From positions 1-64,000 of the forward strand of contig JAIOXN010000003.1 of assembly GCA_021741585.1 (NCBI GenBank): a stretch of DNA of 64,000 nucleotides, given 5' to 3'. Shown one piece after another: positions 1 to 64,000 of this stretch (position 1 is the first letter of the stretch; each line of letters starts with the position of its first letter). The notes beneath the pieces are model-generated. The model saw only the letters and a list, made by a program, of their open reading frames with translations, was not told the DNA's origin and did no database searches. The DNA is from Aquiluna sp. GTDB lineage: Bacteria; Actinomycetota; Actinomycetes; Actinomycetales; Microbacteriaceae. Position numbers and translations under genes: made by a program.

Positions 1-93
1 GTAGTTCGCTACACCGGAGCCGGATACGACATCGTCGCTACCATCTACATCGATGGTGTGAAGATCGAGACATTCAACCTAACCACCAAGTAA
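1..93 (+). CDS. 3' end of a secreted tail-domain protein (partial)
   Basis: Only the last 30 codons and the TAA stop lie in the window; the start is upstream of base 1. The peptide reads VVRYTGAGYDIVATIYIDG... and ends in NLTTK, matching the end of the C-terminal tail domain carried by the genes ending at 2375, 8679 and 10876. It is therefore the 3' end of another member of that family. A strong terminator follows 30 nt later. Function is unknown; by analogy with its neighbours it should be a secreted or surface protein. Confidence 0.85.
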   Translation, partial: VVRYTGAGYDIVATIYIDGVKIETFNLTTK

Positions 94-123
94 GTAACAC
101 TTACTCAAAAAGTTAGATAACCA

Positions 124-162
124 CTAACCCCCCTGGCCTCGCCAGGGGGGTTAGTCATTTTC
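124..162 (+). terminator. Rho-independent terminator of the preceding tail-domain gene
   Basis: A perfect 14-bp stem (124-137 with 141-154) closes a 3-nt loop and is followed by a T-rich stretch. The stem starts with CTAACCCC and ends with GGGGTTAG, the same outer sequence as the terminators after the genes ending at 2375 and 8679. Confidence 0.9.
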
Positions 163-431
163 TTGACTCAAAACCGAGATGTCTAGTCTTTGGTCTCCAC
201 ATTTCACTTGAGTGGATTGCGGAAACGATCCCTTGAGTTCAGGCATCGACTTCGCTTTCAGGAAGGTCTCTGGCAACGCGTCTCAAAAAGCTAATGTTGC
301 CAGTGCATGGATTGAGCCTGACCTTCTCATGCGGACATCGAAGTTGTCACAAGCCTCAACGAGCAACCTCTTCCTACAACCCCTGCATTAGACTTCGGGA
401 AACGTATTTCACAACTGCATTGGAGCTAAAA
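163..431. other. Intergenic region, no gene seen
   Basis: Between the terminator and the ATG at 432 I see no convincing coding sequence. The frame of the next gene is open back to 294, but translation upstream of 432 has no signal-peptide character and a good ribosome binding site lies just before 432. The promoter of the next gene is presumably here, but no clear -35/-10 pair stands out. Confidence 0.5.
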
Positions 432-2375
432 ATGAGCCAGACGAAGCGCTTGAAATCCTTGCTAGTAATTTTTGCAATTGCGCTAGCGCAACTGGTTGGT
501 TTGAGTTCGCCTGCCGCTGCCGCGTCCACCTGTGTTGTGGATAATTTCTCGGACGCTGCAGGTTCCGATGCTGATTCGTCTCGAACAATTAGGTTTTGCT
601 TGGGCGATGTTTCCCATTTGGGAACCATTTCCTTTAGTCACGGCGGATCGGCTCAGCTTATTGAGATTGAATCAGCTCTGTTAATTTTTTCTAAAACCAT
701 CACGATTGATGGTGATGGACTTATCACCATCAAGCGAAAGGCTAGTGCTACCGGCCAGTTCTCACTTCTAACATCCAATGCGGAACTCTATGTTGATGGA
801 ATTACTTTTCGTGATGGCGTTACGTCGGCTTCAGGAGGCGCGATCTATGCTTATGGCGCCTATGTAGGAATAGAGAATTCTGAATTTCATAACAACACAT
901 CTGGAAGTGGTGGCGGAGCAATCGTAATCGGCGCAGGGTATGTTACGAACTCTATTTTTACCGGTAATGCGGCTCTCTTCGGTGGCGCAGTCTACTCCGA
1001 GCAAGATATTCAGATATCTACCTCCACATTCACTAACAACATCGCCACTGACGGCGGTGCAGTCTTTAGCGGCGAAGATGTGGTGACACTGGAGTCTTTA
1101 TATTCCGGCAACTCTGCGACAAACAGAGGAGGCGCAATTTATGCTGTTAGCGACGTTGAGCCGACATCAACTTCCTTTATTTCAAACACTGCCCTAGATG
1201 GTGGCGCTATTTACGTGGGTTCCAATGACACCGACATAGTCGGATCGTATTTTGCATTTAATCAAGCAATTAGAGACGGTGGGGCTATTCACATCGAGGA
1301 GCACATCCACATCTCGAATTCCACCTTTTACCAAAATAGTTCTGGATACGAAGGTGCCGCCGTCTTTAATGATGACGAATCGGAAGACGCTGGTTTCATT
1401 CAGACATCAACCTTTGTGGATAATCAGTCTGGGGACGGGTTATCAGTTATTTACTGGGTTCAGGATGAGGATATGAACTTGTTCGGAAACCTTTTTCTAG
1501 GGGACCCCGGCCAGAAACAATTGGAGGAGGCCGAAGCAGACAGGATTATCGACTTTGGGTGGAATGTTTCTTCTCACCCAAACTTGATTGGCGCTGAGAG
1601 CAGCAATAATGCCGTGACACTAGCCTCAGTTGGTGCTGGTGTCCCGGAGACCGCGACATTGTCATTGCGTCCAATCGTGCCATTCTCTTCCCTAAATGTA
1701 GTTGAGGTCGAAATAGATCAGGACGCAATTGACGCTTGGCTAACCAGGACTCCACCTGATTTGACTATTGACCAACAGGGCACCACCAGGGTTGTGAGTT
1801 ATTTCCCTGGAGCGCAATATATCGCTTGGCAGCCGGCGGGTCCCTCAGCTCCTAGAGCGATTGAATTCAGGCCATACGAGGGTCCTGTAATTATGGACAT
1901 TCTCCCAAATTACGAATCCACAAATGAGGCAAAAGTGACGGGGCTCAGGATGGAAGCCATCGATCGAGTTTCGGTTAGTGGTGCAGTCTTGTCCCAAAGA
2001 CTTGATGCAGATGGAGCATTGTACTTCGACACAACTTCGTTGGCCCCGGGCTCGTATCGGATTGAGTTTTGGTCAGCAGTTTCCAGTACGACTCTCTATT
2101 CGATGGTGACCGTTAAAACAGCCACCCTTGAAACCCAATCTCAAATGGTAAACGCAGGGTCATTCAAGGGTTATGTGGCAATTTATGCCAAGGGTTATGA
2201 AGGCTCACGGTTAAGTGCCAAGGTTGGTGATGACTGGGTCATTGTCCCCATCGTCCCAGCTGCGCCAAACAACCTTTACCGTCACGTTGAGTACACAGGT
2301 GCTGGTGTTGATGTGGCAGTCCGGATCTATATCGATCGCGTTCTAATGGAAACAGTCAACCTCACAACCAAGTAA
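432..2375 (+). CDS. Secreted Pmp-like beta-helix protein with TIG-like and tail domains
   Basis: This is a 647-residue protein. The ATG at 432 is preferred over upstream in-frame codons because GGAG lies 6 nt before it and a Sec signal peptide follows (KRLKSLL, hydrophobic core, then SPAAAAS). Residues about 135-350 carry repeated coils with the GGAI/GGAV motif and F-x-x-N signatures, as in right-handed beta-helix polymorphic membrane-type proteins. About 480-565 is an IPT/TIG-like beta domain (YEGPV... VSGAVL... PGSYRIEF). The last ~75 residues are the tail domain starting VNAGSFKGYVA and ending NLTTK. It is probably a surface adhesin or envelope protein; its binding partner is unknown. No LPXTG motif or C-terminal membrane anchor is present, so the tail may serve retention or sorting, which is inference. 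Confidence 0.88.
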   Translation: MSQTKRLKSLLVIFAIALAQLVGLSSPAAAASTCVVDNFSDAAGSDADSSRTIRFCLGDVSHLGTISFSHGGSAQLIEIESALLIFSKTITIDGDGLITIKRKASATGQFSLLTSNAELYVDGITFRDGVTSASGGAIYAYGAYVGIENSEFHNNTSGSGGGAIVIGAGYVTNSIFTGNAALFGGAVYSEQDIQISTSTFTNNIATDGGAVFSGEDVVTLESLYSGNSATNRGGAIYAVSDVEPTSTSFISNTALDGGAIYVGSNDTDIVGSYFAFNQAIRDGGAIHIEEHIHISNSTFYQNSSGYEGAAVFNDDESEDAGFIQTSTFVDNQSGDGLSVIYWVQDEDMNLFGNLFLGDPGQKQLEEAEADRIIDFGWNVSSHPNLIGAESSNNAVTLASVGAGVPETATLSLRPIVPFSSLNVVEVEIDQDAIDAWLTRTPPDLTIDQQGTTRVVSYFPGAQYIAWQPAGPSAPRAIEFRPYEGPVIMDILPNYESTNEAKVTGLRMEAIDRVSVSGAVLSQRLDADGALYFDTTSLAPGSYRIEFWSAVSSTTLYSMVTVKTATLETQSQMVNAGSFKGYVAIYAKGYEGSRLSAKVGDDWVIVPIVPAAPNNLYRHVEYTGAGVDVAVRIYIDRVLMETVNLTTK

Positions 2376-2402
2376 GCAATACTAATTCAAAGTTAAGTGA
2401 CA

Positions 2403-2438
2403 TCTAACCCCCTGGCTGCGCCAGGGGGTTAGATTTTT
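2403..2438 (+). terminator. Rho-independent terminator after the beta-helix protein gene
   Basis: A perfect 14-bp stem (2403-2416 with 2420-2433) with a 3-nt TGC loop is followed by TTTTT. Its CTAACCCC/GGGGTTAG arms match those of the terminators of sister genes. Confidence 0.92.
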
Positions 2439-2650
2439 CTGGCACACTCTCGTGTGCAATAGGTTCTGGGTTGCTGGAATGGCAAAGCTAATCGGGGATG
2501 CAGTCAGGGATTCAGCCCCTGGAGCCACTAACAATTTCGAATTCTGTTTCGCTTCTGCTTCCAAGTCAAACTTGATCTCAACTCGCATATTGGTATTCAC
2601 AAAATGTGTGGTTAACCGCAATAAAAGCACTTCCGAATCAATCGCCTGAT

Positions 2651-2656
2651 TAGCCT
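2651..2656 (+). promoter_or_regulatory. -10 box for a probable leaderless transcript
   Basis: TAGCCT lies 6 nt before the ATG at 2663 and no Shine-Dalgarno sequence is present. In Actinobacteria a TANNNT box at this distance usually places the transcript start on the A of the start codon. The call is inferred from spacing alone. Confidence 0.5.
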
Positions 2657-2662
2657 TATCCC

Positions 2663-3847
2663 ATGAATAAGATTTTGAAGCGGAGCCTAACTATTGCAGT
2701 GACTCTGTCCTTGCTAGCCTCAGTTGCAGGACCAGCACTTGCCACAGCGGATTTGATCCCAGGCCCGAGCCCCGAGTTGCTTATTCAGCAGACGGTTCCG
2801 CAAGCAACTATCTCATCGACCCCGCTTGCGGTAATTGGCGTTGACTACAAGATTCCTCAATTTTTGATTGGGCTTGGGAATAGCGAAAATCCAACCGATT
2901 CGAGCGAATTTGCTCTTTGGGATACTCAGTCAAGTATTGGCGGAGGTTGCGTGACTGTAGTGACTTGTGATCCTTTCATCGAAGTTTGGTCTATGCGCAA
3001 CGGCCAAAGAGTAGATTTTTCGGTGAGCAGGTTCCAACGTTTCTCCAGTGGGCGAACAGGACTTATTCAATTTGAAAATAAAAACAGCGCTGATCCTGCC
3101 GATGCCGGTGTACTTCCCGGGGATGAGTTGAACTTCAGGATCCAGCCAGGAATCTTTACTATTCCAGACCAGCCAGTCATGGACTCGCCCTATGTTCGTT
3201 ATGACTTTGTTTATATTTCGAGCACATATGGAACAATCGGCAATAATGGCCCAATTGCCACTGAGACCGGTGGGGTTTTAGCCGACTACGTAGCGTCTCA
3301 AGTTCCTGAAAGCCCTTCAACACCCGCAATTCCAAATTACGAGGGGCCAGTAAATGTGAGGCACTCGGCAAGCAGTTTTTGCGAGGGTTCCTTGGCAACG
3401 CTTTCAGGGTTGAGGCTAGACACAATAAGTTCCGTGGAGGTTGACGGTGAAAAGGTTGCCCACGAGCTTTTTGAAGATGGAAGACTTGCCTACTCACTTT
3501 CGTCGGTGGCACCTGGGACCCACTCGGTGCGACTATCAGTCCCTAAAAATAGTCTGTTCCTAACAACCAGCGTTATAGTCAGAGCTTGTAATTCGTTGAC
3601 AAATCAAACAGCCTCAGATGCAAAGGTGAACGTGGGATCCTTCGGCGGGAAACTCGTTGTGTACGCATCTGATCTCGACGGTGCAAAAATCTCTTGGAAG
3701 GTTGCTGGTAAGTGGGGAACTGCGTTGGCTACCGGTAATCAACTCAATAGATTCGACCGCCCATTGGGCGCCTCTGGGTTGAACGTAATGGTCGAAATCT
3801 ACGTAGATGGCCAGAAGCAACTGACAAAGACCGTGCTAACCCGATAG
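2663..3847 (+). CDS. Secreted protein with TIG-like domain and divergent tail domain
   Basis: This is a 394-residue protein with a Sec signal peptide (NKILKRSL, hydrophobic core, AGPALAT). Residues about 50-215 form a module I do not recognise, with two Cys in GGGCVTVVTC and a core reminiscent of beta-sandwich domains. About 225-315 is the TIG-like domain (YEGPVNV... LSGLRLDTISSVEVDG... PGTHSVRL). The last ~75 residues align with the tail domain (VNVGSFGGKLVVYA... VEIYVDG... VLTR) but are clearly divergent from the near-identical copies next door. The start has no ribosome binding site but a -10 box at leaderless distance. It is likely exported; function is unknown. Confidence 0.85.
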   Translation: MNKILKRSLTIAVTLSLLASVAGPALATADLIPGPSPELLIQQTVPQATISSTPLAVIGVDYKIPQFLIGLGNSENPTDSSEFALWDTQSSIGGGCVTVVTCDPFIEVWSMRNGQRVDFSVSRFQRFSSGRTGLIQFENKNSADPADAGVLPGDELNFRIQPGIFTIPDQPVMDSPYVRYDFVYISSTYGTIGNNGPIATETGGVLADYVASQVPESPSTPAIPNYEGPVNVRHSASSFCEGSLATLSGLRLDTISSVEVDGEKVAHELFEDGRLAYSLSSVAPGTHSVRLSVPKNSLFLTTSVIVRACNSLTNQTASDAKVNVGSFGGKLVVYASDLDGAKISWKVAGKWGTALATGNQLNRFDRPLGASGLNVMVEIYVDGQKQLTKTVLTR

Positions 3848-4056
3848 GCACTTGCTGATTAGCAACACCGTTTTATCTTAAATTCCCTAGCTCCAGGAAG
3901 ACGAATGCCAATTCATGGAGTGACCAGTGCTGTTAATGCTTTTGGTTGCGTAGTGCTCTTTCGTCCAGGGGCTTCAGGTTTTCATGGGGGAGTTCTGCCT
4001 GTTGTTTCGTTGCAGCCATAGAAAATTTTTGAAACTGCTGAGCCTGTGCTTGCTAG

Positions 4057-4479
4057 AGCAGACCTTGCAGTCTGGCCTTTTCGACAGCGGCATGCCTACC
4101 ACTAGCGGATAATTTGGACATCAGTGAACTAACTCCAAGCTTTACGGTTGGCAGATATGCAGTCGAGTTCTTTGTTCAAGCAAACAATGTCAGGTTAGTT
4201 TCGAGCCTTGAAATAAACACATCGCAGGGTGTTCAGTCCATGGAAAAGACCGTGAATGCCGGGTCGTTCAAGGGCTACGTAGCGATCTATGCCAAAGGCC
4301 ATGAAGGCTCACGCTTGAGTGCAAAGGTTGGCGATGACTGGGTTATTGTTCCGGTGATCCCAGCTGCGCCAAACAACCTTTACCGTCACGTTGATTTCAC
4401 TGGTGTAGGTGTTGAGTGCGCAGTGCGAATCTACATCGATCGAGTGCTAATGGACACGATCTATTTGACAACAAAGTAA
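4057..4479 (+). pseudogene. 5'-truncated remnant of a tail-domain protein gene
   Basis: An open frame runs from just after a stop at 4054-4056 to TAA at 4479. The only usable start is a TTG at 4114 without a ribosome binding site, and no signal peptide is encoded. From 4114 the translation matches the last strands of the TIG-like domain (F-x-VGRYAVEFFV) and then a full tail domain (VNAGSFKGYVAIYAKG... to YLTTK) very close to that of the gene ending at 2375. The region 3860-4110 contains no recognisable signal peptide or ectodomain. It looks like an in-place decayed or partially deleted paralog that kept its tail and terminator. It could instead be a cassette available for recombination. Confidence 0.7.
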
Positions 4480-4505
4480 ATACTGTTTGAAAGATTAGAA
4501 ACCAA

Positions 4506-4538
4506 ACCAACCCCCGTTCAAACAGGACGGGGGTTGGT
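4506..4538 (+). terminator. Rho-independent terminator after the tail-domain remnant
   Basis: A 12-bp stem (4506-4517 with 4527-4538) closes a 9-nt loop and is followed by CTTT. It is preserved although the gene in front of it appears broken. Confidence 0.85.
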
Positions 4539-4617
4539 CTTTGGATTGAGTCATAACTATGGCGCTCACCTGCTGAGTTTCAACTGCAACCCCCTTCCAA
4601 ATCCCAGCCCAAGCAAA

Positions 4618-4623
4618 TAAGAT
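4618..4623 (+). promoter_or_regulatory. -10 box for a probable leaderless sigma-factor transcript
   Basis: TAAGAT lies 6 nt before the ATG at 4630, and no ribosome binding site is visible. Same architecture as at 2651, 24175, 37598 and 61130. Confidence 0.5.
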
Positions 4624-4629
4624 GTAAGA

Positions 4630-6183
4630 ATGGTGGACAACAAAAATTCTGAAGGCTTCGATCCTTCTAACGAGCGTGCGAGCCTTGCTCTACCAAAAAA
4701 CGAAGATCCGCTTGAGCTTCTATTGGATGAAGAATCAGATGAAGAGTTTGGCGAAGCGGTTCTTGTTGAGCACTTAGATGCTAACTCCCAACCATTGATT
4801 CTTAAGGACTGGACGGCACAGGACTTCGCCGATATCTATGTCAGGTTCTACCCGCATGTTTTGCGTCAGGCTAAGCGTTATCTAACCAATCACTCCCAGG
4901 CCGAAGAGATTACCCAGGATGCCTTCCTCTATTTGATGACCTCACTGCCTGAGGTTGATAGCGAAGTTGGGGTTCTGAAGCTGTTGAAATGGAAGACTCG
5001 ATTCCTAGCTTTAGATCTAATAAAGGCCAACAGCGGTGCAAGATTTGCCCCAATTGAAGATCAGCCAGAATTGTCTGTTGATGATTCAGCTTTGAGTCTG
5101 CAACTTGAGCGGGCCGACGATGCTGCGATTGTTGCCATGGCACTTGCCAAGTTAGAACCCCGTCAGAGGGAAGCACTTGTTGCAAGCCTTTACGAAGAGA
5201 AGGCAACCAGTGAGGTTGCTGCTCAGCTAGGTCTGAACGAAAATGCCACCAGGCAGCTGGTGTTTAGGGCAAAAGCTGCATTTAAAAAGGCTTTGGTTGG
5301 TGAAGCCGAAACCCAGGGGCTTACTCTCTCTGAAATCTTGTCTGTTGCAGCCAGAAAGGCGTCTAGGGATGCCGGCAAGTATGTGTCTGTTGCGTCTGCG
5401 TTCTTATTGGCTCTGGCAATATCAATTGGAGTAATACCAAACCTTGGAGATTCCGGCGAGGAGCTCATGGCGGTTGCCCCATCGACGGTTTCGCAGGGTA
5501 GTGATGAGACTTCTGCTGTCGAGACTGAAGCTCAAGCACCTGTAGCTGCAGAAGTTCAGGAAGAGCTTGAACCAGTATCGGCTGTTGAGTTGGCGGCAGA
5601 GACTTTTTCCACTGCTGAGCCTGAGCCAGATAGTGGCCTAGTTGCCAATCCCGCAATTTCCGAGAGTCCCGTTGCCCCTGACGTTGAGAGTCCATTTGGT
5701 GCTAGCGCCGAGTTGAAGCTAGCTTCATTCTCAGAGTCGATTGATTACAGCCCGTTCGACCCTTGGTTGCTGGACCCGCTGGTTGCGCAGTCCTCTATTA
5801 AAGGGTCGCTCCTATCGTCCAGCACAATTGCCAGCCCTAATGCACCGGAACTGATCACGGTGATTAGTGATGAGGGTATTTGGGCTGATGTCATCTTCCA
5901 GCCTGAGAGCCAGACCCCTTTTCAGAATGTCAGGCTTGGTATTAGCGTCGATGAAAATCAGTATTTCGCCAACGTATCGGGCATAGATTTAATAGTCGTG
6001 TCAGAGGATCCGACCCATGAAACCTATGTTCTGGTTGGTTCTATTGGGGCCATCTCAGATGTGAGTGGAAATATTTACAGGCAAACTAGGCTGGATGGTG
6101 CAACCCTTCGCCTCACCCTGACGGTGAATGTAGCGACGGGAAAAATCAGCCAAACCGGCTTTGCCCTGGCTGGCCGCAGTTAG
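4630..6183 (+). CDS. ECF-type sigma factor fused to a membrane segment and exterior domain
   Basis: This is a 517-residue protein. After an acidic N-terminus, residues about 60-130 match the sigma-70 region 2 (FYPHVLRQAKRYL, AEEITQDAFLYL, RFLALDLIKAN) and about 165-215 match region 4 (LEPRQREALVASLYEE, SEVAAQLGLNENATRQLVFRAK). A single hydrophobic segment follows at about 253-273 (VASAFLLALAISIGVI), then an Ala/Glu/Pro-rich linker and a beta-rich domain of about 150 residues that should lie outside the cell. ECF factors are normally ~180-220 residues with a separate anti-sigma factor; none is encoded next to this gene. The fusion suggests a membrane-tethered transcription factor that senses the exterior and might be released by proteolysis; this is inference. 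The neighbouring surface-protein genes are plausible targets. Confidence 0.85.
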   Translation: MVDNKNSEGFDPSNERASLALPKNEDPLELLLDEESDEEFGEAVLVEHLDANSQPLILKDWTAQDFADIYVRFYPHVLRQAKRYLTNHSQAEEITQDAFLYLMTSLPEVDSEVGVLKLLKWKTRFLALDLIKANSGARFAPIEDQPELSVDDSALSLQLERADDAAIVAMALAKLEPRQREALVASLYEEKATSEVAAQLGLNENATRQLVFRAKAAFKKALVGEAETQGLTLSEILSVAARKASRDAGKYVSVASAFLLALAISIGVIPNLGDSGEELMAVAPSTVSQGSDETSAVETEAQAPVAAEVQEELEPVSAVELAAETFSTAEPEPDSGLVANPAISESPVAPDVESPFGASAELKLASFSESIDYSPFDPWLLDPLVAQSSIKGSLLSSSTIASPNAPELITVISDEGIWADVIFQPESQTPFQNVRLGISVDENQYFANVSGIDLIVVSEDPTHETYVLVGSIGAISDVSGNIYRQTRLDGATLRLTLTVNVATGKISQTGFALAGRS

Positions 6184-6819
6184 TAATAAACCCGACAATT
6201 CTCAGGTATTGATTTGCCCTTTATGTGCATGAGCTATGCAGAGAGATCCCCTGGGCACCCAATAATCCACAAGAGGTCGACTCCTATTTCAAACCACCAG
6301 ATTGATTGATCCCTCGTCCCTTCATCGCCCCAATGGTCGCCTCTTTTGAAATCGGGTTTTCTCTTTGGGGCGGAAGCAAAATACCTTGGCGCATCAAGGC
6401 TGAAAAATTCTATGCCGCTTGCGTCGCTACGCACTATCAACAGAGGTGCTGCTTGATTTGCCGGCAGTTAGGAAAGACTGACTGTCACGTAGGACACAGT
6501 TTGTTTTCGATTTAGGGATTCTGGGCAATCGGAGCGTTGAGGCAAAATTCATCAGGGAGTAGATCTAGGCAGCGCTTTGCTTGAAAGTTTTCCCTTCTCT
6601 TGGGTCATCCACTAGATCGCAAGCCCCGCTAAGTAGTTTTGGATTAGAATTTTGACAATAGGGAGCAATTACAAAACCTCAGGTCTGAAAATTAACATTC
6701 CAAAATTGTCCGGACATACACTACGATGTACGCAGTCTGTCATTGACTACTTTAAGCGAACGAGTCCCAATGCCAGATCGATTATTTCGATTCCGGTTCG
6801 TTAATGGAGGAGCTTCAAA
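6184..6819. other. 636-nt intergenic region without a recognisable gene
   Basis: No open frame here has a plausible start, ribosome binding site and protein-like composition. The region is AT-richer near its 3' end and contains a perfect 10-bp palindrome TGTCCGGACA at 6707-6716, about 100 nt before the next start. A TTGACA (6652-6657) is present, but no convincing -10 box lies 16-18 nt downstream. It may hold a decayed paralog or a long regulatory leader. Confidence 0.4.
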
Positions 6820-8679
6820 GTGTCGTTTCTAAAGAGAATAATTGGCGTGGCCACTGTTGTTTTATTGGCTGCTGTAACAGGTTCAATGCCAGCGTATGCC
6901 AACTCAACCCCAAACCCCTACACTTCCGTGGGGACTTCTTGGATAGATGTTAACCCCTCAGAGAAAGTCTGGTTTGAGGACTTTGAGGACGGCGACCACG
7001 ACGACTCAAATATTTTCTTCGTAGAGACCGGAGTCTCCTGCACTATCAACGGAGTGACAGCAACAGGACCATTTTTGGCAGGGGATGATGCTGGCACTGC
7101 ACCTAGTGAAGACGATTGTACAAAGGATGGCAACGCCTTTGATCCAATTGACACGGATACCGGTCGTGTAGGAGCACATCCGATTGGATTTGATGTTAAC
7201 TTCTTTGGAACAACATACTCCGACCTATATTTCAATACCAATGGCGGCATCTTTTTCGACGAACCAACAGATCGTTATAACAGAAGCCTGACGGAAATGG
7301 CCGTTAGGGATCAAACTAGCGGAATCGCACCGATGATGGTGGACCTATATTTTGATTCTGACGAATCAAGTGTATGGACTGCACAAACAACACTTGGCGG
7401 CAAACAGGCCTTCATAATCTCTTGGCAAGAATTTGACGAATGCTGTGAAGATGCAACCCCTGACACAAATTCCACTAGCTTCCAATTCGTATTCATCAAT
7501 GAGGGTGAGGGTGATTTCACGGCCTACTTCAACTACGACGATGTTTACTTATCTGCAATTGGGTACTATCCAGCATCAACAGTGGACATGCGCAACGATG
7601 TGACAGTCGGTTCGAATATTGTGAGAGTCAACACGGTAGAGGGCCTCAGAGAGGGCGTCTGCGAAGCAATCTACTATTTTGACGATGAGGATAATGCTGT
7701 TTCCGGTGCTGCCAGTTTTGGCCCTGGAGATTTGACTGATTCAAGTTGGGATGACAACGCCAAGTACATGAAGCTGGTTAGTTCCAGCGATAAGACCGTT
7801 TCTGTCTGGCAGGACTCTTCATGTACTTCGCCTAATAACATCTCTGCCATACAGGACATCGAAACAGATGGCATCGAATATGTTTCCTTGAAAATCGAAA
7901 ACCTTTTCGAGGAAAACCCAACTTTTTCATTCGCAATCGGATGGGGAACATTTGACCCAACAACTGGTGCGACAGAGGTGACAGAAATATTTCCAAATGG
8001 AGATGGCCGAGATTTACTAAATGGCGGCTCGAATGAATTGATTGCTTATTCTCTGAACACCACTGTTCCCGGCCGAATTGTCCTTGGGCAAGTAAACGGT
8101 GGGACTGTCGGTGATCCCGACACTGAGGAAGAGCCATCTGCGCCAGTAATCAGGCAGGTTTCGTACTACGGACCAGTGAATTTAGTCGCAGAGACTGTGG
8201 CCAAGGCGGCTGGAACTGCAAGGGTGAAGGGCTTAAACCTAGACACCATTACAGCCATCTCGGTTGGAGGCATCAATACTGATTTCACGATTAATTCAGA
8301 CGGTTCTCTAACGTTTGACGTTCCCAACTTGGAGGACGGAATCTATGAACTTAAGTTCCTTGTCTCAAAAAGCAACTTGAATCTTGTTACACGAATCCAG
8401 GTATACGGGAAGACTTCCGAGCTGGAGACTAGCGGGAATCTAGTTCAGAAGGTAAACGCAGGTTCTTTCAAAGGCTATGTTGCTCTCTATGCCAAGGGAC
8501 ATGAGGGTAAGCGCCTGAGTGCCAAGGTTGGTAAAGATTGGGTGATTATTCCAAGCATTCCGGCTGCAGCTAACGATCTCTATCGAGTGGTTGAGTACAC
8601 AGGAGCTGGTGTTGATGTTGCTATTCGAATCTACATCGACCGTGTCCTAATCGAGACAATTAACCTAACCACCAAGTGA
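6820..8679 (+). CDS. Secreted NIDO-like protein with TIG-like and tail domains
   Basis: This is a 619-residue protein starting at GTG with GGAGG 9 nt upstream. A Sec signal peptide (SFLKRIIG, hydrophobic core, PAYANS) is followed by an acidic, Thr/Asp-rich region. Residues about 125-250 resemble a nidogen-type (NIDO) domain: IGFDVNFFG, a YFNTNGGIFF strand, then an IAPMMVDLYF strand and an FIISWQEF strand. About 440-535 is the TIG-like domain and 545-619 the tail domain (VNAGSFKGYVALYAKG, ending NLTTK). The tail DNA is nearly identical over long blocks to that of the next gene. It is probably a cell-surface adhesion-type protein; the ligand is unknown. Confidence 0.87.
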   Translation: MSFLKRIIGVATVVLLAAVTGSMPAYANSTPNPYTSVGTSWIDVNPSEKVWFEDFEDGDHDDSNIFFVETGVSCTINGVTATGPFLAGDDAGTAPSEDDCTKDGNAFDPIDTDTGRVGAHPIGFDVNFFGTTYSDLYFNTNGGIFFDEPTDRYNRSLTEMAVRDQTSGIAPMMVDLYFDSDESSVWTAQTTLGGKQAFIISWQEFDECCEDATPDTNSTSFQFVFINEGEGDFTAYFNYDDVYLSAIGYYPASTVDMRNDVTVGSNIVRVNTVEGLREGVCEAIYYFDDEDNAVSGAASFGPGDLTDSSWDDNAKYMKLVSSSDKTVSVWQDSSCTSPNNISAIQDIETDGIEYVSLKIENLFEENPTFSFAIGWGTFDPTTGATEVTEIFPNGDGRDLLNGGSNELIAYSLNTTVPGRIVLGQVNGGTVGDPDTEEEPSAPVIRQVSYYGPVNLVAETVAKAAGTARVKGLNLDTITAISVGGINTDFTINSDGSLTFDVPNLEDGIYELKFLVSKSNLNLVTRIQVYGKTSELETSGNLVQKVNAGSFKGYVALYAKGHEGKRLSAKVGKDWVIIPSIPAAANDLYRVVEYTGAGVDVAIRIYIDRVLIETINLTTK

Positions 8680-8708
8680 GTGACACTTACTTAGTAGTTC
8701 AATAGCCA

Positions 8709-8738
8709 CTAACCCCAGGCCCGTCGGCCTGGGGTTAG
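8709..8738 (+). terminator. Rho-independent terminator after the NIDO-like protein gene
   Basis: A 13-bp stem (8709-8721 with 8726-8738) with a CGTC loop is followed by TCATTT. The bases between the stop codon and the hairpin resemble those after the gene ending at 93, pointing to duplication of gene end plus terminator. Confidence 0.9.
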
Positions 8739-8845
8739 TCATTTAACGTTCTTGCTCATTCCAGCTGGTCGGGCTGCTTTGGCGAACTTAAGTGCGATTT
8801 TTCAGTACCCCCAAATGAGGGAGTATCAACCTATAGAGTTGGGTA

Positions 8846-10876
8846 ATGAGACTTTCGATTCTTAGGCTGGCATTGACGGCTAGCCTTTTTCTATCCAGCA
8901 TGTTTGTCGTTTCTCCTGCCAGCGCAAACGGCTGCGGTGCATCTTCGGGAGGCCCTTTTGATGGCGGAGACGGGCTCTCGGCATCCCCATTCTTAGTGAG
9001 TACCGCGGCACAGCTACAGTCGATCGAGACCAATGCCTGTCTTGTCACCGGGTACCACTTCAAGCTAACTTCTGACATAAGTCTTGCTGGTCTATCCTGG
9101 ACCCCTGTTGGAACAAGCTCTGAGTTTACTAACGGTAGTTTTGACGGAGACTTTCACACCATATCTGGCCTAACAGTGAGCGGGGCAAAAGCTGGATTGT
9201 TTGGAACCTTGAATGGCATGACAATCAAGAACCTGAAAATCAAGGATTCCACGGTTGCAGCGACGAGCGGGGATGCAGGAGTAGTTGCTCACACAGTCAA
9301 GGGGACTACCTCCATTACTCAGGTCGAAATTGACGGTGCCACAATTACCGCTAACAACGGATCTGCTGGGGGTATTATTCCGAGGGTCGATGCTGGGGTG
9401 ACCTTGAGCATCACCAAAGTCTCTGTAGCTGGTTCGGTGGGTGCTACTTATCACGTGGGGGGAATTGTTGGTGAAATTCGTGGGACCACTATTTCAGACG
9501 CAGTTTTCTCCGGTTCACTTCAAAGCACTTCAGGTCGGGTTGGCGGGCTGGTGGGATACGGCTCAGGCACGAACTCAATTACAAAGGGCTATTCGACTGG
9601 AACAGTTTCGGGCGGGGCTTACAGGGGTGGCACCGTCGGACAAGTGGGGAGCTCCCCATCGCCTTTTACAAGCACATATTTCTTGGCTCAGGATGGACTG
9701 AACAGCCCATCCGACGGTGTATCAAAAACCACTCTTGAGCTTCAAACCATTGGAACTTTCGCCGCTCCTTGGAGCATCACAAACGATCTTTCTGCCATGC
9801 GAGCCGCTACAGCGACTGAAACCTGGTTCATCGATCCGGATATAAACGGCGGGTTGCCGATTCTAAGCTGGCAGTATTTCAACGGGTCATTTGAATGCAG
9901 TCCAGGCAGATATTCAGTTGATGGAAATCAGCCTTGCAACGTTGCTCCGGTAGGTAAGTTTGTGGCGACGTATGGAGCCACTGTGGCGACAGATTGCCCA
10001 GCTGGAACATTCGCAGAGAACGAACAGTCGGTTGCCTGCACCCAGGCGCCAGTCGGTTACTACGTGGCGCAAGCGGGTTCCTCAGCGTCAGTGGTCTGTC
10101 CAGTTGGAAGATATCAGCCATTTGAAGGGGCAACCGCCTGCCTAGTTGCTGACCCTGGCCGATTTGTTGACGTAACGGGTGCGAGCTCCCAAATTCTCTG
10201 CCCTGTCGGAACCTACCAGCCAAACGCCGGCAGTTACGAATGCGTAATCGCTGACCCAGGCTATTTCGTGGCAAGCGTTGGAAGTGTCGTGCAAACAGTT
10301 TGTGCACCGGGTTTTGTTTCGGAGGCTCTCGCAAGCTCCTGCTATAAAGCCGCATCATCTGCAAGACCATACACAGGGCCATCAAGCATTATCGTCAGCA
10401 AGAGTGCTCCTGCAAACGGAACCGGTTTTGCAACTGGTGACAACCTAGGCAGCATCGATGCTGTCTTTGTTGGCGGGATACAAACTACATTTGAGGTGAC
10501 TGAGGAAGGAACACTAACCTTTGCGATCCCTGAGATTGTTCCTGGCAACTATGCGGTCAAGTTCTTCATATCTGAAAACTCTGTCTACTTAACCTCTTAT
10601 GTTGACATAGTCGCAGGTGTTCGAGCAGTGGCAAACGATGCCGCAAGGGTCAACGCAGGTTCCTTCAAGGGCTATGTTGCTCTCTATGCCAAGGGATATG
10701 AGGGTAAGCGCCTGAGTGCCAAGGTTGGAAAAGATTGGGTGATTATTCCAAGCATTCCGGCTGCAACCAATGATCTTTATCGAGTCGTTGAATACACAGG
10801 CGCTGGAGTTGATGTTGCGGTCAAGATTTATATTGACCGGGTTCTTCGGGAAACTGTGGATCTGACCACTCGATAG
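8846..10876 (+). CDS. Secreted GLUG and Cys-rich repeat protein with tail domain
   Basis: This is a 676-residue mosaic protein. Signal peptide: MRLSILRL, hydrophobic core, SPASANG. Residues about 60-330 contain a beta-helix-like region with GLUG-type motifs (SGLTVSGAKAGLFG, VGGIVGE, VGGLVGYGSG, KGYSTGTVSGG), a style known from adhesins and surface proteases. About 350-505 has four to five Cys-rich units (C-P-x-G-x-Y/F ... C-x2-A-x-G-Y/F-F-V) resembling the ephrin-receptor/GCC2-GCC3 type. A TIG-like domain (about 510-590) and a full tail domain (VNAGSFKGYVALYAKG to DLTTR) complete it. It is likely exported and disulfide-rich; function is not known. The ribosome binding site is weak (GGGT). Confidence 0.86.
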   Translation: MRLSILRLALTASLFLSSMFVVSPASANGCGASSGGPFDGGDGLSASPFLVSTAAQLQSIETNACLVTGYHFKLTSDISLAGLSWTPVGTSSEFTNGSFDGDFHTISGLTVSGAKAGLFGTLNGMTIKNLKIKDSTVAATSGDAGVVAHTVKGTTSITQVEIDGATITANNGSAGGIIPRVDAGVTLSITKVSVAGSVGATYHVGGIVGEIRGTTISDAVFSGSLQSTSGRVGGLVGYGSGTNSITKGYSTGTVSGGAYRGGTVGQVGSSPSPFTSTYFLAQDGLNSPSDGVSKTTLELQTIGTFAAPWSITNDLSAMRAATATETWFIDPDINGGLPILSWQYFNGSFECSPGRYSVDGNQPCNVAPVGKFVATYGATVATDCPAGTFAENEQSVACTQAPVGYYVAQAGSSASVVCPVGRYQPFEGATACLVADPGRFVDVTGASSQILCPVGTYQPNAGSYECVIADPGYFVASVGSVVQTVCAPGFVSEALASSCYKAASSARPYTGPSSIIVSKSAPANGTGFATGDNLGSIDAVFVGGIQTTFEVTEEGTLTFAIPEIVPGNYAVKFFISENSVYLTSYVDIVAGVRAVANDAARVNAGSFKGYVALYAKGYEGKRLSAKVGKDWVIIPSIPAATNDLYRVVEYTGAGVDVAVKIYIDRVLRETVDLTTR

Positions 10877-10980
10877 TCGACAGATAACAAACACCCCACA
10901 AGTTTGCAGGCTCCAATTCAAGGGCCTCCGCCATGCTCATTAGACTGCAATTTGGTCCAAAAAGTATTAGGGAATAGCAG

Positions 10981-11952
10981 ATGAATCTCGAATCGACCCT
11001 TCAACGCGAATTTGCTGGCGATAACTGGAACGTGAATGTTGCAAGGTATTCCAATGAGCTGGAAGTGGCAAGCATTGGAGATACCAAGGCATTCGACATG
11101 ATTGCCAGTGTTACCAAGATTTACACAGCTGCGATTTACCTTCGTCTAGAGGAGCTTGGCGAGATAAGCCTGGATGATCCAGTTGGTAGGTGGCTGCCGG
11201 AAGAAGCCAGGCAGCTGTCTTTTGCCAAGTCCCAAGGTGTACTTTCTCTAAGGCATCTATTGAGCCACAAATCTGGGATACCCAACTATTACAAAAACCT
11301 GGCGCTCACCAAGAAACACACTGAAGCGCAAATTTCGGACGACCCTGGCTGGAACTTTGAGACCGCAATGGAGCTTGCAAGAAAAGGCAAATCGAAACCT
11401 TTTCCAACTAAACGAGCTCATTACTCATTTACCAACTATCAGCTTCTGGACAGGATATTGGAGCAGGTGGCAGGTGGGTTTGAGTCATCACTTCGAGAGC
11501 TAATCACTCGGCCGTTGGATTTGAGAGAAACCTGGCTGCTGACCAAAAACAATCTTCAGGATTTTGACAAGACTACGCAATTGCATTTTGGTGATATTTC
11601 CTATTTGGGCTCAAGGAGGCTTGCTTCGTTAGGTGCCGAGGGCGGTCTAATCGCATCGCAGACCGATGTTGCAAGATTTTTGTCTGCACTTTTTCAGGAC
11701 CAGGTCATCACAAATGCAATGGGCAAGATGCTTGAAGAAACAAGTGCACTGTTTCCGGGCGTCAGATATGGCCTGGGTCTGATGAAGTTTTCAAAGTTTG
11801 TTTCTGGGAAAGACGGTGTTGTTGGTCATTTAGGAGCAACTGGCTCTTTGGCGGCATATGACCCAAACACAGGTACCTCAGTTGCACTGGCCACTAATCA
11901 GTTCAAGGCAGGTCAAAAGTCACTGCGAGCCCTGAGGCTATTGCTGAAGTGA
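10981..11952 (+). CDS. Serine beta-lactamase-fold hydrolase (S12/class C family)
   Basis: This is a 323-residue protein without a signal peptide, preceded by AGGGAA. It has the S-x-x-K nucleophile motif (ASVTKIYTA), the HLLSHKSGIPNY segment typical of the family, and the third motif as GHLGATGS. The second motif, normally Y-x-N, reads Y-S-F (HYSFTNYQLL), a substitution of the conserved Asn. The family includes beta-lactamases, D,D-peptidases, esterases and transacylases; a cytoplasmic member beside adenylate-forming ligases could be an esterase or acyltransferase acting on their product, which is inference. It opens the cluster that runs to about 21363. Confidence 0.85.
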   Translation: MNLESTLQREFAGDNWNVNVARYSNELEVASIGDTKAFDMIASVTKIYTAAIYLRLEELGEISLDDPVGRWLPEEARQLSFAKSQGVLSLRHLLSHKSGIPNYYKNLALTKKHTEAQISDDPGWNFETAMELARKGKSKPFPTKRAHYSFTNYQLLDRILEQVAGGFESSLRELITRPLDLRETWLLTKNNLQDFDKTTQLHFGDISYLGSRRLASLGAEGGLIASQTDVARFLSALFQDQVITNAMGKMLEETSALFPGVRYGLGLMKFSKFVSGKDGVVGHLGATGSLAAYDPNTGTSVALATNQFKAGQKSLRALRLLLK

Positions 11953-12038
11953 CAGTTGGTGACCAGTAACGCCCAGCAAGCTCATGCGTTTCAGCGGGCT
12001 AGGATATTGCAATTGGCCCCGCGAATAAGAGTTAGAAA

Positions 12039-12998
12039 ATGGAGCACGCAACTTTGCTAAAAATTTCACGTTTCATAGCGCTGGCTGGCGTTGCCGCTAT
12101 GTTCCTTGCTGGATGCACACCGACCTCGAGTGAGCAAGAATCTGGCTCAGATCCTCTGGTGTTTGTAGGTGTCCCGGTGGATGAATCGCAAGATATTGCC
12201 GAGAGCTACCGATTGATGATGAATCTGATTTCAGAGGCAACCGGTCGCGACGTGGAGTTCTATCAGTCACAAGATTACGGAACATCCACAGAAGCTTTAA
12301 TTGCCGGCAAAGTTGATGTTTCGCTGCTGTCGGTCTTCTCATACGTGCTTGCGACGTCAAGAACTGAAAGCATTGAACTTTTGGGAACAGTTGCCCGTGA
12401 TGGCGGAGACTTGCCCGGTGCATACGCATATGGAATCAAGGGCGCCGGAGATGCTTCTATTCAAGATCTAGAGGACTTGAGAGGCAAAACGGTTTGCTAC
12501 TCAGACCCGGGTTCAGGTGTCGGATACTTCTGGCCCGCGTACTCTATGGACGAGGTTGGAATTGATTTTGATCCGGTTGAGTCAAAGGATTACAAAGCTG
12601 TTTTCGCCGGGACATTCCCTCAAGTTGCTGCAAACGTGTCCAATGGAGATTGTGACGCTGGATTTTTGCTAGATGCTATCTACGACACCGCACTACCCAA
12701 CTCGGATTTAGTGGATATGGATTCAATTGAGAAGTTCTGGACCTCGCCAGTTCTTCCTGGACTAGCTCTAGTTGTTAACTCTGATGCGATCAGTGAAGCG
12801 GATGCGGAGAAGATTAAGCAGAAGATGCTAACCCTCGGCAACAAAACAGCTTTGGTTGCAGAGGGGATTTGCGAGTCGGAGGGTGAATGCGCATTCTTAT
12901 CCAGCGCAGCCTGGGGTTTTGTTGAGTCCACGGATTCTTTTTACGATCCTCTCCGAGAGCTCTGTGGAAGACTTGAAATAGAACAATGCAGCAAATAG
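12039..12998 (+). CDS. PhnD-type substrate-binding lipoprotein of an ABC importer
   Basis: This is a 319-residue protein with a lipoprotein signal (FLAGC lipobox near residue 25). It has the PhnD/SsuA/transferrin-type fold features: VGVPVDES at the first strand, an EALIAGKVDVSLL segment, and DLRGKTVCYSDPGSGVGY after the hinge. The family binds phosphonate, phosphite or related anions and also other small ligands, so the substrate cannot be read from sequence. The C-terminal part holds several Cys (CESEGEC, LCGRLEIEQC) that may form disulfides. The matching ATPase and permease genes are not adjacent but lie at 17571-19881, with ligase genes in between. It ends 10 nt before the first ligase start. 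Confidence 0.85.
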   Translation: MEHATLLKISRFIALAGVAAMFLAGCTPTSSEQESGSDPLVFVGVPVDESQDIAESYRLMMNLISEATGRDVEFYQSQDYGTSTEALIAGKVDVSLLSVFSYVLATSRTESIELLGTVARDGGDLPGAYAYGIKGAGDASIQDLEDLRGKTVCYSDPGSGVGYFWPAYSMDEVGIDFDPVESKDYKAVFAGTFPQVAANVSNGDCDAGFLLDAIYDTALPNSDLVDMDSIEKFWTSPVLPGLALVVNSDAISEADAEKIKQKMLTLGNKTALVAEGICESEGECAFLSSAAWGFVESTDSFYDPLRELCGRLEIEQCSK

Positions 12999-13008
12999 GT
13001 GACCTCAA

Positions 13009-14448
13009 TTGGCTATAGCCCAAGGTCCTAGGGGGCTCTTTGGAATCTTGGAGCGAGCCTGCCAGGTATCTCCAGACTCTAAGGCCTTGGTCAGCGCCAG
13101 GATGACCTTCAGCTATCAGGAACTTCTAAATTCCAGCATCATTTTTGCGAAGTTCTTGAGGGGACTGGGCCTAACAAAAGGAGATCGCTTTTGGGCAGCG
13201 TTGCCTGCGGAGCTGAGCGTCATAATGAACTTTGCTGCCGCCCACGAGGGCTTAGTCATGGTTCCACATGTCCCCAGTTACAAAAACCCTGAAAGGTTGG
13301 GCTGCAAGCGGCTTATTACTCAGCAGGTAATGGATGTATTTTACCCCATTGAACCAACGGCAATGACGCAAGAGCGGCTGGCAGAACTAGCCTCAGATGG
13401 GGAAGTTCTAGATTTCAGAGGTGATGATTCTGGGGATGAAATCTACCGCGCCTTCTTCACAAGTGGTACCACTGGAACTCCAAAGCCTGTTGCGTTGAGC
13501 TTGAACCAGCTAATAAGGCGTTCTCAGAACTTGCGAGAAATAGCTGGCATAGGACCAAAGCATTTGACTCTGCTCAGTCCGGATATTCAGCTTGGATCCC
13601 ACACAATGCTCTCAAATGTTATCCACGGAGAGACTTTCTTTCAGGCGCAAGCCGGCGTTGATGGCGCTACCTTGATCAGTAATTTCCAGATTGAGTCGTT
13701 GCTCACCTCGCCTGCAACACTTGCAGAACTACTGAGCACTGAAAAAGGTCGAGCCTCTCTAAAAAATCTTTCAAGGATTCAATTGACGGGGAGCATGCTA
13801 ACCAAAGAGCAGTTGGTGGCCCTGCGTAAGGAATTCGACGGTGAACTAGAAGTTCAATTCGGATCGGCAGAGTCTGGTGCCGTTGCAGTGCAAAAGGTAG
13901 GCAGAACGGTTTCCAAATCTTTGGGTCAAGTTTGCAGCTGGGCTGAAATCCAAGTGGTCGATGATCAGGCGCTTGAGTTGACTGATGGCGAGATTGGCCA
14001 CATCAGGATTAAGAGTCGGGACATCGTTCAGAACTATTTTGATGATCAATCAGATTCCCCTTTGAAAGACGGTTGGTTTTATGGTGGCGATCTAGGGCTC
14101 GTCACATCCAATGGAGAAATCTTCATCACTGGTAGATCTAGCGAAAGGATAAACGTCGGCGGGGTAAAACTCTCGCCCGAAGATGTTGAGAGTCTTATCA
14201 GGGAGCACTACCCATTCGATGATCTGGCGGTGTTTGGAACCAAAGATAAGCAGGGAGTTCCAGTGGTTGGCTTGGCCTTTGTCGCTTCGCAGAAGCCAGA
14301 CGTTGAATCACTTCACAGAAAACTTCGCCAGGAGCTTGGCGCCAGGGCACCAACGGCCATTTTCCGGGTTCACAAGATCCCTAGAAATGAACTTGGGAAG
14401 GTTATGCGGCTTGAATTGACTCAAGCGTTTGAAAAGAGCATAAGTTAG
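13009..14448 (+). CDS. Adenylate-forming ligase 1 (ANL superfamily)
   Basis: This is a 479-residue protein starting at TTG with AGGTGA 6 nt upstream. Class I adenylation motifs are intact: FFTSGTTGTPKP (A3), GSAESG (A5), YGGDLG (A7), ITGRSSERINVGGVKLSP (A8) and the catalytic Lys in RNELGKVMR (A10). Such enzymes activate carboxylates as acyl-adenylates and pass them to CoA, a carrier protein or an amine; no carrier-protein gene is nearby. It is closely linked to the binding-protein gene (10 nt), and two paralogs lie further down the cluster. The substrate is unknown, and it is shorter than typical long-chain acyl-CoA synthetases. Confidence 0.85.
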   Translation: MAIAQGPRGLFGILERACQVSPDSKALVSARMTFSYQELLNSSIIFAKFLRGLGLTKGDRFWAALPAELSVIMNFAAAHEGLVMVPHVPSYKNPERLGCKRLITQQVMDVFYPIEPTAMTQERLAELASDGEVLDFRGDDSGDEIYRAFFTSGTTGTPKPVALSLNQLIRRSQNLREIAGIGPKHLTLLSPDIQLGSHTMLSNVIHGETFFQAQAGVDGATLISNFQIESLLTSPATLAELLSTEKGRASLKNLSRIQLTGSMLTKEQLVALRKEFDGELEVQFGSAESGAVAVQKVGRTVSKSLGQVCSWAEIQVVDDQALELTDGEIGHIRIKSRDIVQNYFDDQSDSPLKDGWFYGGDLGLVTSNGEIFITGRSSERINVGGVKLSPEDVESLIREHYPFDDLAVFGTKDKQGVPVVGLAFVASQKPDVESLHRKLRQELGARAPTAIFRVHKIPRNELGKVMRLELTQAFEKSIS

Positions 14449-14480
14449 CAATAAATTTCTCCGTTGCTGTGCGAACAATA

Positions 14481-14496
14481 TGTACGGATATCCGTA
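14481..14496. promoter_or_regulatory. Candidate operator, TGTACGGATATCCGTA
   Basis: It contains the perfect 12-bp palindrome ACGGATATCCGT, about 66 nt before the TTG start at 14562. The same 16 bases occur with two differences on the opposite strand at 25332-25347, upstream of another gene. Palindromy plus recurrence suggests a shared regulator; its identity is unknown. Confidence 0.4.
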
Positions 14497-14561
14497 AGGT
14501 GTGAACACTCTGGCATAACAGGTTGCTACCATTGGGGGGACAGTAAACGTGAGGATTCCAA

Positions 14562-16058
14562 TTGTCGAAGCATGCAAAGAAAACATCCTTTTCCACCAAG
14601 GTGACTGCTGGTCTGGGCATCTCAACATTGGCGTTGGCCCCAGTTGTTGCAAACTCCTCCATAAGTCAGGCAGCTGACTGTGATTCGGCCCTTACTTTTT
14701 CCAGCCTGTCTAATGCGACCAAGACCACCACTGCTCTTTCAGGGGGGCTTTGTGAGGTAAAAATTGAGGCCGAAAACGCAAATGATGCGTACGGCGCGGG
14801 ATTCGATTTTGAGCTCAATGCTGAAGTTCAAAAAATCGGAATATTGCTTGTTGGCACGGGGGCAAATGCAGACGCGGGTGGGGCCACATATACTTCTGGA
14901 CACGGCGGGCAATTGGTTTATTCGGAAGCCGCAAACACCTTCACGGTTGGCACTAGTTATTCCGGGTACTTCGGCTTGGGTGGAGAGGAGGCATTCGTTA
15001 AAGAATCAGATGCTTCCGAGTTTTTGCTCAGCACTGGAGTCGCAAATTCCGCACCTTACCATTACAGCATCGATCAAAGTACCAACGAGCCCGAGATCCC
15101 CTCGTATCCGCGTAGCGTAGAGTTTCTCGGCGGCGCCATAGCCCTCTCAGCAGGAACAGGATCGACAGCGCCATCGGACCAAACAGGGTTTCCATATTCA
15201 GGTGGCTCAGGAATCTCAATGGCTGAATTGGTAACAAATGATCAGGCAGATGAAAGTTTGTGGCCATCAGGCGGCACTACTGCTATCGAATTTGGTGCGG
15301 GTGGTTCGATTATTAACTCCGGCACAATTCCAAGCGACCTACCCGCAGGAACTGGTGGTTGGGTGAGATATTTCGACGATGTCAACGACAACATATCTGC
15401 ATCTGGCACTCCAGGAACCATCATCTTCAGGTTCTTGCTAGCCGGTAGCGACCCTGTGGCTGTTAGGCAGGTGACCTACGAGGGCCCAATCAACCTAGTA
15501 ACCCAAGTAAAGGCTCCGGTAAATAACTTTGCAGTAGCAACCGGAAAGAGACTCGACACCATCACCAGAGTGAGGGTCGGTGGAGTTGAAGTTCCATTCG
15601 AGCTATTGCCAGATGGCAAGCTCAAGTTCAACACTCCAGATTTGCAGCCTGGAACATACCAAGTCAGATATGAGGTTGGAGGAACTCTAACCCTCACCGG
15701 TTCGATCGCTTTGACAGAGAACAAGCTGGTTTCACCAAGCGAATCCTCATATCTAGTTTCTAAGTTGTTTGCTAACTTCGGTGGTGACTTGTTTGGTGTG
15801 ACGAGTGCGGATTCCAGTGCTATTAAGAATTTCATCCAGGATTATGACGGCATCACAAACATCACCTGTGTTGGAAGCACTTCAGGAGTCCCAGCAGTTG
15901 CTACCGACGAAGCTTTAGCAAAGGCCCGAGCACAGAACTCTTGTGACCTGGTCGAGTCTTTAGTTCCAGGAGCAAAGGTTAAGGTGTTGACTTCAACCGG
16001 TAAGGGCATTGGCCAAAATTACCGCAGTGTGAGGATCTTCATCAGGGGAAATAACTAA
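14562..16058 (+). CDS. Secreted protein with TIG-like and C-terminal OmpA-like domains
   Basis: This is a 498-residue protein, TTG start with GAGGATT upstream, and a signal peptide whose hydrophobic stretch (ISTLALAPVVA) follows a Lys-rich start. Residues about 40-300 are a module I do not recognise, rich in Gly/Ser/Ala. About 305-390 is the TIG-like domain (YEGPINLV... LDTITRVRVGG... PGTYQVRY). The C-terminus (about 400-498) resembles an OmpA-type peptidoglycan-binding domain: ITCVGSTSG, then AKARAQNSCDLV and RSVRIFIRG. It has this domain where the upstream family has the tail domain, suggesting alternative surface-retention modules. It sits between two ligase genes, 113 and 59 nt from them. 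Confidence 0.82.
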   Translation: MSKHAKKTSFSTKVTAGLGISTLALAPVVANSSISQAADCDSALTFSSLSNATKTTTALSGGLCEVKIEAENANDAYGAGFDFELNAEVQKIGILLVGTGANADAGGATYTSGHGGQLVYSEAANTFTVGTSYSGYFGLGGEEAFVKESDASEFLLSTGVANSAPYHYSIDQSTNEPEIPSYPRSVEFLGGAIALSAGTGSTAPSDQTGFPYSGGSGISMAELVTNDQADESLWPSGGTTAIEFGAGGSIINSGTIPSDLPAGTGGWVRYFDDVNDNISASGTPGTIIFRFLLAGSDPVAVRQVTYEGPINLVTQVKAPVNNFAVATGKRLDTITRVRVGGVEVPFELLPDGKLKFNTPDLQPGTYQVRYEVGGTLTLTGSIALTENKLVSPSESSYLVSKLFANFGGDLFGVTSADSSAIKNFIQDYDGITNITCVGSTSGVPAVATDEALAKARAQNSCDLVESLVPGAKVKVLTSTGKGIGQNYRSVRIFIRGNN

Positions 16059-16117
16059 TCGCTGTTATCTAGTTCCTCCTGGGAATAGCTGGAAAACCTA
16101 GTTAGGGGAGGTTGGCA

Positions 16118-17578
16118 ATGGCAATCTCTTTTAGACGCATCGAAGAGTCAGTATTTAGCTCTCTGGCTAGTTGGGCCAGAAGGCAACCGAACGCAAAATG
16201 CTTGTCTCTACCCGAAGGTGACTTCGCATACGAGCAGGTGCACCAGGATGTGGTCAAACTTGCATCTCGCTTGGCTTCTAGGGGAGTTGGACAAGGTCAA
16301 TACCTCGCTGTTGAGGGTGACAGATATTTTCAAATTATTGGTGCCCTTGCCATAGGTGCACTCGGTGCTGCCAGCGCCACGCTCCCTGGTGATTTGGATT
16401 CAAAGCTCATTGTCCAAAGGCACTTTGACTATGTGCTAGCGGAGTCCGCAGCGCCGGTTCTGGCGAAAATTCGACACATCCAAGTCGATCTCCAAGGCTT
16501 GGAGTCAGGCAACAAAGGTTCCGAGATAGTCGAGTTAGCAAAAACAGATCTTGGTCTTCCATATCGAGTTTCATTCACGAGCGGATCCACGGGGAAACCA
16601 AAGGCGCTGGTCGGCTCGCAGCGTGATGTGCTAATTAGAGGGAAGTTGGCCGGGGGAAACACCAAAAACCATGTGACTTTGAGCTTCTTCCCGCTCCAAA
16701 GCTCGTTGGGCCTTTACCGGGTTTCAGACGCAATTTCCTCTGGTGGGACCTATCTGAGCATCGGTAATTTGGACTTCACCTTCAATCAAATTGAGAAGTG
16801 GGGAGTCACGGCTCTCACCCTCTCACCAGTTTCCCTAAGAAGATTCATTGAAGATTGCCAATCGAGAGGCAAGCGGTTGCAACAAATTGAGCTAATCCAT
16901 ACCACGGGAGCACCTCTTGAAGTCAGTCTCGAAAGGAAAGCCGCAGAGTTTTTTCAATGTGATGTTCAAACCGTTTATGGGTCTGTTGAAGTTGGGCGGG
17001 TTGCGATTTCAAGCACGGCCAGGGTTTCTTTAGAGGATCAAGGTCCAGTACTGAAGGGAATGACTGTCGAGATCGTTGACGATCATGGGAATCCGGTGAG
17101 GCGCGGTGAGCCTGGTTTCGTAAGACTTAAGAGTCCGACCATGGCAGACGGATATCTGTTTACTGAGGATCAAGACCAATCTTCGTTTCGAGACGGATTT
17201 TTCTATCCTGGCGATAAGGGTTTGATAGCACTGGATGGAAGGTTAGAAGTTTTTGGGAGAACGGATGAGGTTGCAAATCTAGGTGGCGTGAAAATAAACC
17301 TTTCTGAAGTGGAGGAATATTGCAGAAAAGTTCTTGATTTGATCGAGTGTTGTGCATTCACCTGGAACGATCACAATGAGGAATTGCAGCTTGGGCTTGC
17401 CTACACAAACCCAAATGGTCTTGATGCTGAGAGTGTTTCAAGCACGCTCATGATGGGTTTTGCCTCGTTAGCCCCGTCCACGTATTTGGAATTAGAAAGA
17501 CTCCCGTTGACGTCAAACGGGAAACCCGATCGACAAGAATTAAGACGTATGGCTCAAGCCCAAACAGGTAATGTTTAG
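16118..17578 (+). CDS. Adenylate-forming ligase 2 (ANL superfamily)
   Basis: This is a 486-residue protein. The ATG at 16118 is chosen over the TTG at 16112 because the strong AGGGGAGG lies 6 nt before it. Motifs: VSFTSGSTGKPKAL (A3), YGSVEVG (A5), YPGDKG (A7), VFGRTDEVANLGGVKINL (A8), LTSNGKPDR with the A10 Lys. It should activate a carboxylate with ATP, as ligase 1. Its 3' end overlaps the ABC ATPase gene by 8 nt, implying translational coupling of a ligase with the importer. Substrate unknown. Confidence 0.85.
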   Translation: MAISFRRIEESVFSSLASWARRQPNAKCLSLPEGDFAYEQVHQDVVKLASRLASRGVGQGQYLAVEGDRYFQIIGALAIGALGAASATLPGDLDSKLIVQRHFDYVLAESAAPVLAKIRHIQVDLQGLESGNKGSEIVELAKTDLGLPYRVSFTSGSTGKPKALVGSQRDVLIRGKLAGGNTKNHVTLSFFPLQSSLGLYRVSDAISSGGTYLSIGNLDFTFNQIEKWGVTALTLSPVSLRRFIEDCQSRGKRLQQIELIHTTGAPLEVSLERKAAEFFQCDVQTVYGSVEVGRVAISSTARVSLEDQGPVLKGMTVEIVDDHGNPVRRGEPGFVRLKSPTMADGYLFTEDQDQSSFRDGFFYPGDKGLIALDGRLEVFGRTDEVANLGGVKINLSEVEEYCRKVLDLIECCAFTWNDHNEELQLGLAYTNPNGLDAESVSSTLMMGFASLAPSTYLELERLPLTSNGKPDRQELRRMAQAQTGNV

Positions 17579-18356
17579 CGGGAGCAGAATACGACTTATG
17601 GAAGAAAATCTAGATTTATCTCAAGTTCTCGGTATCTCCGATTTCACTCTGGTACTTGGTGAGAAGGAGATTCTGTCGGGGGTGAACCTGGCAGTGCATG
17701 CAGGTGAGAAGCTGGCAATTATCGGCGCTTCGGGCGCCGGAAAATCTTCTTTAGTTCGGGCAATTTTAGGAGCTCACGGCAAAGCAACAGGCGAGATTCG
17801 GCTGCTTGGCCAGCAGGTCATTGGAGCCCGAGAGTCTGAGCTCAAGAGCATGCGTAAGCAAGTTGGTTTGATCACCCAGCAAATAGACCTGGTCGGTTCA
17901 CTATCTGCCCTCGAGAACGTGCTTCACGGTTCATTGCCGCATCTGACTATGCCGAGGCTTGGAGTTTGGAGCTATCCCAGAACAGAAACTACCAAGGCGA
18001 TCGCCTTGTTGGAGCAGTTGGGTTTGGGTGAACAAATTCATCAGACAGCAGATTCATTGAGCGGAGGCCAGCGGCAGCGAGTTGCTATTTGCCGAGCGAT
18101 GCTCAAAGCCCCTGCAATAGTTCTGGCTGATGAACCAACAGCAGCACTGGATGCTAATAGTGCCGAACGAGTACTTGCTGATTTGGCTGCGATTGCAGCG
18201 CAAGGCCCTGCAGTAATTTGTGTGCTACACCAACTTGATCTTGCAATTGGTTGGGCTGACAGGATAGTAGTTCTAAAGGCTGGCCAAGTCCTCGCTGATA
18301 TTGGTTCTGGGCAAGCTGAAGTTGCAAAACTTAGGCAGCTCCTCGGCAATGAATAG
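17571..18356 (+). CDS. phnC: PhnC-type ABC importer ATPase
   Basis: This is a 261-residue ABC ATPase: Walker A GASGAGKSS, signature LSGGQRQRVAICRAM, Walker B IVLADEPTAALD, and the switch His in VLHQLDLAI. Closest in style to PhnC, and it is followed by a PhnE-type permease. It overlaps ligase 2 upstream by 8 nt and the permease downstream by 8 nt. The ATG at 17571 is used; an in-frame ATG at 17598 is an alternative that would remove nine residues. The symbol reflects family only; transport of phosphonate is not shown. Confidence 0.82.
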   Translation: MFSGSRIRLMEENLDLSQVLGISDFTLVLGEKEILSGVNLAVHAGEKLAIIGASGAGKSSLVRAILGAHGKATGEIRLLGQQVIGARESELKSMRKQVGLITQQIDLVGSLSALENVLHGSLPHLTMPRLGVWSYPRTETTKAIALLEQLGLGEQIHQTADSLSGGQRQRVAICRAMLKAPAIVLADEPTAALDANSAERVLADLAAIAAQGPAVICVLHQLDLAIGWADRIVVLKAGQVLADIGSGQAEVAKLRQLLGNE

Positions 18357-19881
18357 TCAGAAATTCCGTCTAGGAATCTATTACTCGGTTGCGTTTATCT
18401 ACATCCTGGTGTCCGTCGGTGGGCTTGTGACTGCCGGGCTTGTCAGCCCGATTTCAGTGATAGAAAGTTTTGTTAACTTTGGCAATTTGGCCTGGCCGAT
18501 TGAATTTTATGCAGCCGATGCAATGCTTCAAGCATTGATAGACACTTTGCTTCTGAGCATTTTAGGAACTTCGATAGGTTTTGTTGGTGCCTTGGGTCTA
18601 GCAGCAGCGCTCCATGTCAGCGAGTCCAGAATTCTGAATCTTCTCATCAGGTTATTGACTTTGATCTTCAGGGGGATTCCAGATCTCGTCTTTGCCCTAA
18701 TTCTCACCCAGATCATTGGCCTAGGTCCCTTCGCTGGGACTTTGGCAATCGCACTTGGCACCATAGGTGTTAGCACAAGGACTCTGAGCGACATGCTTGA
18801 GGCTGGCCGACTTGAATCAGAAGAAAAATTGAGATTGGCTGGAACAAGTCGGGGCCAGGCTTTTGTCGCTGCAAGGATTCCTTTTCACTTTGTGGAAATA
18901 GCTAGCCAATTCCTGTTTAGGCTCGAGATTAACATCAGAATTGCCACCATAATCGGAGTTGTTGGCGGCGGCGGACTCGGGTTACTTCTAAAGCTCAGTC
19001 TGGGCTCTATGGATTATTCCAAGACTCTTGGTGTGATTATCGTTATTGCTGCAACAGTGCTGATTTTCGAGCAGCTAACAAGATTTATTCGGAGCTTTCT
19101 CGCTCAAAAGAGTCAAGGCCTTTCAGGCAGCGTTTTTTTCTGGTTGACCCCCCTGGCGTTATTTGCCTTTACCGCCGGTGTTTGGTCATTCTGGGGCTCT
19201 CAGTCTGAGTTTGAAGTGAGGCTAGGACCGCTTGAAGCTATGTTTGCAAGCCTCTCCAAACCTAACTTCACTGAATTTGCCGGCCCTATTGCAAAAGGTG
19301 TTTTTGAGTCATTGGTGATGACCTTGTCGGGCACTGCAATTTCCTTCTTGATTGCGGTTTTGCTAGCGAGTGTTTCCTCTCGCATCGCCATGAACGCGGA
19401 AAGGTTTCCAGGCATCCTGCGCCTGCTTCTTGCTGGATTTAGATCAATACCGACAATCATTCTGGGCTTGATACTAGTTAGCCAACTAGGGCTTGGCCTT
19501 AAGTCTGGAATCGCAGCGATTGCAATCGGATCTTCGCTCTATTTGGCAAGGTTGATTTCGGATTATTTTGATTCCAACACCTCTGGGACACTAAACATGC
19601 TCTATCTGAGCGGTGTCAACAGGTTGCAAGCAATCACATTATTCCTTGGAGCAATCACCAAAAAGAGGTTGATCAAGTTCTTTTTCTTCAGCCTGGATTT
19701 CAACTTTAGATACTCAATAGTTTTGGGCGTGGTGGGTGCTGGGGGCATGGGGTCCGTGGTAAACGATGCCCTTCGGGTTCAAGACTATGAGACCTTATTT
19801 GCGGTCCTAATTTTGATGGTCGCGTTTTTGACCCTTTTGGAAAACATTGAGAGGCTTGTGTTGAGAGGGAGCAAATCTTGA
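18349..19881 (+). CDS. phnE: Fused double PhnE-type ABC permease
   Basis: This is a 510-residue integral membrane protein made of two tandem permease domains. Each half ends with the PhnE-like coupling and Gly-rich segment: INIRIATIIGVVGGGGLG near residue 205 and FNFRYSIVLGVVGAGGMG near residue 455. PhnE is usually ~260-280 residues and works as a dimer, so here the dimer is encoded as one chain. The start ATG at 18349 overlaps the phnC stop. It should form an importer with the ATPase before it and the lipoprotein at 12039. Substrate unknown; phosphonate or a related oxyanion is the family-based guess. Confidence 0.85.
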   Translation: MNSQKFRLGIYYSVAFIYILVSVGGLVTAGLVSPISVIESFVNFGNLAWPIEFYAADAMLQALIDTLLLSILGTSIGFVGALGLAAALHVSESRILNLLIRLLTLIFRGIPDLVFALILTQIIGLGPFAGTLAIALGTIGVSTRTLSDMLEAGRLESEEKLRLAGTSRGQAFVAARIPFHFVEIASQFLFRLEINIRIATIIGVVGGGGLGLLLKLSLGSMDYSKTLGVIIVIAATVLIFEQLTRFIRSFLAQKSQGLSGSVFFWLTPLALFAFTAGVWSFWGSQSEFEVRLGPLEAMFASLSKPNFTEFAGPIAKGVFESLVMTLSGTAISFLIAVLLASVSSRIAMNAERFPGILRLLLAGFRSIPTIILGLILVSQLGLGLKSGIAAIAIGSSLYLARLISDYFDSNTSGTLNMLYLSGVNRLQAITLFLGAITKKRLIKFFFFSLDFNFRYSIVLGVVGAGGMGSVVNDALRVQDYETLFAVLILMVAFLTLLENIERLVLRGSKS

Positions 19882-19920
19882 AGACCGAAGACAGGTGCCC
19901 AAGTTACTTGAGAGGAAACA

Positions 19921-21363
19921 ATGAACCCCTTTAGTTTTTTGCAAAAGAATGTAGCCTCGAGTCCAACTCGCGTTGCCGTCCACGGACCCGGTGTCACCAT
20001 GTCGAATCAGGAGTTGCTCGAGGCCTCCGAAAGTATTGCTTGGCTCATGCATCAAAGGGGCGTGAATCGCGGTGACTTGGTTCTAATGAATCTTTCGCAG
20101 GAAGTCGAATGTGCGGCAATGCTTGCCGCTTTTCACCTAGGTGCAGTAAGTGCTCACGTTTCGATAGCCTCCAGCCCTAAATATATGGAGCAGCTCGGTG
20201 CTCAATGGTTACTAACTAGTGATCTTCAAAATGAAATTGAGGGTGTTTCGACGATTCGGCTGAGCGCGGAAGCTATTGAGTCGGCTGGCGCCATCGGCCA
20301 TGACTTCAGTCCGGTGGTTTTGGGCGAAGGCAGTGAGGTGCTGCGGATAGTTTTCTCGAGCGGCACAACAGGAAGTCCAAAGGCCGTGCCCTTCACTGGA
20401 GATCAACTTTTGGCGAGGTCGGAATTCTTGAAAAACAATGTGATGGTGCATCAGCCATTTATGTGTGCATTGGGGTTCGATGTTTCATTTGGATTCATGA
20501 CCTTCTTCGCTTGCGTTCGATACAACCTTCCTTACTTATTACCCGGCGGCGGAAAATTCATTCTCGACCAAATTCAAGACTTCCCGCTTCAATCGTTGGC
20601 AACCTCACCAGCAGGCTTGGCCGGGTTGCTCAGGTCAACCGACAAGGCAGTTGAGGACTATTTCGGCTTGAAAGCAATATTTACAACTGGAGGTTTTCTA
20701 GGTGAAGAGGAAATATCACAGGCCGTAAAAGTATTTGGTTGCGAGCCGACAAGTCTCTATGGTTCCACCGAGGTTGGTTTTGTTGCAGCAAAAAATGGAA
20801 TAGGAGAGGGTTCGCAGGACTGCGGAGAACTCTTTCCTCACTCAAATGTTGAGGTTGTAGATGAGAGTGACAAGGCTCTCCCTTCTGGCCAACCTGGCGT
20901 GATTCGAGTAAAGACCCCATGGAAGGGCAGCGAGTATTTCAGAGACCCTGAAACAAGTTCCCAGTACTTTCGAGATGGTTATTTTTACCCTGGAGACAAA
21001 GGTTTGATTGTAAACAATCGATTGCAGTTGATGGGTCGTTCCAATCTTGTGGTTAATGCCGGTGGAGTAAAAATCGACCCAGTCCCAATCGAGGACTTCT
21101 GCATCAAAGAACTTGGTTGTGCCGAAGCAGTCGGATTTGAACACACAAACCCCGGAGGTTCAAGATCCTTTGTTGTGGCTATTGTTTCCAGCTCGGACTT
21201 CAACCCAACTCTTGCTATGGAGCGCCTCAGGTCAACCTTTGGTACCGTTGCGCCATCGCGCTTTTTTGCCATTCCAGTTGTTCCAAAAAACTCACTCGGC
21301 AAGCCGCTTCGACAGGTGATCTCAAGGCAGCTTTCAGTAATCGACAATAAGACCGCAGGTTAG
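19921..21363 (+). CDS. Adenylate-forming ligase 3 (ANL superfamily)
   Basis: This is a 480-residue protein, ATG with GAGGAAAC upstream, 39 nt after the permease gene. Motifs: VFSSGTTGSPKAV (A3), YGSTEVG (A5), YPGDKG (A7), LMGRSNLVVNAGGVKIDP (A8), PKNSLGKPLR with the A10 Lys. Same length and layout as ligases 1 and 2, so the three probably arose by duplication and diverged in substrate choice. It is presumably cytoplasmic and belongs functionally with the importer. Confidence 0.85.
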   Translation: MNPFSFLQKNVASSPTRVAVHGPGVTMSNQELLEASESIAWLMHQRGVNRGDLVLMNLSQEVECAAMLAAFHLGAVSAHVSIASSPKYMEQLGAQWLLTSDLQNEIEGVSTIRLSAEAIESAGAIGHDFSPVVLGEGSEVLRIVFSSGTTGSPKAVPFTGDQLLARSEFLKNNVMVHQPFMCALGFDVSFGFMTFFACVRYNLPYLLPGGGKFILDQIQDFPLQSLATSPAGLAGLLRSTDKAVEDYFGLKAIFTTGGFLGEEEISQAVKVFGCEPTSLYGSTEVGFVAAKNGIGEGSQDCGELFPHSNVEVVDESDKALPSGQPGVIRVKTPWKGSEYFRDPETSSQYFRDGYFYPGDKGLIVNNRLQLMGRSNLVVNAGGVKIDPVPIEDFCIKELGCAEAVGFEHTNPGGSRSFVVAIVSSSDFNPTLAMERLRSTFGTVAPSRFFAIPVVPKNSLGKPLRQVISRQLSVIDNKTAG

Positions 21364-21464
21364 CCTTTTCCAACCAAAGAAAAACCTCGGATAACAGGGG
21401 ACATTCAGCCCTTGCAGTTTGATTTCAAAGCTTGCAAACTTGAAACCAATACCTGGGGGTTTGA

Positions 21465-23291
21465 ATGAAGAAATTGTTTCTCGTTTTGATTTCAGTGGCC
21501 GTAATGGCTATTGGACTTGTTCCAGTGCAGGCTGCCGGTGAATATATCGCCAGGCAGAAAACAATCAGTGATTCAATAGGCAGCGCTACTGTCCTGAGCT
21601 CTCAGCAGAAGGCAGAAATCAAACAAGTAGTTGATGCCAATCCATATGCCGAGAGGTTCATTTGCACGGGCATCAGGCTTGAGGGCCAACCTTTGAGCAT
21701 GAACGTCGTTGTTCGCAAGCGAGCCAAGGCCGCTTGTGATTATGCAAAGCAACTAAATCCAGCGCTATCTACCTGGTTCCAGAACAAGCCAACTAAGGCC
21801 CCTAGTTACAACGGTCGGGTGCTATTGACGGTGAAACTTCCAGCCGACAAGGCAAATGCGGTTCCTGAAGGGTATGTAGAAACCGAGGCGATCGACTGGA
21901 AGATCAATCCTGATTACAAGGTGGGTAAGAGCTGCAGTGGTGGTTTTGGTTGGCAGGTGCTTGGATTGAATTCTTCGAATCAACCGGCTTATTTGAAATG
22001 CAGTAATCCCAGTGGTGGCACGTTTCGATTGGACACCAGCATGGTGAAATTCGACCCTGTAACTAAGAAGCCCTTGGTGCCAAAGACCGTTCCTTCCAAG
22101 ACCAATTTTGGCTACTCCCCGAATCTCTACATTGTTCCGCAGATTGTTGACACCCTGCCAAACACCGCTTTGAGCACAGGGTCCTTCAGTGATTACAGCC
22201 AGTGCAAGATTGCTGAGGTGAATGACGGTTCGCCGGATAAATCCTTCGGCTTTCCGCTGCCAGAGCACCGAGCAAAACTGAGTTCTGATTTCAAGATTTT
22301 GGTGATTCCGGTTCAGTTCACCGATCACAAGACAACCAGCAAACCGGCCGATGACATGGCAGATGTAGTTTCTGCTTTGAGTAATTTCTATGAGCGGGCA
22401 TCATCTGTTCCAATCGAATTCAACTGGACAATTCCAGAGAGCTATTACCAAATAGGCAAGAGCATCGATAGCTATAACTTGGATTATGAGTTTGATGGCA
22501 CCGGTGGTTTCTGGAAGTTCTATCAGCCTTACCTGCAAGCAGTGATTGACTTGGTTGACGACAAATATGACTTCTCAAGCTATGACGCAGTAGTCATCGA
22601 AGAGCCACGCAGTGTTACCGATGCAGAGCACGGGATGTTCATCCCTCATGCTCCAGCAAAGCCAGGAAATGGTGGTCTCTATAGTGACGAGGGTCAGATC
22701 ATGAGCCTCATGGTTACCGGCAATGACCAAAACCGAGACATATCTAACTGGATCCACGAATTTGGCCACCTATTTGGCCTACCTGATCGCAACTGGAGTG
22801 CTGACATCAATGCAGGCTTTGATGTGATGTGGGGCTGGTATGGAGCTCCTGAGTTCTCAGCCTGGACCAGGTGGCAGCTTGATATCCTCAAGGACAGTCA
22901 GGTTGATTGCAAGACTGACACCGCCACATCCACTCACCTAGTCCAGCCAGTTGCCTGGACCGGTGACCACCAGAAGGCTGTTGTGATTCCGATTTCAGAT
23001 CACGAGGTCATTGTTGTTGAGTCAAGAAGACGTCAAGGCTATGACGCTCTTCTTGGCAAGGAATCCGAGGGTGCATATGTTTATCGCATCGACACCTCAG
23101 CAAAAATGTATCAGCCAGATTCCAAGAAGGTGGTTGATGTTATTGCTCCTGCGAGAGTCAAACTGGGCGGAGGCTGGGCAATGGACGCATCACTAAAGCT
23201 AGGCGAGTCCGTAACAAGTGATGGCTGGATAATCACCGTGAAAGAATCTGGCAGCTTCGGCGATGTTGTTGAGGTGAAGAAGGCCAATTGA
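21465..23291 (+). CDS. Secreted metzincin-type metalloprotease with N-terminal OmpA-like region
   Basis: This is a 608-residue protein with signal peptide (KKLFLVLISVAVMAIGLVPVQAAG) and GGGGG before the ATG. Residues about 25-125 resemble an OmpA-type domain (FICTGIRLEG, RKRAKAACDYAKQL, VLLTVKLP), comparable to the C-terminus of the protein at 14562. About 265-600 is a zinc protease: H431-E-F-G-H435-L-F-G-L-P-D441 fits HExxHxxGxxD as in the M6 (immune inhibitor A-like) family, with a following DVMWGW resembling the Met-turn. It probably acts outside the cell while bound to peptidoglycan. It lies 101 nt after ligase 3; possible targets are the surface proteins upstream, which is inference. Confidence 0.82.
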   Translation: MKKLFLVLISVAVMAIGLVPVQAAGEYIARQKTISDSIGSATVLSSQQKAEIKQVVDANPYAERFICTGIRLEGQPLSMNVVVRKRAKAACDYAKQLNPALSTWFQNKPTKAPSYNGRVLLTVKLPADKANAVPEGYVETEAIDWKINPDYKVGKSCSGGFGWQVLGLNSSNQPAYLKCSNPSGGTFRLDTSMVKFDPVTKKPLVPKTVPSKTNFGYSPNLYIVPQIVDTLPNTALSTGSFSDYSQCKIAEVNDGSPDKSFGFPLPEHRAKLSSDFKILVIPVQFTDHKTTSKPADDMADVVSALSNFYERASSVPIEFNWTIPESYYQIGKSIDSYNLDYEFDGTGGFWKFYQPYLQAVIDLVDDKYDFSSYDAVVIEEPRSVTDAEHGMFIPHAPAKPGNGGLYSDEGQIMSLMVTGNDQNRDISNWIHEFGHLFGLPDRNWSADINAGFDVMWGWYGAPEFSAWTRWQLDILKDSQVDCKTDTATSTHLVQPVAWTGDHQKAVVIPISDHEVIVVESRRRQGYDALLGKESEGAYVYRIDTSAKMYQPDSKKVVDVIAPARVKLGGGWAMDASLKLGESVTSDGWIITVKESGSFGDVVEVKKAN

Positions 23292-23320
23292 GGTCTAACT
23301 TCAGATAGCCTTTAAATGCT

Positions 23321-23872
23321 ATGAAACCTCAAGTCATCACTGCGGCTGTCGCTTCAGCCATGCTGCTAGTCGGCCTTGCCGGCTGTGCCCCTGCCGAGTC
23401 TGCAACGACTCGACCATCAAGCACTGTTGTTGCCACTTCACCGGAAAGTGAAGCAGAGGTTAGTGTGTTAGACGCAGTTGAGGTTAGCTACCAAAAGTGG
23501 CTATCCGAGGGCATGACCGAAGAAGTTGACTCCAGTGGCGATCGATATGTTTTGACTTACGAACCTGGTGACGAGTTTGTGGCAGGTCTTTACAACGTTG
23601 AGCTCGATGATGTTATCCCAATCGAACAGCCAGAGCTATTCACCGTTTACAGTGCCTGGATTATGTTGCAAGACGATGCGACCACAATCGTTGAGGGCGA
23701 TAATCAAATAACCCTCACAAACTCAAACTACGGGGATTTCACGGTCTTCATTGAAGAAGGTTTGATTGTTTCAGGTGAGGCCGTGGATGGCTCCTGGACT
23801 GGGGTGTTTAGATACTCTCCAGATAGGGCAGTGCTGGATCTTTTGGCAACTGCGCTAGAGGCTGAGCAGTAA
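23321..23872 (+). CDS. Small lipoprotein of unknown function
   Basis: This is a 183-residue protein with a lipoprotein signal (LVGLAGC, Cys at about residue 22) and a Thr/Ser-rich linker. The mature part is acidic and predicted beta-rich (YVLTYEPGDEF, QITLTNSNYGDFTVFIEEG). I do not recognise a family. It follows the protease gene by 29 nt and may be co-transcribed with it. Confidence 0.75.
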   Translation: MKPQVITAAVASAMLLVGLAGCAPAESATTRPSSTVVATSPESEAEVSVLDAVEVSYQKWLSEGMTEEVDSSGDRYVLTYEPGDEFVAGLYNVELDDVIPIEQPELFTVYSAWIMLQDDATTIVEGDNQITLTNSNYGDFTVFIEEGLIVSGEAVDGSWTGVFRYSPDRAVLDLLATALEAEQ

Positions 23873-24050
23873 TTTTGATAGTCACTGATTCTCAACTAGG
23901 GTTTTTCCTCAGGCATCGGAAGGGGGGAAATTTAGGAAAAGGCGACCGCTCGGCTTTGTATTCTGAACTTATCTTGAAGATCGTCGATTTAGGCCCAGGT
24001 AGGCTTGAAACTAGCGCAAGGGCGTGTAGCGCAAACATACTGTTATCAAA
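23873..24050. other. Intergenic region upstream of a possible small broken ORF
   Basis: No convincing gene. A TACTGT box at 24038-24043 lies 7 nt before a GTG at 24051, the same spacing as the leaderless starts elsewhere in the window. Confidence 0.35.
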
Positions 24051-24139
24051 GTGGCCAAAAAACAGCCGTACCGAAGCGCGCCCTAGCAAAAAAGCCGAAA
24101 AACAAGAGTTTCACCAAGACCACAGCAGCGAGAAATTAG
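24051..24139 (+). pseudogene. Possible small basic-protein ORF with a one-base frameshift
   Basis: From GTG at 24051 the frame reads V-A-K-K and then hits an early stop. One extra A in the six-A run at 24057-24062 would give a 29-residue Lys/Arg/Thr/Ala-rich peptide (AVPKRALAKKP, then KSFTKTTAARN) ending at TAG 24137-24139. The -10 box at leaderless distance supports a real gene. It may be a sequencing error in the homopolymer, a genuine lesion, or chance. I do not recognise the family. Confidence 0.3.
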
Positions 24140-24174
24140 TATGAGCGTGCATTGTTTGAAGCCGTCAAGTGGGA

Positions 24175-24180
24175 TAATCT
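24175..24180 (+). promoter_or_regulatory. -10 box for a probable leaderless divIVA-like transcript
   Basis: TAATCT lies 6 nt before the ATG at 24187 and there is no ribosome binding site. Confidence 0.55.
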
Positions 24181-24186
24181 AATCCA

Positions 24187-25290
24187 ATGAGCGAACCAAA
24201 CAAGAAAGTCTTTGGCACTGCCATTAGCGGTTACAATCGCGCTGAGGTGGATGCTCACATCTTTAATTTGCTAAACGAATTAGCACAGCTCGAGCAATAC
24301 AACACCATGGCGCTTCGCGAACAAAATAACCTGCGCGAAAGAATCATCCAGCTTGAAGAATCTCTGAAGCTTGCCAAGAGCCCCGGATATGCTCAGGTTG
24401 GCGCTCAGTTTGAGCAAACCCTTCGTCTGGCTGAGACTGAGGCAGCCCGCCTAGTCAACGACGCCGGGCGTGATGCAATAAGAATTAGGGAAGAGGCCAA
24501 GGCTGAGGCCGAGGCTTATCGCTTTGCCACTCAAGAGCAAGTTGAACAGCTAACTCGCGAAGCTGAGCGCAAGGCCAAGGTGACTTCAGGGGCAGCGGCA
24601 AAGCGGGCTTTGGAGCTCACAGAAGAAGCGGAAAAACAACTTGAGAGCGCCACAAAGCAGCGTGCTGATCTTGAAAAGCAAGCGAATGTGATTCGTTCGG
24701 AAGCCGACAACTATGCCGCTAGCGTGAAGGCCGAGCTTCAGGCCGAAGTTGAAAAGATTCAAAACGCAAATGCTCGCCTGCTCAAGCGCAATGCAGATCT
24801 AGAAGCTGAAATTGCTCGCAAGCTCGACGAAGGTGAGCGTCAGGCTCTTGAAATCTTCCGTCGAGTCGAAAAAGAGGCAACCGATTTGCGAGACCAAGCT
24901 GAGCGAGAGCTTCAGAGCGCAACTCAAGAGGCTGCCAGCTTGATTGAGAATGCAGAGGAAACTCTTTCGAAAGCTCGCAGTGAATCGGACCGCATCTTTA
25001 ATGAGGCAAATGCGCTTTCATTGAACCTTTTGGTTGACACCAGGGCGCGTGCAGAAAAACTTGCAATCAAGTCGCTTGACATTACTCGAAATTCGATTGC
25101 GGAAGCCGAGTACTTGCTGTCAAAGCTTCCAGCCCAGCAAAACTCCATCGAGGAATTCCTTCTTGAGACTCAGAACTTGCTCACACCAGAACAGCAGGTC
25201 ACCCTTTCCAGAAGAAACTATTTAGACAAGGCCGATCAGGCAGCAATCGAACCCGAAGTAATCGAAGCAGATTCTCCGAACGCTGAATAA
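24187..25290 (+). CDS. DivIVA-domain coiled-coil protein
   Basis: This is a 367-residue protein. The N-terminus (KVFGTAISGYNRAEVDAHIF) matches the DivIVA membrane-curvature-binding domain, followed by ~250 residues of nearly uninterrupted coiled coil rich in Ala/Glu/Arg/Gln. DivIVA/Wag31-type proteins mark cell poles or septa and organise wall growth in Actinobacteria. It differs from the canonical Wag31 in lacking a clear long linker after the N-domain, so it may be a second DivIVA-like cytoskeletal protein. The C-terminus is acidic. It is transcribed alone from a probable leaderless promoter. Confidence 0.82.
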   Translation: MSEPNKKVFGTAISGYNRAEVDAHIFNLLNELAQLEQYNTMALREQNNLRERIIQLEESLKLAKSPGYAQVGAQFEQTLRLAETEAARLVNDAGRDAIRIREEAKAEAEAYRFATQEQVEQLTREAERKAKVTSGAAAKRALELTEEAEKQLESATKQRADLEKQANVIRSEADNYAASVKAELQAEVEKIQNANARLLKRNADLEAEIARKLDEGERQALEIFRRVEKEATDLRDQAERELQSATQEAASLIENAEETLSKARSESDRIFNEANALSLNLLVDTRARAEKLAIKSLDITRNSIAEAEYLLSKLPAQQNSIEEFLLETQNLLTPEQQVTLSRRNYLDKADQAAIEPEVIEADSPNAE

Positions 25291-25331
25291 GGTTCCGTTA
25301 TGACCAATTTCTGGTCAAACGCTTCCTTTTC

Positions 25332-25347
25332 TTCGGATGTCCGTACA
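25332..25347. promoter_or_regulatory. Candidate operator matching the one at 14481
   Basis: On the minus strand this reads TGTACGGACATCCGAA, identical at 14 of 16 positions to 14481-14496. It lies about 50-65 nt before the TTG start at 25397. Confidence 0.4.
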
Positions 25348-25396
25348 GCATAGCCATTAAACGGGCTATTCTATTGACTCTAATGATGGAGGAAAA

Positions 25397-25756
25397 TTGC
25401 GACGTCGCATAGCGAGACTGTTTCGCAACTTCTTCCCTAAGACACAACAGCCAACCACAGAAAGCCGAACGTGGGATGTTTTAGCCGTTTCTGCTGCCAA
25501 ATCTAACCTGTTGGATCATTTTGGGAAGTTGAATGCAGAATTCCAATTTGAACCATTAGATCTTGACCCAAAAGCGTTGCCGGATCCTGCTTTGAAAAGG
25601 GCGCGTGCTAAATCTCAAAAGAGAGCGTCCACCGAAAAAACAACTAATGCTACAACCACGGAAATTGCCTCGACCAAGCCAAAGGCAAAGCCAAAACCAA
25701 AGACTTCGAGAACTTCAGAAGTGCCAGAGAAGCCAGCAGGCGATCTAAAGCCTTAG
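25397..25756 (+). CDS. Small basic hypothetical protein
   Basis: This is a 119-residue protein starting at TTG with GGAGG 4 nt before it. The first ~65 residues could fold (TWDVLAVSAAKSNLLDHFGKL, FEPLDLDPKALPDPAL); the rest is a low-complexity Lys/Thr/Pro/Ala tail (KPKAKPKPKTS). No family recognised. Its 3' end overlaps the end of the convergent zinc-transporter gene by 12 nt. A near-palindrome shared with the 14562 promoter lies upstream. The clear ribosome binding site supports it as real. Confidence 0.65.
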   Translation: MRRRIARLFRNFFPKTQQPTTESRTWDVLAVSAAKSNLLDHFGKLNAEFQFEPLDLDPKALPDPALKRARAKSQKRASTEKTTNATTTEIASTKPKAKPKPKTSRTSEVPEKPAGDLKP

Positions 25757-26572
25757 CAGCACCAAGCTTGCTGCCATTACAGCAACTCCTGCAATGAAGC
25801 CATAGACGGTTAGGTGACCCCTGGAGGAGTTTCTAGCGGTTGGCAAGAGAGTATCAATGGCCAAGAACACCATCACTCCAGCAACCATTGCAAAAACCAC
25901 ACCCAATACAAAGTCGTTCAGGAACTGTGACAACAGCAGATAACCAATGACCGCACCGGCAGGCTCGGCAAGACCGGACAGGAAGCTAAGCCTGAATGCC
26001 CTGGCCTTTGATTTGGTGGCGTAGTAAACCGGGACAGAGACTGCGATTCCCTCGGGGATGTTGTGCATGGCGACAGCGATTGCCAAAGCAATTCCAATTT
26101 GCGGATCATCAAGCACCAATAAGAATGTTGCCAGTCCCTCTGGGAAATTGTGGATGGCAATTGCAAGAGCTATGAAGAGACCAGTGCGAAGCAGCATCTT
26201 GTTGGCACGTTGCTCAACAAAGGGCAGCTGGCTGTCTTCTTCTCCCATGAGTTCAATCTGTGTGTTCTCATGGGGGTTGGCACCCGATGGCACCAACGCA
26301 TCAATAATGGCCATCACGATCATGCCTGCGACAAGGGCTAGTGCTGCTATTGCCGAGGCTTGCACATCGGTGGTGGTGCGGGCGATATAGGCGGTGGACT
26401 TGGGGAGAATCTCAACAAACGAGAGATAGACCATCACGCCTGCCGAGAACCCCATGGCAATTGCAAAGAACGACTTGTTTGTGGTCTTTGTGAAAAAGGC
26501 GAGGGTTGATCCAATGCCGGTGGCAAGACCGGCACCGAGTGTGACTGCAAATGCTAGAAGCAGTCCGTCCAT
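25745..26572 (-). CDS. zupT: ZIP-family metal transporter
   Basis: This is a 275-residue membrane protein with about eight transmembrane helices and the ZIP metal-site motifs HNFPEGLATF (helix IV) and MHNIPEGIAVS (helix V). A short hydrophilic loop (PHENTQIELMGEED) separates the halves. ZupT-type proteins import Zn, Mn or Fe. It lies downstream of the nrdHIEF operon and of the 16-residue Cys-rich peptide, but a terminator lies between. A Mn supply role for the class Ib reductase is plausible but unproven. Confidence 0.88.
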   Translation of the reverse strand: MDGLLLAFAVTLGAGLATGIGSTLAFFTKTTNKSFFAIAMGFSAGVMVYLSFVEILPKSTAYIARTTTDVQASAIAALALVAGMIVMAIIDALVPSGANPHENTQIELMGEEDSQLPFVEQRANKMLLRTGLFIALAIAIHNFPEGLATFLLVLDDPQIGIALAIAVAMHNIPEGIAVSVPVYYATKSKARAFRLSFLSGLAEPAGAVIGYLLLSQFLNDFVLGVVFAMVAGVMVFLAIDTLLPTARNSSRGHLTVYGFIAGVAVMAASLVLLRL

Positions 26573-26591
26573 TTCAATCTCCTCTGGGGCT

Positions 26592-26622
26592 AAAAAAGCC
26601 GGCTAAAAATATCTAGCCGGCT
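26592..26622 (-). terminator. Terminator of the nrd operon
   Basis: A perfect 9-bp stem AGCCGGCTA (26597-26605 with 26614-26622) is followed, reading on the minus strand, by five T. It lies 17 nt beyond the stop of the small Cys-rich ORF, so that ORF belongs to the nrd transcript. Confidence 0.85.
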
Positions 26623-26639
26623 ATTTAGTAATGCTTTGA

Positions 26640-26690
26640 TTAGTGCTTGCCGCCGCAGCCGCAAGTGTCTTTACCGCAATTGCAATCCAT
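26640..26690 (-). CDS. 16-residue Cys-rich mini-protein, CxCx4CxC
   Basis: Reading the minus strand, ATG at 26690 opens MDCNCGKDTCGCGGKH followed by TAA. AGGA lies 6 nt before the ATG, and the ORF begins 12 nt after the nrdF stop and ends 17 nt before a strong terminator. Four Cys in two C-x-C pairs plus a C-terminal His look like a metal site, comparable in style to the smallest metallothionein-like peptides. Placed between a metal-dependent reductase and a metal importer, it could be a metal donor, buffer or chaperone for NrdF; this is inference. No family recognised; it is short enough to be missed by annotation. Confidence 0.6.
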   Translation of the reverse strand: MDCNCGKDTCGCGGKH

Positions 26691-26702
26691 GGTCATTCCT
26701 TT

Positions 26703-29835
<3,133 letters not shown>

Positions 29836-29851
<16 letters not shown>

Positions 29852-30240
29852 AGCTGCTCCAGCCTCTCTTTGATTGTTTCTATGTCATCTGGGGTGCCAA
29901 GGATTTCCGCCTTATAAATAAGCGGCACCCCGAGCTTTTGGGCAACCATATCTCCGGCCAATCCAAAGGATGATCCGAAGTTGGTGTTACCGGTTGCAAT
30001 CACGGCTTTCACGTGCTTGCGGTTTGCAGGGTTATTCAAAAACTTGATTACCTGCTTTGGAACTGTGGTTTTCTCTTCTCCCGAACCATAGGTTGGGACA
30101 ACTAGAACGTTTTCAGCTTCGTAGACGAAGTTTGCGGCTTCGTCAGTTTTGATTGGGATTCGAACCGTCTTTAGTCCGAACTTCTCGACAAATCGTTTGG
30201 TGTTCTCGGAGATGCTCGAGAAATAAACGACGTCGAACAT
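29836..30240 (-). CDS. nrdI: NrdI flavodoxin-like protein
   Basis: This is a 134-residue protein. The FMN-binding features are [18 protein letters not shown] at the N-terminus, VPTYGSGEE, and [17 protein letters not shown]. NrdI supplies the oxidant that assembles the Mn-tyrosyl radical cofactor of NrdF. It sits 10 nt after nrdH. Confidence 0.97.
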
Positions 30241-30250
30241 TTTTTATCTC

Positions 30251-30475
30251 CTAGGCGGAGAGGGCTTGGATGCGGTCCATGCGGAAACCACTCCAGTGCT
30301 CGTCATCGGCGACGACTACAGGAGCTGCGGTGTAACCCATGGTTTTGACCATTTCTAGAGCCACTGGATCCTGGCTCATGTCAACCTCGTTGTACTCAAC
30401 CTGGTTGCGTGAAAGCATGCGCTTAGTGCTGTCGCACTGAACACAAGCTGGAAGTGTGTAAACGGTCACCGCCAT
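30251..30475 (-). CDS. nrdH: NrdH glutaredoxin-like electron donor
   Basis: This is a 74-residue protein with GAGGAGG upstream. The CVQC redox site (LPACVQCDST) and the conserved WSGFRMDRI end are as in actinobacterial NrdH. It reduces NrdE. First gene of the operon; a candidate NrdR box lies about 100 nt upstream. Confidence 0.97.
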   Translation of the reverse strand: MAVTVYTLPACVQCDSTKRMLSRNQVEYNEVDMSQDPVALEMVKTMGYTAAPVVVADDEHWSGFRMDRIQALSA

Positions 30476-30574
30476 TGGTTCCTCCTCAAGGAAAAATTGG
30501 GTTTTTACCCCCGGATTTATGCAAATTTAAGTGAAATTTCTCGCAAATTGCAGATTTACTACTTTAGCACTTAA

Positions 30575-30590
30575 CCACTACATGTAGTGT
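30575..30590. promoter_or_regulatory. Candidate NrdR box upstream of nrdH
   Basis: CCACTACATGTAGTGT contains the perfect palindrome CACTACATGTAGTG (30576-30589) and fits most positions of the published NrdR consensus acaCwAtATaTwGtgt. A poorer partner-like sequence (CTACTTTAG, 30559-30567) lies two helical turns closer to nrdH. A BlaI/CopY-type operator is an alternative reading. Confidence 0.55.
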
Positions 30591-30710
30591 CGCAACGCCA
30601 AAAAATTCACTTATTTAGTTATTTCTTGAACATTAACCCACAACTTGAACTTTAAGCCGACTGATTTTAGGCGTGTCGCACACTATTCATAAAAAATCAG
30701 TAATTTTTAG

Positions 30711-30727
30711 TTCTACTACTTGTAGAA
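30711..30727. promoter_or_regulatory. Candidate operator upstream of the copper-chaperone gene
   Basis: TTCTAC and GTAGAA are perfect inverted arms separated by 5 nt, about 57 nt before the start at 30784. The half-site resembles that of the palindrome on the nrd side. The rest of the 308-nt divergent region 30476-30783 is AT-rich and holds no gene. A copper-responsive regulator would fit the downstream gene, but this is inference. Confidence 0.4.
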
Positions 30728-30783
30728 TAAGGTTCTTGAGCGAGGAAATTCTCCTCAATAGGTCCGACATTTTAGGAAAAAGA

Positions 30784-31266
30784 ATGAAGAAAATTGCTGT
30801 GTTACTAGCTTCGGTTTTGCTGCTCGCAGGTTGTGCTCCTGCCGGCCAGGTTGAAATCTCAGATGCTTGGGTCAAGTCTGGTGAGATGTCAGTCGAGGGT
30901 GGCATGACCGCCGTGTATGGCACGATCACAAATAACACCGATAAGGAAGTCACTTTCGTTGGTGGCGAGACCGCGATTGCAGGACTGGTTGAGGTCCACG
31001 AAATGGCAATGATCGATGGCGAAATGAAGATGCAGCGCATCGAAGGTGGCCTAGTTATCCCTGCCGGCGAGAGTGCGGTCTTGGAGCCAGGCGGCAACCA
31101 CCTGATGTTGATGCAGCTAACCGGTGATCTAATGGCTGGTGACATGATCAGCGTGAAGTTTGATTTTGAGGGTGCAGATTCAATTACCCTTGACTCTGTG
31201 ATGGCAAAGCCAGCTGAAGGCGGCGACGAGAGCTATCACGAGACTGAAATGGACATGAGCAACTAA
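30784..31266 (+). CDS. PCuAC-type copper chaperone lipoprotein
   Basis: This is a 160-residue protein. The frame is open upstream, but the ATG at 30784 is the start because it gives a clean lipoprotein signal (KKIAVLLASVLLLAGC). The PCu(A)C copper motif is present: HEMAM...MKMQ in one half and GNHLMLM in the other, spaced as in H-M-x10-M-x21-H-x-M. Family members hold Cu(I) outside the membrane and deliver it to oxidases or other enzymes. It abuts the DyP peroxidase gene with no gap. Confidence 0.9.
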   Translation: MKKIAVLLASVLLLAGCAPAGQVEISDAWVKSGEMSVEGGMTAVYGTITNNTDKEVTFVGGETAIAGLVEVHEMAMIDGEMKMQRIEGGLVIPAGESAVLEPGGNHLMLMQLTGDLMAGDMISVKFDFEGADSITLDSVMAKPAEGGDESYHETEMDMSN

Positions 31267-32463
31267 TTGGTTTCACGCAGAGGTTTTCTCCAAGGCGGTG
31301 CAATAGGCGTAGCCGGCAGCGCCATTGGAGCAACCTCTGGCTCCTTGGTGGCTAATGCGCTGAATAACACCGCCGCAGAAACCGCAACCGCAAAAAGACA
31401 GCTGCCGTTCTACGGCAAGCACCAAATGGGGATTGAGACTCCCATTCAGGCCGTAACCAACTTGGTTGCCTTTGACCTCAAGCCAGAAACCGATCGCTCA
31501 TCCATGCTTCGTTGGATGACGCTTTTGACTGACGACATTGCAAGACTCTCGAGGGGCGAGCCGGTTCTTGCCGACCCTGCTCCTGAGCTTGCTATTGGCC
31601 CTGCCGGATTCAGTGCATATGTTGGGTTGGGCAAATCAATGTTTATAAAACTCGGCATGGAATCGGATATTCCTGCAGGTTTTATTGATTTGCCGGCATT
31701 CAAGATGGATCAGCTCGAGGAGAAGTTTTCGGGTGGCGATGTCGTGATTCACGTTGCTGCCGATGATCCCATTGCGCTTTCTCATGCAACAAGATCTTTA
31801 GTTCGAGACAGCATCCCCTTTGCGAGCGTGAGGTGGACCCAGTCTGGTTTTGCTCATACTCCAGGTGTTGTGAAATCGGGCGTCACCCATAGAAACCTGA
31901 TGGGGCAGATCGATGGCACCGCAAACCCACAGCTGAACTCAGATGATTTCGCTTCGGTGGTGTGGATGGATCAGGGGCCCGAGTGGGCAGTTGGTGGAAC
32001 TCAAATGGTGTTCCGCAGAATTGCCATGCAATTGGACACCTGGGATCAACTTGGGACCAAGAGTAAAGAAGAAGTGATTGGCAGAAAGTTGGCATCAGGT
32101 GCTCCTCTGACCGGAACACTAGAAACCGATGCTCCGGATTTTGCCGCTCGATTGCCGAACGGATTATCGGTGATTCCAGATTTTGCTCACATCCGCCGGG
32201 CAGCCCCGGAGGCGTTCAAAGAGCGCATCTTTAGAAGACCTTTCAGCTACGAGGCTGGAATTTCCGAATCCGGTTCGGTTGATGTTGGGCTTCTTTGGTG
32301 CTCATATCAAGCCAATATCGAGGAGCAGTTCTTGCCGATTCAACGCCGGCTTGAAGAGTTTGACCTATTGAATAAGTGGACTGTTCCGGTGGGGTCTGCA
32401 ACATTCTTCATTCCAAAAGGTCCTGAGCCAGATTCGGTGATTGCCCAGGCACTATTCTCTTAG
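31267..32463 (+). CDS. Tat-exported DyP-type heme peroxidase (EfeB-like)
   Basis: This is a 398-residue protein with a TTG start directly after the upstream stop. The N-terminus VSRRGFLQGG is a twin-arginine signal. DyP hallmarks are the GxxDG motif (MGQIDGTANP), the proximal His in PDFAHIRRAAPE, and the FRRPFSYE segment. It belongs to the Tat-exported EfeB group, which carries folded heme protein to the cell surface. Its place after a copper chaperone rather than efeU/efeO suggests a role in oxidative or metal stress rather than classic Efe iron uptake. Confidence 0.9.
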   Translation: MVSRRGFLQGGAIGVAGSAIGATSGSLVANALNNTAAETATAKRQLPFYGKHQMGIETPIQAVTNLVAFDLKPETDRSSMLRWMTLLTDDIARLSRGEPVLADPAPELAIGPAGFSAYVGLGKSMFIKLGMESDIPAGFIDLPAFKMDQLEEKFSGGDVVIHVAADDPIALSHATRSLVRDSIPFASVRWTQSGFAHTPGVVKSGVTHRNLMGQIDGTANPQLNSDDFASVVWMDQGPEWAVGGTQMVFRRIAMQLDTWDQLGTKSKEEVIGRKLASGAPLTGTLETDAPDFAARLPNGLSVIPDFAHIRRAAPEAFKERIFRRPFSYEAGISESGSVDVGLLWCSYQANIEEQFLPIQRRLEEFDLLNKWTVPVGSATFFIPKGPEPDSVIAQALFS

Positions 32464-32464
32464 G

Positions 32465-33739
32465 GTGCCCACACCTTCTAAATTCTTTAGTCGTGGCAGA
32501 GTCATAGACTCGGGCGAAAATCTAGGGCGAAGAGTTGTCCTGATTTACATCGTATTGATCGGCCTTTCAATGAGCCTGATCCCATACTCGATCGACCCCT
32601 TCTTGCCAGCTTTTCCGGCTGTTGGAGATTTCTTTGGGGTTCCAAATGGCACCGTGCAAGCTTCGCTCACCGGGGTAACCATTGGTGTTGCGATGGGTCA
32701 GTTGATCACAGGCCCACTCTCTGATGCTTTTGGACGCAGGCCATTATTGCTGTTGGCAATTCTTGGTTATGGAATCAGCGCGGTGACACTGTTTATTGCA
32801 CCGAATATTGAAATCTTCATTTTGCTCAGATTCTTCATGGGCTTTTTTGCCGCCAGCGCGGATGTTGTTGGCAGGGCAATTATTAGAGACCTCTTCCGAG
32901 GGCAAGCAATGTTGCAAATGCTCTCAAAGGTCTTTTTGATCCAGTCGCTATCGCCAATCTTGGGGCCAATCATTGGTTCACAGCTGCTTGGTTTTGGTTC
33001 CTGGCAATTGGCGTTTTTGTGCTTTGGCTTCTTTGGGCTGGCGCTTGGCGTCGTTGCCTGGTTCACCCTAGTTGAAACCTTGCCGGTCGCACGACGCAGA
33101 TCTAGCTCTGCGGCAGGACTTATCCGCGGCTACACATCGGTTTTGAGAGACCGGGTCTATGTCGGGTTGATGATCTACGGGTCGCTGCAGCTATCTGCGC
33201 TGTTTGGTTATTTGAATATCGTGCCATTTTTGTATCAAGACGTTTATGGCTTGAGCGTTGAAGAATTTGGTCTCTGGTTTGCTTTCAACTCGTTTGGGCT
33301 TTACCTGGGAGTTCAATTCGGTGGTTTGATGGCAAGGTTTTTTAGGGCCCAGTGGATGCTTGCGGTTTACTCCACAGTCGGCACTATCGCTGGTCTCTAC
33401 CTGATTCTGAGTGCCGGTGGGAACATCGTTCAAGCCGAGATCGGCTTCTTCATGGTTGTGTTTGTTTTTGGTTCCCCAGCAACCGCGATTCCAACGCTCG
33501 CACTTTTGAATCACGGTTCTGAGGCCGGCACAGCAGCTTCGCTGCTTGGCTCGGCCAGCTTTATCTTGGCCTCTTTGATGACCGGGATTTATGCCGTTCT
33601 CTCCACCACTACAACCGTGGATATCGGGCTTTTGATATTCGTATTCTTTGGTCTATCGCTTATTAGCCTTTTGGTTTTGGTGCGGCCTTGGAAGATTCCT
33701 GATCTGCGCAAAGGGTTAGAGCAAGAAGAAGCTCACTAG
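32465..33739 (+). CDS. Bcr/CflA-type MFS drug exporter
   Basis: This is a ~424-residue membrane protein with 12 predicted helices. The family motif is VGQLITGPLSDAFGRRPLLL-like (here MGQLITGPLSDAFGRRP), and PYSIDPFLPAFPAV is typical of Bcr/CflA exporters. The GTG at 32465 is chosen; an in-frame TTG at 32441 would overlap the peroxidase gene. The end overlaps the convergent EamA gene by 4 nt. Confidence 0.88.
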   Translation: MPTPSKFFSRGRVIDSGENLGRRVVLIYIVLIGLSMSLIPYSIDPFLPAFPAVGDFFGVPNGTVQASLTGVTIGVAMGQLITGPLSDAFGRRPLLLLAILGYGISAVTLFIAPNIEIFILLRFFMGFFAASADVVGRAIIRDLFRGQAMLQMLSKVFLIQSLSPILGPIIGSQLLGFGSWQLAFLCFGFFGLALGVVAWFTLVETLPVARRRSSSAAGLIRGYTSVLRDRVYVGLMIYGSLQLSALFGYLNIVPFLYQDVYGLSVEEFGLWFAFNSFGLYLGVQFGGLMARFFRAQWMLAVYSTVGTIAGLYLILSAGGNIVQAEIGFFMVVFVFGSPATAIPTLALLNHGSEAGTAASLLGSASFILASLMTGIYAVLSTTTTVDIGLLIFVFFGLSLISLLVLVRPWKIPDLRKGLEQEEAH

Positions 33740-34635
33740 CGCCTTAGTTTTTTGATTAGCGGGTCCAGACTTCCCTGGGCCAAGGCTGCTCCCAAAATCA
33801 CAACCACCGCACCAATTGGTTCATACCAGTGCAGCACCTCGCCCAAAAGGGCTATGCCCCAGATTGTTGCAATCACCGGGTTGGTATAGGTGACGGTTGA
33901 TGCCACTGCCGACCCAGCTCCTGCGATCACATCGTGAAACAACCTATAGGCAAGGCCAGAGCCCAAAACTCCCAATGCCAGAATCGCCAAGACGCTTTCT
34001 AGGGTTGCAGGACCAACAAACAATGGTCCAGAAAAAACATAGAGCGGCAAGAGTGTGATTGCGCTTGTGCCAACCTGCACTGCAGCTGTTGTTGTCCCCG
34101 GAAGCTTCATCGGAGTCACAAATTTTCGAATGTAAGGCCCGCCAATTCCATAGGACAGCGCAGCTAGAACCAAAGCGAGAATCGCCATCGGCTCATTCTC
34201 GCCAAAGCCTTGCCAAACCCCGAGGGTTATGCCAACGCCAATCAGCCCAATTACCAAACCAATAAGGCTTATAACTGTCACTTTCTCGGTGCGATAGATG
34301 ACCAAGATCGAAAGCAGGGTGAACATCGGGGTCGCAGCCCCGATGATTGCGGCTAACGAACTAGTGGTGGATTGCTGGGCAAAAGAGAAAAGCGAAAAGG
34401 GAATCGCGCTCATGAAGAGCCCTGCAATCCAAATGTGAAAGAACTCTCTTGGTTTGCTTGGAAAACGAAGCTTCAGAGCCAGAGCCAAAAGAACCATTGC
34501 CAACGCACCCAGCAGTGTGCGCCAAAAGGCAACGCCAAAGAATGTTGTTAGTCGCAGTGAAAGCTCAGTGAATAAAAAGCTCGAGCCCCAAATAAGGGCC
34601 ATCGGAATAAACTTCCAGATCCAGTGGCTGCGCAC
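33736..34635 (-). CDS. EamA/DMT-family transporter
   Basis: This is a 299-residue protein with ten predicted transmembrane helices in two EamA repeats; GSSFLFTELSLR and NPVIATIWGIALLGE are characteristic. Members export amino acids or other metabolites; the substrate is unknown. It starts 9 nt after gnd on the same strand, so the two may be co-transcribed. Confidence 0.87.
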   Translation of the reverse strand: MRSHWIWKFIPMALIWGSSFLFTELSLRLTTFFGVAFWRTLLGALAMVLLALALKLRFPSKPREFFHIWIAGLFMSAIPFSLFSFAQQSTTSSLAAIIGAATPMFTLLSILVIYRTEKVTVISLIGLVIGLIGVGITLGVWQGFGENEPMAILALVLAALSYGIGGPYIRKFVTPMKLPGTTTAAVQVGTSAITLLPLYVFSGPLFVGPATLESVLAILALGVLGSGLAYRLFHDVIAGAGSAVASTVTYTNPVIATIWGIALLGEVLHWYEPIGAVVVILGAALAQGSLDPLIKKLRR

Positions 34636-34644
34636 CTAAAAATG

Positions 34645-36093
34645 CTAGTGGCTAGAAGGTGTGGTTTCGATCTCCGAGCGATCTCCAGACCACAGGGTGT
34701 GGAAGACGCCGTCTAGGTCAACTCTCTTATAGGTGTGAGCACCAAAGAAGTCGCGCTGACCTTGAACCAAAGCCGCTGGCAAGCGCTCTGCCCTGAGACC
34801 ATCGAAGTAGCTTAGAGAAGATGCAAATGCTGGGTTTGGGATTCCCGCCAATGACGAATGTGCAACCACACTTCTCCAAGAAGAGACAGAGGAGTCAATC
34901 GCCTTCTGGAAGTACTCGTCAAACAGCAAAGAAAGCAGGTTCTCGTTCTTGCCATAAGCATCTGAAATGCGGTTTAGGAACTGCGCGCGGATGATGCAGC
35001 CACCGCGCCAGATCTTGGCAACGTTTCCTAGGTTGATGTTCCAGTTGTATTCCTTGGCGCCTGCGCGAATGGCATCAAAGCCCTGGGCATAGGCAACAAT
35101 CTTGGAGGCATAGAGTGCCTTGCGAACATCTTCGACAAATGCCTTCTTGTCCTCAATCTTCCACGCTGTGGTACCGGTCGCTAGCTGTGGTGCGCCATTG
35201 CGCTGAGCGGCTTGAGACGAAAGGCTTCTGGCAAATACCGCTTCCGCAATTCCAGACACTGGGGTGCCAAGGTTCAGAGCTGTCTGGACTGTCCAAACAC
35301 CGGTTCCCTTGGAGCCGGCTTGGTCCAGAACGATGTCAACAAATGGCTTGCCGGTTTTTGCATCGACCTGCTTTAGAACCTCTGCGGTGATCTCGATTAG
35401 GTAGCTTTCGAGTTCGCCCTTGTTCCACTCGGAGAAGATGTCTGCGATTTCACTTGGTGAGAAGCTACCTGCTTGGCGCAGGATGTCATAGGCCTCTGCG
35501 ATGAGCTGCATGTCGGCATATTCGATGCCGTTGTGGATCATCTTCACAAAGTGACCAGCACCATCGGTGCCAACGTGGGTGACACATGGCTCACCCTCGG
35601 CAATTGCAGCAATTGAGGAAAGGATTGGACCAAGGGTCTTATAGGACTCTGCGCTTCCGCCGGGCATGATCGAAGGACCCTTGAGGGCACCTTCTTCACC
35701 ACCGGAGATTCCAGCACCAACAAAGTGAAGTCCCTTTGCAGAAACTTCCTTCTCGCGGCGAAGGGTGTCGGTGAATAGCGCGTTGCCACCATCAACGATG
35801 ATGTCGCCCTCTTCAAATCTTTCAGCAAGCTGGTTGATAACTGCGTCAGTTCCAGCACCCGCCTGCACCATAATGATCGCGGTTCTTGGTTTTTGCAGTG
35901 ATGCTACGAAGTCATCAATGGTCTCTGCTGCAATGAAGTTTGCCTCTGGGTGCTCGGCAACCAATAAGTTGGTGCGCTCCACGGAGCGGTTATAAACCGC
36001 AACTTTGTTGCCCTCACGGCTAGCCAGGTTTCTGGCAAGGTTTGAGCCCATAACGGCCAGACCAACAACACCAATATTTGCTTTTTCAGACAT
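34645..36093 (-). CDS. gnd: 6-phosphogluconate dehydrogenase, decarboxylating
   Basis: This is a 482-residue protein of full length. NADP-binding GLAVMGSNLARN, substrate motifs GISGGEEGALKGPSIMPGG and the family signature DQAGSKGTGVWTVQ are all present. It converts 6-phosphogluconate to ribulose 5-phosphate in the oxidative pentose phosphate pathway. The 171-nt region to the divergent carboxypeptidase gene should hold both promoters. Confidence 0.97.
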   Translation of the reverse strand: MSEKANIGVVGLAVMGSNLARNLASREGNKVAVYNRSVERTNLLVAEHPEANFIAAETIDDFVASLQKPRTAIIMVQAGAGTDAVINQLAERFEEGDIIVDGGNALFTDTLRREKEVSAKGLHFVGAGISGGEEGALKGPSIMPGGSAESYKTLGPILSSIAAIAEGEPCVTHVGTDGAGHFVKMIHNGIEYADMQLIAEAYDILRQAGSFSPSEIADIFSEWNKGELESYLIEITAEVLKQVDAKTGKPFVDIVLDQAGSKGTGVWTVQTALNLGTPVSGIAEAVFARSLSSQAAQRNGAPQLATGTTAWKIEDKKAFVEDVRKALYASKIVAYAQGFDAIRAGAKEYNWNINLGNVAKIWRGGCIIRAQFLNRISDAYGKNENLLSLLFDEYFQKAIDSSVSSWRSVVAHSSLAGIPNPAFASSLSYFDGLRAERLPAALVQGQRDFFGAHTYKRVDLDGVFHTLWSGDRSEIETTPSSH

Positions 36094-36264
36094 GTAGTTC
36101 CTGATTCTTTTTGATTGGGAGATTCTGGGCGCTCAACGCTGGGCGAAATTTCCTCTAACTTTACCAACTTCAGCGAGATAAAGGACGAAATGGCGCATTG
36201 GGGAAGGCGGTCCCTCAGAAATTGGCTATCTCTTGATAACCTCGGGTTGAACAGGGAGCACTTC

Positions 36265-37554
36265 TTGAAAATCAAAACAACAATCATTGCCGGGCTATTG
36301 GCACTGACTCTGGCCAACCCGGTTTCGGCAAGCGCTGCAAGTTGTTCGGTTGAAAAGCAGTTGGCAAGTAAATCAATTCTTGATTTGCACGCCCAGGTCG
36401 TGAACGCCGAGACCGGTGAAGTTCTGTTCTCTCAGGATGCGGACACCCCAATCAGAACAGCCTCAGTGCTCAAGCTTTTGACTGCGACCGTTGCACTTGA
36501 TGTTTTGGGTCCGGACTACCAGGTTGAAACCAAGGTTTATCAAGACCCGATTGACCCTACCAAGATCTATCTGGTTGGCGCAGGGGATGTGACGCTTTCT
36601 CGAATGCCCGGGAACATCACCTCTTATTACGCGAAGGCTCCGAAGCTAGACACCTTGACTCGGTTATTGAAAAATTGGAGCAAGCAATCTGGAGTGCAGA
36701 TTCAAACCGTGGTTACCGATTCAACCCTGTTTGGTGAAAAGGGTGACTGGCACTCAACCTGGAGCAAGCTTGGTTTATCGCAAGGGTATATGGCTCCGGT
36801 TTCAGCACTTTCTATCGATGCTGGAAGACTCACGAACTCAAAAAATCGTTTTATTGCCAAGCGCACCAGCAAGCCGGTTGAGCAAGCGGGCGCATTGTTC
36901 TTGGCCTCGCTGAACAAATCAAAATTGGCAGTTGGAGCAAAGCTAGAGCAGGGAAAACTTCCAGAAGGTGCAATTCAGATCGCCTCGGTGAAATCTAGGC
37001 CAATGTCTGAGTGGGTTGAGAACATGCTCAAGGTCTCGGACAACTCATTGGCTGAGGCCCTTGGCAGATTGAGCTCTTTGGCTCTTGGTCTTGACGGCAG
37101 CATGGAATCGCTAACGCCAACCTATCGCCAAGTGCTCGGCGCTCGCGGTTTGGATGTTTCCAGCATTGACATCGTGGATGCCTCCGGGTTGTCTTCTTGG
37201 AACCTGGTTTCAGCAGACTTGTTTACCGATCTCTTGGCTCAAATCAAGGCGGATGAAATTGCTGCCGAGGCTTTGATTGATGGTTTGCCGGTTTCTGGTC
37301 AACGTGGATCTTTGCACTACCGCTTTTCAAGCGGCTATAAAAAAGCCGCAATTGGAAAGGTGATTGCCAAGACCGGCTATATCCACACCGGGTATTCGCT
37401 GGCTGGATACCTCACCGCAAAAGATGGCACCGAGCTAGTCTTTAGCGTTTTCAATCTTGGCTCCAAGGTGACCACAAATAACCGAATCGCGCTGGATAAC
37501 TTGGTCTTCGGTTTTTATAAGTGCGGGGCCAATCTTCAGCAATCGGCCATATAA
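36265..37554 (+). CDS. dacB: D-alanyl-D-alanine carboxypeptidase, PBP4/S13 type
   Basis: This is a 429-residue protein. The start is the TTG at 36265, with AGGGAG 7 nt before it and a signal peptide after it (KIKTTIIAGLLALTLANPVSAS); the open frame upstream has no such features. Penicillin-binding motifs: SVLK (TASVLKLLTA), SDN (KVSDNSLAEALG) and KTG (IAKTGYIHTGY). It trims or opens peptidoglycan cross-links outside the membrane. Confidence 0.92.
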   Translation: MKIKTTIIAGLLALTLANPVSASAASCSVEKQLASKSILDLHAQVVNAETGEVLFSQDADTPIRTASVLKLLTATVALDVLGPDYQVETKVYQDPIDPTKIYLVGAGDVTLSRMPGNITSYYAKAPKLDTLTRLLKNWSKQSGVQIQTVVTDSTLFGEKGDWHSTWSKLGLSQGYMAPVSALSIDAGRLTNSKNRFIAKRTSKPVEQAGALFLASLNKSKLAVGAKLEQGKLPEGAIQIASVKSRPMSEWVENMLKVSDNSLAEALGRLSSLALGLDGSMESLTPTYRQVLGARGLDVSSIDIVDASGLSSWNLVSADLFTDLLAQIKADEIAAEALIDGLPVSGQRGSLHYRFSSGYKKAAIGKVIAKTGYIHTGYSLAGYLTAKDGTELVFSVFNLGSKVTTNNRIALDNLVFGFYKCGANLQQSAI

Positions 37555-37597
37555 AAAACTCAGTCTCAAAAATAGTTTTAGCCGAGCAGACAGGGAC

Positions 37598-37603
37598 TAA
37601 CCT
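37598..37603 (+). promoter_or_regulatory. -10 box for a probable leaderless pta transcript
   Basis: TAACCT lies 6 nt before the ATG at 37610. An AGAGG is next to the start but too close to act as a normal ribosome binding site. Confidence 0.5.
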
Positions 37604-37609
37604 AGAGGT

Positions 37610-39727
37610 ATGGCGCGAAGTGTTTATGTTGCATCGGTCGAGGGCCACACCGCAAAATCAGTGGTTGCTCTCGGAGTTTTGGAAACCCTAACCAAGAAAT
37701 TTCAAAAGGTTGGAGTCTTTCGAGCCATCAGCGAAGACCCAAGTGGTCACGACGCAATTCTTGAACTTTTGATGAGCAATACCAACACAGAATTCGCAAT
37801 AGAAGACTGTGTTGGCGTGAGCTATCGCGAGATGCACGAGACTCCAGAGAAGTCTTTGGGGAAGATCCTTGAGCGCTATAAAGCCCTGGAAGCAAGCTGC
37901 GACGCGGTAGTGGTCGTCGGTTCCGATTACACCGATGTCTTTAGCCCAGCAGAGTTTTCCTTCAACGCTCGGGTGGCAGCAAACCTTGGCATCCCAATGA
38001 TTTTGGTCTTCAATGGCCGTGAGATTCACACCACCTCAGAGCACTTGGGTCAGGCGAAGCCTAGGAACTCTCAAGACCTAAAGTCCATGGCCGAGCTTGT
38101 GATGCAAGAGGTCGCGGATGCCCACACCACAATCTTGGCTGCGGTTGTCAACCGCGCAGATTCTGAGCGCCTGCAATCAATCAAAGAGGCGGTTGGCAAG
38201 GCTCTTCCGGACTCGGTTCCGGTCTGGGTAGTGCCCGAGGATCCACATCTTCCAGCTCCAAGAATGGGGCAGATCCTTGAAGCTGTTGATGGCAAGTTGC
38301 TATTTGGTTCGGGCAAGCGCCTAACCAACGAGGCTATGGACTTGGTGGTCGCCGCAATGACTCCCGAGCACGTTTTGCAAAGAATTTCCGAGGGTTCGGT
38401 AGTTGTGGTTCCAGCCGACCGCACAGATGTTTTGCTTGCGCTACTGATGGCTGATGCCTCAAAGACCTTCCCATCGCTTGCCGGAATTGTTTTGAACGGT
38501 GGTTTTGAGATTCCAGAACCAATCCGGGTATTGATCGAGGGTCTGGATCCAACCCTGCCGGTAGTGACAACAGACGGTAGAAGCTTTGACACCACCGTGA
38601 AGATTTCCTCAACCAGGGGATTGGTTAGCGCTAGAGATCTACAAAAGATTGAGCGTGCCAGAAAGCTTGTGGTTGACCACCTGGACACCGAACAGCTGGT
38701 TGACCTTCTCGAGCAAACCACACCTAGAGCTATCACTCCGTTGTTCTTCGAGTACTCGCTTCTCAAGCGAGCAAGCGATGATCAAAAGACCATTGTGTTG
38801 CCCGAGGGTGATGATGATCGGGTGCTCGCAGCAGCAAGCCAAATCCTTGGCAAGAAGATCGCAAAGCTGATCATTCTCGGAGATCCTCAACAGATTCAAG
38901 CCAAGGCAAATGCCCTCGGGTTGGATCTGTCGGCAGCAAGCTTGATGGATCCGGCAAAGTCAGAGCACTTCGCTGCATGTGTTGCCGAATACGTCAAACT
39001 CCGTTCACACAAGGGTGTCACTGAGGAAAAAGCCAAAGAGGTAATGCTGGATGTTTCCTATTTTGGAACCATGCTGGTGCAGCTTGGGCTAGCCGATGGC
39101 ATGGTCTCGGGAGCTGCCCACACCACTGCCCACACCATCAAACCAAGCTTCGAATTCATCAAGGCCAAGCCCGGTGTCTCTGCCGTTTCCTCTGTCTTTT
39201 TGATGGCCCTAGAAGATCGCGTTTTGGTTTATGGCGACTGCGCTGTGATTCCTGAACCAAGCGTCGAGGAGCTTGCAGACATCGCAATCTCCTCTGCCGA
39301 AACCGCCAGAAGCTTCAACATCGAACCGCATGTCGCAATGCTTTCCTATTCCACGGGTGAATCTGGCTCGGGTGCAGACGTTGATCGGGTTCGCGCTGCC
39401 ACAAAGTTGGTTCGCGAAAGGGCTCCGGAACTATCGGTCGAAGGGCCAATCCAATACGATGCTGCTGTTGACGTGGCAGTTGCCAAGGCCAAGCTTCCAG
39501 AGTCCACGGTGGCTGGCCGCGCAACCGTATTTGTGTTCCCAGATTTGAATACCGGAAACAACACCTACAAGGCAGTCCAGCGCACCGCTGGAGCGCTGGC
39601 GATCGGACCAATTTTGCAGGGTTTGAATAAGCCAGTGAATGATCTATCACGTGGTGCTTTGGTGCAGGACATAGTGAACACGATTGCAATTACCGCCATT
39701 CAGGCTCAGAGCATGGGGCAAAAATGA
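37610..39727 (+). CDS. pta: Phosphate acetyltransferase, long form
   Basis: This is a 705-residue protein with three parts: an N-terminal BioD-like P-loop region (VASVEGHTAKSVVALG), a DRTGG-type middle domain (about 215-330), and the C-terminal catalytic PTA domain (PEGDDDRVLAAASQI, MVSGAAHTTAHTIKP, MLSYSTGESGSG). It interconverts acetyl-CoA and acetyl phosphate. The last 4 nt overlap ackA, giving the classic pta-ackA pair. Confidence 0.97.
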   Translation: MARSVYVASVEGHTAKSVVALGVLETLTKKFQKVGVFRAISEDPSGHDAILELLMSNTNTEFAIEDCVGVSYREMHETPEKSLGKILERYKALEASCDAVVVVGSDYTDVFSPAEFSFNARVAANLGIPMILVFNGREIHTTSEHLGQAKPRNSQDLKSMAELVMQEVADAHTTILAAVVNRADSERLQSIKEAVGKALPDSVPVWVVPEDPHLPAPRMGQILEAVDGKLLFGSGKRLTNEAMDLVVAAMTPEHVLQRISEGSVVVVPADRTDVLLALLMADASKTFPSLAGIVLNGGFEIPEPIRVLIEGLDPTLPVVTTDGRSFDTTVKISSTRGLVSARDLQKIERARKLVVDHLDTEQLVDLLEQTTPRAITPLFFEYSLLKRASDDQKTIVLPEGDDDRVLAAASQILGKKIAKLIILGDPQQIQAKANALGLDLSAASLMDPAKSEHFAACVAEYVKLRSHKGVTEEKAKEVMLDVSYFGTMLVQLGLADGMVSGAAHTTAHTIKPSFEFIKAKPGVSAVSSVFLMALEDRVLVYGDCAVIPEPSVEELADIAISSAETARSFNIEPHVAMLSYSTGESGSGADVDRVRAATKLVRERAPELSVEGPIQYDAAVDVAVAKAKLPESTVAGRATVFVFPDLNTGNNTYKAVQRTAGALAIGPILQGLNKPVNDLSRGALVQDIVNTIAITAIQAQSMGQK

Positions 39728-40824
39728 GACCAATCCTGGTTATCAATTCCGGTTCCAGCTCACTGAAATATCAGCTGGTTGATGTTGATTCTTCGGTTGC
39801 GTTGCAATCAGGTTTGATCGAGCGAGTGACAGACCACGCCATGGCATTTAAGCAAATGATTCAGGAGCTTGGAGATGTTTCGCCGTTAGCCATCGGGCAC
39901 CGCGTGGTGCATGGCGGATCTGAGTTTTCAAAACCTGTAATTATCGATAACGCTGTGATTGCAAGAATCAAGGAGCTTAGTTCTTTGGCCCCATTGCATA
40001 ACCCAGGACACGTTGCAGGGATCGAAGGAGCCGTTGCAGCTTTTCCTGAACTGGTTCAGGTCGCAGTCTTTGACACCGCTTTCCACCAGACCATGCCAGT
40101 CGAATCATATCGATACGCAATAGATCAAAAGCTTGCCGATGAATACGGCATTCGCCGATATGGCTTCCATGGCACCAGCCACGCCTTTGTTGCACAGAAG
40201 ACCGCAGAGTTTTTAGGCAAAGACCTTTCTGAGCTAAACGCCATCATTTTGCACCTTGGAAATGGCGCATCGGCATCCGCAATCAAAAACGGAGAATCTA
40301 TCAACACCTCAATGGGCTTGACCCCGCTGCAGGGTCTAGTGATGGGTACTCGCTCCGGAGATATTGATCCGGCGATTGTTGCCTATCTAGAGCGAGTGGC
40401 AAAGATGAGCATTGACGAGGTCGATGCATCTTTGAATAAAAACGCGGGACTCAAGGGCCTGACTGGTGACTCAGATTTGCGAGATGTTGAATCTCGTGCA
40501 AAAGCTGGTGACCAGGTCGCAATCGATGCACTTGCCGTTTACTCAATGAGAATCAAGCACTACATCGGTGCCTACCTTGCTCAGATTGGCCCGATTGATG
40601 CTCTCGTCTTCACCGCAGGCGTTGGCGAAAACTCAGTTGAGATGCGCTCTCAGATAACTTCTGGACTTGAACATCTTGGAATCAAAATCGATGCTGCCAA
40701 AAACCAGCTGCGTGATAAATCCGCCCGAGAAATCTCGGTTGAGGGTGCAAGCGTGAAGGTGTTGGTTGTGCCAACCAACGAAGAGCTTGCAATCGCGCTC
40801 CAGACCGCGGAATTTCTCTCCTAA
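39724..40824 (+). CDS. ackA: Acetate kinase
   Basis: This is a 366-residue protein with LVINSGSSSLKYQL, GHRVVHGG, FDTAFHQTMP, YRRYGFHGTSH-like (IRRYGFHGTSH), HLGNGAS and GDIDP. It makes ATP and acetate from acetyl phosphate, or the reverse. Somewhat shorter than the ~400-residue norm because of a compact N-terminal region. Its stop is one base from the end of the convergent photolyase gene. Confidence 0.97.
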   Translation: MRPILVINSGSSSLKYQLVDVDSSVALQSGLIERVTDHAMAFKQMIQELGDVSPLAIGHRVVHGGSEFSKPVIIDNAVIARIKELSSLAPLHNPGHVAGIEGAVAAFPELVQVAVFDTAFHQTMPVESYRYAIDQKLADEYGIRRYGFHGTSHAFVAQKTAEFLGKDLSELNAIILHLGNGASASAIKNGESINTSMGLTPLQGLVMGTRSGDIDPAIVAYLERVAKMSIDEVDASLNKNAGLKGLTGDSDLRDVESRAKAGDQVAIDALAVYSMRIKHYIGAYLAQIGPIDALVFTAGVGENSVEMRSQITSGLEHLGIKIDAAKNQLRDKSAREISVEGASVKVLVVPTNEELAIALQTAEFLS

Positions 40825-40825
40825 A

Positions 40826-42262
40826 TCAGAGCGATTTCCGTTTAGCCTCTTGCTCGAGAAGTTGAGGTAAATCCGATAGCCGCCTAAGCCCACCCAGGGT
40901 CTGGCTCATTCTGTGGTTGGACTTGAATGTCTCTTGGTTCTTTGCCAAGAAGTTCCAGTAGCCGGCGGTGAATGGGCAAGCTTCCTCGCCAACGCGGATG
41001 GTTGGTTTGAATTTGCAGCCGACGCAGTGGTTGCTCATTTTGTTTATGTAGGCACCACCCGCGGCATATGGCTTGGTGGACATTTGACCACCGTCGGCGT
41101 AGAGCGACATGCCGATGACGTTTGCCGGCATTACCCATGGCGTGCCATCGGCAAAGGCATCGATGAACCAGTCGTTGGTTTGCTTGGGATTAAACCCGCG
41201 CTGCAGCGCGGTGTTGCCCAGCACCATAAGCCTTGGAATGTGGTGAGTCCAGGCATTGTCCCGCACAGATTTGACTGCATGCGCGAGGCACTTGGCTTCG
41301 ATTTGGTCTGGATCTAGTTCGCTGAAACTTGTCGGAAGTGGCGTATTTGCTTTGAGCTCGTTTTTAGATTCGTAGTCTTCGCCAAAGTGCCAGTAGAGCT
41401 GCCAAACATAGTCTCGCCAGCCAATGATTTGGCGGATGAAACCCTCTACACTGGCGAGCCTTGCATCGCCTGACTGATAAGCGGCAACAGCTGCATTGAC
41501 TACTTCGAGTGGTGAGAGTAGTCCAAGGTTTATTGGCACCGAAAGCATCGAGTGGGCCATTACCCAATCCCGGTCATCCATCGCATCTTCGTAGGGACCA
41601 AATAGATCGAGGCGGTTTTCAATGAAATCATTCAGAGCGACCAGCGCCTGCTCGCGGGTTCCAGGAAATATCCTTGGACCATCGTTCCCGATGAACTTTG
41701 CCTTGCCACTTTTCTCGAGGGCATCCAACTCTGCTCTGACTTGTAGATCGAGCTCATCTTCTTGTGGGCGATATGGTTCCGGTAGACCAAGGCCGGCCTT
41801 TGGTGGTGGGAGTCGATTCTCCTCATCGAAGTTCCATTTGCCACCCTCGGGTTCTCCTTGGTGCATGAGAATGTCAATACGTTTTCGTTGAATCCGATAG
41901 AAATCCTCGAGACGAAGTCTTTTTGGGCTTGAGGCTAGGAACGCATCCCAGTCTTCAAAATTCGAGCAAAATCCTGGGTTTTCATGAATCTCAAGATTCA
42001 GGCTCTGCGCAAGAGCAAGAAAGGGTCTGGAGGAAGGGTGGGCGATGCTGGTTAGGTTTTGATTCTCAAGTTCTCGATAGCTACCAACCCGAATCAGTTT
42101 CACGTTTGTGTCTCTGCCACGGGCCAGTTGCGCATAGCGAATCAGGTGGGCCTTTTGGCGATGGTAGTTGCGCTTTGAGAATTGGTTGTCGACTAGCGGG
42201 AGCAGAAGCTCAGATTCCAGTTCGAAATGTGGGCCCAATTGATCGGCAAGCAATAGTTGCAA
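40826..42262 (-). CDS. FeS-type (6-4) photolyase/cryptochrome-related protein
   Basis: This is a ~478-residue protein. The frame is open to 42331, but the TTG at 42262 is the likely start: AGGAG precedes it and translation begins QLLLADQLGPHF, the expected first strand. The bacterial FeS-BCP/CryPro features are HCVGCKFKP and EEACPFTAGYWNFL (cluster Cys), and MLSVPINLGLLSP and IRQIIGWRDYV in the FAD domain. Such proteins repair UV (6-4) lesions or act as blue-light receptors; FAD and a 4Fe-4S cluster are expected. It is divergent from the DoxX-like gene. Confidence 0.9.
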   Translation of the reverse strand: MQLLLADQLGPHFELESELLLPLVDNQFSKRNYHRQKAHLIRYAQLARGRDTNVKLIRVGSYRELENQNLTSIAHPSSRPFLALAQSLNLEIHENPGFCSNFEDWDAFLASSPKRLRLEDFYRIQRKRIDILMHQGEPEGGKWNFDEENRLPPPKAGLGLPEPYRPQEDELDLQVRAELDALEKSGKAKFIGNDGPRIFPGTREQALVALNDFIENRLDLFGPYEDAMDDRDWVMAHSMLSVPINLGLLSPLEVVNAAVAAYQSGDARLASVEGFIRQIIGWRDYVWQLYWHFGEDYESKNELKANTPLPTSFSELDPDQIEAKCLAHAVKSVRDNAWTHHIPRLMVLGNTALQRGFNPKQTNDWFIDAFADGTPWVMPANVIGMSLYADGGQMSTKPYAAGGAYINKMSNHCVGCKFKPTIRVGEEACPFTAGYWNFLAKNQETFKSNHRMSQTLGGLRRLSDLPQLLEQEAKRKSL

Positions 42263-42313
42263 TTGGGCTCCTTTTCGGGAAATGTTCGGGCTCTTCTGTT
42301 GGTTCCAAACTAC

Positions 42314-42772
42314 ATGCAGAAAATCAACCAAATTATTTCCCGGTATGACCAGATCGTCATTGATTTCATGGAGAAGATTGGGCTACCATTTTTGCGCTTT
42401 GCCATTGGTGCAGTTTTCATTTGGTTTGGTGCCCTCAAGACAATTGGTGAACTAAGCCCGGCGTATGACCTGGTTGCCAAGACTGTTTATTGGCTGACCC
42501 CGGAAATCATCGTGCCGCTTCTGGGGCTTTGGGAAGTGGCAATTGGTTTGGCATTTTTGTTTCCTCCATTGACCAGAATCGCTATTTTGCTTTTGGCTTT
42601 GCAGATGCCTGGAACTTTCTTGCCTTTGGTCTTGTTGCCTGAGGTTTGCTTCTCTGTGTTTCCTTTTGGGCTTACCTTGGAGGGTCAATACATCATCAAG
42701 AACTTGGTGATTATCGGCTCTGCGTTAGTGCTGGGTTCTAGATTGCAGGCGATCAAGAGCACGCAAAGTTAG
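42314..42772 (+). CDS. DoxX-like small membrane protein
   Basis: This is a 152-residue protein with four predicted transmembrane helices. The ATG at 42314 is taken as start, beyond the start region of the divergent photolyase gene. It has the DoxX-type first helix (LPFLRFAIGAVFIWFGALK) and PLLGLWEVAIGLAFLF. Biochemical role unknown; relatives are linked to redox or membrane stress. Confidence 0.75.
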   Translation: MQKINQIISRYDQIVIDFMEKIGLPFLRFAIGAVFIWFGALKTIGELSPAYDLVAKTVYWLTPEIIVPLLGLWEVAIGLAFLFPPLTRIAILLLALQMPGTFLPLVLLPEVCFSVFPFGLTLEGQYIIKNLVIIGSALVLGSRLQAIKSTQS

Positions 42773-42810
42773 GGCAACTGTCTAGACTCAGTTTGGATAG
42801 ATGGGGATAG

Positions 42811-43275
42811 ATGAAACCGAAACAACTTTTTAGCCTCTTTGCAACTGCCGAGGCAATCACTTGGACTCTATTGATTTCTGCTCTGATTGCCCGTGTTGTT
42901 CTTCCTGAGCAAGCAATCTTGGTGACAATTGCCGGCGGTATTCACGGAGCTGTGTTTTTGGGTTATGCGGTCACTGCAGTCTTGGTTGGACTAAACCAAC
43001 GTTGGAAATTCTCGCGACTGTCAATTGCTGTTTTGCTGGCAATCGTGCCATTTGCAACTGTTCCTTTTGAGCTTCGTCTCAAGAAAGCTGATGCGTTAGA
43101 TGGTGCGTGGAGGACAACGAAATCTTCAGACCCAAGGGATCTGTCCTGGATCGATGGCTTGTTTCGCTGGTTCATCGCCAGGCCACTAATTTTGTTAGCA
43201 GTATTGGTGATTGTGATTCCAGCTATCTTTGCAACGCTTTTGTGGCTCGGTCCGCCAGATCAATGGTTTAAATAA
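42811..43275 (+). CDS. DUF3817-type integral membrane protein
   Basis: This is a 154-residue protein. The N-terminal half matches the DUF3817 pattern (FATAEAITWTLLISALIARV, GGIHGAVFLGYAV) seen in small actinobacterial membrane proteins. Four predicted helices, with a charged loop between the third and fourth. Function unknown. A clear terminator follows. Confidence 0.78.
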   Translation: MKPKQLFSLFATAEAITWTLLISALIARVVLPEQAILVTIAGGIHGAVFLGYAVTAVLVGLNQRWKFSRLSIAVLLAIVPFATVPFELRLKKADALDGAWRTTKSSDPRDLSWIDGLFRWFIARPLILLAVLVIVIPAIFATLLWLGPPDQWFK

Positions 43276-43277
43276 TC

Positions 43278-43302
43278 AAAACCCCGCTTAGGCGGGGTTT
43301 TT
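43278..43302 (+). terminator. Rho-independent terminator after the DUF3817 gene
   Basis: A 10-bp stem (43278-43287 with 43292-43301) with a TTAG loop runs into a T tract. It separates this gene from the iron-transport operon. Confidence 0.92.
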
Positions 43303-43326
43303 CTTTTGGTGGCTATTTTGTTCTCC

Positions 43327-43355
43327 TTGACAAAGAGGTTAGGTAAACCTAACCT
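43327..43355 (+). promoter_or_regulatory. Iron-box promoter of the ferric-iron transporter operon
   Basis: A perfect -35 TTGACA (43327-43332) is followed at 17-bp spacing by TAACCT (43350-43355). Between and over the -10 lies the perfect 20-bp inverted repeat AGGTTAGGTAAACCTAACCT (43336-43355), which matches the TTAGGTTAGGCTAACCTAA type of DtxR/IdeR box. The repressor would block the promoter when iron is sufficient. Confidence 0.88.
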
Positions 43356-43397
43356 ATTCACAGCACCACAATTTGGTGCCCCTTTGAGAGGAAATAA

Positions 43398-44396
43398 ATG
43401 CGAATAAGCCGCGCAATTGCAGCAGCCTTGGTTGCAGTAACAACCCTTACTGGGTGTGGCGTTCAGGCCCCCGTTGAGGAAAAGAATTCGATTGTGGTTT
43501 ATGCCGGTCGAAGCGAAGAACTCGTTCGGCCACTGATTGATCAGTTTGAAGAAGAGACCGGTATTTCGGTTGAGGTCCGCTACGCAGGGAGTGCAGAACT
43601 TGCTGCCCAACTTCTAGAAGAGGGCAAGAATTCTCCAGCCGATGTTTTCTTTGCTCAGGATGCCGGAGCCCTCGGAGCAATTGCCAAAGCTGGTTTATTG
43701 ACCAAGTTGCCGAGTGAGATTTATGACCTGGTTCCAACCAGCTACTCTGCTGCCGATGGTTCTTGGGTCGGAGTTTCAGGTCGGGTTCGAGTTTTGAACT
43801 ACAACCCAGAGACTGTGACGCAGCTGCCTGCATCGGTATATGACTTGGCAGATCCAAGCTGGAAGGGCCGGATTGGAATTGCTCCAACCAATGCTTCTTT
43901 CCAGGCTTTTGTGACAGCGATGCGCGTTCTTGATGGTGATGAGAAAACTCTTGTGTGGCTAGAGGCCATGAAGCAGAATGCGGTGTTGTTCGAGAAGAAC
44001 GGCGCAATTTTGGAGGCTGTTGAAGCCGGCCAGATTGATGCCGGCTTGATCAACCACTACTACTGGTTCGCAAGGGCACAAGAAGTAGGTCTTGAGAACA
44101 TGAAGTCTGCACTCGGGCAGTTCCGGGCCTCCGATGCTGGCAATTTGATCAATGCTGCAGGTGTGGGAATCCTCAAAGACTCAACTGCCGCAAGAAAGTT
44201 TGTTGAGTATCTATTGAGCGAAACCGGCCAGGCCTACTTTGCCGAGGAAACCAGAGAGTATCCACTGGTAGAAGGTGTCAAGATGGTTGATGATTTGACT
44301 CCACTGAGTGAAATCCCGGCACCGAATGTAGACCTCAGCGACCTAGATACCTTGGATCAGACACTAGAGCTGATCCGCCAAGCTGGACTAATCTAA
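43398..44396 (+). CDS. fbpA: Ferric-iron ABC transporter substrate-binding lipoprotein
   Basis: This is a 332-residue lipoprotein (LTGC lipobox). FbpA/FutA-type features are IVVYAGRSEELVRPL at the start of the first lobe, SPADVFFAQDAGALG, and the iron-binding Tyr pair in LINHYYWFAR. It captures Fe(III) outside the membrane for the permease encoded next. The gene lies directly behind the iron box. Confidence 0.93.
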   Translation: MRISRAIAAALVAVTTLTGCGVQAPVEEKNSIVVYAGRSEELVRPLIDQFEEETGISVEVRYAGSAELAAQLLEEGKNSPADVFFAQDAGALGAIAKAGLLTKLPSEIYDLVPTSYSAADGSWVGVSGRVRVLNYNPETVTQLPASVYDLADPSWKGRIGIAPTNASFQAFVTAMRVLDGDEKTLVWLEAMKQNAVLFEKNGAILEAVEAGQIDAGLINHYYWFARAQEVGLENMKSALGQFRASDAGNLINAAGVGILKDSTAARKFVEYLLSETGQAYFAEETREYPLVEGVKMVDDLTPLSEIPAPNVDLSDLDTLDQTLELIRQAGLI

Positions 44397-44403
44397 GCAA
44401 GTT

Positions 44404-45912
44404 ATGCAAAAGCCCCCTGTTGCCCTTATCGCAATGGGGGTTTTTGCTGCCCTGGCATCATTGGTTCCGCTTGGTTACCTGCTGATACGCCTCGGTTCCG
44501 GCTTTGATAAGGCGCTAGCTGAGCTTTCTCGGCCAAGAACATTTGAGCTTTTGGGCAACACCTTATTGCTGACAGTTTCTGTGACGATCACGGCAATTGT
44601 GATCGGGTTGTTTCAGGCCTGGTTGGTGACCAGGTCTAATTTGCCGTTTGCCGGATTCTTTGCAGTCTTGGGCACCTTGCCACTTGCCATTCCTAGCTAT
44701 GTTTTGGCGCTGTCTTATACTTCGATGTTTTCTTGGTTCAGCGGTTTTTTTGCATCTTGGATCACCTTGTCTTTAGCAACTGCCCCATATGTGTTCTTGG
44801 GGGTTTCGGCAGCCTTGGTAAGAGTCGACACCTCCCAGGAGGAGGTTGCAAGATCGCTTGGTTTGTCTAGGTTTAGGGTTTTCACAAAAGTCACCTGGCC
44901 CCAGATCAAAACCGCTGCAACAGCTTCGGGGTTACTGGTAGCGCTTTACACGCTCAGCGAATTCGGTGCAGTTTCAATTTTGAGATATGACACCTTCACA
45001 AGGGCCATTTATAACGCTTACCGCGGTTCATTTGATCGAACGGCCGCAGCATCTCTTGCTGTGGTCTTGGTATTGCTCACTCTCATCGCCCTTTATTTTG
45101 AGCGCCGGGTTCGCAACAGGTATCTAAGCGTGGAGGCATCCGGGCGAAGGAATTTGGTCGAGCTTGGTAATTGGAAAGTTTTGGCAATGACCATGTTTGG
45201 AGTCCTGGGGCTCTTTGGCGCTGGATTCCCAATTGCCGCACTGACCGGCTGGGCCTTTGTTGGAAGCTCAAGATCAACCTGGGGTGAGTTGCTCTCAGCG
45301 CTCGGGTCCTCCTTGTCGCTGGCACTTTTGGCAGGTGTTGTGATTGGCATCTTTGCGACAGCCGTGGCACTTTGGAATGTTAGATACGGTTCCAGGTTCT
45401 CGTCTTTGATTGAAACGACAGTCTGGTCCTCTCATGCGCTGCCTGCAATTGTGGTTGGGTTGGCTTTGGTTTTTGTTGGTGCAAATCTGACCCCTTGGAT
45501 CTACCAAACGGTTTGGTTATTGGTGTTTGCATATCTGATTCTGTTTTTACCAAATGCACTATCTGTGATTGCCACCCCAATGGGTCAGGTGTCAAGGGGC
45601 CAGGAACAAGTTGCAAGATCGCTCGGTCTTAGCCAAGTCGGAGCAATTTTCAAGCTGGTGATTCCGGTTGCGACTCCTGGAATCCTGGCCGGCATGGCAC
45701 TCGCCTCGCTGACGGTCCTGAAGGAATTGCCAGCAACGTTATTGCTCAGGCCTAACGAGGTAGACACACTGGCAACCAAGCTTTGGTCGGCAACCGAGAC
45801 TCTGTCTTATGCCCAGGCAGCCCCATATGCGCTGGCCTTGATTATCATTGCGGGAGTGCCCGCTTTGGCACTCAATGCACAAGCCCGCAAATTGGCCTCG
45901 GAGGTGAGATAG
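44404..45912 (+). CDS. fbpB: Ferric-iron ABC transporter permease (two fused halves)
   Basis: This is a 502-residue membrane protein with about 12 helices and two EAA-type loops (EEVARSLGLSRFRVF and EQVARSLGLSQVGAIF), as usual for FbpB/FutB permeases. It starts 7 nt after fbpA and is followed within 2 nt by the ATPase gene. Confidence 0.93.
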   Translation: MQKPPVALIAMGVFAALASLVPLGYLLIRLGSGFDKALAELSRPRTFELLGNTLLLTVSVTITAIVIGLFQAWLVTRSNLPFAGFFAVLGTLPLAIPSYVLALSYTSMFSWFSGFFASWITLSLATAPYVFLGVSAALVRVDTSQEEVARSLGLSRFRVFTKVTWPQIKTAATASGLLVALYTLSEFGAVSILRYDTFTRAIYNAYRGSFDRTAAASLAVVLVLLTLIALYFERRVRNRYLSVEASGRRNLVELGNWKVLAMTMFGVLGLFGAGFPIAALTGWAFVGSSRSTWGELLSALGSSLSLALLAGVVIGIFATAVALWNVRYGSRFSSLIETTVWSSHALPAIVVGLALVFVGANLTPWIYQTVWLLVFAYLILFLPNALSVIATPMGQVSRGQEQVARSLGLSQVGAIFKLVIPVATPGILAGMALASLTVLKELPATLLLRPNEVDTLATKLWSATETLSYAQAAPYALALIIIAGVPALALNAQARKLASEVR

Positions 45913-45914
45913 AG

Positions 45915-46952
45915 ATGCCACTTCTTGAGATTAAAAACCTAGGTGTTTTTTTCGATGGCCAAGAGATTCTGCGCGAGGTAAATCTTCAGGTGATGCCGCA
46001 AGAACTGCTGGCAATTCTGGGTTCTTCTGGGGCTGGCAAATCAACCTTGCTACGACTGATTGCCGGTTTTGAGAAACCAAACTCTGGTGAGATTTTGCTT
46101 TCTGGAAATGTCATTTCCAGCCCCAGAGACCTTTTGAATCCGGAAAAAAGAGGAATTGGAATCGTGCCGCAAGAGGCGGCGCTTTTCCCGCACCTAACTG
46201 TTTCCGAGAACATCGCGTTTGGATTAGGAAAGCAAGACAAATCGGCCAGAGAGGCTCGAGTAAAAGAGCTCTTGGAGCTAACCCGACTGACTCCTTTTGC
46301 CGATCGGAAGCCGGATCAGTTATCCGGTGGTCAGAGCCAACGCGTGGCACTGGCTCGAGCACTTGCCCCAAAGCCGGCAGTGGTCTTGTTAGATGAGCCG
46401 TTTAGCGCACTTGATGCAGAGCTTCGCGAGCAGTTGCGCTCCGAGGTGAGGCAAATGCTACGAACCGAGGGGGCAACTGCGATTTTGGTCACACACGATC
46501 AAGAGGAAGCGTTGTCCTTGGCGGATCGAGTTGCTGTGATGCGCGATGGTCAGATCATTCAGGTCGGCACGCCTGCTGAAATCTATAACGCTCCGGTTGA
46601 CCTTGGAATCGCAACCTTCTTGGGGGATTCGGTACTAGTTGAGGGCTGGGTTGAAAACGGCAAACTCCAGACTGCCCTTGGGAAGCTAACTCCAATTACC
46701 CACGTGACCGAGGGTGATAAGGGTGTGGTTGCAATCCGCAGCGAGAACTTCTATTTGCAGCCAAATCCAGCTGGAGACTCCGAGGTAGTTGGCAGAGAGT
46801 TCTTCGGGCACGATGCCGTGGTCGAGGTTCAGACCCCAAAGCTTAAGATCAAGGCCCGGGCTAATGGACCATTTGCCCCAGAGGTTGGAATGCGGGTTAC
46901 AGTTTGGGTTAGGGGTTCTGTGAATTTCTACCCCAATGCAGAGGGCAACTAG
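45915..46952 (+). CDS. fbpC: Ferric-iron ABC transporter ATPase
   Basis: This is a 345-residue protein. The ATG at 45915 is chosen because translation then begins PLLEIKNLGVFF, the canonical first strand; the frame is open further upstream inside fbpB. Walker A GSSGAGKST, signature LSGGQSQRVALARAL, Walker B VVLLDEPFSALD, H-loop VTHDQEEAL, then a C-terminal TOBE-like regulatory domain. Confidence 0.93.
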   Translation: MPLLEIKNLGVFFDGQEILREVNLQVMPQELLAILGSSGAGKSTLLRLIAGFEKPNSGEILLSGNVISSPRDLLNPEKRGIGIVPQEAALFPHLTVSENIAFGLGKQDKSAREARVKELLELTRLTPFADRKPDQLSGGQSQRVALARALAPKPAVVLLDEPFSALDAELREQLRSEVRQMLRTEGATAILVTHDQEEALSLADRVAVMRDGQIIQVGTPAEIYNAPVDLGIATFLGDSVLVEGWVENGKLQTALGKLTPITHVTEGDKGVVAIRSENFYLQPNPAGDSEVVGREFFGHDAVVEVQTPKLKIKARANGPFAPEVGMRVTVWVRGSVNFYPNAEGN

Positions 46953-46978
46953 AAAGCCCAGATTTGGGAAGCAATTAG

Positions 46979-49189
<2,211 letters not shown>

Positions 49190-49200
49190 GTTTGGACTTC

Positions 49201-49228
49201 GAAACAGGCGCCTTCGGGCGCCTGTTTC
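49201..49228 (+). terminator. katG terminator
   Basis: A 12-bp stem (49201-49212 with 49217-49228) with a TTCG tetraloop is followed by TCTTT. It lies between katG and the convergent ABC-F gene; T-rich sequence is on the katG side only. Confidence 0.88.
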
Positions 49229-49231
49229 TCT

Positions 49232-50830
49232 TTAACTAAGCGAAATCAGGTCTGCGTAGCCCTGGTTCCAGTGGTCTTCAACGCCATCCGGCAGGATCAA
49301 AACGCGTTCTGGGTTCAGGGCCTCAACCGCACCAACGTCGTGACTCACAAGAACTACTGCTCCGGTGAAGGATGCAAGTGCGCGGAGGATCTCCTCGCGG
49401 CTGGCAGGGTCCAGGTTGTTGGTTGGTTCATCAAGCAGCAATACGTTGGCACTTGAAACCACCAGGGCGGCTAACGCCAACCTTGTCTTTTCGCCACCGG
49501 ATAAAACGCCAGCCGGCTTTGAAACATCGTCGCCGGAAAACAGGAAGGAGCCCAAAACTTTTCGGCAATCAGTGTCATTGAGCTGCGGAGCACTGCGTTG
49601 CATGTTTTCCAACACGGTTCTGTTCACATCCAGAGTCTCGTGCTCCTGGGCGAAGTAGCCAATCTTGAGTCCATGACCTGGTTCAATTTGTCCGGTGTCG
49701 GGTTTATCAACGCCGGCCAACATCCTCAAGAGGGTGGTTTTTCCGGCTCCGTTGAGGCCGATTACAACAACCTTGCTGCCCTTATCGATTGCAAGATCAA
49801 CCGCGGTGAAGATTTCAAGTGATCCATATGATTTGCTCAGGTTGCTTGCCATCAATGGGGTCTTGCCACAAGGAGCCGGGTCAGGGAACTTGATCCTTGC
49901 CACTCTGTCGACTTCACGAACCGCATCAAGACCAGAGAGGAGCTTCTCGGCCCTGCGCTGCATCTGGTGAGCGGCTGCGGCTTTGGTTGCCTTGGCTCCA
50001 AACTTTGCGGCTTGTAGCTGGAGAACGCTGGCTTTCTTTTCTGCGCTGGAACGCTCGCGCTTGCGGCGCTCTTCATCTGATTCACGCTGCTTTAGGTATT
50101 GCTTCCAGCCCATGTTGTAAACATCAATCACCTGGCGATTGGCATCTAGGTAAAAGACCTTGTTCACGGTTTCTTCAACCAGGTCAACATCGTGGCTGAT
50201 CACGATCAGACCACCCTGGTAGTTCTTTAGAAAGCTTCTGAGCCAGACCACGCGATCGGCATCCAAGTGGTTGGTTGGCTCATCCAGCAGCATTGTCTCG
50301 GCGTCCGAGAACAGGATTCTTGCAAGCTCAATTCTTCTTCGCTGTCCACCGGAGAGAGTCTTGAGTGGTTGGTCCAGAGTGGTTTCGCCAATGCCTAGGT
50401 TGCTGGCAATGGATGCGGCTTCAGCCTCGGCGGCATAGCCACCGGCGGAGTTGAATTCCTCTTCGGCGCGAGCATACTTCTTCATTGCCGATTCGTGAAT
50501 CTTGGGATCGGTGCTTGCCATGTCCATTGTGGCTTTGGCCATTCTGGCGGCGATGTCACCAATGCCTCTGGCATTGAGGATTCTGGTTCTTGCTAATTCT
50601 TCTGGGTCGCCAGACCGTGGGTCCTGAGGAAGATAGCCAATCTCACCCTGTCTGGTCACGGTTCCAAGGGTTGGCTGTCCGTCGCCGGCCAAGATCTTTG
50701 TGAGAGTGGTTTTTCCGGCGCCGTTTCTGCCGACCAGTCCAATCTTGTCGCCCTTTTGGACGCGGAAATTTACCCCGGACATTAGTGTCCGCGCGCCAAT
50801 TTGAATCTCAAGATCTTGGACGGCTATCAA
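49232..50830 (-). CDS. ABC-F family ATPase
   Basis: This is a ~532-residue soluble protein with two ABC domains and no membrane segment. TTG at 50830 is preferred (GGAG 7 nt upstream, then IAVQDLEIQIGA); the frame extends to 51058 but without coding character. Domain 1: GRNGAGKTT, LSGGQRRRIELARIL, LLDEPTNHLD. Domain 2: GLNGAGKTT, LSGGEKTRLALAAL, LLDEPTNNLD. A charged linker lies between. ABC-F proteins act on the ribosome (translation factors or antibiotic protection); the subgroup is uncertain. Confidence 0.92.
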   Translation of the reverse strand: MIAVQDLEIQIGARTLMSGVNFRVQKGDKIGLVGRNGAGKTTLTKILAGDGQPTLGTVTRQGEIGYLPQDPRSGDPEELARTRILNARGIGDIAARMAKATMDMASTDPKIHESAMKKYARAEEEFNSAGGYAAEAEAASIASNLGIGETTLDQPLKTLSGGQRRRIELARILFSDAETMLLDEPTNHLDADRVVWLRSFLKNYQGGLIVISHDVDLVEETVNKVFYLDANRQVIDVYNMGWKQYLKQRESDEERRKRERSSAEKKASVLQLQAAKFGAKATKAAAAHQMQRRAEKLLSGLDAVREVDRVARIKFPDPAPCGKTPLMASNLSKSYGSLEIFTAVDLAIDKGSKVVVIGLNGAGKTTLLRMLAGVDKPDTGQIEPGHGLKIGYFAQEHETLDVNRTVLENMQRSAPQLNDTDCRKVLGSFLFSGDDVSKPAGVLSGGEKTRLALAALVVSSANVLLLDEPTNNLDPASREEILRALASFTGAVVLVSHDVGAVEALNPERVLILPDGVEDHWNQGYADLISLS

Positions 50831-50969
50831 GGGTTTACTCCAGTAATGGTCTAAACATAACTTCGCCCAAATTTTGGATGCGGGGGAGTTAGACCTAAGA
50901 AGTTTATCGGCAATGCTCAATTTCTCTGACCTGCAATTTTTCATGGCACATAGGAGGAGAATGAGAGGC

Positions 50970-52373
50970 GTGAAATCAATGCGGATCGAACACGATTTAT
51001 TAGGCGATAAAGAAGTACCTACCTCGGCATACTGGGGAATCCACACGGCAAGAGCCATCGAAAACTTTCCAATCTCACTAGTGCCAATTGGCCACTATCG
51101 CTCTCAAGTGATGGCGCTTGGCCAGGTCAAAGAAGCAGCTGCGCTAGCGAACTTTGAATTAGGAGTGCTAGAGCGAGAGATCTTTCTCCCGATTCAAAAG
51201 GCTTGCCAAGATGTCGCAGCTGGAGTTTTGGATGATTCCTTTGTGGTTGATGCCATTCAAGGTGGTGCTGGAACCTCAACAAACATGAATGCCAATGAGG
51301 TGATCGCCAACCGTGCCCTTGAGATCATCGGCAAGGAGAAAGGTGATTACGAGAGCATTCATCCGCTGAATCACGTGAATGCATCCCAGTCCACCAACGA
51401 TGTCTACCCAACCGCTATCAAGGTGGCACTGATCCACGAGCTGGAGACCTTGGTTTCAGAAATGGGTTATCTCTGCCAGGCACTGGAAGCCAAGGCTTTG
51501 GAATTCAAAAGAGTCATAAAAATGGGTCGCACCCAAATGCAAGATGCGGTCCCCATGACTCTGGGTCAAGAGTTTGCTGCTTGGGCACTAATGCTCCGGG
51601 AAGATCAGCAGCGGGTTGCAGACTTCATTCCGCTTCTGAGCGAGATCAACCTCGGTGGTACTGCAATTGGCACCAGAATCAACACACCAAATGGTTATTC
51701 CGAGGTGGTTCTAAAGCACCTCAGCGCAATCGTTGGGCACAAGTTCACCACCTCGGTGAACATGATCGAGGCGACCCAGGACACCGGCGTTTTCATTACC
51801 GCCTCCAGCATCGTGAAGCGAATTGCAACCAAGATGTCCAAGATTGCAAATGACCTTCGTTTGCTCTCTTCGGGTCCTCGTGCAGGGCTAGGGGAGATAA
51901 ACCTTCCTCCAAGGCAGGCGGGATCTTCCATCATGCCTGGCAAGGTGAATCCAGTTATCCCTGAGGTGATAAACCAAATCGCATATTCTGTGATTGGAAA
52001 TGATCTAACTGTCACGATGGCCAGTGAATCCGGGCAGCTTGAGCTGAACGCATTCGAGCCGATCATTTCAAGATCTCTAATGATGAACATCGCCTACCTA
52101 CGCAGAGGTTGCCGAGTATTTGCGGACTACTGCATCTCTGGTATCACGGCCAACGAGGAGTTCTTGCGGTCAACTGTTGAAAATTCAATTGGTTTGGTTA
52201 CCGCTCTTTCTCCAGTTCTCGGGTACGAAAAGGCAACCAACTTGGCCAAATATGCGCAGAAAAACAACTGCACCATCCGAGAGGCCGTTCTTTCTCTGGG
52301 ATATCTCACCGATGCTGAGTTCGAGGGAATCCTTGGAAATCTGGAGCTTCTCACAGGTCAAGATCCAAGTTAG
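50970..52373 (+). CDS. aspA: Aspartate ammonia-lyase
   Basis: This is a ~467-residue protein. AGGAGG at 50952-50957 marks the start region; GTG 50970 is used, with ATG 50961 and ATG 50979 as alternatives. Aspartase/fumarase signature GSSIMPGKVNP is present, with STNDVYPTA and GRTQMQDAVPMTLGQEF. RIEHDLLGDKEVP at the N-terminus is typical of AspA rather than FumC. It deaminates aspartate to fumarate and ammonia. It is followed 72 nt later by a class III aminotransferase. Confidence 0.93.
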   Translation: MKSMRIEHDLLGDKEVPTSAYWGIHTARAIENFPISLVPIGHYRSQVMALGQVKEAAALANFELGVLEREIFLPIQKACQDVAAGVLDDSFVVDAIQGGAGTSTNMNANEVIANRALEIIGKEKGDYESIHPLNHVNASQSTNDVYPTAIKVALIHELETLVSEMGYLCQALEAKALEFKRVIKMGRTQMQDAVPMTLGQEFAAWALMLREDQQRVADFIPLLSEINLGGTAIGTRINTPNGYSEVVLKHLSAIVGHKFTTSVNMIEATQDTGVFITASSIVKRIATKMSKIANDLRLLSSGPRAGLGEINLPPRQAGSSIMPGKVNPVIPEVINQIAYSVIGNDLTVTMASESGQLELNAFEPIISRSLMMNIAYLRRGCRVFADYCISGITANEEFLRSTVENSIGLVTALSPVLGYEKATNLAKYAQKNNCTIREAVLSLGYLTDAEFEGILGNLELLTGQDPS

Positions 52374-52445
52374 CGCCGCCCTGCGAGTCCGATTTGGTGC
52401 CTTTGCGATTCTCATGGAGAATGGGAGGACACAAAGGAGTGACTC

Positions 52446-53852
52446 TTGTCTACCGAAATGCAACACCAGCACGATTCTGCTGGATGGCGAAATATACCTA
52501 AATCATCCAAACCCCTAGACCAGGCAAAAATAGCAAAGCTGCTAGCCAAGGAATGGGAAACATTTGAGGCTTCCACAAAGGCCTCAGGCGTCCACAACGC
52601 AAAAGCTATGAAGTCGCTTCCAATGGGAGTCACCTCAAGCTTTCAGCACTGGGACCCATACCCAATCTCAATCAAATCCGCCAAGGGCGCTTATGTAACC
52701 GACGCTGACGGTCGCAAGCTGCTCGATCTCTCCATGGGATTTGGCGCGATGATGGTTGGACACCTAAATCCAAAGATTGTGAAGGCAGTCAAGAAGGCGC
52801 TTCGCAGCGTTGGAACACTGTTTGTCACACCAGCCCCAATCTCAACTGAGGCAGCCGAGCGCTTCAAGAAGCGCTTCGGGCTTGACATGCTTCGTTTCAC
52901 AAACTCCGGTACCGAATCGACGATGTATGCGATTCGTACCGCCAGGGCTGTGACTCTCAAGAAGGCAATCATCAAGCTTGAGGGTGGCTACCACGGTGGC
53001 TATGACCCATTGCAGGTTTCGGTGAAGCCGGCACTTGCTGACATCGGTCCGGCAGAATCGCCAATCCCTGACACCCCGTTTGAGGTCGAGGCTGGCATGG
53101 TTCACATCGTTCCTTATAACGACTTGCCATATCTTGAGAAGATCATGAATGAGCACGGCGATTCCATCGCCGCCTTCATTCTTGAGCCGGTCATGGAAAA
53201 CCTTTCAATCGTTCTTCCTGATGCTGGCTACCTCAAGGCGGTTCGCGAGCTTTGCGATAAGCACAACATCGCATTGATCTTTGATGAGGTTAAGACAGGC
53301 CTTACTGCCGGTTATGGCGGAGTCGCTGGTCGAACCGGTGTGAAGCCAGACCTGGTAACCCTTGCCAAGAGCATTGGTGGCGGGCTTCCGGTGGCTGCCT
53401 TTGGTGGCAAGCAGAAGTACATGGATGCCGTTGTCGATGGCCGCATGGCTCACTTTGGAACCTATAACGGAAACCCATTGGTTATGGCCGGTGTTATTGC
53501 GGTTGATGACCTTTGCACACCTGAAGTCATGAAGGCTGCAGAGGAAATCAACAACGAAACTCTGCGCAAAATTGATGCCATCATCCAGAAGTATGAGCTC
53601 CCAGCTCACACCATTGGTCTTGGTCTCAAAGGCGCCGTGATTTGGTCCACAACTCCAGTTCGTAACTACCGCGATTACAAAGCAACCGACTTTGAAATTG
53701 CGGAGCTGAGCTGGCTCTGGGGTGTAAACCGCGGCATCTTGACCCCTCCAGGGTTGGATGAGCAGTGGCTAGTCTCGCTTGCCCACACCCAGAAGGATAT
53801 GGACAAGATGGTCAATGCCCTAGAAGAACTGGCAAAGGCACTCAGAAGCTAG
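52446..53852 (+). CDS. Class III PLP-dependent aminotransferase (HemL-like subgroup)
   Basis: This is a 468-residue protein with a TTG start and AAAGGAG 7 nt before it. Fold type I class III features: NSGTESTMYAIRTAR, the GGYHGGYDP segment, DEVKTGLTAGYGG, and the PLP Lys in LAKSIGGGLPVAAFGG. It resembles glutamate-1-semialdehyde aminomutase in these segments but may act on another amino acid or amine; hemL identity is not claimed. The short gap suggests co-transcription with aspA, so the pair could link aspartate turnover to another amino donor. Confidence 0.85.
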   Translation: MSTEMQHQHDSAGWRNIPKSSKPLDQAKIAKLLAKEWETFEASTKASGVHNAKAMKSLPMGVTSSFQHWDPYPISIKSAKGAYVTDADGRKLLDLSMGFGAMMVGHLNPKIVKAVKKALRSVGTLFVTPAPISTEAAERFKKRFGLDMLRFTNSGTESTMYAIRTARAVTLKKAIIKLEGGYHGGYDPLQVSVKPALADIGPAESPIPDTPFEVEAGMVHIVPYNDLPYLEKIMNEHGDSIAAFILEPVMENLSIVLPDAGYLKAVRELCDKHNIALIFDEVKTGLTAGYGGVAGRTGVKPDLVTLAKSIGGGLPVAAFGGKQKYMDAVVDGRMAHFGTYNGNPLVMAGVIAVDDLCTPEVMKAAEEINNETLRKIDAIIQKYELPAHTIGLGLKGAVIWSTTPVRNYRDYKATDFEIAELSWLWGVNRGILTPPGLDEQWLVSLAHTQKDMDKMVNALEELAKALRS

Positions 53853-53861
53853 TCTTTCTAG

Positions 53862-54314
53862 ATGGACTTATCGCTCATCGGCACACTGATCTTTATTGGA
53901 TTCGGTGTGCCGATTAGCATTATTGACGCTCGAACCAGAAACATTCCAAACTGGCTAACGCTTTCCTTTTTAGTTACAGCAACCGCTTCGGTTTTGATCT
54001 CTGCGCTTTTCTTTGATGCCGATCCCGCTGGAGCACTGCTCTCCTCCATAGCTTGTTTGCTGGTTTTTGTGTTGCTTTATTTCTTGGCTCGAGGTGGTTT
54101 CGGGGAAGCGGACGTGAAGCTGGCTCCAGGGTTTGGAATGTTGCTTGGTGCCAGTTCATTTAGCGCTGTGACGCTTTGGCTTCTAGGCACTTTTATATTT
54201 GCCGGTATTTTTGCAGCAGTCATGCTGCTGACCAAAAAGCTAAACAAGAAAGACGAATTTGCGTTCGCACCGTTCATGTTTTTGAGTGCTTTATCTATCT
54301 CGCTAGCGAGCTGA
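53862..54314 (+). CDS. Prepilin peptidase (A24 family, CpaA/TadV-like)
   Basis: This is a 150-residue membrane protein with about five helices. The two catalytic Asp are in SIIDARTRNIPNW and GGFGEADVKLAPG. It should cleave the leader of the Flp pilin at 60915-61082 and of TadE-like pseudopilins. It starts 9 nt after the aminotransferase gene and its end overlaps the convergent tadC by 20 nt, so it stands on the opposite strand from the rest of the pilus locus. Confidence 0.88.
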   Translation: MDLSLIGTLIFIGFGVPISIIDARTRNIPNWLTLSFLVTATASVLISALFFDADPAGALLSSIACLLVFVLLYFLARGGFGEADVKLAPGFGMLLGASSFSAVTLWLLGTFIFAGIFAAVMLLTKKLNKKDEFAFAPFMFLSALSISLAS

Positions 54315-55185
54315 TGATGTCAATGACCGCAGGGCCAATGACGACGATGAATAGGCCCGGCAAGAAGCACAGAATAAGCGGGAACAGAATCTTCACGCTG
54401 ATTCGCTGAGCTCTTTCTCGAGCCTCAACTCTATTTCTGTGGCGCATCTCGGCTGCTTGAGCCCGTAAAACAGTTGTTAGCGACACTCCAAGTTGATCAA
54501 CCTTCATGATGGCATCGGCGAATCTTCTGACTTCAGAACTACCGGTTCTTTCCACCAGGTTCGAGAATGCGTCAACACGATTGACGCCTAATTTGAGGTC
54601 ATCGAGGGTCCTGACAAGTTCACCGGCCAGTAGGCCAGTTTGGGTCTTCACAACTTTCTCCATGGCTGCAGTCAGGCCTAGGCCACCGCTGACCACCAAC
54701 AACATTAGATCCACAAGGTTCGGTAGCTCCCGACTGAGTTGGTTGGAGCGAATTTCGCTCTGAATCAACAAGAACGCTCGAGGAGTGAAAACAAAAAGTG
54801 ATCCAAAAATCAGTATCAGCAGAGTTAGAGGGCCTTGGCCGAAGGATGTGAATAGGGTCAGAACGAATGCCAGGACAAGCAATATTTCAATAGAAAGCAA
54901 CAATAATCTAGGGGTGCCGCCATAGAAACCTGCACGGGTGAGCTGTTGAGCTGTAACATCCTGCAGCACCTTCGGGGTCAATCGAATGCTTGCCTCGGCG
55001 AGCCTCTGAAGCCTGGTTAGTGTTGTTTCTTTATAAACCTCAAATTCGACCCTTGATACTCCAACAAGTTCAAGAGCCCTTTTTCTGCGCTTTGCAACCC
55101 TGTAGGCATTCACCACTGTGCCAATTGCCAGCACAATCACCGCAATTGCCAATCCATTCAGGAGCGAGTTGGTCCAAATATTCAT
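54295..55185 (-). CDS. tadC: TadC-like pilus assembly inner-membrane protein
   Basis: This is a 296-residue protein with the type II secretion F (GspF) domain: LPNLVDLMLLVVSGGLGLTAAMEKV and LGVSLTTVLRAQAAEMRHRNRVEARERAQ. Helices at the N-terminus, middle and C-terminus. It forms the membrane platform with TadB. Its start touches the tadB stop. Confidence 0.9.
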   Translation of the reverse strand: MNIWTNSLLNGLAIAVIVLAIGTVVNAYRVAKRRKRALELVGVSRVEFEVYKETTLTRLQRLAEASIRLTPKVLQDVTAQQLTRAGFYGGTPRLLLLSIEILLVLAFVLTLFTSFGQGPLTLLILIFGSLFVFTPRAFLLIQSEIRSNQLSRELPNLVDLMLLVVSGGLGLTAAMEKVVKTQTGLLAGELVRTLDDLKLGVNRVDAFSNLVERTGSSEVRRFADAIMKVDQLGVSLTTVLRAQAAEMRHRNRVEARERAQRISVKILFPLILCFLPGLFIVVIGPAVIDIISSLAR

Positions 55186-56147
55186 TAGACCCTAATCCTC
55201 ACCAGAATTCGCATCCAAATTGCACCAATAGCGACTAACAGGACAAATACTGCAGCCAAAAGTATTCCTACTGGCTCGGTCCAAAAGACATCTACGTAGT
55301 TTGGATTGAATATGGCAAAAAACACAAAAACAGCAATTGGAAGCAGGGTTAGAAACAGTGCGCTGATTCGACCTTCGGAGCTTAGCACCCTGACTTCCTG
55401 GGCCAGTTCGGCCCGGTCTCTAGCGGTCTCTGCAACCTCTTCAAGAACATCTGACAGGTTGCCGCCGACTTCGCGTTGGGTTTCAAGTGCCGCGATTACA
55501 AGATCCATGTCGCTGCTACCGGCTCGCTTTGACAGCGCGGTCAATGCCGATTCAACTCTTAGCCCAAGGGAAATCTCTCGAACTGATCGTCTGAACTGGC
55601 GCTCGATCTCACCATTGCCCTGGGCTGACACCGAATCAAGAGACTGCATTAGTGAAAGGCCAGATCGCAATGAAGATGCCAATAGGAGTAGGAATTCAGG
55701 AAGCTGTTGCTGAAATGCGGCTCTTCTTGTTGAGATGCGTCTTGAAGTCCAAAGCCAAACCGAACTAACGGTTATTGCGGCAGCAAAACCAAAGCCACCC
55801 AAGGGGTCTAATCCAGAAGTCCAGAAAAAGAATGTGAGAACTAGCGATGCAGCAATACTCAACAGTGCTAGTGAAATAACGCCCATTCTCAAATCTGCGT
55901 AAAACAAGCGGTCATTGAGAGTGGTGATAATAAAAAACCGATCGGTAAGTCGATTCTGAAAATTTCGGTAGTTCTGACCAACCTGGCTTACGGCCCTGTC
56001 CAGCGGGTCTTGGTATTTGGCCTCTCCCGCGCTCGATAGCAACAGATTAAGCCTGCGCTCTCTCTGCATTCTTGAGCGTTCTGCAAAAATGGCAAGGAAT
56101 ATTAGGGCGACCGCGAGACCTACGGCAACAAGGATTGCGTATCTCAT
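55185..56147 (-). CDS. tadB: TadB-like pilus assembly inner-membrane protein
   Basis: This is a 320-residue protein with a GspF domain: LPEFLLLLASSLRSGLSLMQSLDSV, VIAALETQREVGGNLSDVLEEVAETARDRAELAQEV, and C-terminal helices. Partner of TadC. Overlaps tadA by 4 nt. Confidence 0.9.
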   Translation of the reverse strand: MRYAILVAVGLAVALIFLAIFAERSRMQRERRLNLLLSSAGEAKYQDPLDRAVSQVGQNYRNFQNRLTDRFFIITTLNDRLFYADLRMGVISLALLSIAASLVLTFFFWTSGLDPLGGFGFAAAITVSSVWLWTSRRISTRRAAFQQQLPEFLLLLASSLRSGLSLMQSLDSVSAQGNGEIERQFRRSVREISLGLRVESALTALSKRAGSSDMDLVIAALETQREVGGNLSDVLEEVAETARDRAELAQEVRVLSSEGRISALFLTLLPIAVFVFFAIFNPNYVDVFWTEPVGILLAAVFVLLVAIGAIWMRILVRIRV

Positions 56148-57481
56148 AAGTCCTTCTTGAAGATTTCCCTGTCGACCTCAACACCACGGTGTTCAATGCT
56201 TTTTACGCACTCTGGAATGATTCCGGTTGCAACTAACCGGCCAATCGCTTCAGCCCCTCCGGACACTGGGTATTCGAATCCAAATATCTCTTGAGTCTTA
56301 ATTGAGCCATTCTCCAGGGCAACGATTTCTGCAATCGAGGTGATCTTCCTTGAGCCATCTCGGAATCTAGCCTGGTGAATCAAAATATCCACTGCAGAAG
56401 CCAATTGTTCTCTAATTACCGGGATTGAAAGTCGCAATTCGCTCATCGATGCCATCGTCTCGATGCGTGATAGACAGTCGGTGGTTGAGTTGGCGTGAAC
56501 AGTTGATAAAGATCCGTCATGGCCAGTATTCATGGCCTGCAGCATGTCAAATGCTGCAGCATCTCGAACTTCTCCAACAACAATGCGATCTGGTCGCATG
56601 CGAAGCGAGTTTCTAACCAGGTCACGAATTGTGACCTCGCCAATCCCCTCGGAGTTCGCAGGTCTTGATTCCAACCTGACAACGTGCTCTTGGCCAAGAC
56701 TCAGCTCTGCGCTGTCTTCAATTGTGACAATCCGTTCATAGCTTGGGATTAGAGCAGCCAGAATATTTAGCGTTGTAGTCTTCCCAGAACCCGTTCCTCC
56801 CGAAATCACAATGTTGCGCTTGCCTCTAATTGCAAGCTCGAGAAACTGCATGGCAGGAGCACTGACCGAACCAAAACGAATAAGGTCGTTTTTATTTGCA
56901 ACCCTGCCAGAGAACTTTCTAATCGTGACACTAGGCCCGTCAACGGCAACCGGGGGAACAATCGCATTCACACGGGAGCCATCGGGAAGTCGGGCATCAA
57001 CCATTGGAGAGCCTTCGTCAACTCTTCGTCCAACGCGAGACACGATTCGCTCGATTACTTGACGGATATGAGCGTCGTTCTCAAATCTGACGGGGACTTT
57101 GGAGAGTCGACCACCTCGTTCGGCGAATACTTCATCAGGGCCATTGACCATTACTTCGGTGACGTCTGGGTCTCGGAGTAATTGCTCAATTGGCCCAAGC
57201 CCGACGATGTCATCGATGATTTCCTGCACCAATCGAGCTCGGTCAGCATCGGTGAGAATCAGTGTCTGGCTCGCAATAACGCGGGTGATTACCGAGTAAA
57301 CCTCTTCGCGCAGTCTGGATTCACCAAGGTCCTTGGAGTAGAGGCTCTTCCCAAGATTATTCACCAGTGCGAGGTGAACTTGCTCCTTGAGTTCGGTCGT
57401 GTGATTAGAGGTCTTCAGCCATGTCGCCTCGGTTCTTGCAAAGCCTCTTCCTTCAGACCCGAGCCTCTCGCTTAGGCTCAT
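56144..57481 (-). CDS. tadA: TadA/CpaF secretion ATPase
   Basis: This is a 445-residue protein. PilT-type ATPase motifs: Walker [14 protein letters not shown], Asp box [12 protein letters not shown], Walker [17 protein letters not shown], and the STVHANST His box. It powers Flp pilus assembly from the cytoplasmic side. Overlaps tadZ by 4 nt. Confidence 0.95.
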
Positions 57482-58662
57482 TCTTTTAGTCCCGAAGGAG
57501 CTGAAGTTTCTGGTGCTGGTTCAGGCATTGCTGGACTAGGTGAAACTGCGAATCGCACTTCAAGCAGTGCTTTCACCAGGCCATTGATTTTTGTTGAAAT
57601 CGGATTGCTTCTTCTGAATGTGACGAGAGTCTGGCCCTGATTCAAAGCCTTGATTGCATCGCGATATTCAGGAATCTGCAAGGAAGTTTTGATTCCAATC
57701 AGTGCCTCAACTTCAGTTATTTTCAGGCTGATTCTTGGATCTAGTCGGTTGATGATTATTTTTTGCTTATTCCTTGTGATTCCCAGTTCTTGCATCACGT
57801 TCAAAGCGGTTTTGAGGTCTTTAATGCTTGCGACATCTGGAGTGGAGAGAATGTAAATCTCGTCTGCAAGCTCAAAAACATCCATATTTAGATCGGTGAA
57901 CTGAGCCGTCGAATCCACGATCACGTAGTCGTAGTTTCTTCTCAGAAGCTTCAGGAGTTCCAGGATGCGCCCTGCTTCAAGTGATTCTCCAATACCTGGA
58001 TGCGACGGCGAAAGAATCGCATCGAAATTGCTATCAATTGAGGTGCTCAAGCCGGAAATTGTGTTTCTGCTCAGCTGACCTTGGGCGGTCGCTAGGTTGC
58101 CGAGAGTCACATCTGGAATCTTGTCCAGGAACATCGCCACATCGCCAAAGTTCAAATCCAGATCAATCAAACAGACCCGGATCTCAGAATTTTGCGCGAG
58201 TGAAGCCGCGAGGTTTACAGCAAAAGTCGTTTTACCCACTCCACCTTTAGGAGAAAAGGACATGAATATTTTGCCCATGTGGTGGAAGCCATCCATGCCC
58301 ATCGCAGCCGAAATCTCATCGCTTAGCATGGTGCTCGACGCAATCGCATTTTGGAGCGCTGTGGCATCTCCGGAAGTGACAACGCTTCTGATTCCAGACT
58401 CCAATGCGAGCCGTAAATCGTGTTCAGAAACGTAGTCTCGCACTACCACGACGCCAAGCGAAGGGCGAGTGACTCGACAGTGCTTCGACATGTCGCTGAC
58501 TTGCTGCATGGAGACTGTGGGCCCGACAATTACTAGATTGTCACCCTTGGATTCCATGATTTCATGAGCATCTTGGACGGTTGTGCAAACCTGGCTAGGT
58601 TCGTTTAGAGCGGCACGAATTTGGTCAACATTTAGTCGATCGGTCTCAAGAATAATTGCCAT
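57478..58662 (-). CDS. tadZ: TadZ/CpaE-like pilus localisation ATPase
   Basis: This is a 394-residue protein. Residues about 1-125 resemble a receiver-like domain without the usual phosphorylation set; from about 130 a ParA/MinD-type ATPase with the deviant Walker A FSPKGGVGKTTFAVNLA, LIDLDLNFGDVAMFL and YVIVDSTAQFTD. It places the Tad machine at the pole. It lies 9 nt after cpaB. Confidence 0.92.
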   Translation of the reverse strand: MAIILETDRLNVDQIRAALNEPSQVCTTVQDAHEIMESKGDNLVIVGPTVSMQQVSDMSKHCRVTRPSLGVVVVRDYVSEHDLRLALESGIRSVVTSGDATALQNAIASSTMLSDEISAAMGMDGFHHMGKIFMSFSPKGGVGKTTFAVNLAASLAQNSEIRVCLIDLDLNFGDVAMFLDKIPDVTLGNLATAQGQLSRNTISGLSTSIDSNFDAILSPSHPGIGESLEAGRILELLKLLRRNYDYVIVDSTAQFTDLNMDVFELADEIYILSTPDVASIKDLKTALNVMQELGITRNKQKIIINRLDPRISLKITEVEALIGIKTSLQIPEYRDAIKALNQGQTLVTFRRSNPISTKINGLVKALLEVRFAVSPSPAMPEPAPETSAPSGLKE

Positions 58663-58671
58663 GATTGCCTC

Positions 58672-59364
58672 CTAGTACTGCACCTGAGGAACCGATTCCC
58701 CGTCGCCAACAAGAACTAATGTGATTTCTCCATTTGAATATTCCGTCAAGAGCTTTGCAACCTGCGCACTCGGAATCGAAAGAGTCACTACGCCTTCGAA
58801 ATTGGCATTTGGCGCAATCATGGAACCACCATCTGAAAGCCCGCCAATTGCAAGAACTTTCACGTTTGGAAACAGAACCTTGGTTTCTAGAAGCCCAGTT
58901 TCTGCATTTTCCTGGGTGCTCAGAACTCCCACCGTGCTGCCGATTCCAATCAGTCCGCCGCCTTGTTGATGCTCATCAAGGGTTAACGACACAGCCGCAT
59001 AGCTCTGGTCCAACAAGGAGCCAGCACCCATCTTGGTAACTGGCTCAAAGTCTCCTTCAAGAAGCAGGGTGTTTGCAGTGAGGTCTCGGGTGGCAACTGA
59101 TCCCGCACTGAGGTCTCCGTATTCGACTATCGATGATTCAGGCAAGAGTGCTTTCGGGAAGAGCCTTGTTGTGACTAGACCCTCTGCTTTTGCGTCATCC
59201 AGTGAGGTTCCCTGTGGGATGTTTTCTTCAGTGAAAAGAACCAGAATCTTTTCGTATTCGTTCAGGGCTTGCTGAGTGTTCTGCTCTTGCACATAAAAAG
59301 TGCCAACAGCGGCAAACGTCCCCAACCCCAAAGCGGCCAAAATTAGTAGCGCAACTCTAATCAT
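58672..59364 (-). CDS. cpaB: CpaB/RcpC-type Flp pilus assembly protein
   Basis: This is a 230-residue protein with an N-terminal membrane segment (ALLILAALGLGTFAAVGTFYV) and an SAF domain (FTEENIPQGTSLDDAKAEGLV, DLTANTLLLEGDF). In Gram-negatives this protein works with the secretin; here, without a secretin, it presumably acts at the cell wall. Confidence 0.85.
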   Translation of the reverse strand: MIRVALLILAALGLGTFAAVGTFYVQEQNTQQALNEYEKILVLFTEENIPQGTSLDDAKAEGLVTTRLFPKALLPESSIVEYGDLSAGSVATRDLTANTLLLEGDFEPVTKMGAGSLLDQSYAAVSLTLDEHQQGGGLIGIGSTVGVLSTQENAETGLLETKVLFPNVKVLAIGGLSDGGSMIAPNANFEGVVTLSIPSAQVAKLLTEYSNGEITLVLVGDGESVPQVQY

Positions 59365-59371
59365 TTATCCC

Positions 59372-60472
59372 TCACTCATAGACCAATCTAGCCAGCACTT
59401 GGCCATTCACAAACTCTGGTTCCGAAACGTAATAACCATAAAAACAAGGTCGGGAAGCCTTGCAAGATTGATTGGCTGGAAAACCAACTGGGTATTGATC
59501 CCAACCCCCTGGGGGTTCAACCCCACCAGTTTTGTTATTCGTCAGTCTGTAGCCAAGGATCCTCACGGCCGCTTTTCCGGCAATTTCAAAATCGTAATTA
59601 CCGGGCGCATACCTAACAAAGGCCCCAATCAGCCCAACTGTGAGGGCTTGTTCATTGGCAATCACAGAGTCCAAGAAGTTTTCAATTTCATCATCGCAAA
59701 GTTTTTGAAGGTTGGTTTCACCCAGTTGAACAATTTGACCCAACGTCAGAAACGCTGTTTGATCGCATTGGCCAATTGGGATGTCTATCCCTGCTACACC
59801 GTTTGAAACATCTACAAACGAGAAACTTTCACTGCCTATTTCTAGTTCGCAGCTTTGTTCTCTTGGGATATCGGGGTGCAGCTGCTGGTTTCTGAATTGG
59901 AACCAAACCACCGGTTCTTGGTTGGCAACGTAATCGCAAATCGGAAAACCTAAATCGAAAATGGTCTCAAGCGTTTGACCGCCACCACCGGCAATATTCC
60001 ACTCGGATTGTGAGCATTGAGCTAGTCCAACTGAATCTTGATCGGTGAAGAACAATTGGATGGAGCTCAGTCCATTCTCTTTAGATCCGGCGATAACCCT
60101 CACCAAATTATCGCTTCCCAAATAATCCGCACACGCTGAAGCTTTTTCGCTGCTGATAACACAGGTTGCCAAGGGGGAGGAGCCGCATAGTTCCAGAAGC
60201 ACACTGTCGCCATCTGCTGAGTTTGCATTGAGGAAATCTTGAACAAAAAGTTCTGCGGCGGACTGGCTCGCGCATGGTGACAAGTCTTGAGCACACGCAT
60301 TTGCCAGAGCCAGTGATGCAGCAGACGAAGCATTTCGTAGAGTCTGTTGCTCAAGATAGACCCTGCCAAAATCAACGGCAAGGGCAATAACCGCCAGCAG
60401 GGCCCCCGAGCCAAGCAACACTGCTAGAAGAGTCGCTACTGCACCCTTTTCGCGTTTAATCAGCCTTCGCAT
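59372..60472 (-). CDS. TadG-like pilus-associated protein
   Basis: This is a ~366-residue protein with a single N-terminal helix of Tad type (KGAVATLLAVLLGSGALLA then IALAVDFGRVY), and a large Cys-containing exterior domain. The helix lacks the Glu at +5 found in the Flp pilin and TadE. ATG 60472 is used; GTG 60478 is an alternative. It overlaps the tadE-like gene. Confidence 0.85.
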   Translation of the reverse strand: MRRLIKREKGAVATLLAVLLGSGALLAVIALAVDFGRVYLEQQTLRNASSAASLALANACAQDLSPCASQSAAELFVQDFLNANSADGDSVLLELCGSSPLATCVISSEKASACADYLGSDNLVRVIAGSKENGLSSIQLFFTDQDSVGLAQCSQSEWNIAGGGGQTLETIFDLGFPICDYVANQEPVVWFQFRNQQLHPDIPREQSCELEIGSESFSFVDVSNGVAGIDIPIGQCDQTAFLTLGQIVQLGETNLQKLCDDEIENFLDSVIANEQALTVGLIGAFVRYAPGNYDFEIAGKAAVRILGYRLTNNKTGGVEPPGGWDQYPVGFPANQSCKASRPCFYGYYVSEPEFVNGQVLARLVYE

Positions 60473-60909
60473 AGCCACTGAGCCTGAAGGGTAATTTCAA
60501 TGACACCGGGGTCTGTTGCTCCCGGGTCAAAACGTTGAATCAACGCAATTGGTGTGAAGAAAACAAAATCAACACTTGCACTCACTACCGCAGAGGCGAG
60601 TGCCTCGGGGTCAAAAATCTCCGGGCAGCTCTCGATGAAGGTGATCAACACAGCCTCTTGTTCGCTGGCTGAAATAGCCAGCGCTGACGCTCCGGTATCT
60701 TGCCCTATCGCTTCGGCTTGCAGTGGGCTGGCACCAGAGGCCAATGCGTTCGCGGCCTGGCTGGCGCTATTTTGAAGTGATGCCTGGATAAATAAAGCGC
60801 GACCAGCATCGATCATAAATAAAACGATTAAAAGCAGCAGCGGGACAACGAGTGCGAATTCAACTGCACTCGCACCTTTTGTGCCTTTGCCGCTAGCTGC
60901 GGCAAACAT
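60460..60909 (-). CDS. TadE-like pseudopilin
   Basis: This is a 149-residue protein whose N-terminus TKGASAVEFALVVPLLL matches the TadE prepilin-like signal (cleavage before Ala, Glu at +5), then a short exterior domain with one Cys pair (ESCPEI, QWLCEG). It is likely processed by the prepilin peptidase and involved in pilus initiation. Starts 6 nt after the flp stop. Confidence 0.87.
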   Translation of the reverse strand: MFAAASGKGTKGASAVEFALVVPLLLLIVLFMIDAGRALFIQASLQNSASQAANALASGASPLQAEAIGQDTGASALAISASEQEAVLITFIESCPEIFDPEALASAVVSASVDFVFFTPIALIQRFDPGATDPGVIEITLQAQWLCEG

Positions 60910-60914
60910 TTGCC

Positions 60915-61082
60915 CTAGAGACCTAGTGTTGCGAAAAGTCCATCGAAGAAGTCGTTTAGGTCGCTACCGAAAGCGGCAATTCCCACACCGATTACTGCAG
61001 CAATCAGTGCGATGATTAGCGCATATTCAACTGCGCTTGCGCCCTTTGTTGATTTGATCATTTGCTTGATGTTGTTGAGCAT
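60915..61082 (-). CDS. flp: Flp-type pilin
   Basis: This is a 55-residue protein: LNNIKQMIKSTKG leader, then ASAVEYALIIALIAAVIG as the hydrophobic assembly helix with Glu-Tyr at +5/+6, and a short end SDLNDFFDGLFATLGL. GGGGAAG lies before the ATG at 61082. It is the major pilin of the Tad machine and heads the operon. The repeat of the TKGASAVE motif in the next gene supports the assignment. Confidence 0.93.
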   Translation of the reverse strand: MLNNIKQMIKSTKGASAVEYALIIALIAAVIGVGIAAFGSDLNDFFDGLFATLGL

Positions 61083-61129
61083 TTGCTTCCCCAAACTTCC
61101 TTGTCTAATCCAAGCTTAGCTAAATTGAA

Positions 61130-61135
61130 TAGCAT
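61130..61135 (+). promoter_or_regulatory. -10 box for a probable leaderless hrpA transcript
   Basis: TAGCAT lies 7 nt before the ATG at 61143; no ribosome binding site. Confidence 0.45.
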
Positions 61136-61142
61136 TGTCATA

Positions 61143-64000
61143 ATGTCTGATTACCTAATCTCCTACCCAGAAGACCTGCCGGTATCTGGCCGCAGAGAAG
61201 AGATTCTGGAGGCAATCAACAATCACCAAGTTGTTGTGATTGCAGGCGCTACCGGATCGGGTAAAACAACTCAAATTCCCAAAATGTGCCTGGAGCTGGG
61301 ACGCGAATCAATTGCCCACACTCAGCCCAGAAGAATTGCCGCCAGGGCAGTCGCGGAGCGAATCTCCGAGGAGCTGAAGGTTGATTTGGGCGGGCTGGTT
61401 GGTTATCAGGTTCGCTTCACCGACAAGGTGTCCAAGGAAACCAAAGTAAAGGTGATGACCGACGGCATCCTGCTGAATGCCCTGCAGTCGGATCGATTGC
61501 TTAGAAAATACGACACCATCATCATCGATGAGGCTCACGAACGAAGCCTAAACATCGATTTCCTGCTTGGCTATCTCAAGAATTTGCTGCCTAAGAGGCC
61601 AGACCTCAAGGTGATTATCACCTCGGCAACCATTGATCCGCAATCCTTTAGCAAGCATTTCAATGATTGCCCAATTATTGAGGTCTCCGGCCGCACGTAT
61701 CCGATCGAAATGCGATATCGCCCGGTTGGAAGAGACTCGGGAGATGATTCGGATCCTGACGAGACCACCACCTCCGCCGACTACATGGATGGCATTAGCG
61801 CCGCGCTCAAGGAATTAGAGGGAGAAGAGAACGGTGATGTTCTGGTTTTTCTCTCCGGAGAGTCAGAGATTAGAGATGCCCAGGATGCCATTGAGGGCCA
61901 GATAACTGCAGGCTTCCTCAAATCAGGAACCGAAGTATTGCCGCTTTATGGTCGGCTTAGCGCAGCCGATCAACATCGAGTCTTTGAGCCGAGCAAAATA
62001 GCCGGAGTCCGCAAGCGAGTTATCCTTGCCACCAACGTTGCCGAGACCAGCCTCACAATTCCAAATATCAAATACGTGATTGATGCTGGAACCGCAAGAA
62101 TCTCCCGCTACAGCCCAAGGGCGAAAGTCCAAAGACTTCCCATTGAAGCCATTTCTCAAGCAAGCGCCAATCAGCGCGCAGGGCGCGCTGGAAGAACATC
62201 GCCCGGTATTTGCATAAGGCTATATTCCAAGGAAGATTTCGAGTCTCGTCCGGAATTCACAGCTCCCGAGATTCTTCGCACCAACCTGGCGTCCGTTATC
62301 TTGCAGGCTGCAACCATCGGGCTTGAGGACATCACCAAGTTCCCGTTTCTGCAGCCACCTGATTCAAGGGGCGTGAAAGACGGGCTTGGTTTGCTGACCG
62401 AACTCGGTGCAATTGAGCCATCAAGCGAAAAGAGCCTGAGTCTCACACCGCTTGGCAAGACTCTCGCAAGACTTCCGATTGAGCCAAGATTTGCCCGCAT
62501 GCTGATTGAGGCAAAGCAAAACAACGTGGTTCGAGAGGTCATGGTTATTGTTGCCGGACTGACCATTCAAGACCCAAGAGAGCGCCCGCTTGAAAAGCGG
62601 GTGCAGGCAGATGCCCTGCATGCCAGATTTGCAGATCCAACAAGTGATTTTTTGTCTTTGGTGAATCTCTGGAACCATATTGAAGAACAGCAAAAACAGC
62701 TCTCATCCTCAGCTTTCAGAAGGCTCTGCAAAAAGGAATACCTCAATTACCTGAGGGTCCGAGAGTGGCAGGATCTGGTCAGACAGCTGTCTTCGATTGC
62801 TAAACCACTCGGTTTTGAGGTTCGTGGCCCAAGAGTTGACCCAAATGGGATCCACAGGTCCCTGCTGGCAGGACTATTGAGTCAGATCGGGCTCAAGCAG
62901 GTTTCGGACAAGAAGCAATACGTCAACGGCAAACTCAAACCTTCAAAGGGGCCGGTTGAATACTTGGGTTCAAACGGCAAGAAGTTTGTGATCTTCCCGG
63001 GCTCTGCAATTGCCAAAAAACCTCCGGTTGCAATGATGAGCGCGGAATTGGTGGAAACCAGCCGGCTTTATGCTCGAATGAATGCTGCAATTGAGCCCGA
63101 GTGGGCAGAAGCACTGGGTGGAGAGCTCTGCAAGCGCAGCTTCTCAGAACCACATTGGGAAAAGAAGATGGGTGCCGCGGTTGCACTTGAGCGGGTGTTG
63201 TTGTTCGGGGTGCCAATCGTGGTTGGCAGAAAGATGCAATACTCCCGGATTGATCCGATGTTCTCGAGAGAGCTGTTTATTAGAAACGCACTTGTCTTGG
63301 GGGATTGGGATTCGAGACAGCAGTTTGAGGCACCCAATAAGGCTCTGGTTGAGTCCCTAACTTTGGAAGCGGATCGCCTCAGAGATCCGAGCCTGATTCC
63401 AGATGAAGATGTTAGGTACTCATTTTTCAATAACCGGATTCCACTAGATGTTTTTTCGACCAGAAGTTTTGAGGGTTGGTGGCGCAAGCACAAGCTTGAC
63501 AAACCAGAACTACTTCTGATGACCAAAGAGAAGCTCTTTGAAGAAATCAAGACCGTGGACAACGAGGTCGAATACCCCGATCACATAGAAGTAGACGGCC
63601 AAGTCTTTTCTTTGAGCTATCGATTCGCACCGGGCACCATGGACGATGGCCTAACTGTCGATATCCCGCTCGAGATTCTTGATTCAGTTTCAAGCGACGG
63701 TTTTGATTGGTTGGTTCCGGGGATGCGTCAGGAGCTTGCAACTGAATTGATTCGCTCATTGCCTAAGGCAATTAGAAAAAACGTCGTTCCGGCAGCAGAC
63801 TGGGCGAGCAAGATTCTTTTGGATATTGGTGATGAACCCTCTGGCAATCTATTCGAGAAGTTTGCCGCGAGCATTCAGAAGCTCACCGGCACAGTTGTCT
63901 CGACAAGCGACTTTGATGTGACTAAATTGCCGGTTGCGATGCGAATGACATATCGGGTGATTGGGAAATCGGGTAAGCCGCAGGGGAGCGATGTAAATCT
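61143..64000 (+). CDS. hrpA: ATP-dependent RNA helicase HrpA, 5' part (runs off the window)
   Basis: From the ATG at 61143 an uninterrupted frame continues to the window end (about 952 codons; HrpA is usually ~1250-1300 residues). Superfamily 2 DEAH motifs: GATGSGKTTQIPK (I), TQPRRIAARAVAERI (Ia), DEAHERS (II), TSATID (III), VLATNVAETSLTIPN-like (V, ILATNVAETSLTIPN), and NQRAGRAGRTSPGICIRLY (VI). The DUF3418-type C-terminal part begins within the window. It unwinds RNA, possibly on stalled ribosomes. It is divergent from the pilus operon. Confidence 0.93.
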   Translation, partial: MSDYLISYPEDLPVSGRREEILEAINNHQVVVIAGATGSGKTTQIPKMCLELGRESIAHTQPRRIAARAVAERISEELKVDLGGLVGYQVRFTDKVSKETKVKVMTDGILLNALQSDRLLRKYDTIIIDEAHERSLNIDFLLGYLKNLLPKRPDLKVIITSATIDPQSFSKHFNDCPIIEVSGRTYPIEMRYRPVGRDSGDDSDPDETTTSADYMDGISAALKELEGEENGDVLVFLSGESEIRDAQDAIEGQITAGFLKSGTEVLPLYGRLSAADQHRVFEPSKIAGVRKRVILATNVAETSLTIPNIKYVIDAGTARISRYSPRAKVQRLPIEAISQASANQRAGRAGRTSPGICIRLYSKEDFESRPEFTAPEILRTNLASVILQAATIGLEDITKFPFLQPPDSRGVKDGLGLLTELGAIEPSSEKSLSLTPLGKTLARLPIEPRFARMLIEAKQNNVVREVMVIVAGLTIQDPRERPLEKRVQADALHARFADPTSDFLSLVNLWNHIEEQQKQLSSSAFRRLCKKEYLNYLRVREWQDLVRQLSSIAKPLGFEVRGPRVDPNGIHRSLLAGLLSQIGLKQVSDKKQYVNGKLKPSKGPVEYLGSNGKKFVIFPGSAIAKKPPVAMMSAELVETSRLYARMNAAIEPEWAEALGGELCKRSFSEPHWEKKMGAAVALERVLLFGVPIVVGRKMQYSRIDPMFSRELFIRNALVLGDWDSRQQFEAPNKALVESLTLEADRLRDPSLIPDEDVRYSFFNNRIPLDVFSTRSFEGWWRKHKLDKPELLLMTKEKLFEEIKTVDNEVEYPDHIEVDGQVFSLSYRFAPGTMDDGLTVDIPLEILDSVSSDGFDWLVPGMRQELATELIRSLPKAIRKNVVPAADWASKILLDIGDEPSGNLFEKFAASIQKLTGTVVSTSDFDVTKLPVAMRMTYRVIGKSGKPQGSDVN

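Follow-up and report, generated by a model that had tools for sequence, protein, structure and literature searches.

The C-terminal domains of T9SS, a system known from Bacteroidota for which NCBIfam holds models, are Ig-like sandwiches carried by unrelated exported proteins. LPXTG/sortase anchoring also joins a constant C-terminus to variable ectodomains. In Lactobacillus, the C-terminal domain of SlpA is positively charged and binds teichoic acids (available portion of PMC11181022), and is described as a non-covalent attachment domain common to S-layer and other extracellular proteins (available portion of PMC4702614). SLH and CWB2 domains bind a wall polymer non-covalently, and binding of SLH requires pyruvylation by CsaB (available portion of PMC5817068).

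We analysed a window of 64,000 nucleotides from Aquiluna sp., in the first part of which (positions 1-10876) successive genes end in a common domain of about 75 residues, hereafter the tail. Like the Lactobacillus SlpA domain as presented in the portions cited, the tail is C-terminal and positively charged and lies on S-layer-like and other extracellular proteins. In contrast with SlpA, it has no sequence match to that domain, is a single predicted fn3-like sandwich in place of two SlpA motifs, and belongs to a planktonic actinobacterium. SLH and CWB2 domains occur on S-layer and other wall proteins, as the tail does on S-layer-like and other carriers, but they usually come in threes, whereas the tail is single, lacks a sequence match with them and is inconsistently linked to a pyruvyl transferase. 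The T9SS domains are of similar size, but no T9SS-type NCBIfam family matches the tail. With LPXTG proteins it shares the constant end and variable ectodomain, but an LPXTG-like motif was found in none of the last 60 residues of 77 tail frames (0/77), as the original prediction would have it, and a sortase match (PF04203) was absent from the Aquiluna genome under study. The tail is a domain family new to description; its range among the genomes searched is narrow, and the task proposed for it is of a known kind.

The tail locus

Six gene ends in this region had been predicted to encode the same C-terminal domain. All six stops (93, 2375, 3847, 4479, 8679 and 10876) are present and each closes a tail, five of them full and one cut off. 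The features of the locus are as follows.

1..93, + strand: partial tail, last 30 residues and stop; contig C3 starts inside the tail
294..2375, + strand: gene B, with signal peptide, polymorphic-outer-membrane-protein repeats, TIG-like region and tail
2148..2372, + strand: tail of B, profile match E 9.9e-46
2663..3847, + strand: gene C, with signal peptide, body of no assigned family, TIG-like region (by alignment) and diverged tail
3626..3844, + strand: tail of C, profile match E 2.4e-33
4114..4479, + strand: gene D, a remnant of a truncated gene, with the end of a TIG-like domain and tail, lacking a signal peptide
4252..4476, + strand: tail of D, profile match E 4.4e-44
4630..6183, + strand: ECF-type sigma factor, then a hydrophobic stretch and a further part read by eye as extracytoplasmic
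6820..8679, + strand: gene E, with signal peptide, NIDO, TIG-like domain and tail
8140..8409, + strand: TIG-like domain of E, residues 1-90 of the TIG + tail model
8452..8676, + strand: tail of E, predicted 7-strand fn3-like sandwich
8846..10876, + strand: gene F, with signal peptide, body with Cys-rich (Ephrin_rec_like) repeats, TIG-like domain and tail
10649..10873, + strand: tail of F, profile match E 2.1e-44
14562..16058, + strand: secreted protein with a TIG domain like that of the tail genes and an OmpA-like C-terminus in place of the tail

The tails closed by the stops at 2375, 4479, 8679 and 10876 are 75 residues long each and mutually 75-87% alike, and a fifth, with its stop at 3847, has diverged (38% to the tail ending at 2375). 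At stop 93 only 30 residues remain, since the first base of the window is also the first of contig C3; this partial copy probably represents the end of an S-layer-like gene cut at the end of contig C1. Since C1 ends inside a tail and C3 opens inside one, the repeat itself probably broke the assembly. On our own reading of the sequence, gene B likely starts at 432. The sigma factor gene, which in relatives has orthologues immediately before a large tail carrier, is a likely regulator of the locus.

An IPT/TIG-like domain had been proposed to stand before most tails. The evidence is divided. The predicted fold of the domain of E supports the proposal by matching an SGBP-B domain (Z 10.6, rmsd 2.1, 80 residues), and PF01833 scores above its cut-off in relatives (52.4 bits in a related locus, L092) and in the tail-less gene 14562-16058 (21.6 bits). 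In the tail genes themselves, E and F fall below the Pfam cut-off (17.1 and 15.8 bits versus 20.9), and B and C have no PF01833 match. The C-terminus of 14562..16058, read by eye for known motifs, is one that we take to be OmpA-like; it has no Pfam match.

In the whole genome (1.39 Mb), the tail profile finds 10 places, with E values from 9.9e-46 to 1.2e-10: six on C3 and four on C1, of which three lie within 17 kb of its end and one, 0.3 Mb away, belongs to a subtilase. Should C1 and C3 be adjacent at this end, nine of the ten would make up a single cluster.

Position, fold and spread of the tail

The position of the tail was determined in 59 stretches, scanned with a local profile that has no bias towards sequence ends; the stretches from other genomes were chosen because they hold tails. 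Hits fell in 77 frames, 74 of them closed by a stop. The match ended exactly at the stop in 65 closed frames, one residue before it in 5 (one of these, L143, being a 19-residue fragment with an early stop) and two residues before it in 1. Two further matches ended 17 residues early in frames that still finish in ..RTR, and one ended 39 residues early in L137, a broken fragment of 71 aa. Apart from this fragment, no tail was mid-protein among the 74 closed frames, which agrees with the predicted restriction to C-termini, and no closed frame holds a second tail (0/74). The last residue is K in 38 frames and R in 30 (68/74).

Profile A3 was built from 36 of 37 non-redundant tails, themselves drawn from 56 distinct ones, leaving out L030, which has an insertion near its end. 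When 36 diverse tails were compared with Pfam-A and NCBIfam at E up to 1, no model scored above its cut-off, so that no known domain of established function was recovered, in keeping with the original prediction. Among the 19 Pfam families listed, CBM_6 showed a weak likeness to 4 of the 36 tails (best E 2e-4, 22.1 bits, under the gathering score of 28.9), and the SLH, CWB2 and SlpA models were absent. Five NCBIfam families were listed (E 0.027-0.089), no T9SS sorting-domain model among them; one of the five, choice_anch_E, was touched by a single tail of the 36 (E 0.027). Profile search of solved structures returned three matches, none below E 0.3.

Structure prediction, which had been suggested as a check, gave seven strands for the tail alone, with a mean pLDDT of 95.1 and a pTM of 0.82. 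The tail is thus predicted to fold as a seven-strand fn3/Ig-like beta sandwich. The best fold match of this model was a SusE-like protein (Z 8.3, rmsd 1.9, 70 residues), with many fn3 domains just below; RemA-CTD (8gl6_D; Z 7.2, rmsd 2.5, 68 residues) is also among the matches, tied with many fn3 domains. For the tail, both the tail-alone model and the TIG + tail model returned nothing but generic fn3/Ig rows. The fn3 matches at Z 7-8 may reflect a common arrangement alone, and they show no function.

Silent codon differences exceeded amino-acid differences in all six pairs of the four similar tails of the window, for instance 31 versus 13 for B/E, 27 versus 11 for B/D and 41 versus 20 for D/F over 76 codons. 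This excess points to purifying selection. Genome G031, which is complete and belongs to the Rhodoluna group, holds two tandem large genes that are identical over their last 71 codons including the stop (0 of 213 bases differ), and the six 60-codon blocks preceding this end differ almost everywhere in an ungapped comparison. Two other tandem pairs share 63 of 76 tail codons (G112) and only 33 of 76 (G173). For the G031 and G112 tails, the simple explanation is that the end piece underwent gene conversion or was recently copied.

In the genus Aquiluna, the tail occurs in 19 of 22 genomes and in 13 of the 13 that are at least 90% complete. Within the family, it was found in 10 of 299 genomes and 3 of 85 genera with a narrower profile (A2). 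In one draw from the class (1 of 394 genomes, profiles A3 and A7) and one from the phylum (1 of 396, profile A3), the own genome alone matched, the order make-up of these draws being unspecified. Profile A7, which includes diverged tails, extends the range: among 119 relatives of genome G303, A3 matches 4 genomes and A7 matches 19, all of one genus, taken as Rhodoluna. Of 26 loci from this A7 search that were scanned again, 22 gave a hit and 4 did not. Among the 22 hits, the match ended at most 2 residues from the stop in 15 and 4-23 residues before it in 7, and in those 7 frames the domain runs to the protein end by eye.

Carriers, charge and neighbouring genes

The N-terminal modules had been described as unrelated, and Pfam indeed divides the carrier bodies among several distinct families: S8 subtilase, BspA LRR, GLUG, Listeria-Bacteroides repeats, fn3, NIDO, ice-binding and ubiquitin. 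In one subtilase cluster, all 16 members, from 16 genomes represented among the sampled stretches, bear the tail. Using a crude rule on complete frames of at least 180 aa, we scored a signal-peptide-like start in 50 of 55 tail carriers versus 154 of 440 other frames, 76 of the latter 154 being free of any further hydrophobic stretch. This accords with secretion of the carriers, on which the original prediction relied. One of the five carriers that fail the rule, L016 2866-7590, probably represents the second part of a gene that has been split. A crude hydrophobicity rule detected one further hydrophobic stretch in 6 of the 55 carriers.

Eight genomes contribute a group of large carriers, 11 of the 77 frames, whose N-termini follow the pattern M.KN.TRKGLA; as frames they measure 829-1132 residues (two are cut by a contig end), and the large carriers are often in tandem. 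In 10 large carriers that were measured, A+G+S+T+V make up 55-66% of residues, the body pI is 4.05-5.3, and cysteine is absent from nine and present twice in one. By analogy in size, composition and position, we call them S-layer-like. The word S-layer does not occur in the available portions of two papers on the Luna group (PMC12422013, PMC4156110), which counts against a reading of the tail as a wall-retention domain.

Charge was compared in a main set of 53 of the 77 frames, namely those that finish in a stop, reach at least 300 aa and have a match running from near the start to within 2 residues of the end. The tails have a pI above 8 in 53 of 53 cases and a mean net charge of +5.7. Non-overlapping internal windows of 76 residues from the same proteins (n=397) average -2.5, with 18% above pI 8, and the C-termini of other proteins in the loci (n=445) average 0.06, with 45% above pI 8. 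A net charge of +4 or more is, however, reached by 25% of these 445 C-termini, which counts against the argument from charge. In a wider set, 66 of 68 tails lie above pI 8 (the lowest at 4.4) and 45 of 62 bodies below pI 5. The tails of 22 Rhodoluna-group frames carry +3 to +17, the diverged ones being only about 20-35% identical, and 6 of these 22 frames, which encode proteins of about 240-260 aa, have a body that is itself basic, with a pI of 9.1-9.6. Since the tails are homologous, their shared charge is partly inheritance, and related tails do not count as independent, so that the test values of the main charge comparison are too strong. In the own genome, OmpA-like C-termini behind a TIG domain are also basic (pI 8.7, 9.6 and 11.5).

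Genes of sugar metabolism recur beside the tail subtilase, namely galU, two glycosyltransferases and a polysaccharide pyruvyl transferase (PF04230). The subtilase gene adjoins galU in 15 of 16 loci and lies about 1.5 kb from the pyruvyl transferase in 13 of 16; PF04230 is present in 19 of 22 genomes of the genus. In genome G001, the next 15 kb or so also contain a UDP-glucose dehydrogenase, an ECF sigma factor and two large tail carriers. Orthologues of the window's sigma factor (4630-6183) are present in sampled loci of 9 other genomes, and in 6 of these 10 genomes the sigma factor is followed after 2.6-3.3 kb by a tail stop, the spacing that a large carrier immediately downstream would give. 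By reading, a similar sigma factor gene lies beside the G031 tandem pair.

A search for co-occurring genes had also been suggested. The best candidate, the pyruvyl transferase operon, looked in Aquiluna like the SLH/CsaB arrangement, and it failed as an obligate partner in Rhodoluna. Among the 119 relatives, 13 genomes have a strong orthologue of the pyruvyl transferase and 19 have the tail, with an overlap of 0, and in four Rhodoluna-group loci that we read, the same operon lacks the tail subtilase; we therefore do not name the pyruvyl transferase an obligate partner. The neighbouring sugar genes may direct the synthesis of an acidic polymer, a fitting ligand for a basic tail, but in the Rhodoluna group operon and tail are in different genomes. 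Sortase matches (PF04203) occur in 6 of 22 genomes of the genus and in 3 of 13 near-complete Aquiluna genomes, 10 of 13 being free of them.

Proposed retention at the wall and competing readings

We favour, with moderate confidence, the view that the tail is a non-covalent wall-retention domain acting on an anionic wall polymer, working in the manner of SlpA with an unrelated sequence. The carrier would be exported through its N-terminal signal peptide; the strongly basic fn3-like C-terminal domain would then bind non-covalently to an anionic wall glycopolymer and hold the carrier on the cell so that its mostly acidic body points away from the surface. The large S-layer-like proteins would probably be the main users, and subtilases, beta-helix, NIDO, LRR and other adhesin-like proteins would have acquired the same end piece and would share the anchoring site. 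The C-terminal restriction, secretion signals, predicted fold, charge, conservation and carrier range were all obtained by computation; what we infer is that the tail binds the wall, that its ligand is such a polymer and that the large carriers are S-layer proteins.

The combination of a positive tail on mostly acidic bodies with S-layer-like carriers fits wall retention. We also count in its favour the terminal position, the secretion signals, the unrelated bodies, the selection on the tail, the basic OmpA-like ends, the diverged but basic tails of Rhodoluna, the weak CBM_6 likeness, the sugar-gene neighbours, the sortase missing from the own genome and the precedent of SlpA. The generic fold, the homology of the tails, the other basic C-termini, the basic bodies and the unlinked pyruvyl transferase count against it. 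Our confidence is held down because the tails are related, because exceptions of low pI exist and because bodies are basic in 6 of the 22 Rhodoluna-group frames.

The original prediction, of a wall-retention or display module, leaned on the T9SS and LPXTG comparison. Terminal position, secretion, charge and S-layer-like carriers speak for the module, in which retention itself is what we infer; a tag served by a dedicated enzyme is not supported so far. That the tail is a sorting signal for an undescribed enzyme or secretion step, being cut off and replaced by a covalent link in the manner of T9SS C-terminal domains or sortase substrates, appears unlikely. It would account for the C-terminal position and for K or R as the last residue, and a folded sandwich of T9SS size with RemA-CTD among its matches would suit it, that match being tied with fn3 domains. 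Against it stand the missing LPXTG-like motif, sortase and T9SS-type NCBIfam family, and the single partner candidate followed up, which does not go with the tail in Rhodoluna. A membrane helix was also missing from the tails as read by eye, as had been predicted. Still less credible to us is a broader proposal, in which monoderm planktonic Actinobacteria would have a dedicated, undescribed system for sorting and attaching proteins, equipped with a processing or transfer enzyme of its own and recognising the tail as its signal; if true, that system would display S-layer-like proteins, proteases, ice-binding and even ubiquitin-bearing proteins on the cell.

Two other readings leave out contact with a wall polymer or anchoring altogether. 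The tail might be an assembly domain, whose protein-protein contacts build an S-layer-like coat or dock accessories; this is distinctly unlikely in our estimate. The frequent tandem arrangement of the large carriers would agree with it, as would the two of three tandem pairs in which the tails, and not the preceding stretch, are near-identical in codons (the G173 pair being the third), and an S-layer protein fragment appears among the fold matches of the TIG + tail model. The strong positive charge suggests instead a polyanion ligand, and the tail is terminal and never repeated within a frame. Alternatively, a stabilising cap or generic Ig-like module, free of any anchoring role, could have spread by duplication or recombination at repeated gene ends. 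The generic fold and the near-identical tails of some tandem paralogues are what such a module would show, but among the 74 frames the tail is internal only in one broken fragment and never repeated, it occurs throughout most of the genus (19 of 22 genomes) on unrelated bodies, and its basic charge is retained at low identity. We consider this origin improbable.

Rhodoluna lacicola, a naturally transformable species amenable to gene replacement, represents freshwater actinobacterial clades that are ubiquitous and abundant (available portion of PMC11577799), and the portions of the open-access literature available to us contain no description of the tail or of surface-protein retention in the Luna group. 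As a wall-retention domain, the tail would mark surface proteins by sequence alone, so that anyone could list them, and it could be used as a tag for surface display in a relative that is naturally transformable. It would also point to a possible S-layer-like coat of the Luna group.

Possibly exchangeable and copied gene ends

The TIG-like domain that lies ahead of the tail in several carriers also precedes an alternative basic C-terminus, judged OmpA-like by eye only, in the following genes of the window and of L016, a genomic stretch scanned for tails:

Window 14562-16058, TIG-like domain, then the OmpA-like C-terminus in place of the tail
L016 9067-10911, same arrangement
L016 12699-14696, same arrangement

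Since the TIG-like domain is found in front of both, these sequences suggest that the tail and the basic OmpA-like C-terminus are two interchangeable end pieces.

The tail of a truncated gene differs from the other tails mainly by silent changes. Hairpin-forming stretches were located 3' of four tail stops in the window:

Window 4114-4479, the truncated gene with this tail, lacking a signal peptide
Window 100-165, 2400-2435, 4500-4540 and 8705-8740, hairpin-forming stretches

The four stretches resemble one another, as if gene ends had been copied together with putative terminators.

Ubiquitin and ice-binding domains in tail carriers

Pfam searches identified domains in two carriers encoded on L096 (genome G002) and L105, stretches likewise scanned for tails:

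L096:4950-6002, 351 aa, signal-peptide-like start and ubiquitin domain (PF00240, E 9e-29)
L105:4863-7061, carrier with the tail at its C-terminal end and an ice-binding domain (PF11999, E 2.9e-35)

The ubiquitin domain aligns without gaps to eukaryotic ubiquitin over 73 residues, and this part looks like a gene piece of eukaryotic origin. A literature search on the subject found only one paper, an unrelated one.

Ligase-like, transporter and sigma factor genes

Five AMP-binding ligase-like genes, one confirmed by Pfam (PF00501) and four assigned by eye, are situated amid secreted-protein genes, and some of them alternate with the TIG and OmpA-like genes. Phosphonate-type ABC transporter-like genes, recognized by eye, sit within the surface-protein cluster of the window.

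Window 13009-14448, 16112-17578 and 19921-21363, AMP-binding ligase-like genes
L016 7668-9137 and 11044-12498, AMP-binding ligase-like genes
Window 12039-12998 and 17571-19881, the transporter-like genes (substrate-binding protein, ATPase, permease)
Window 4630-6183, ECF sigma factor that continues into a hydrophobic segment and an additional domain

Orthologues of the sigma factor occur in loci of 9 other genomes, and a large tail carrier lies directly downstream in 6 of these 10 genomes (the 9 and the window's own). Rhodoluna has a similar gene. This ECF sigma factor may be an envelope sensor.
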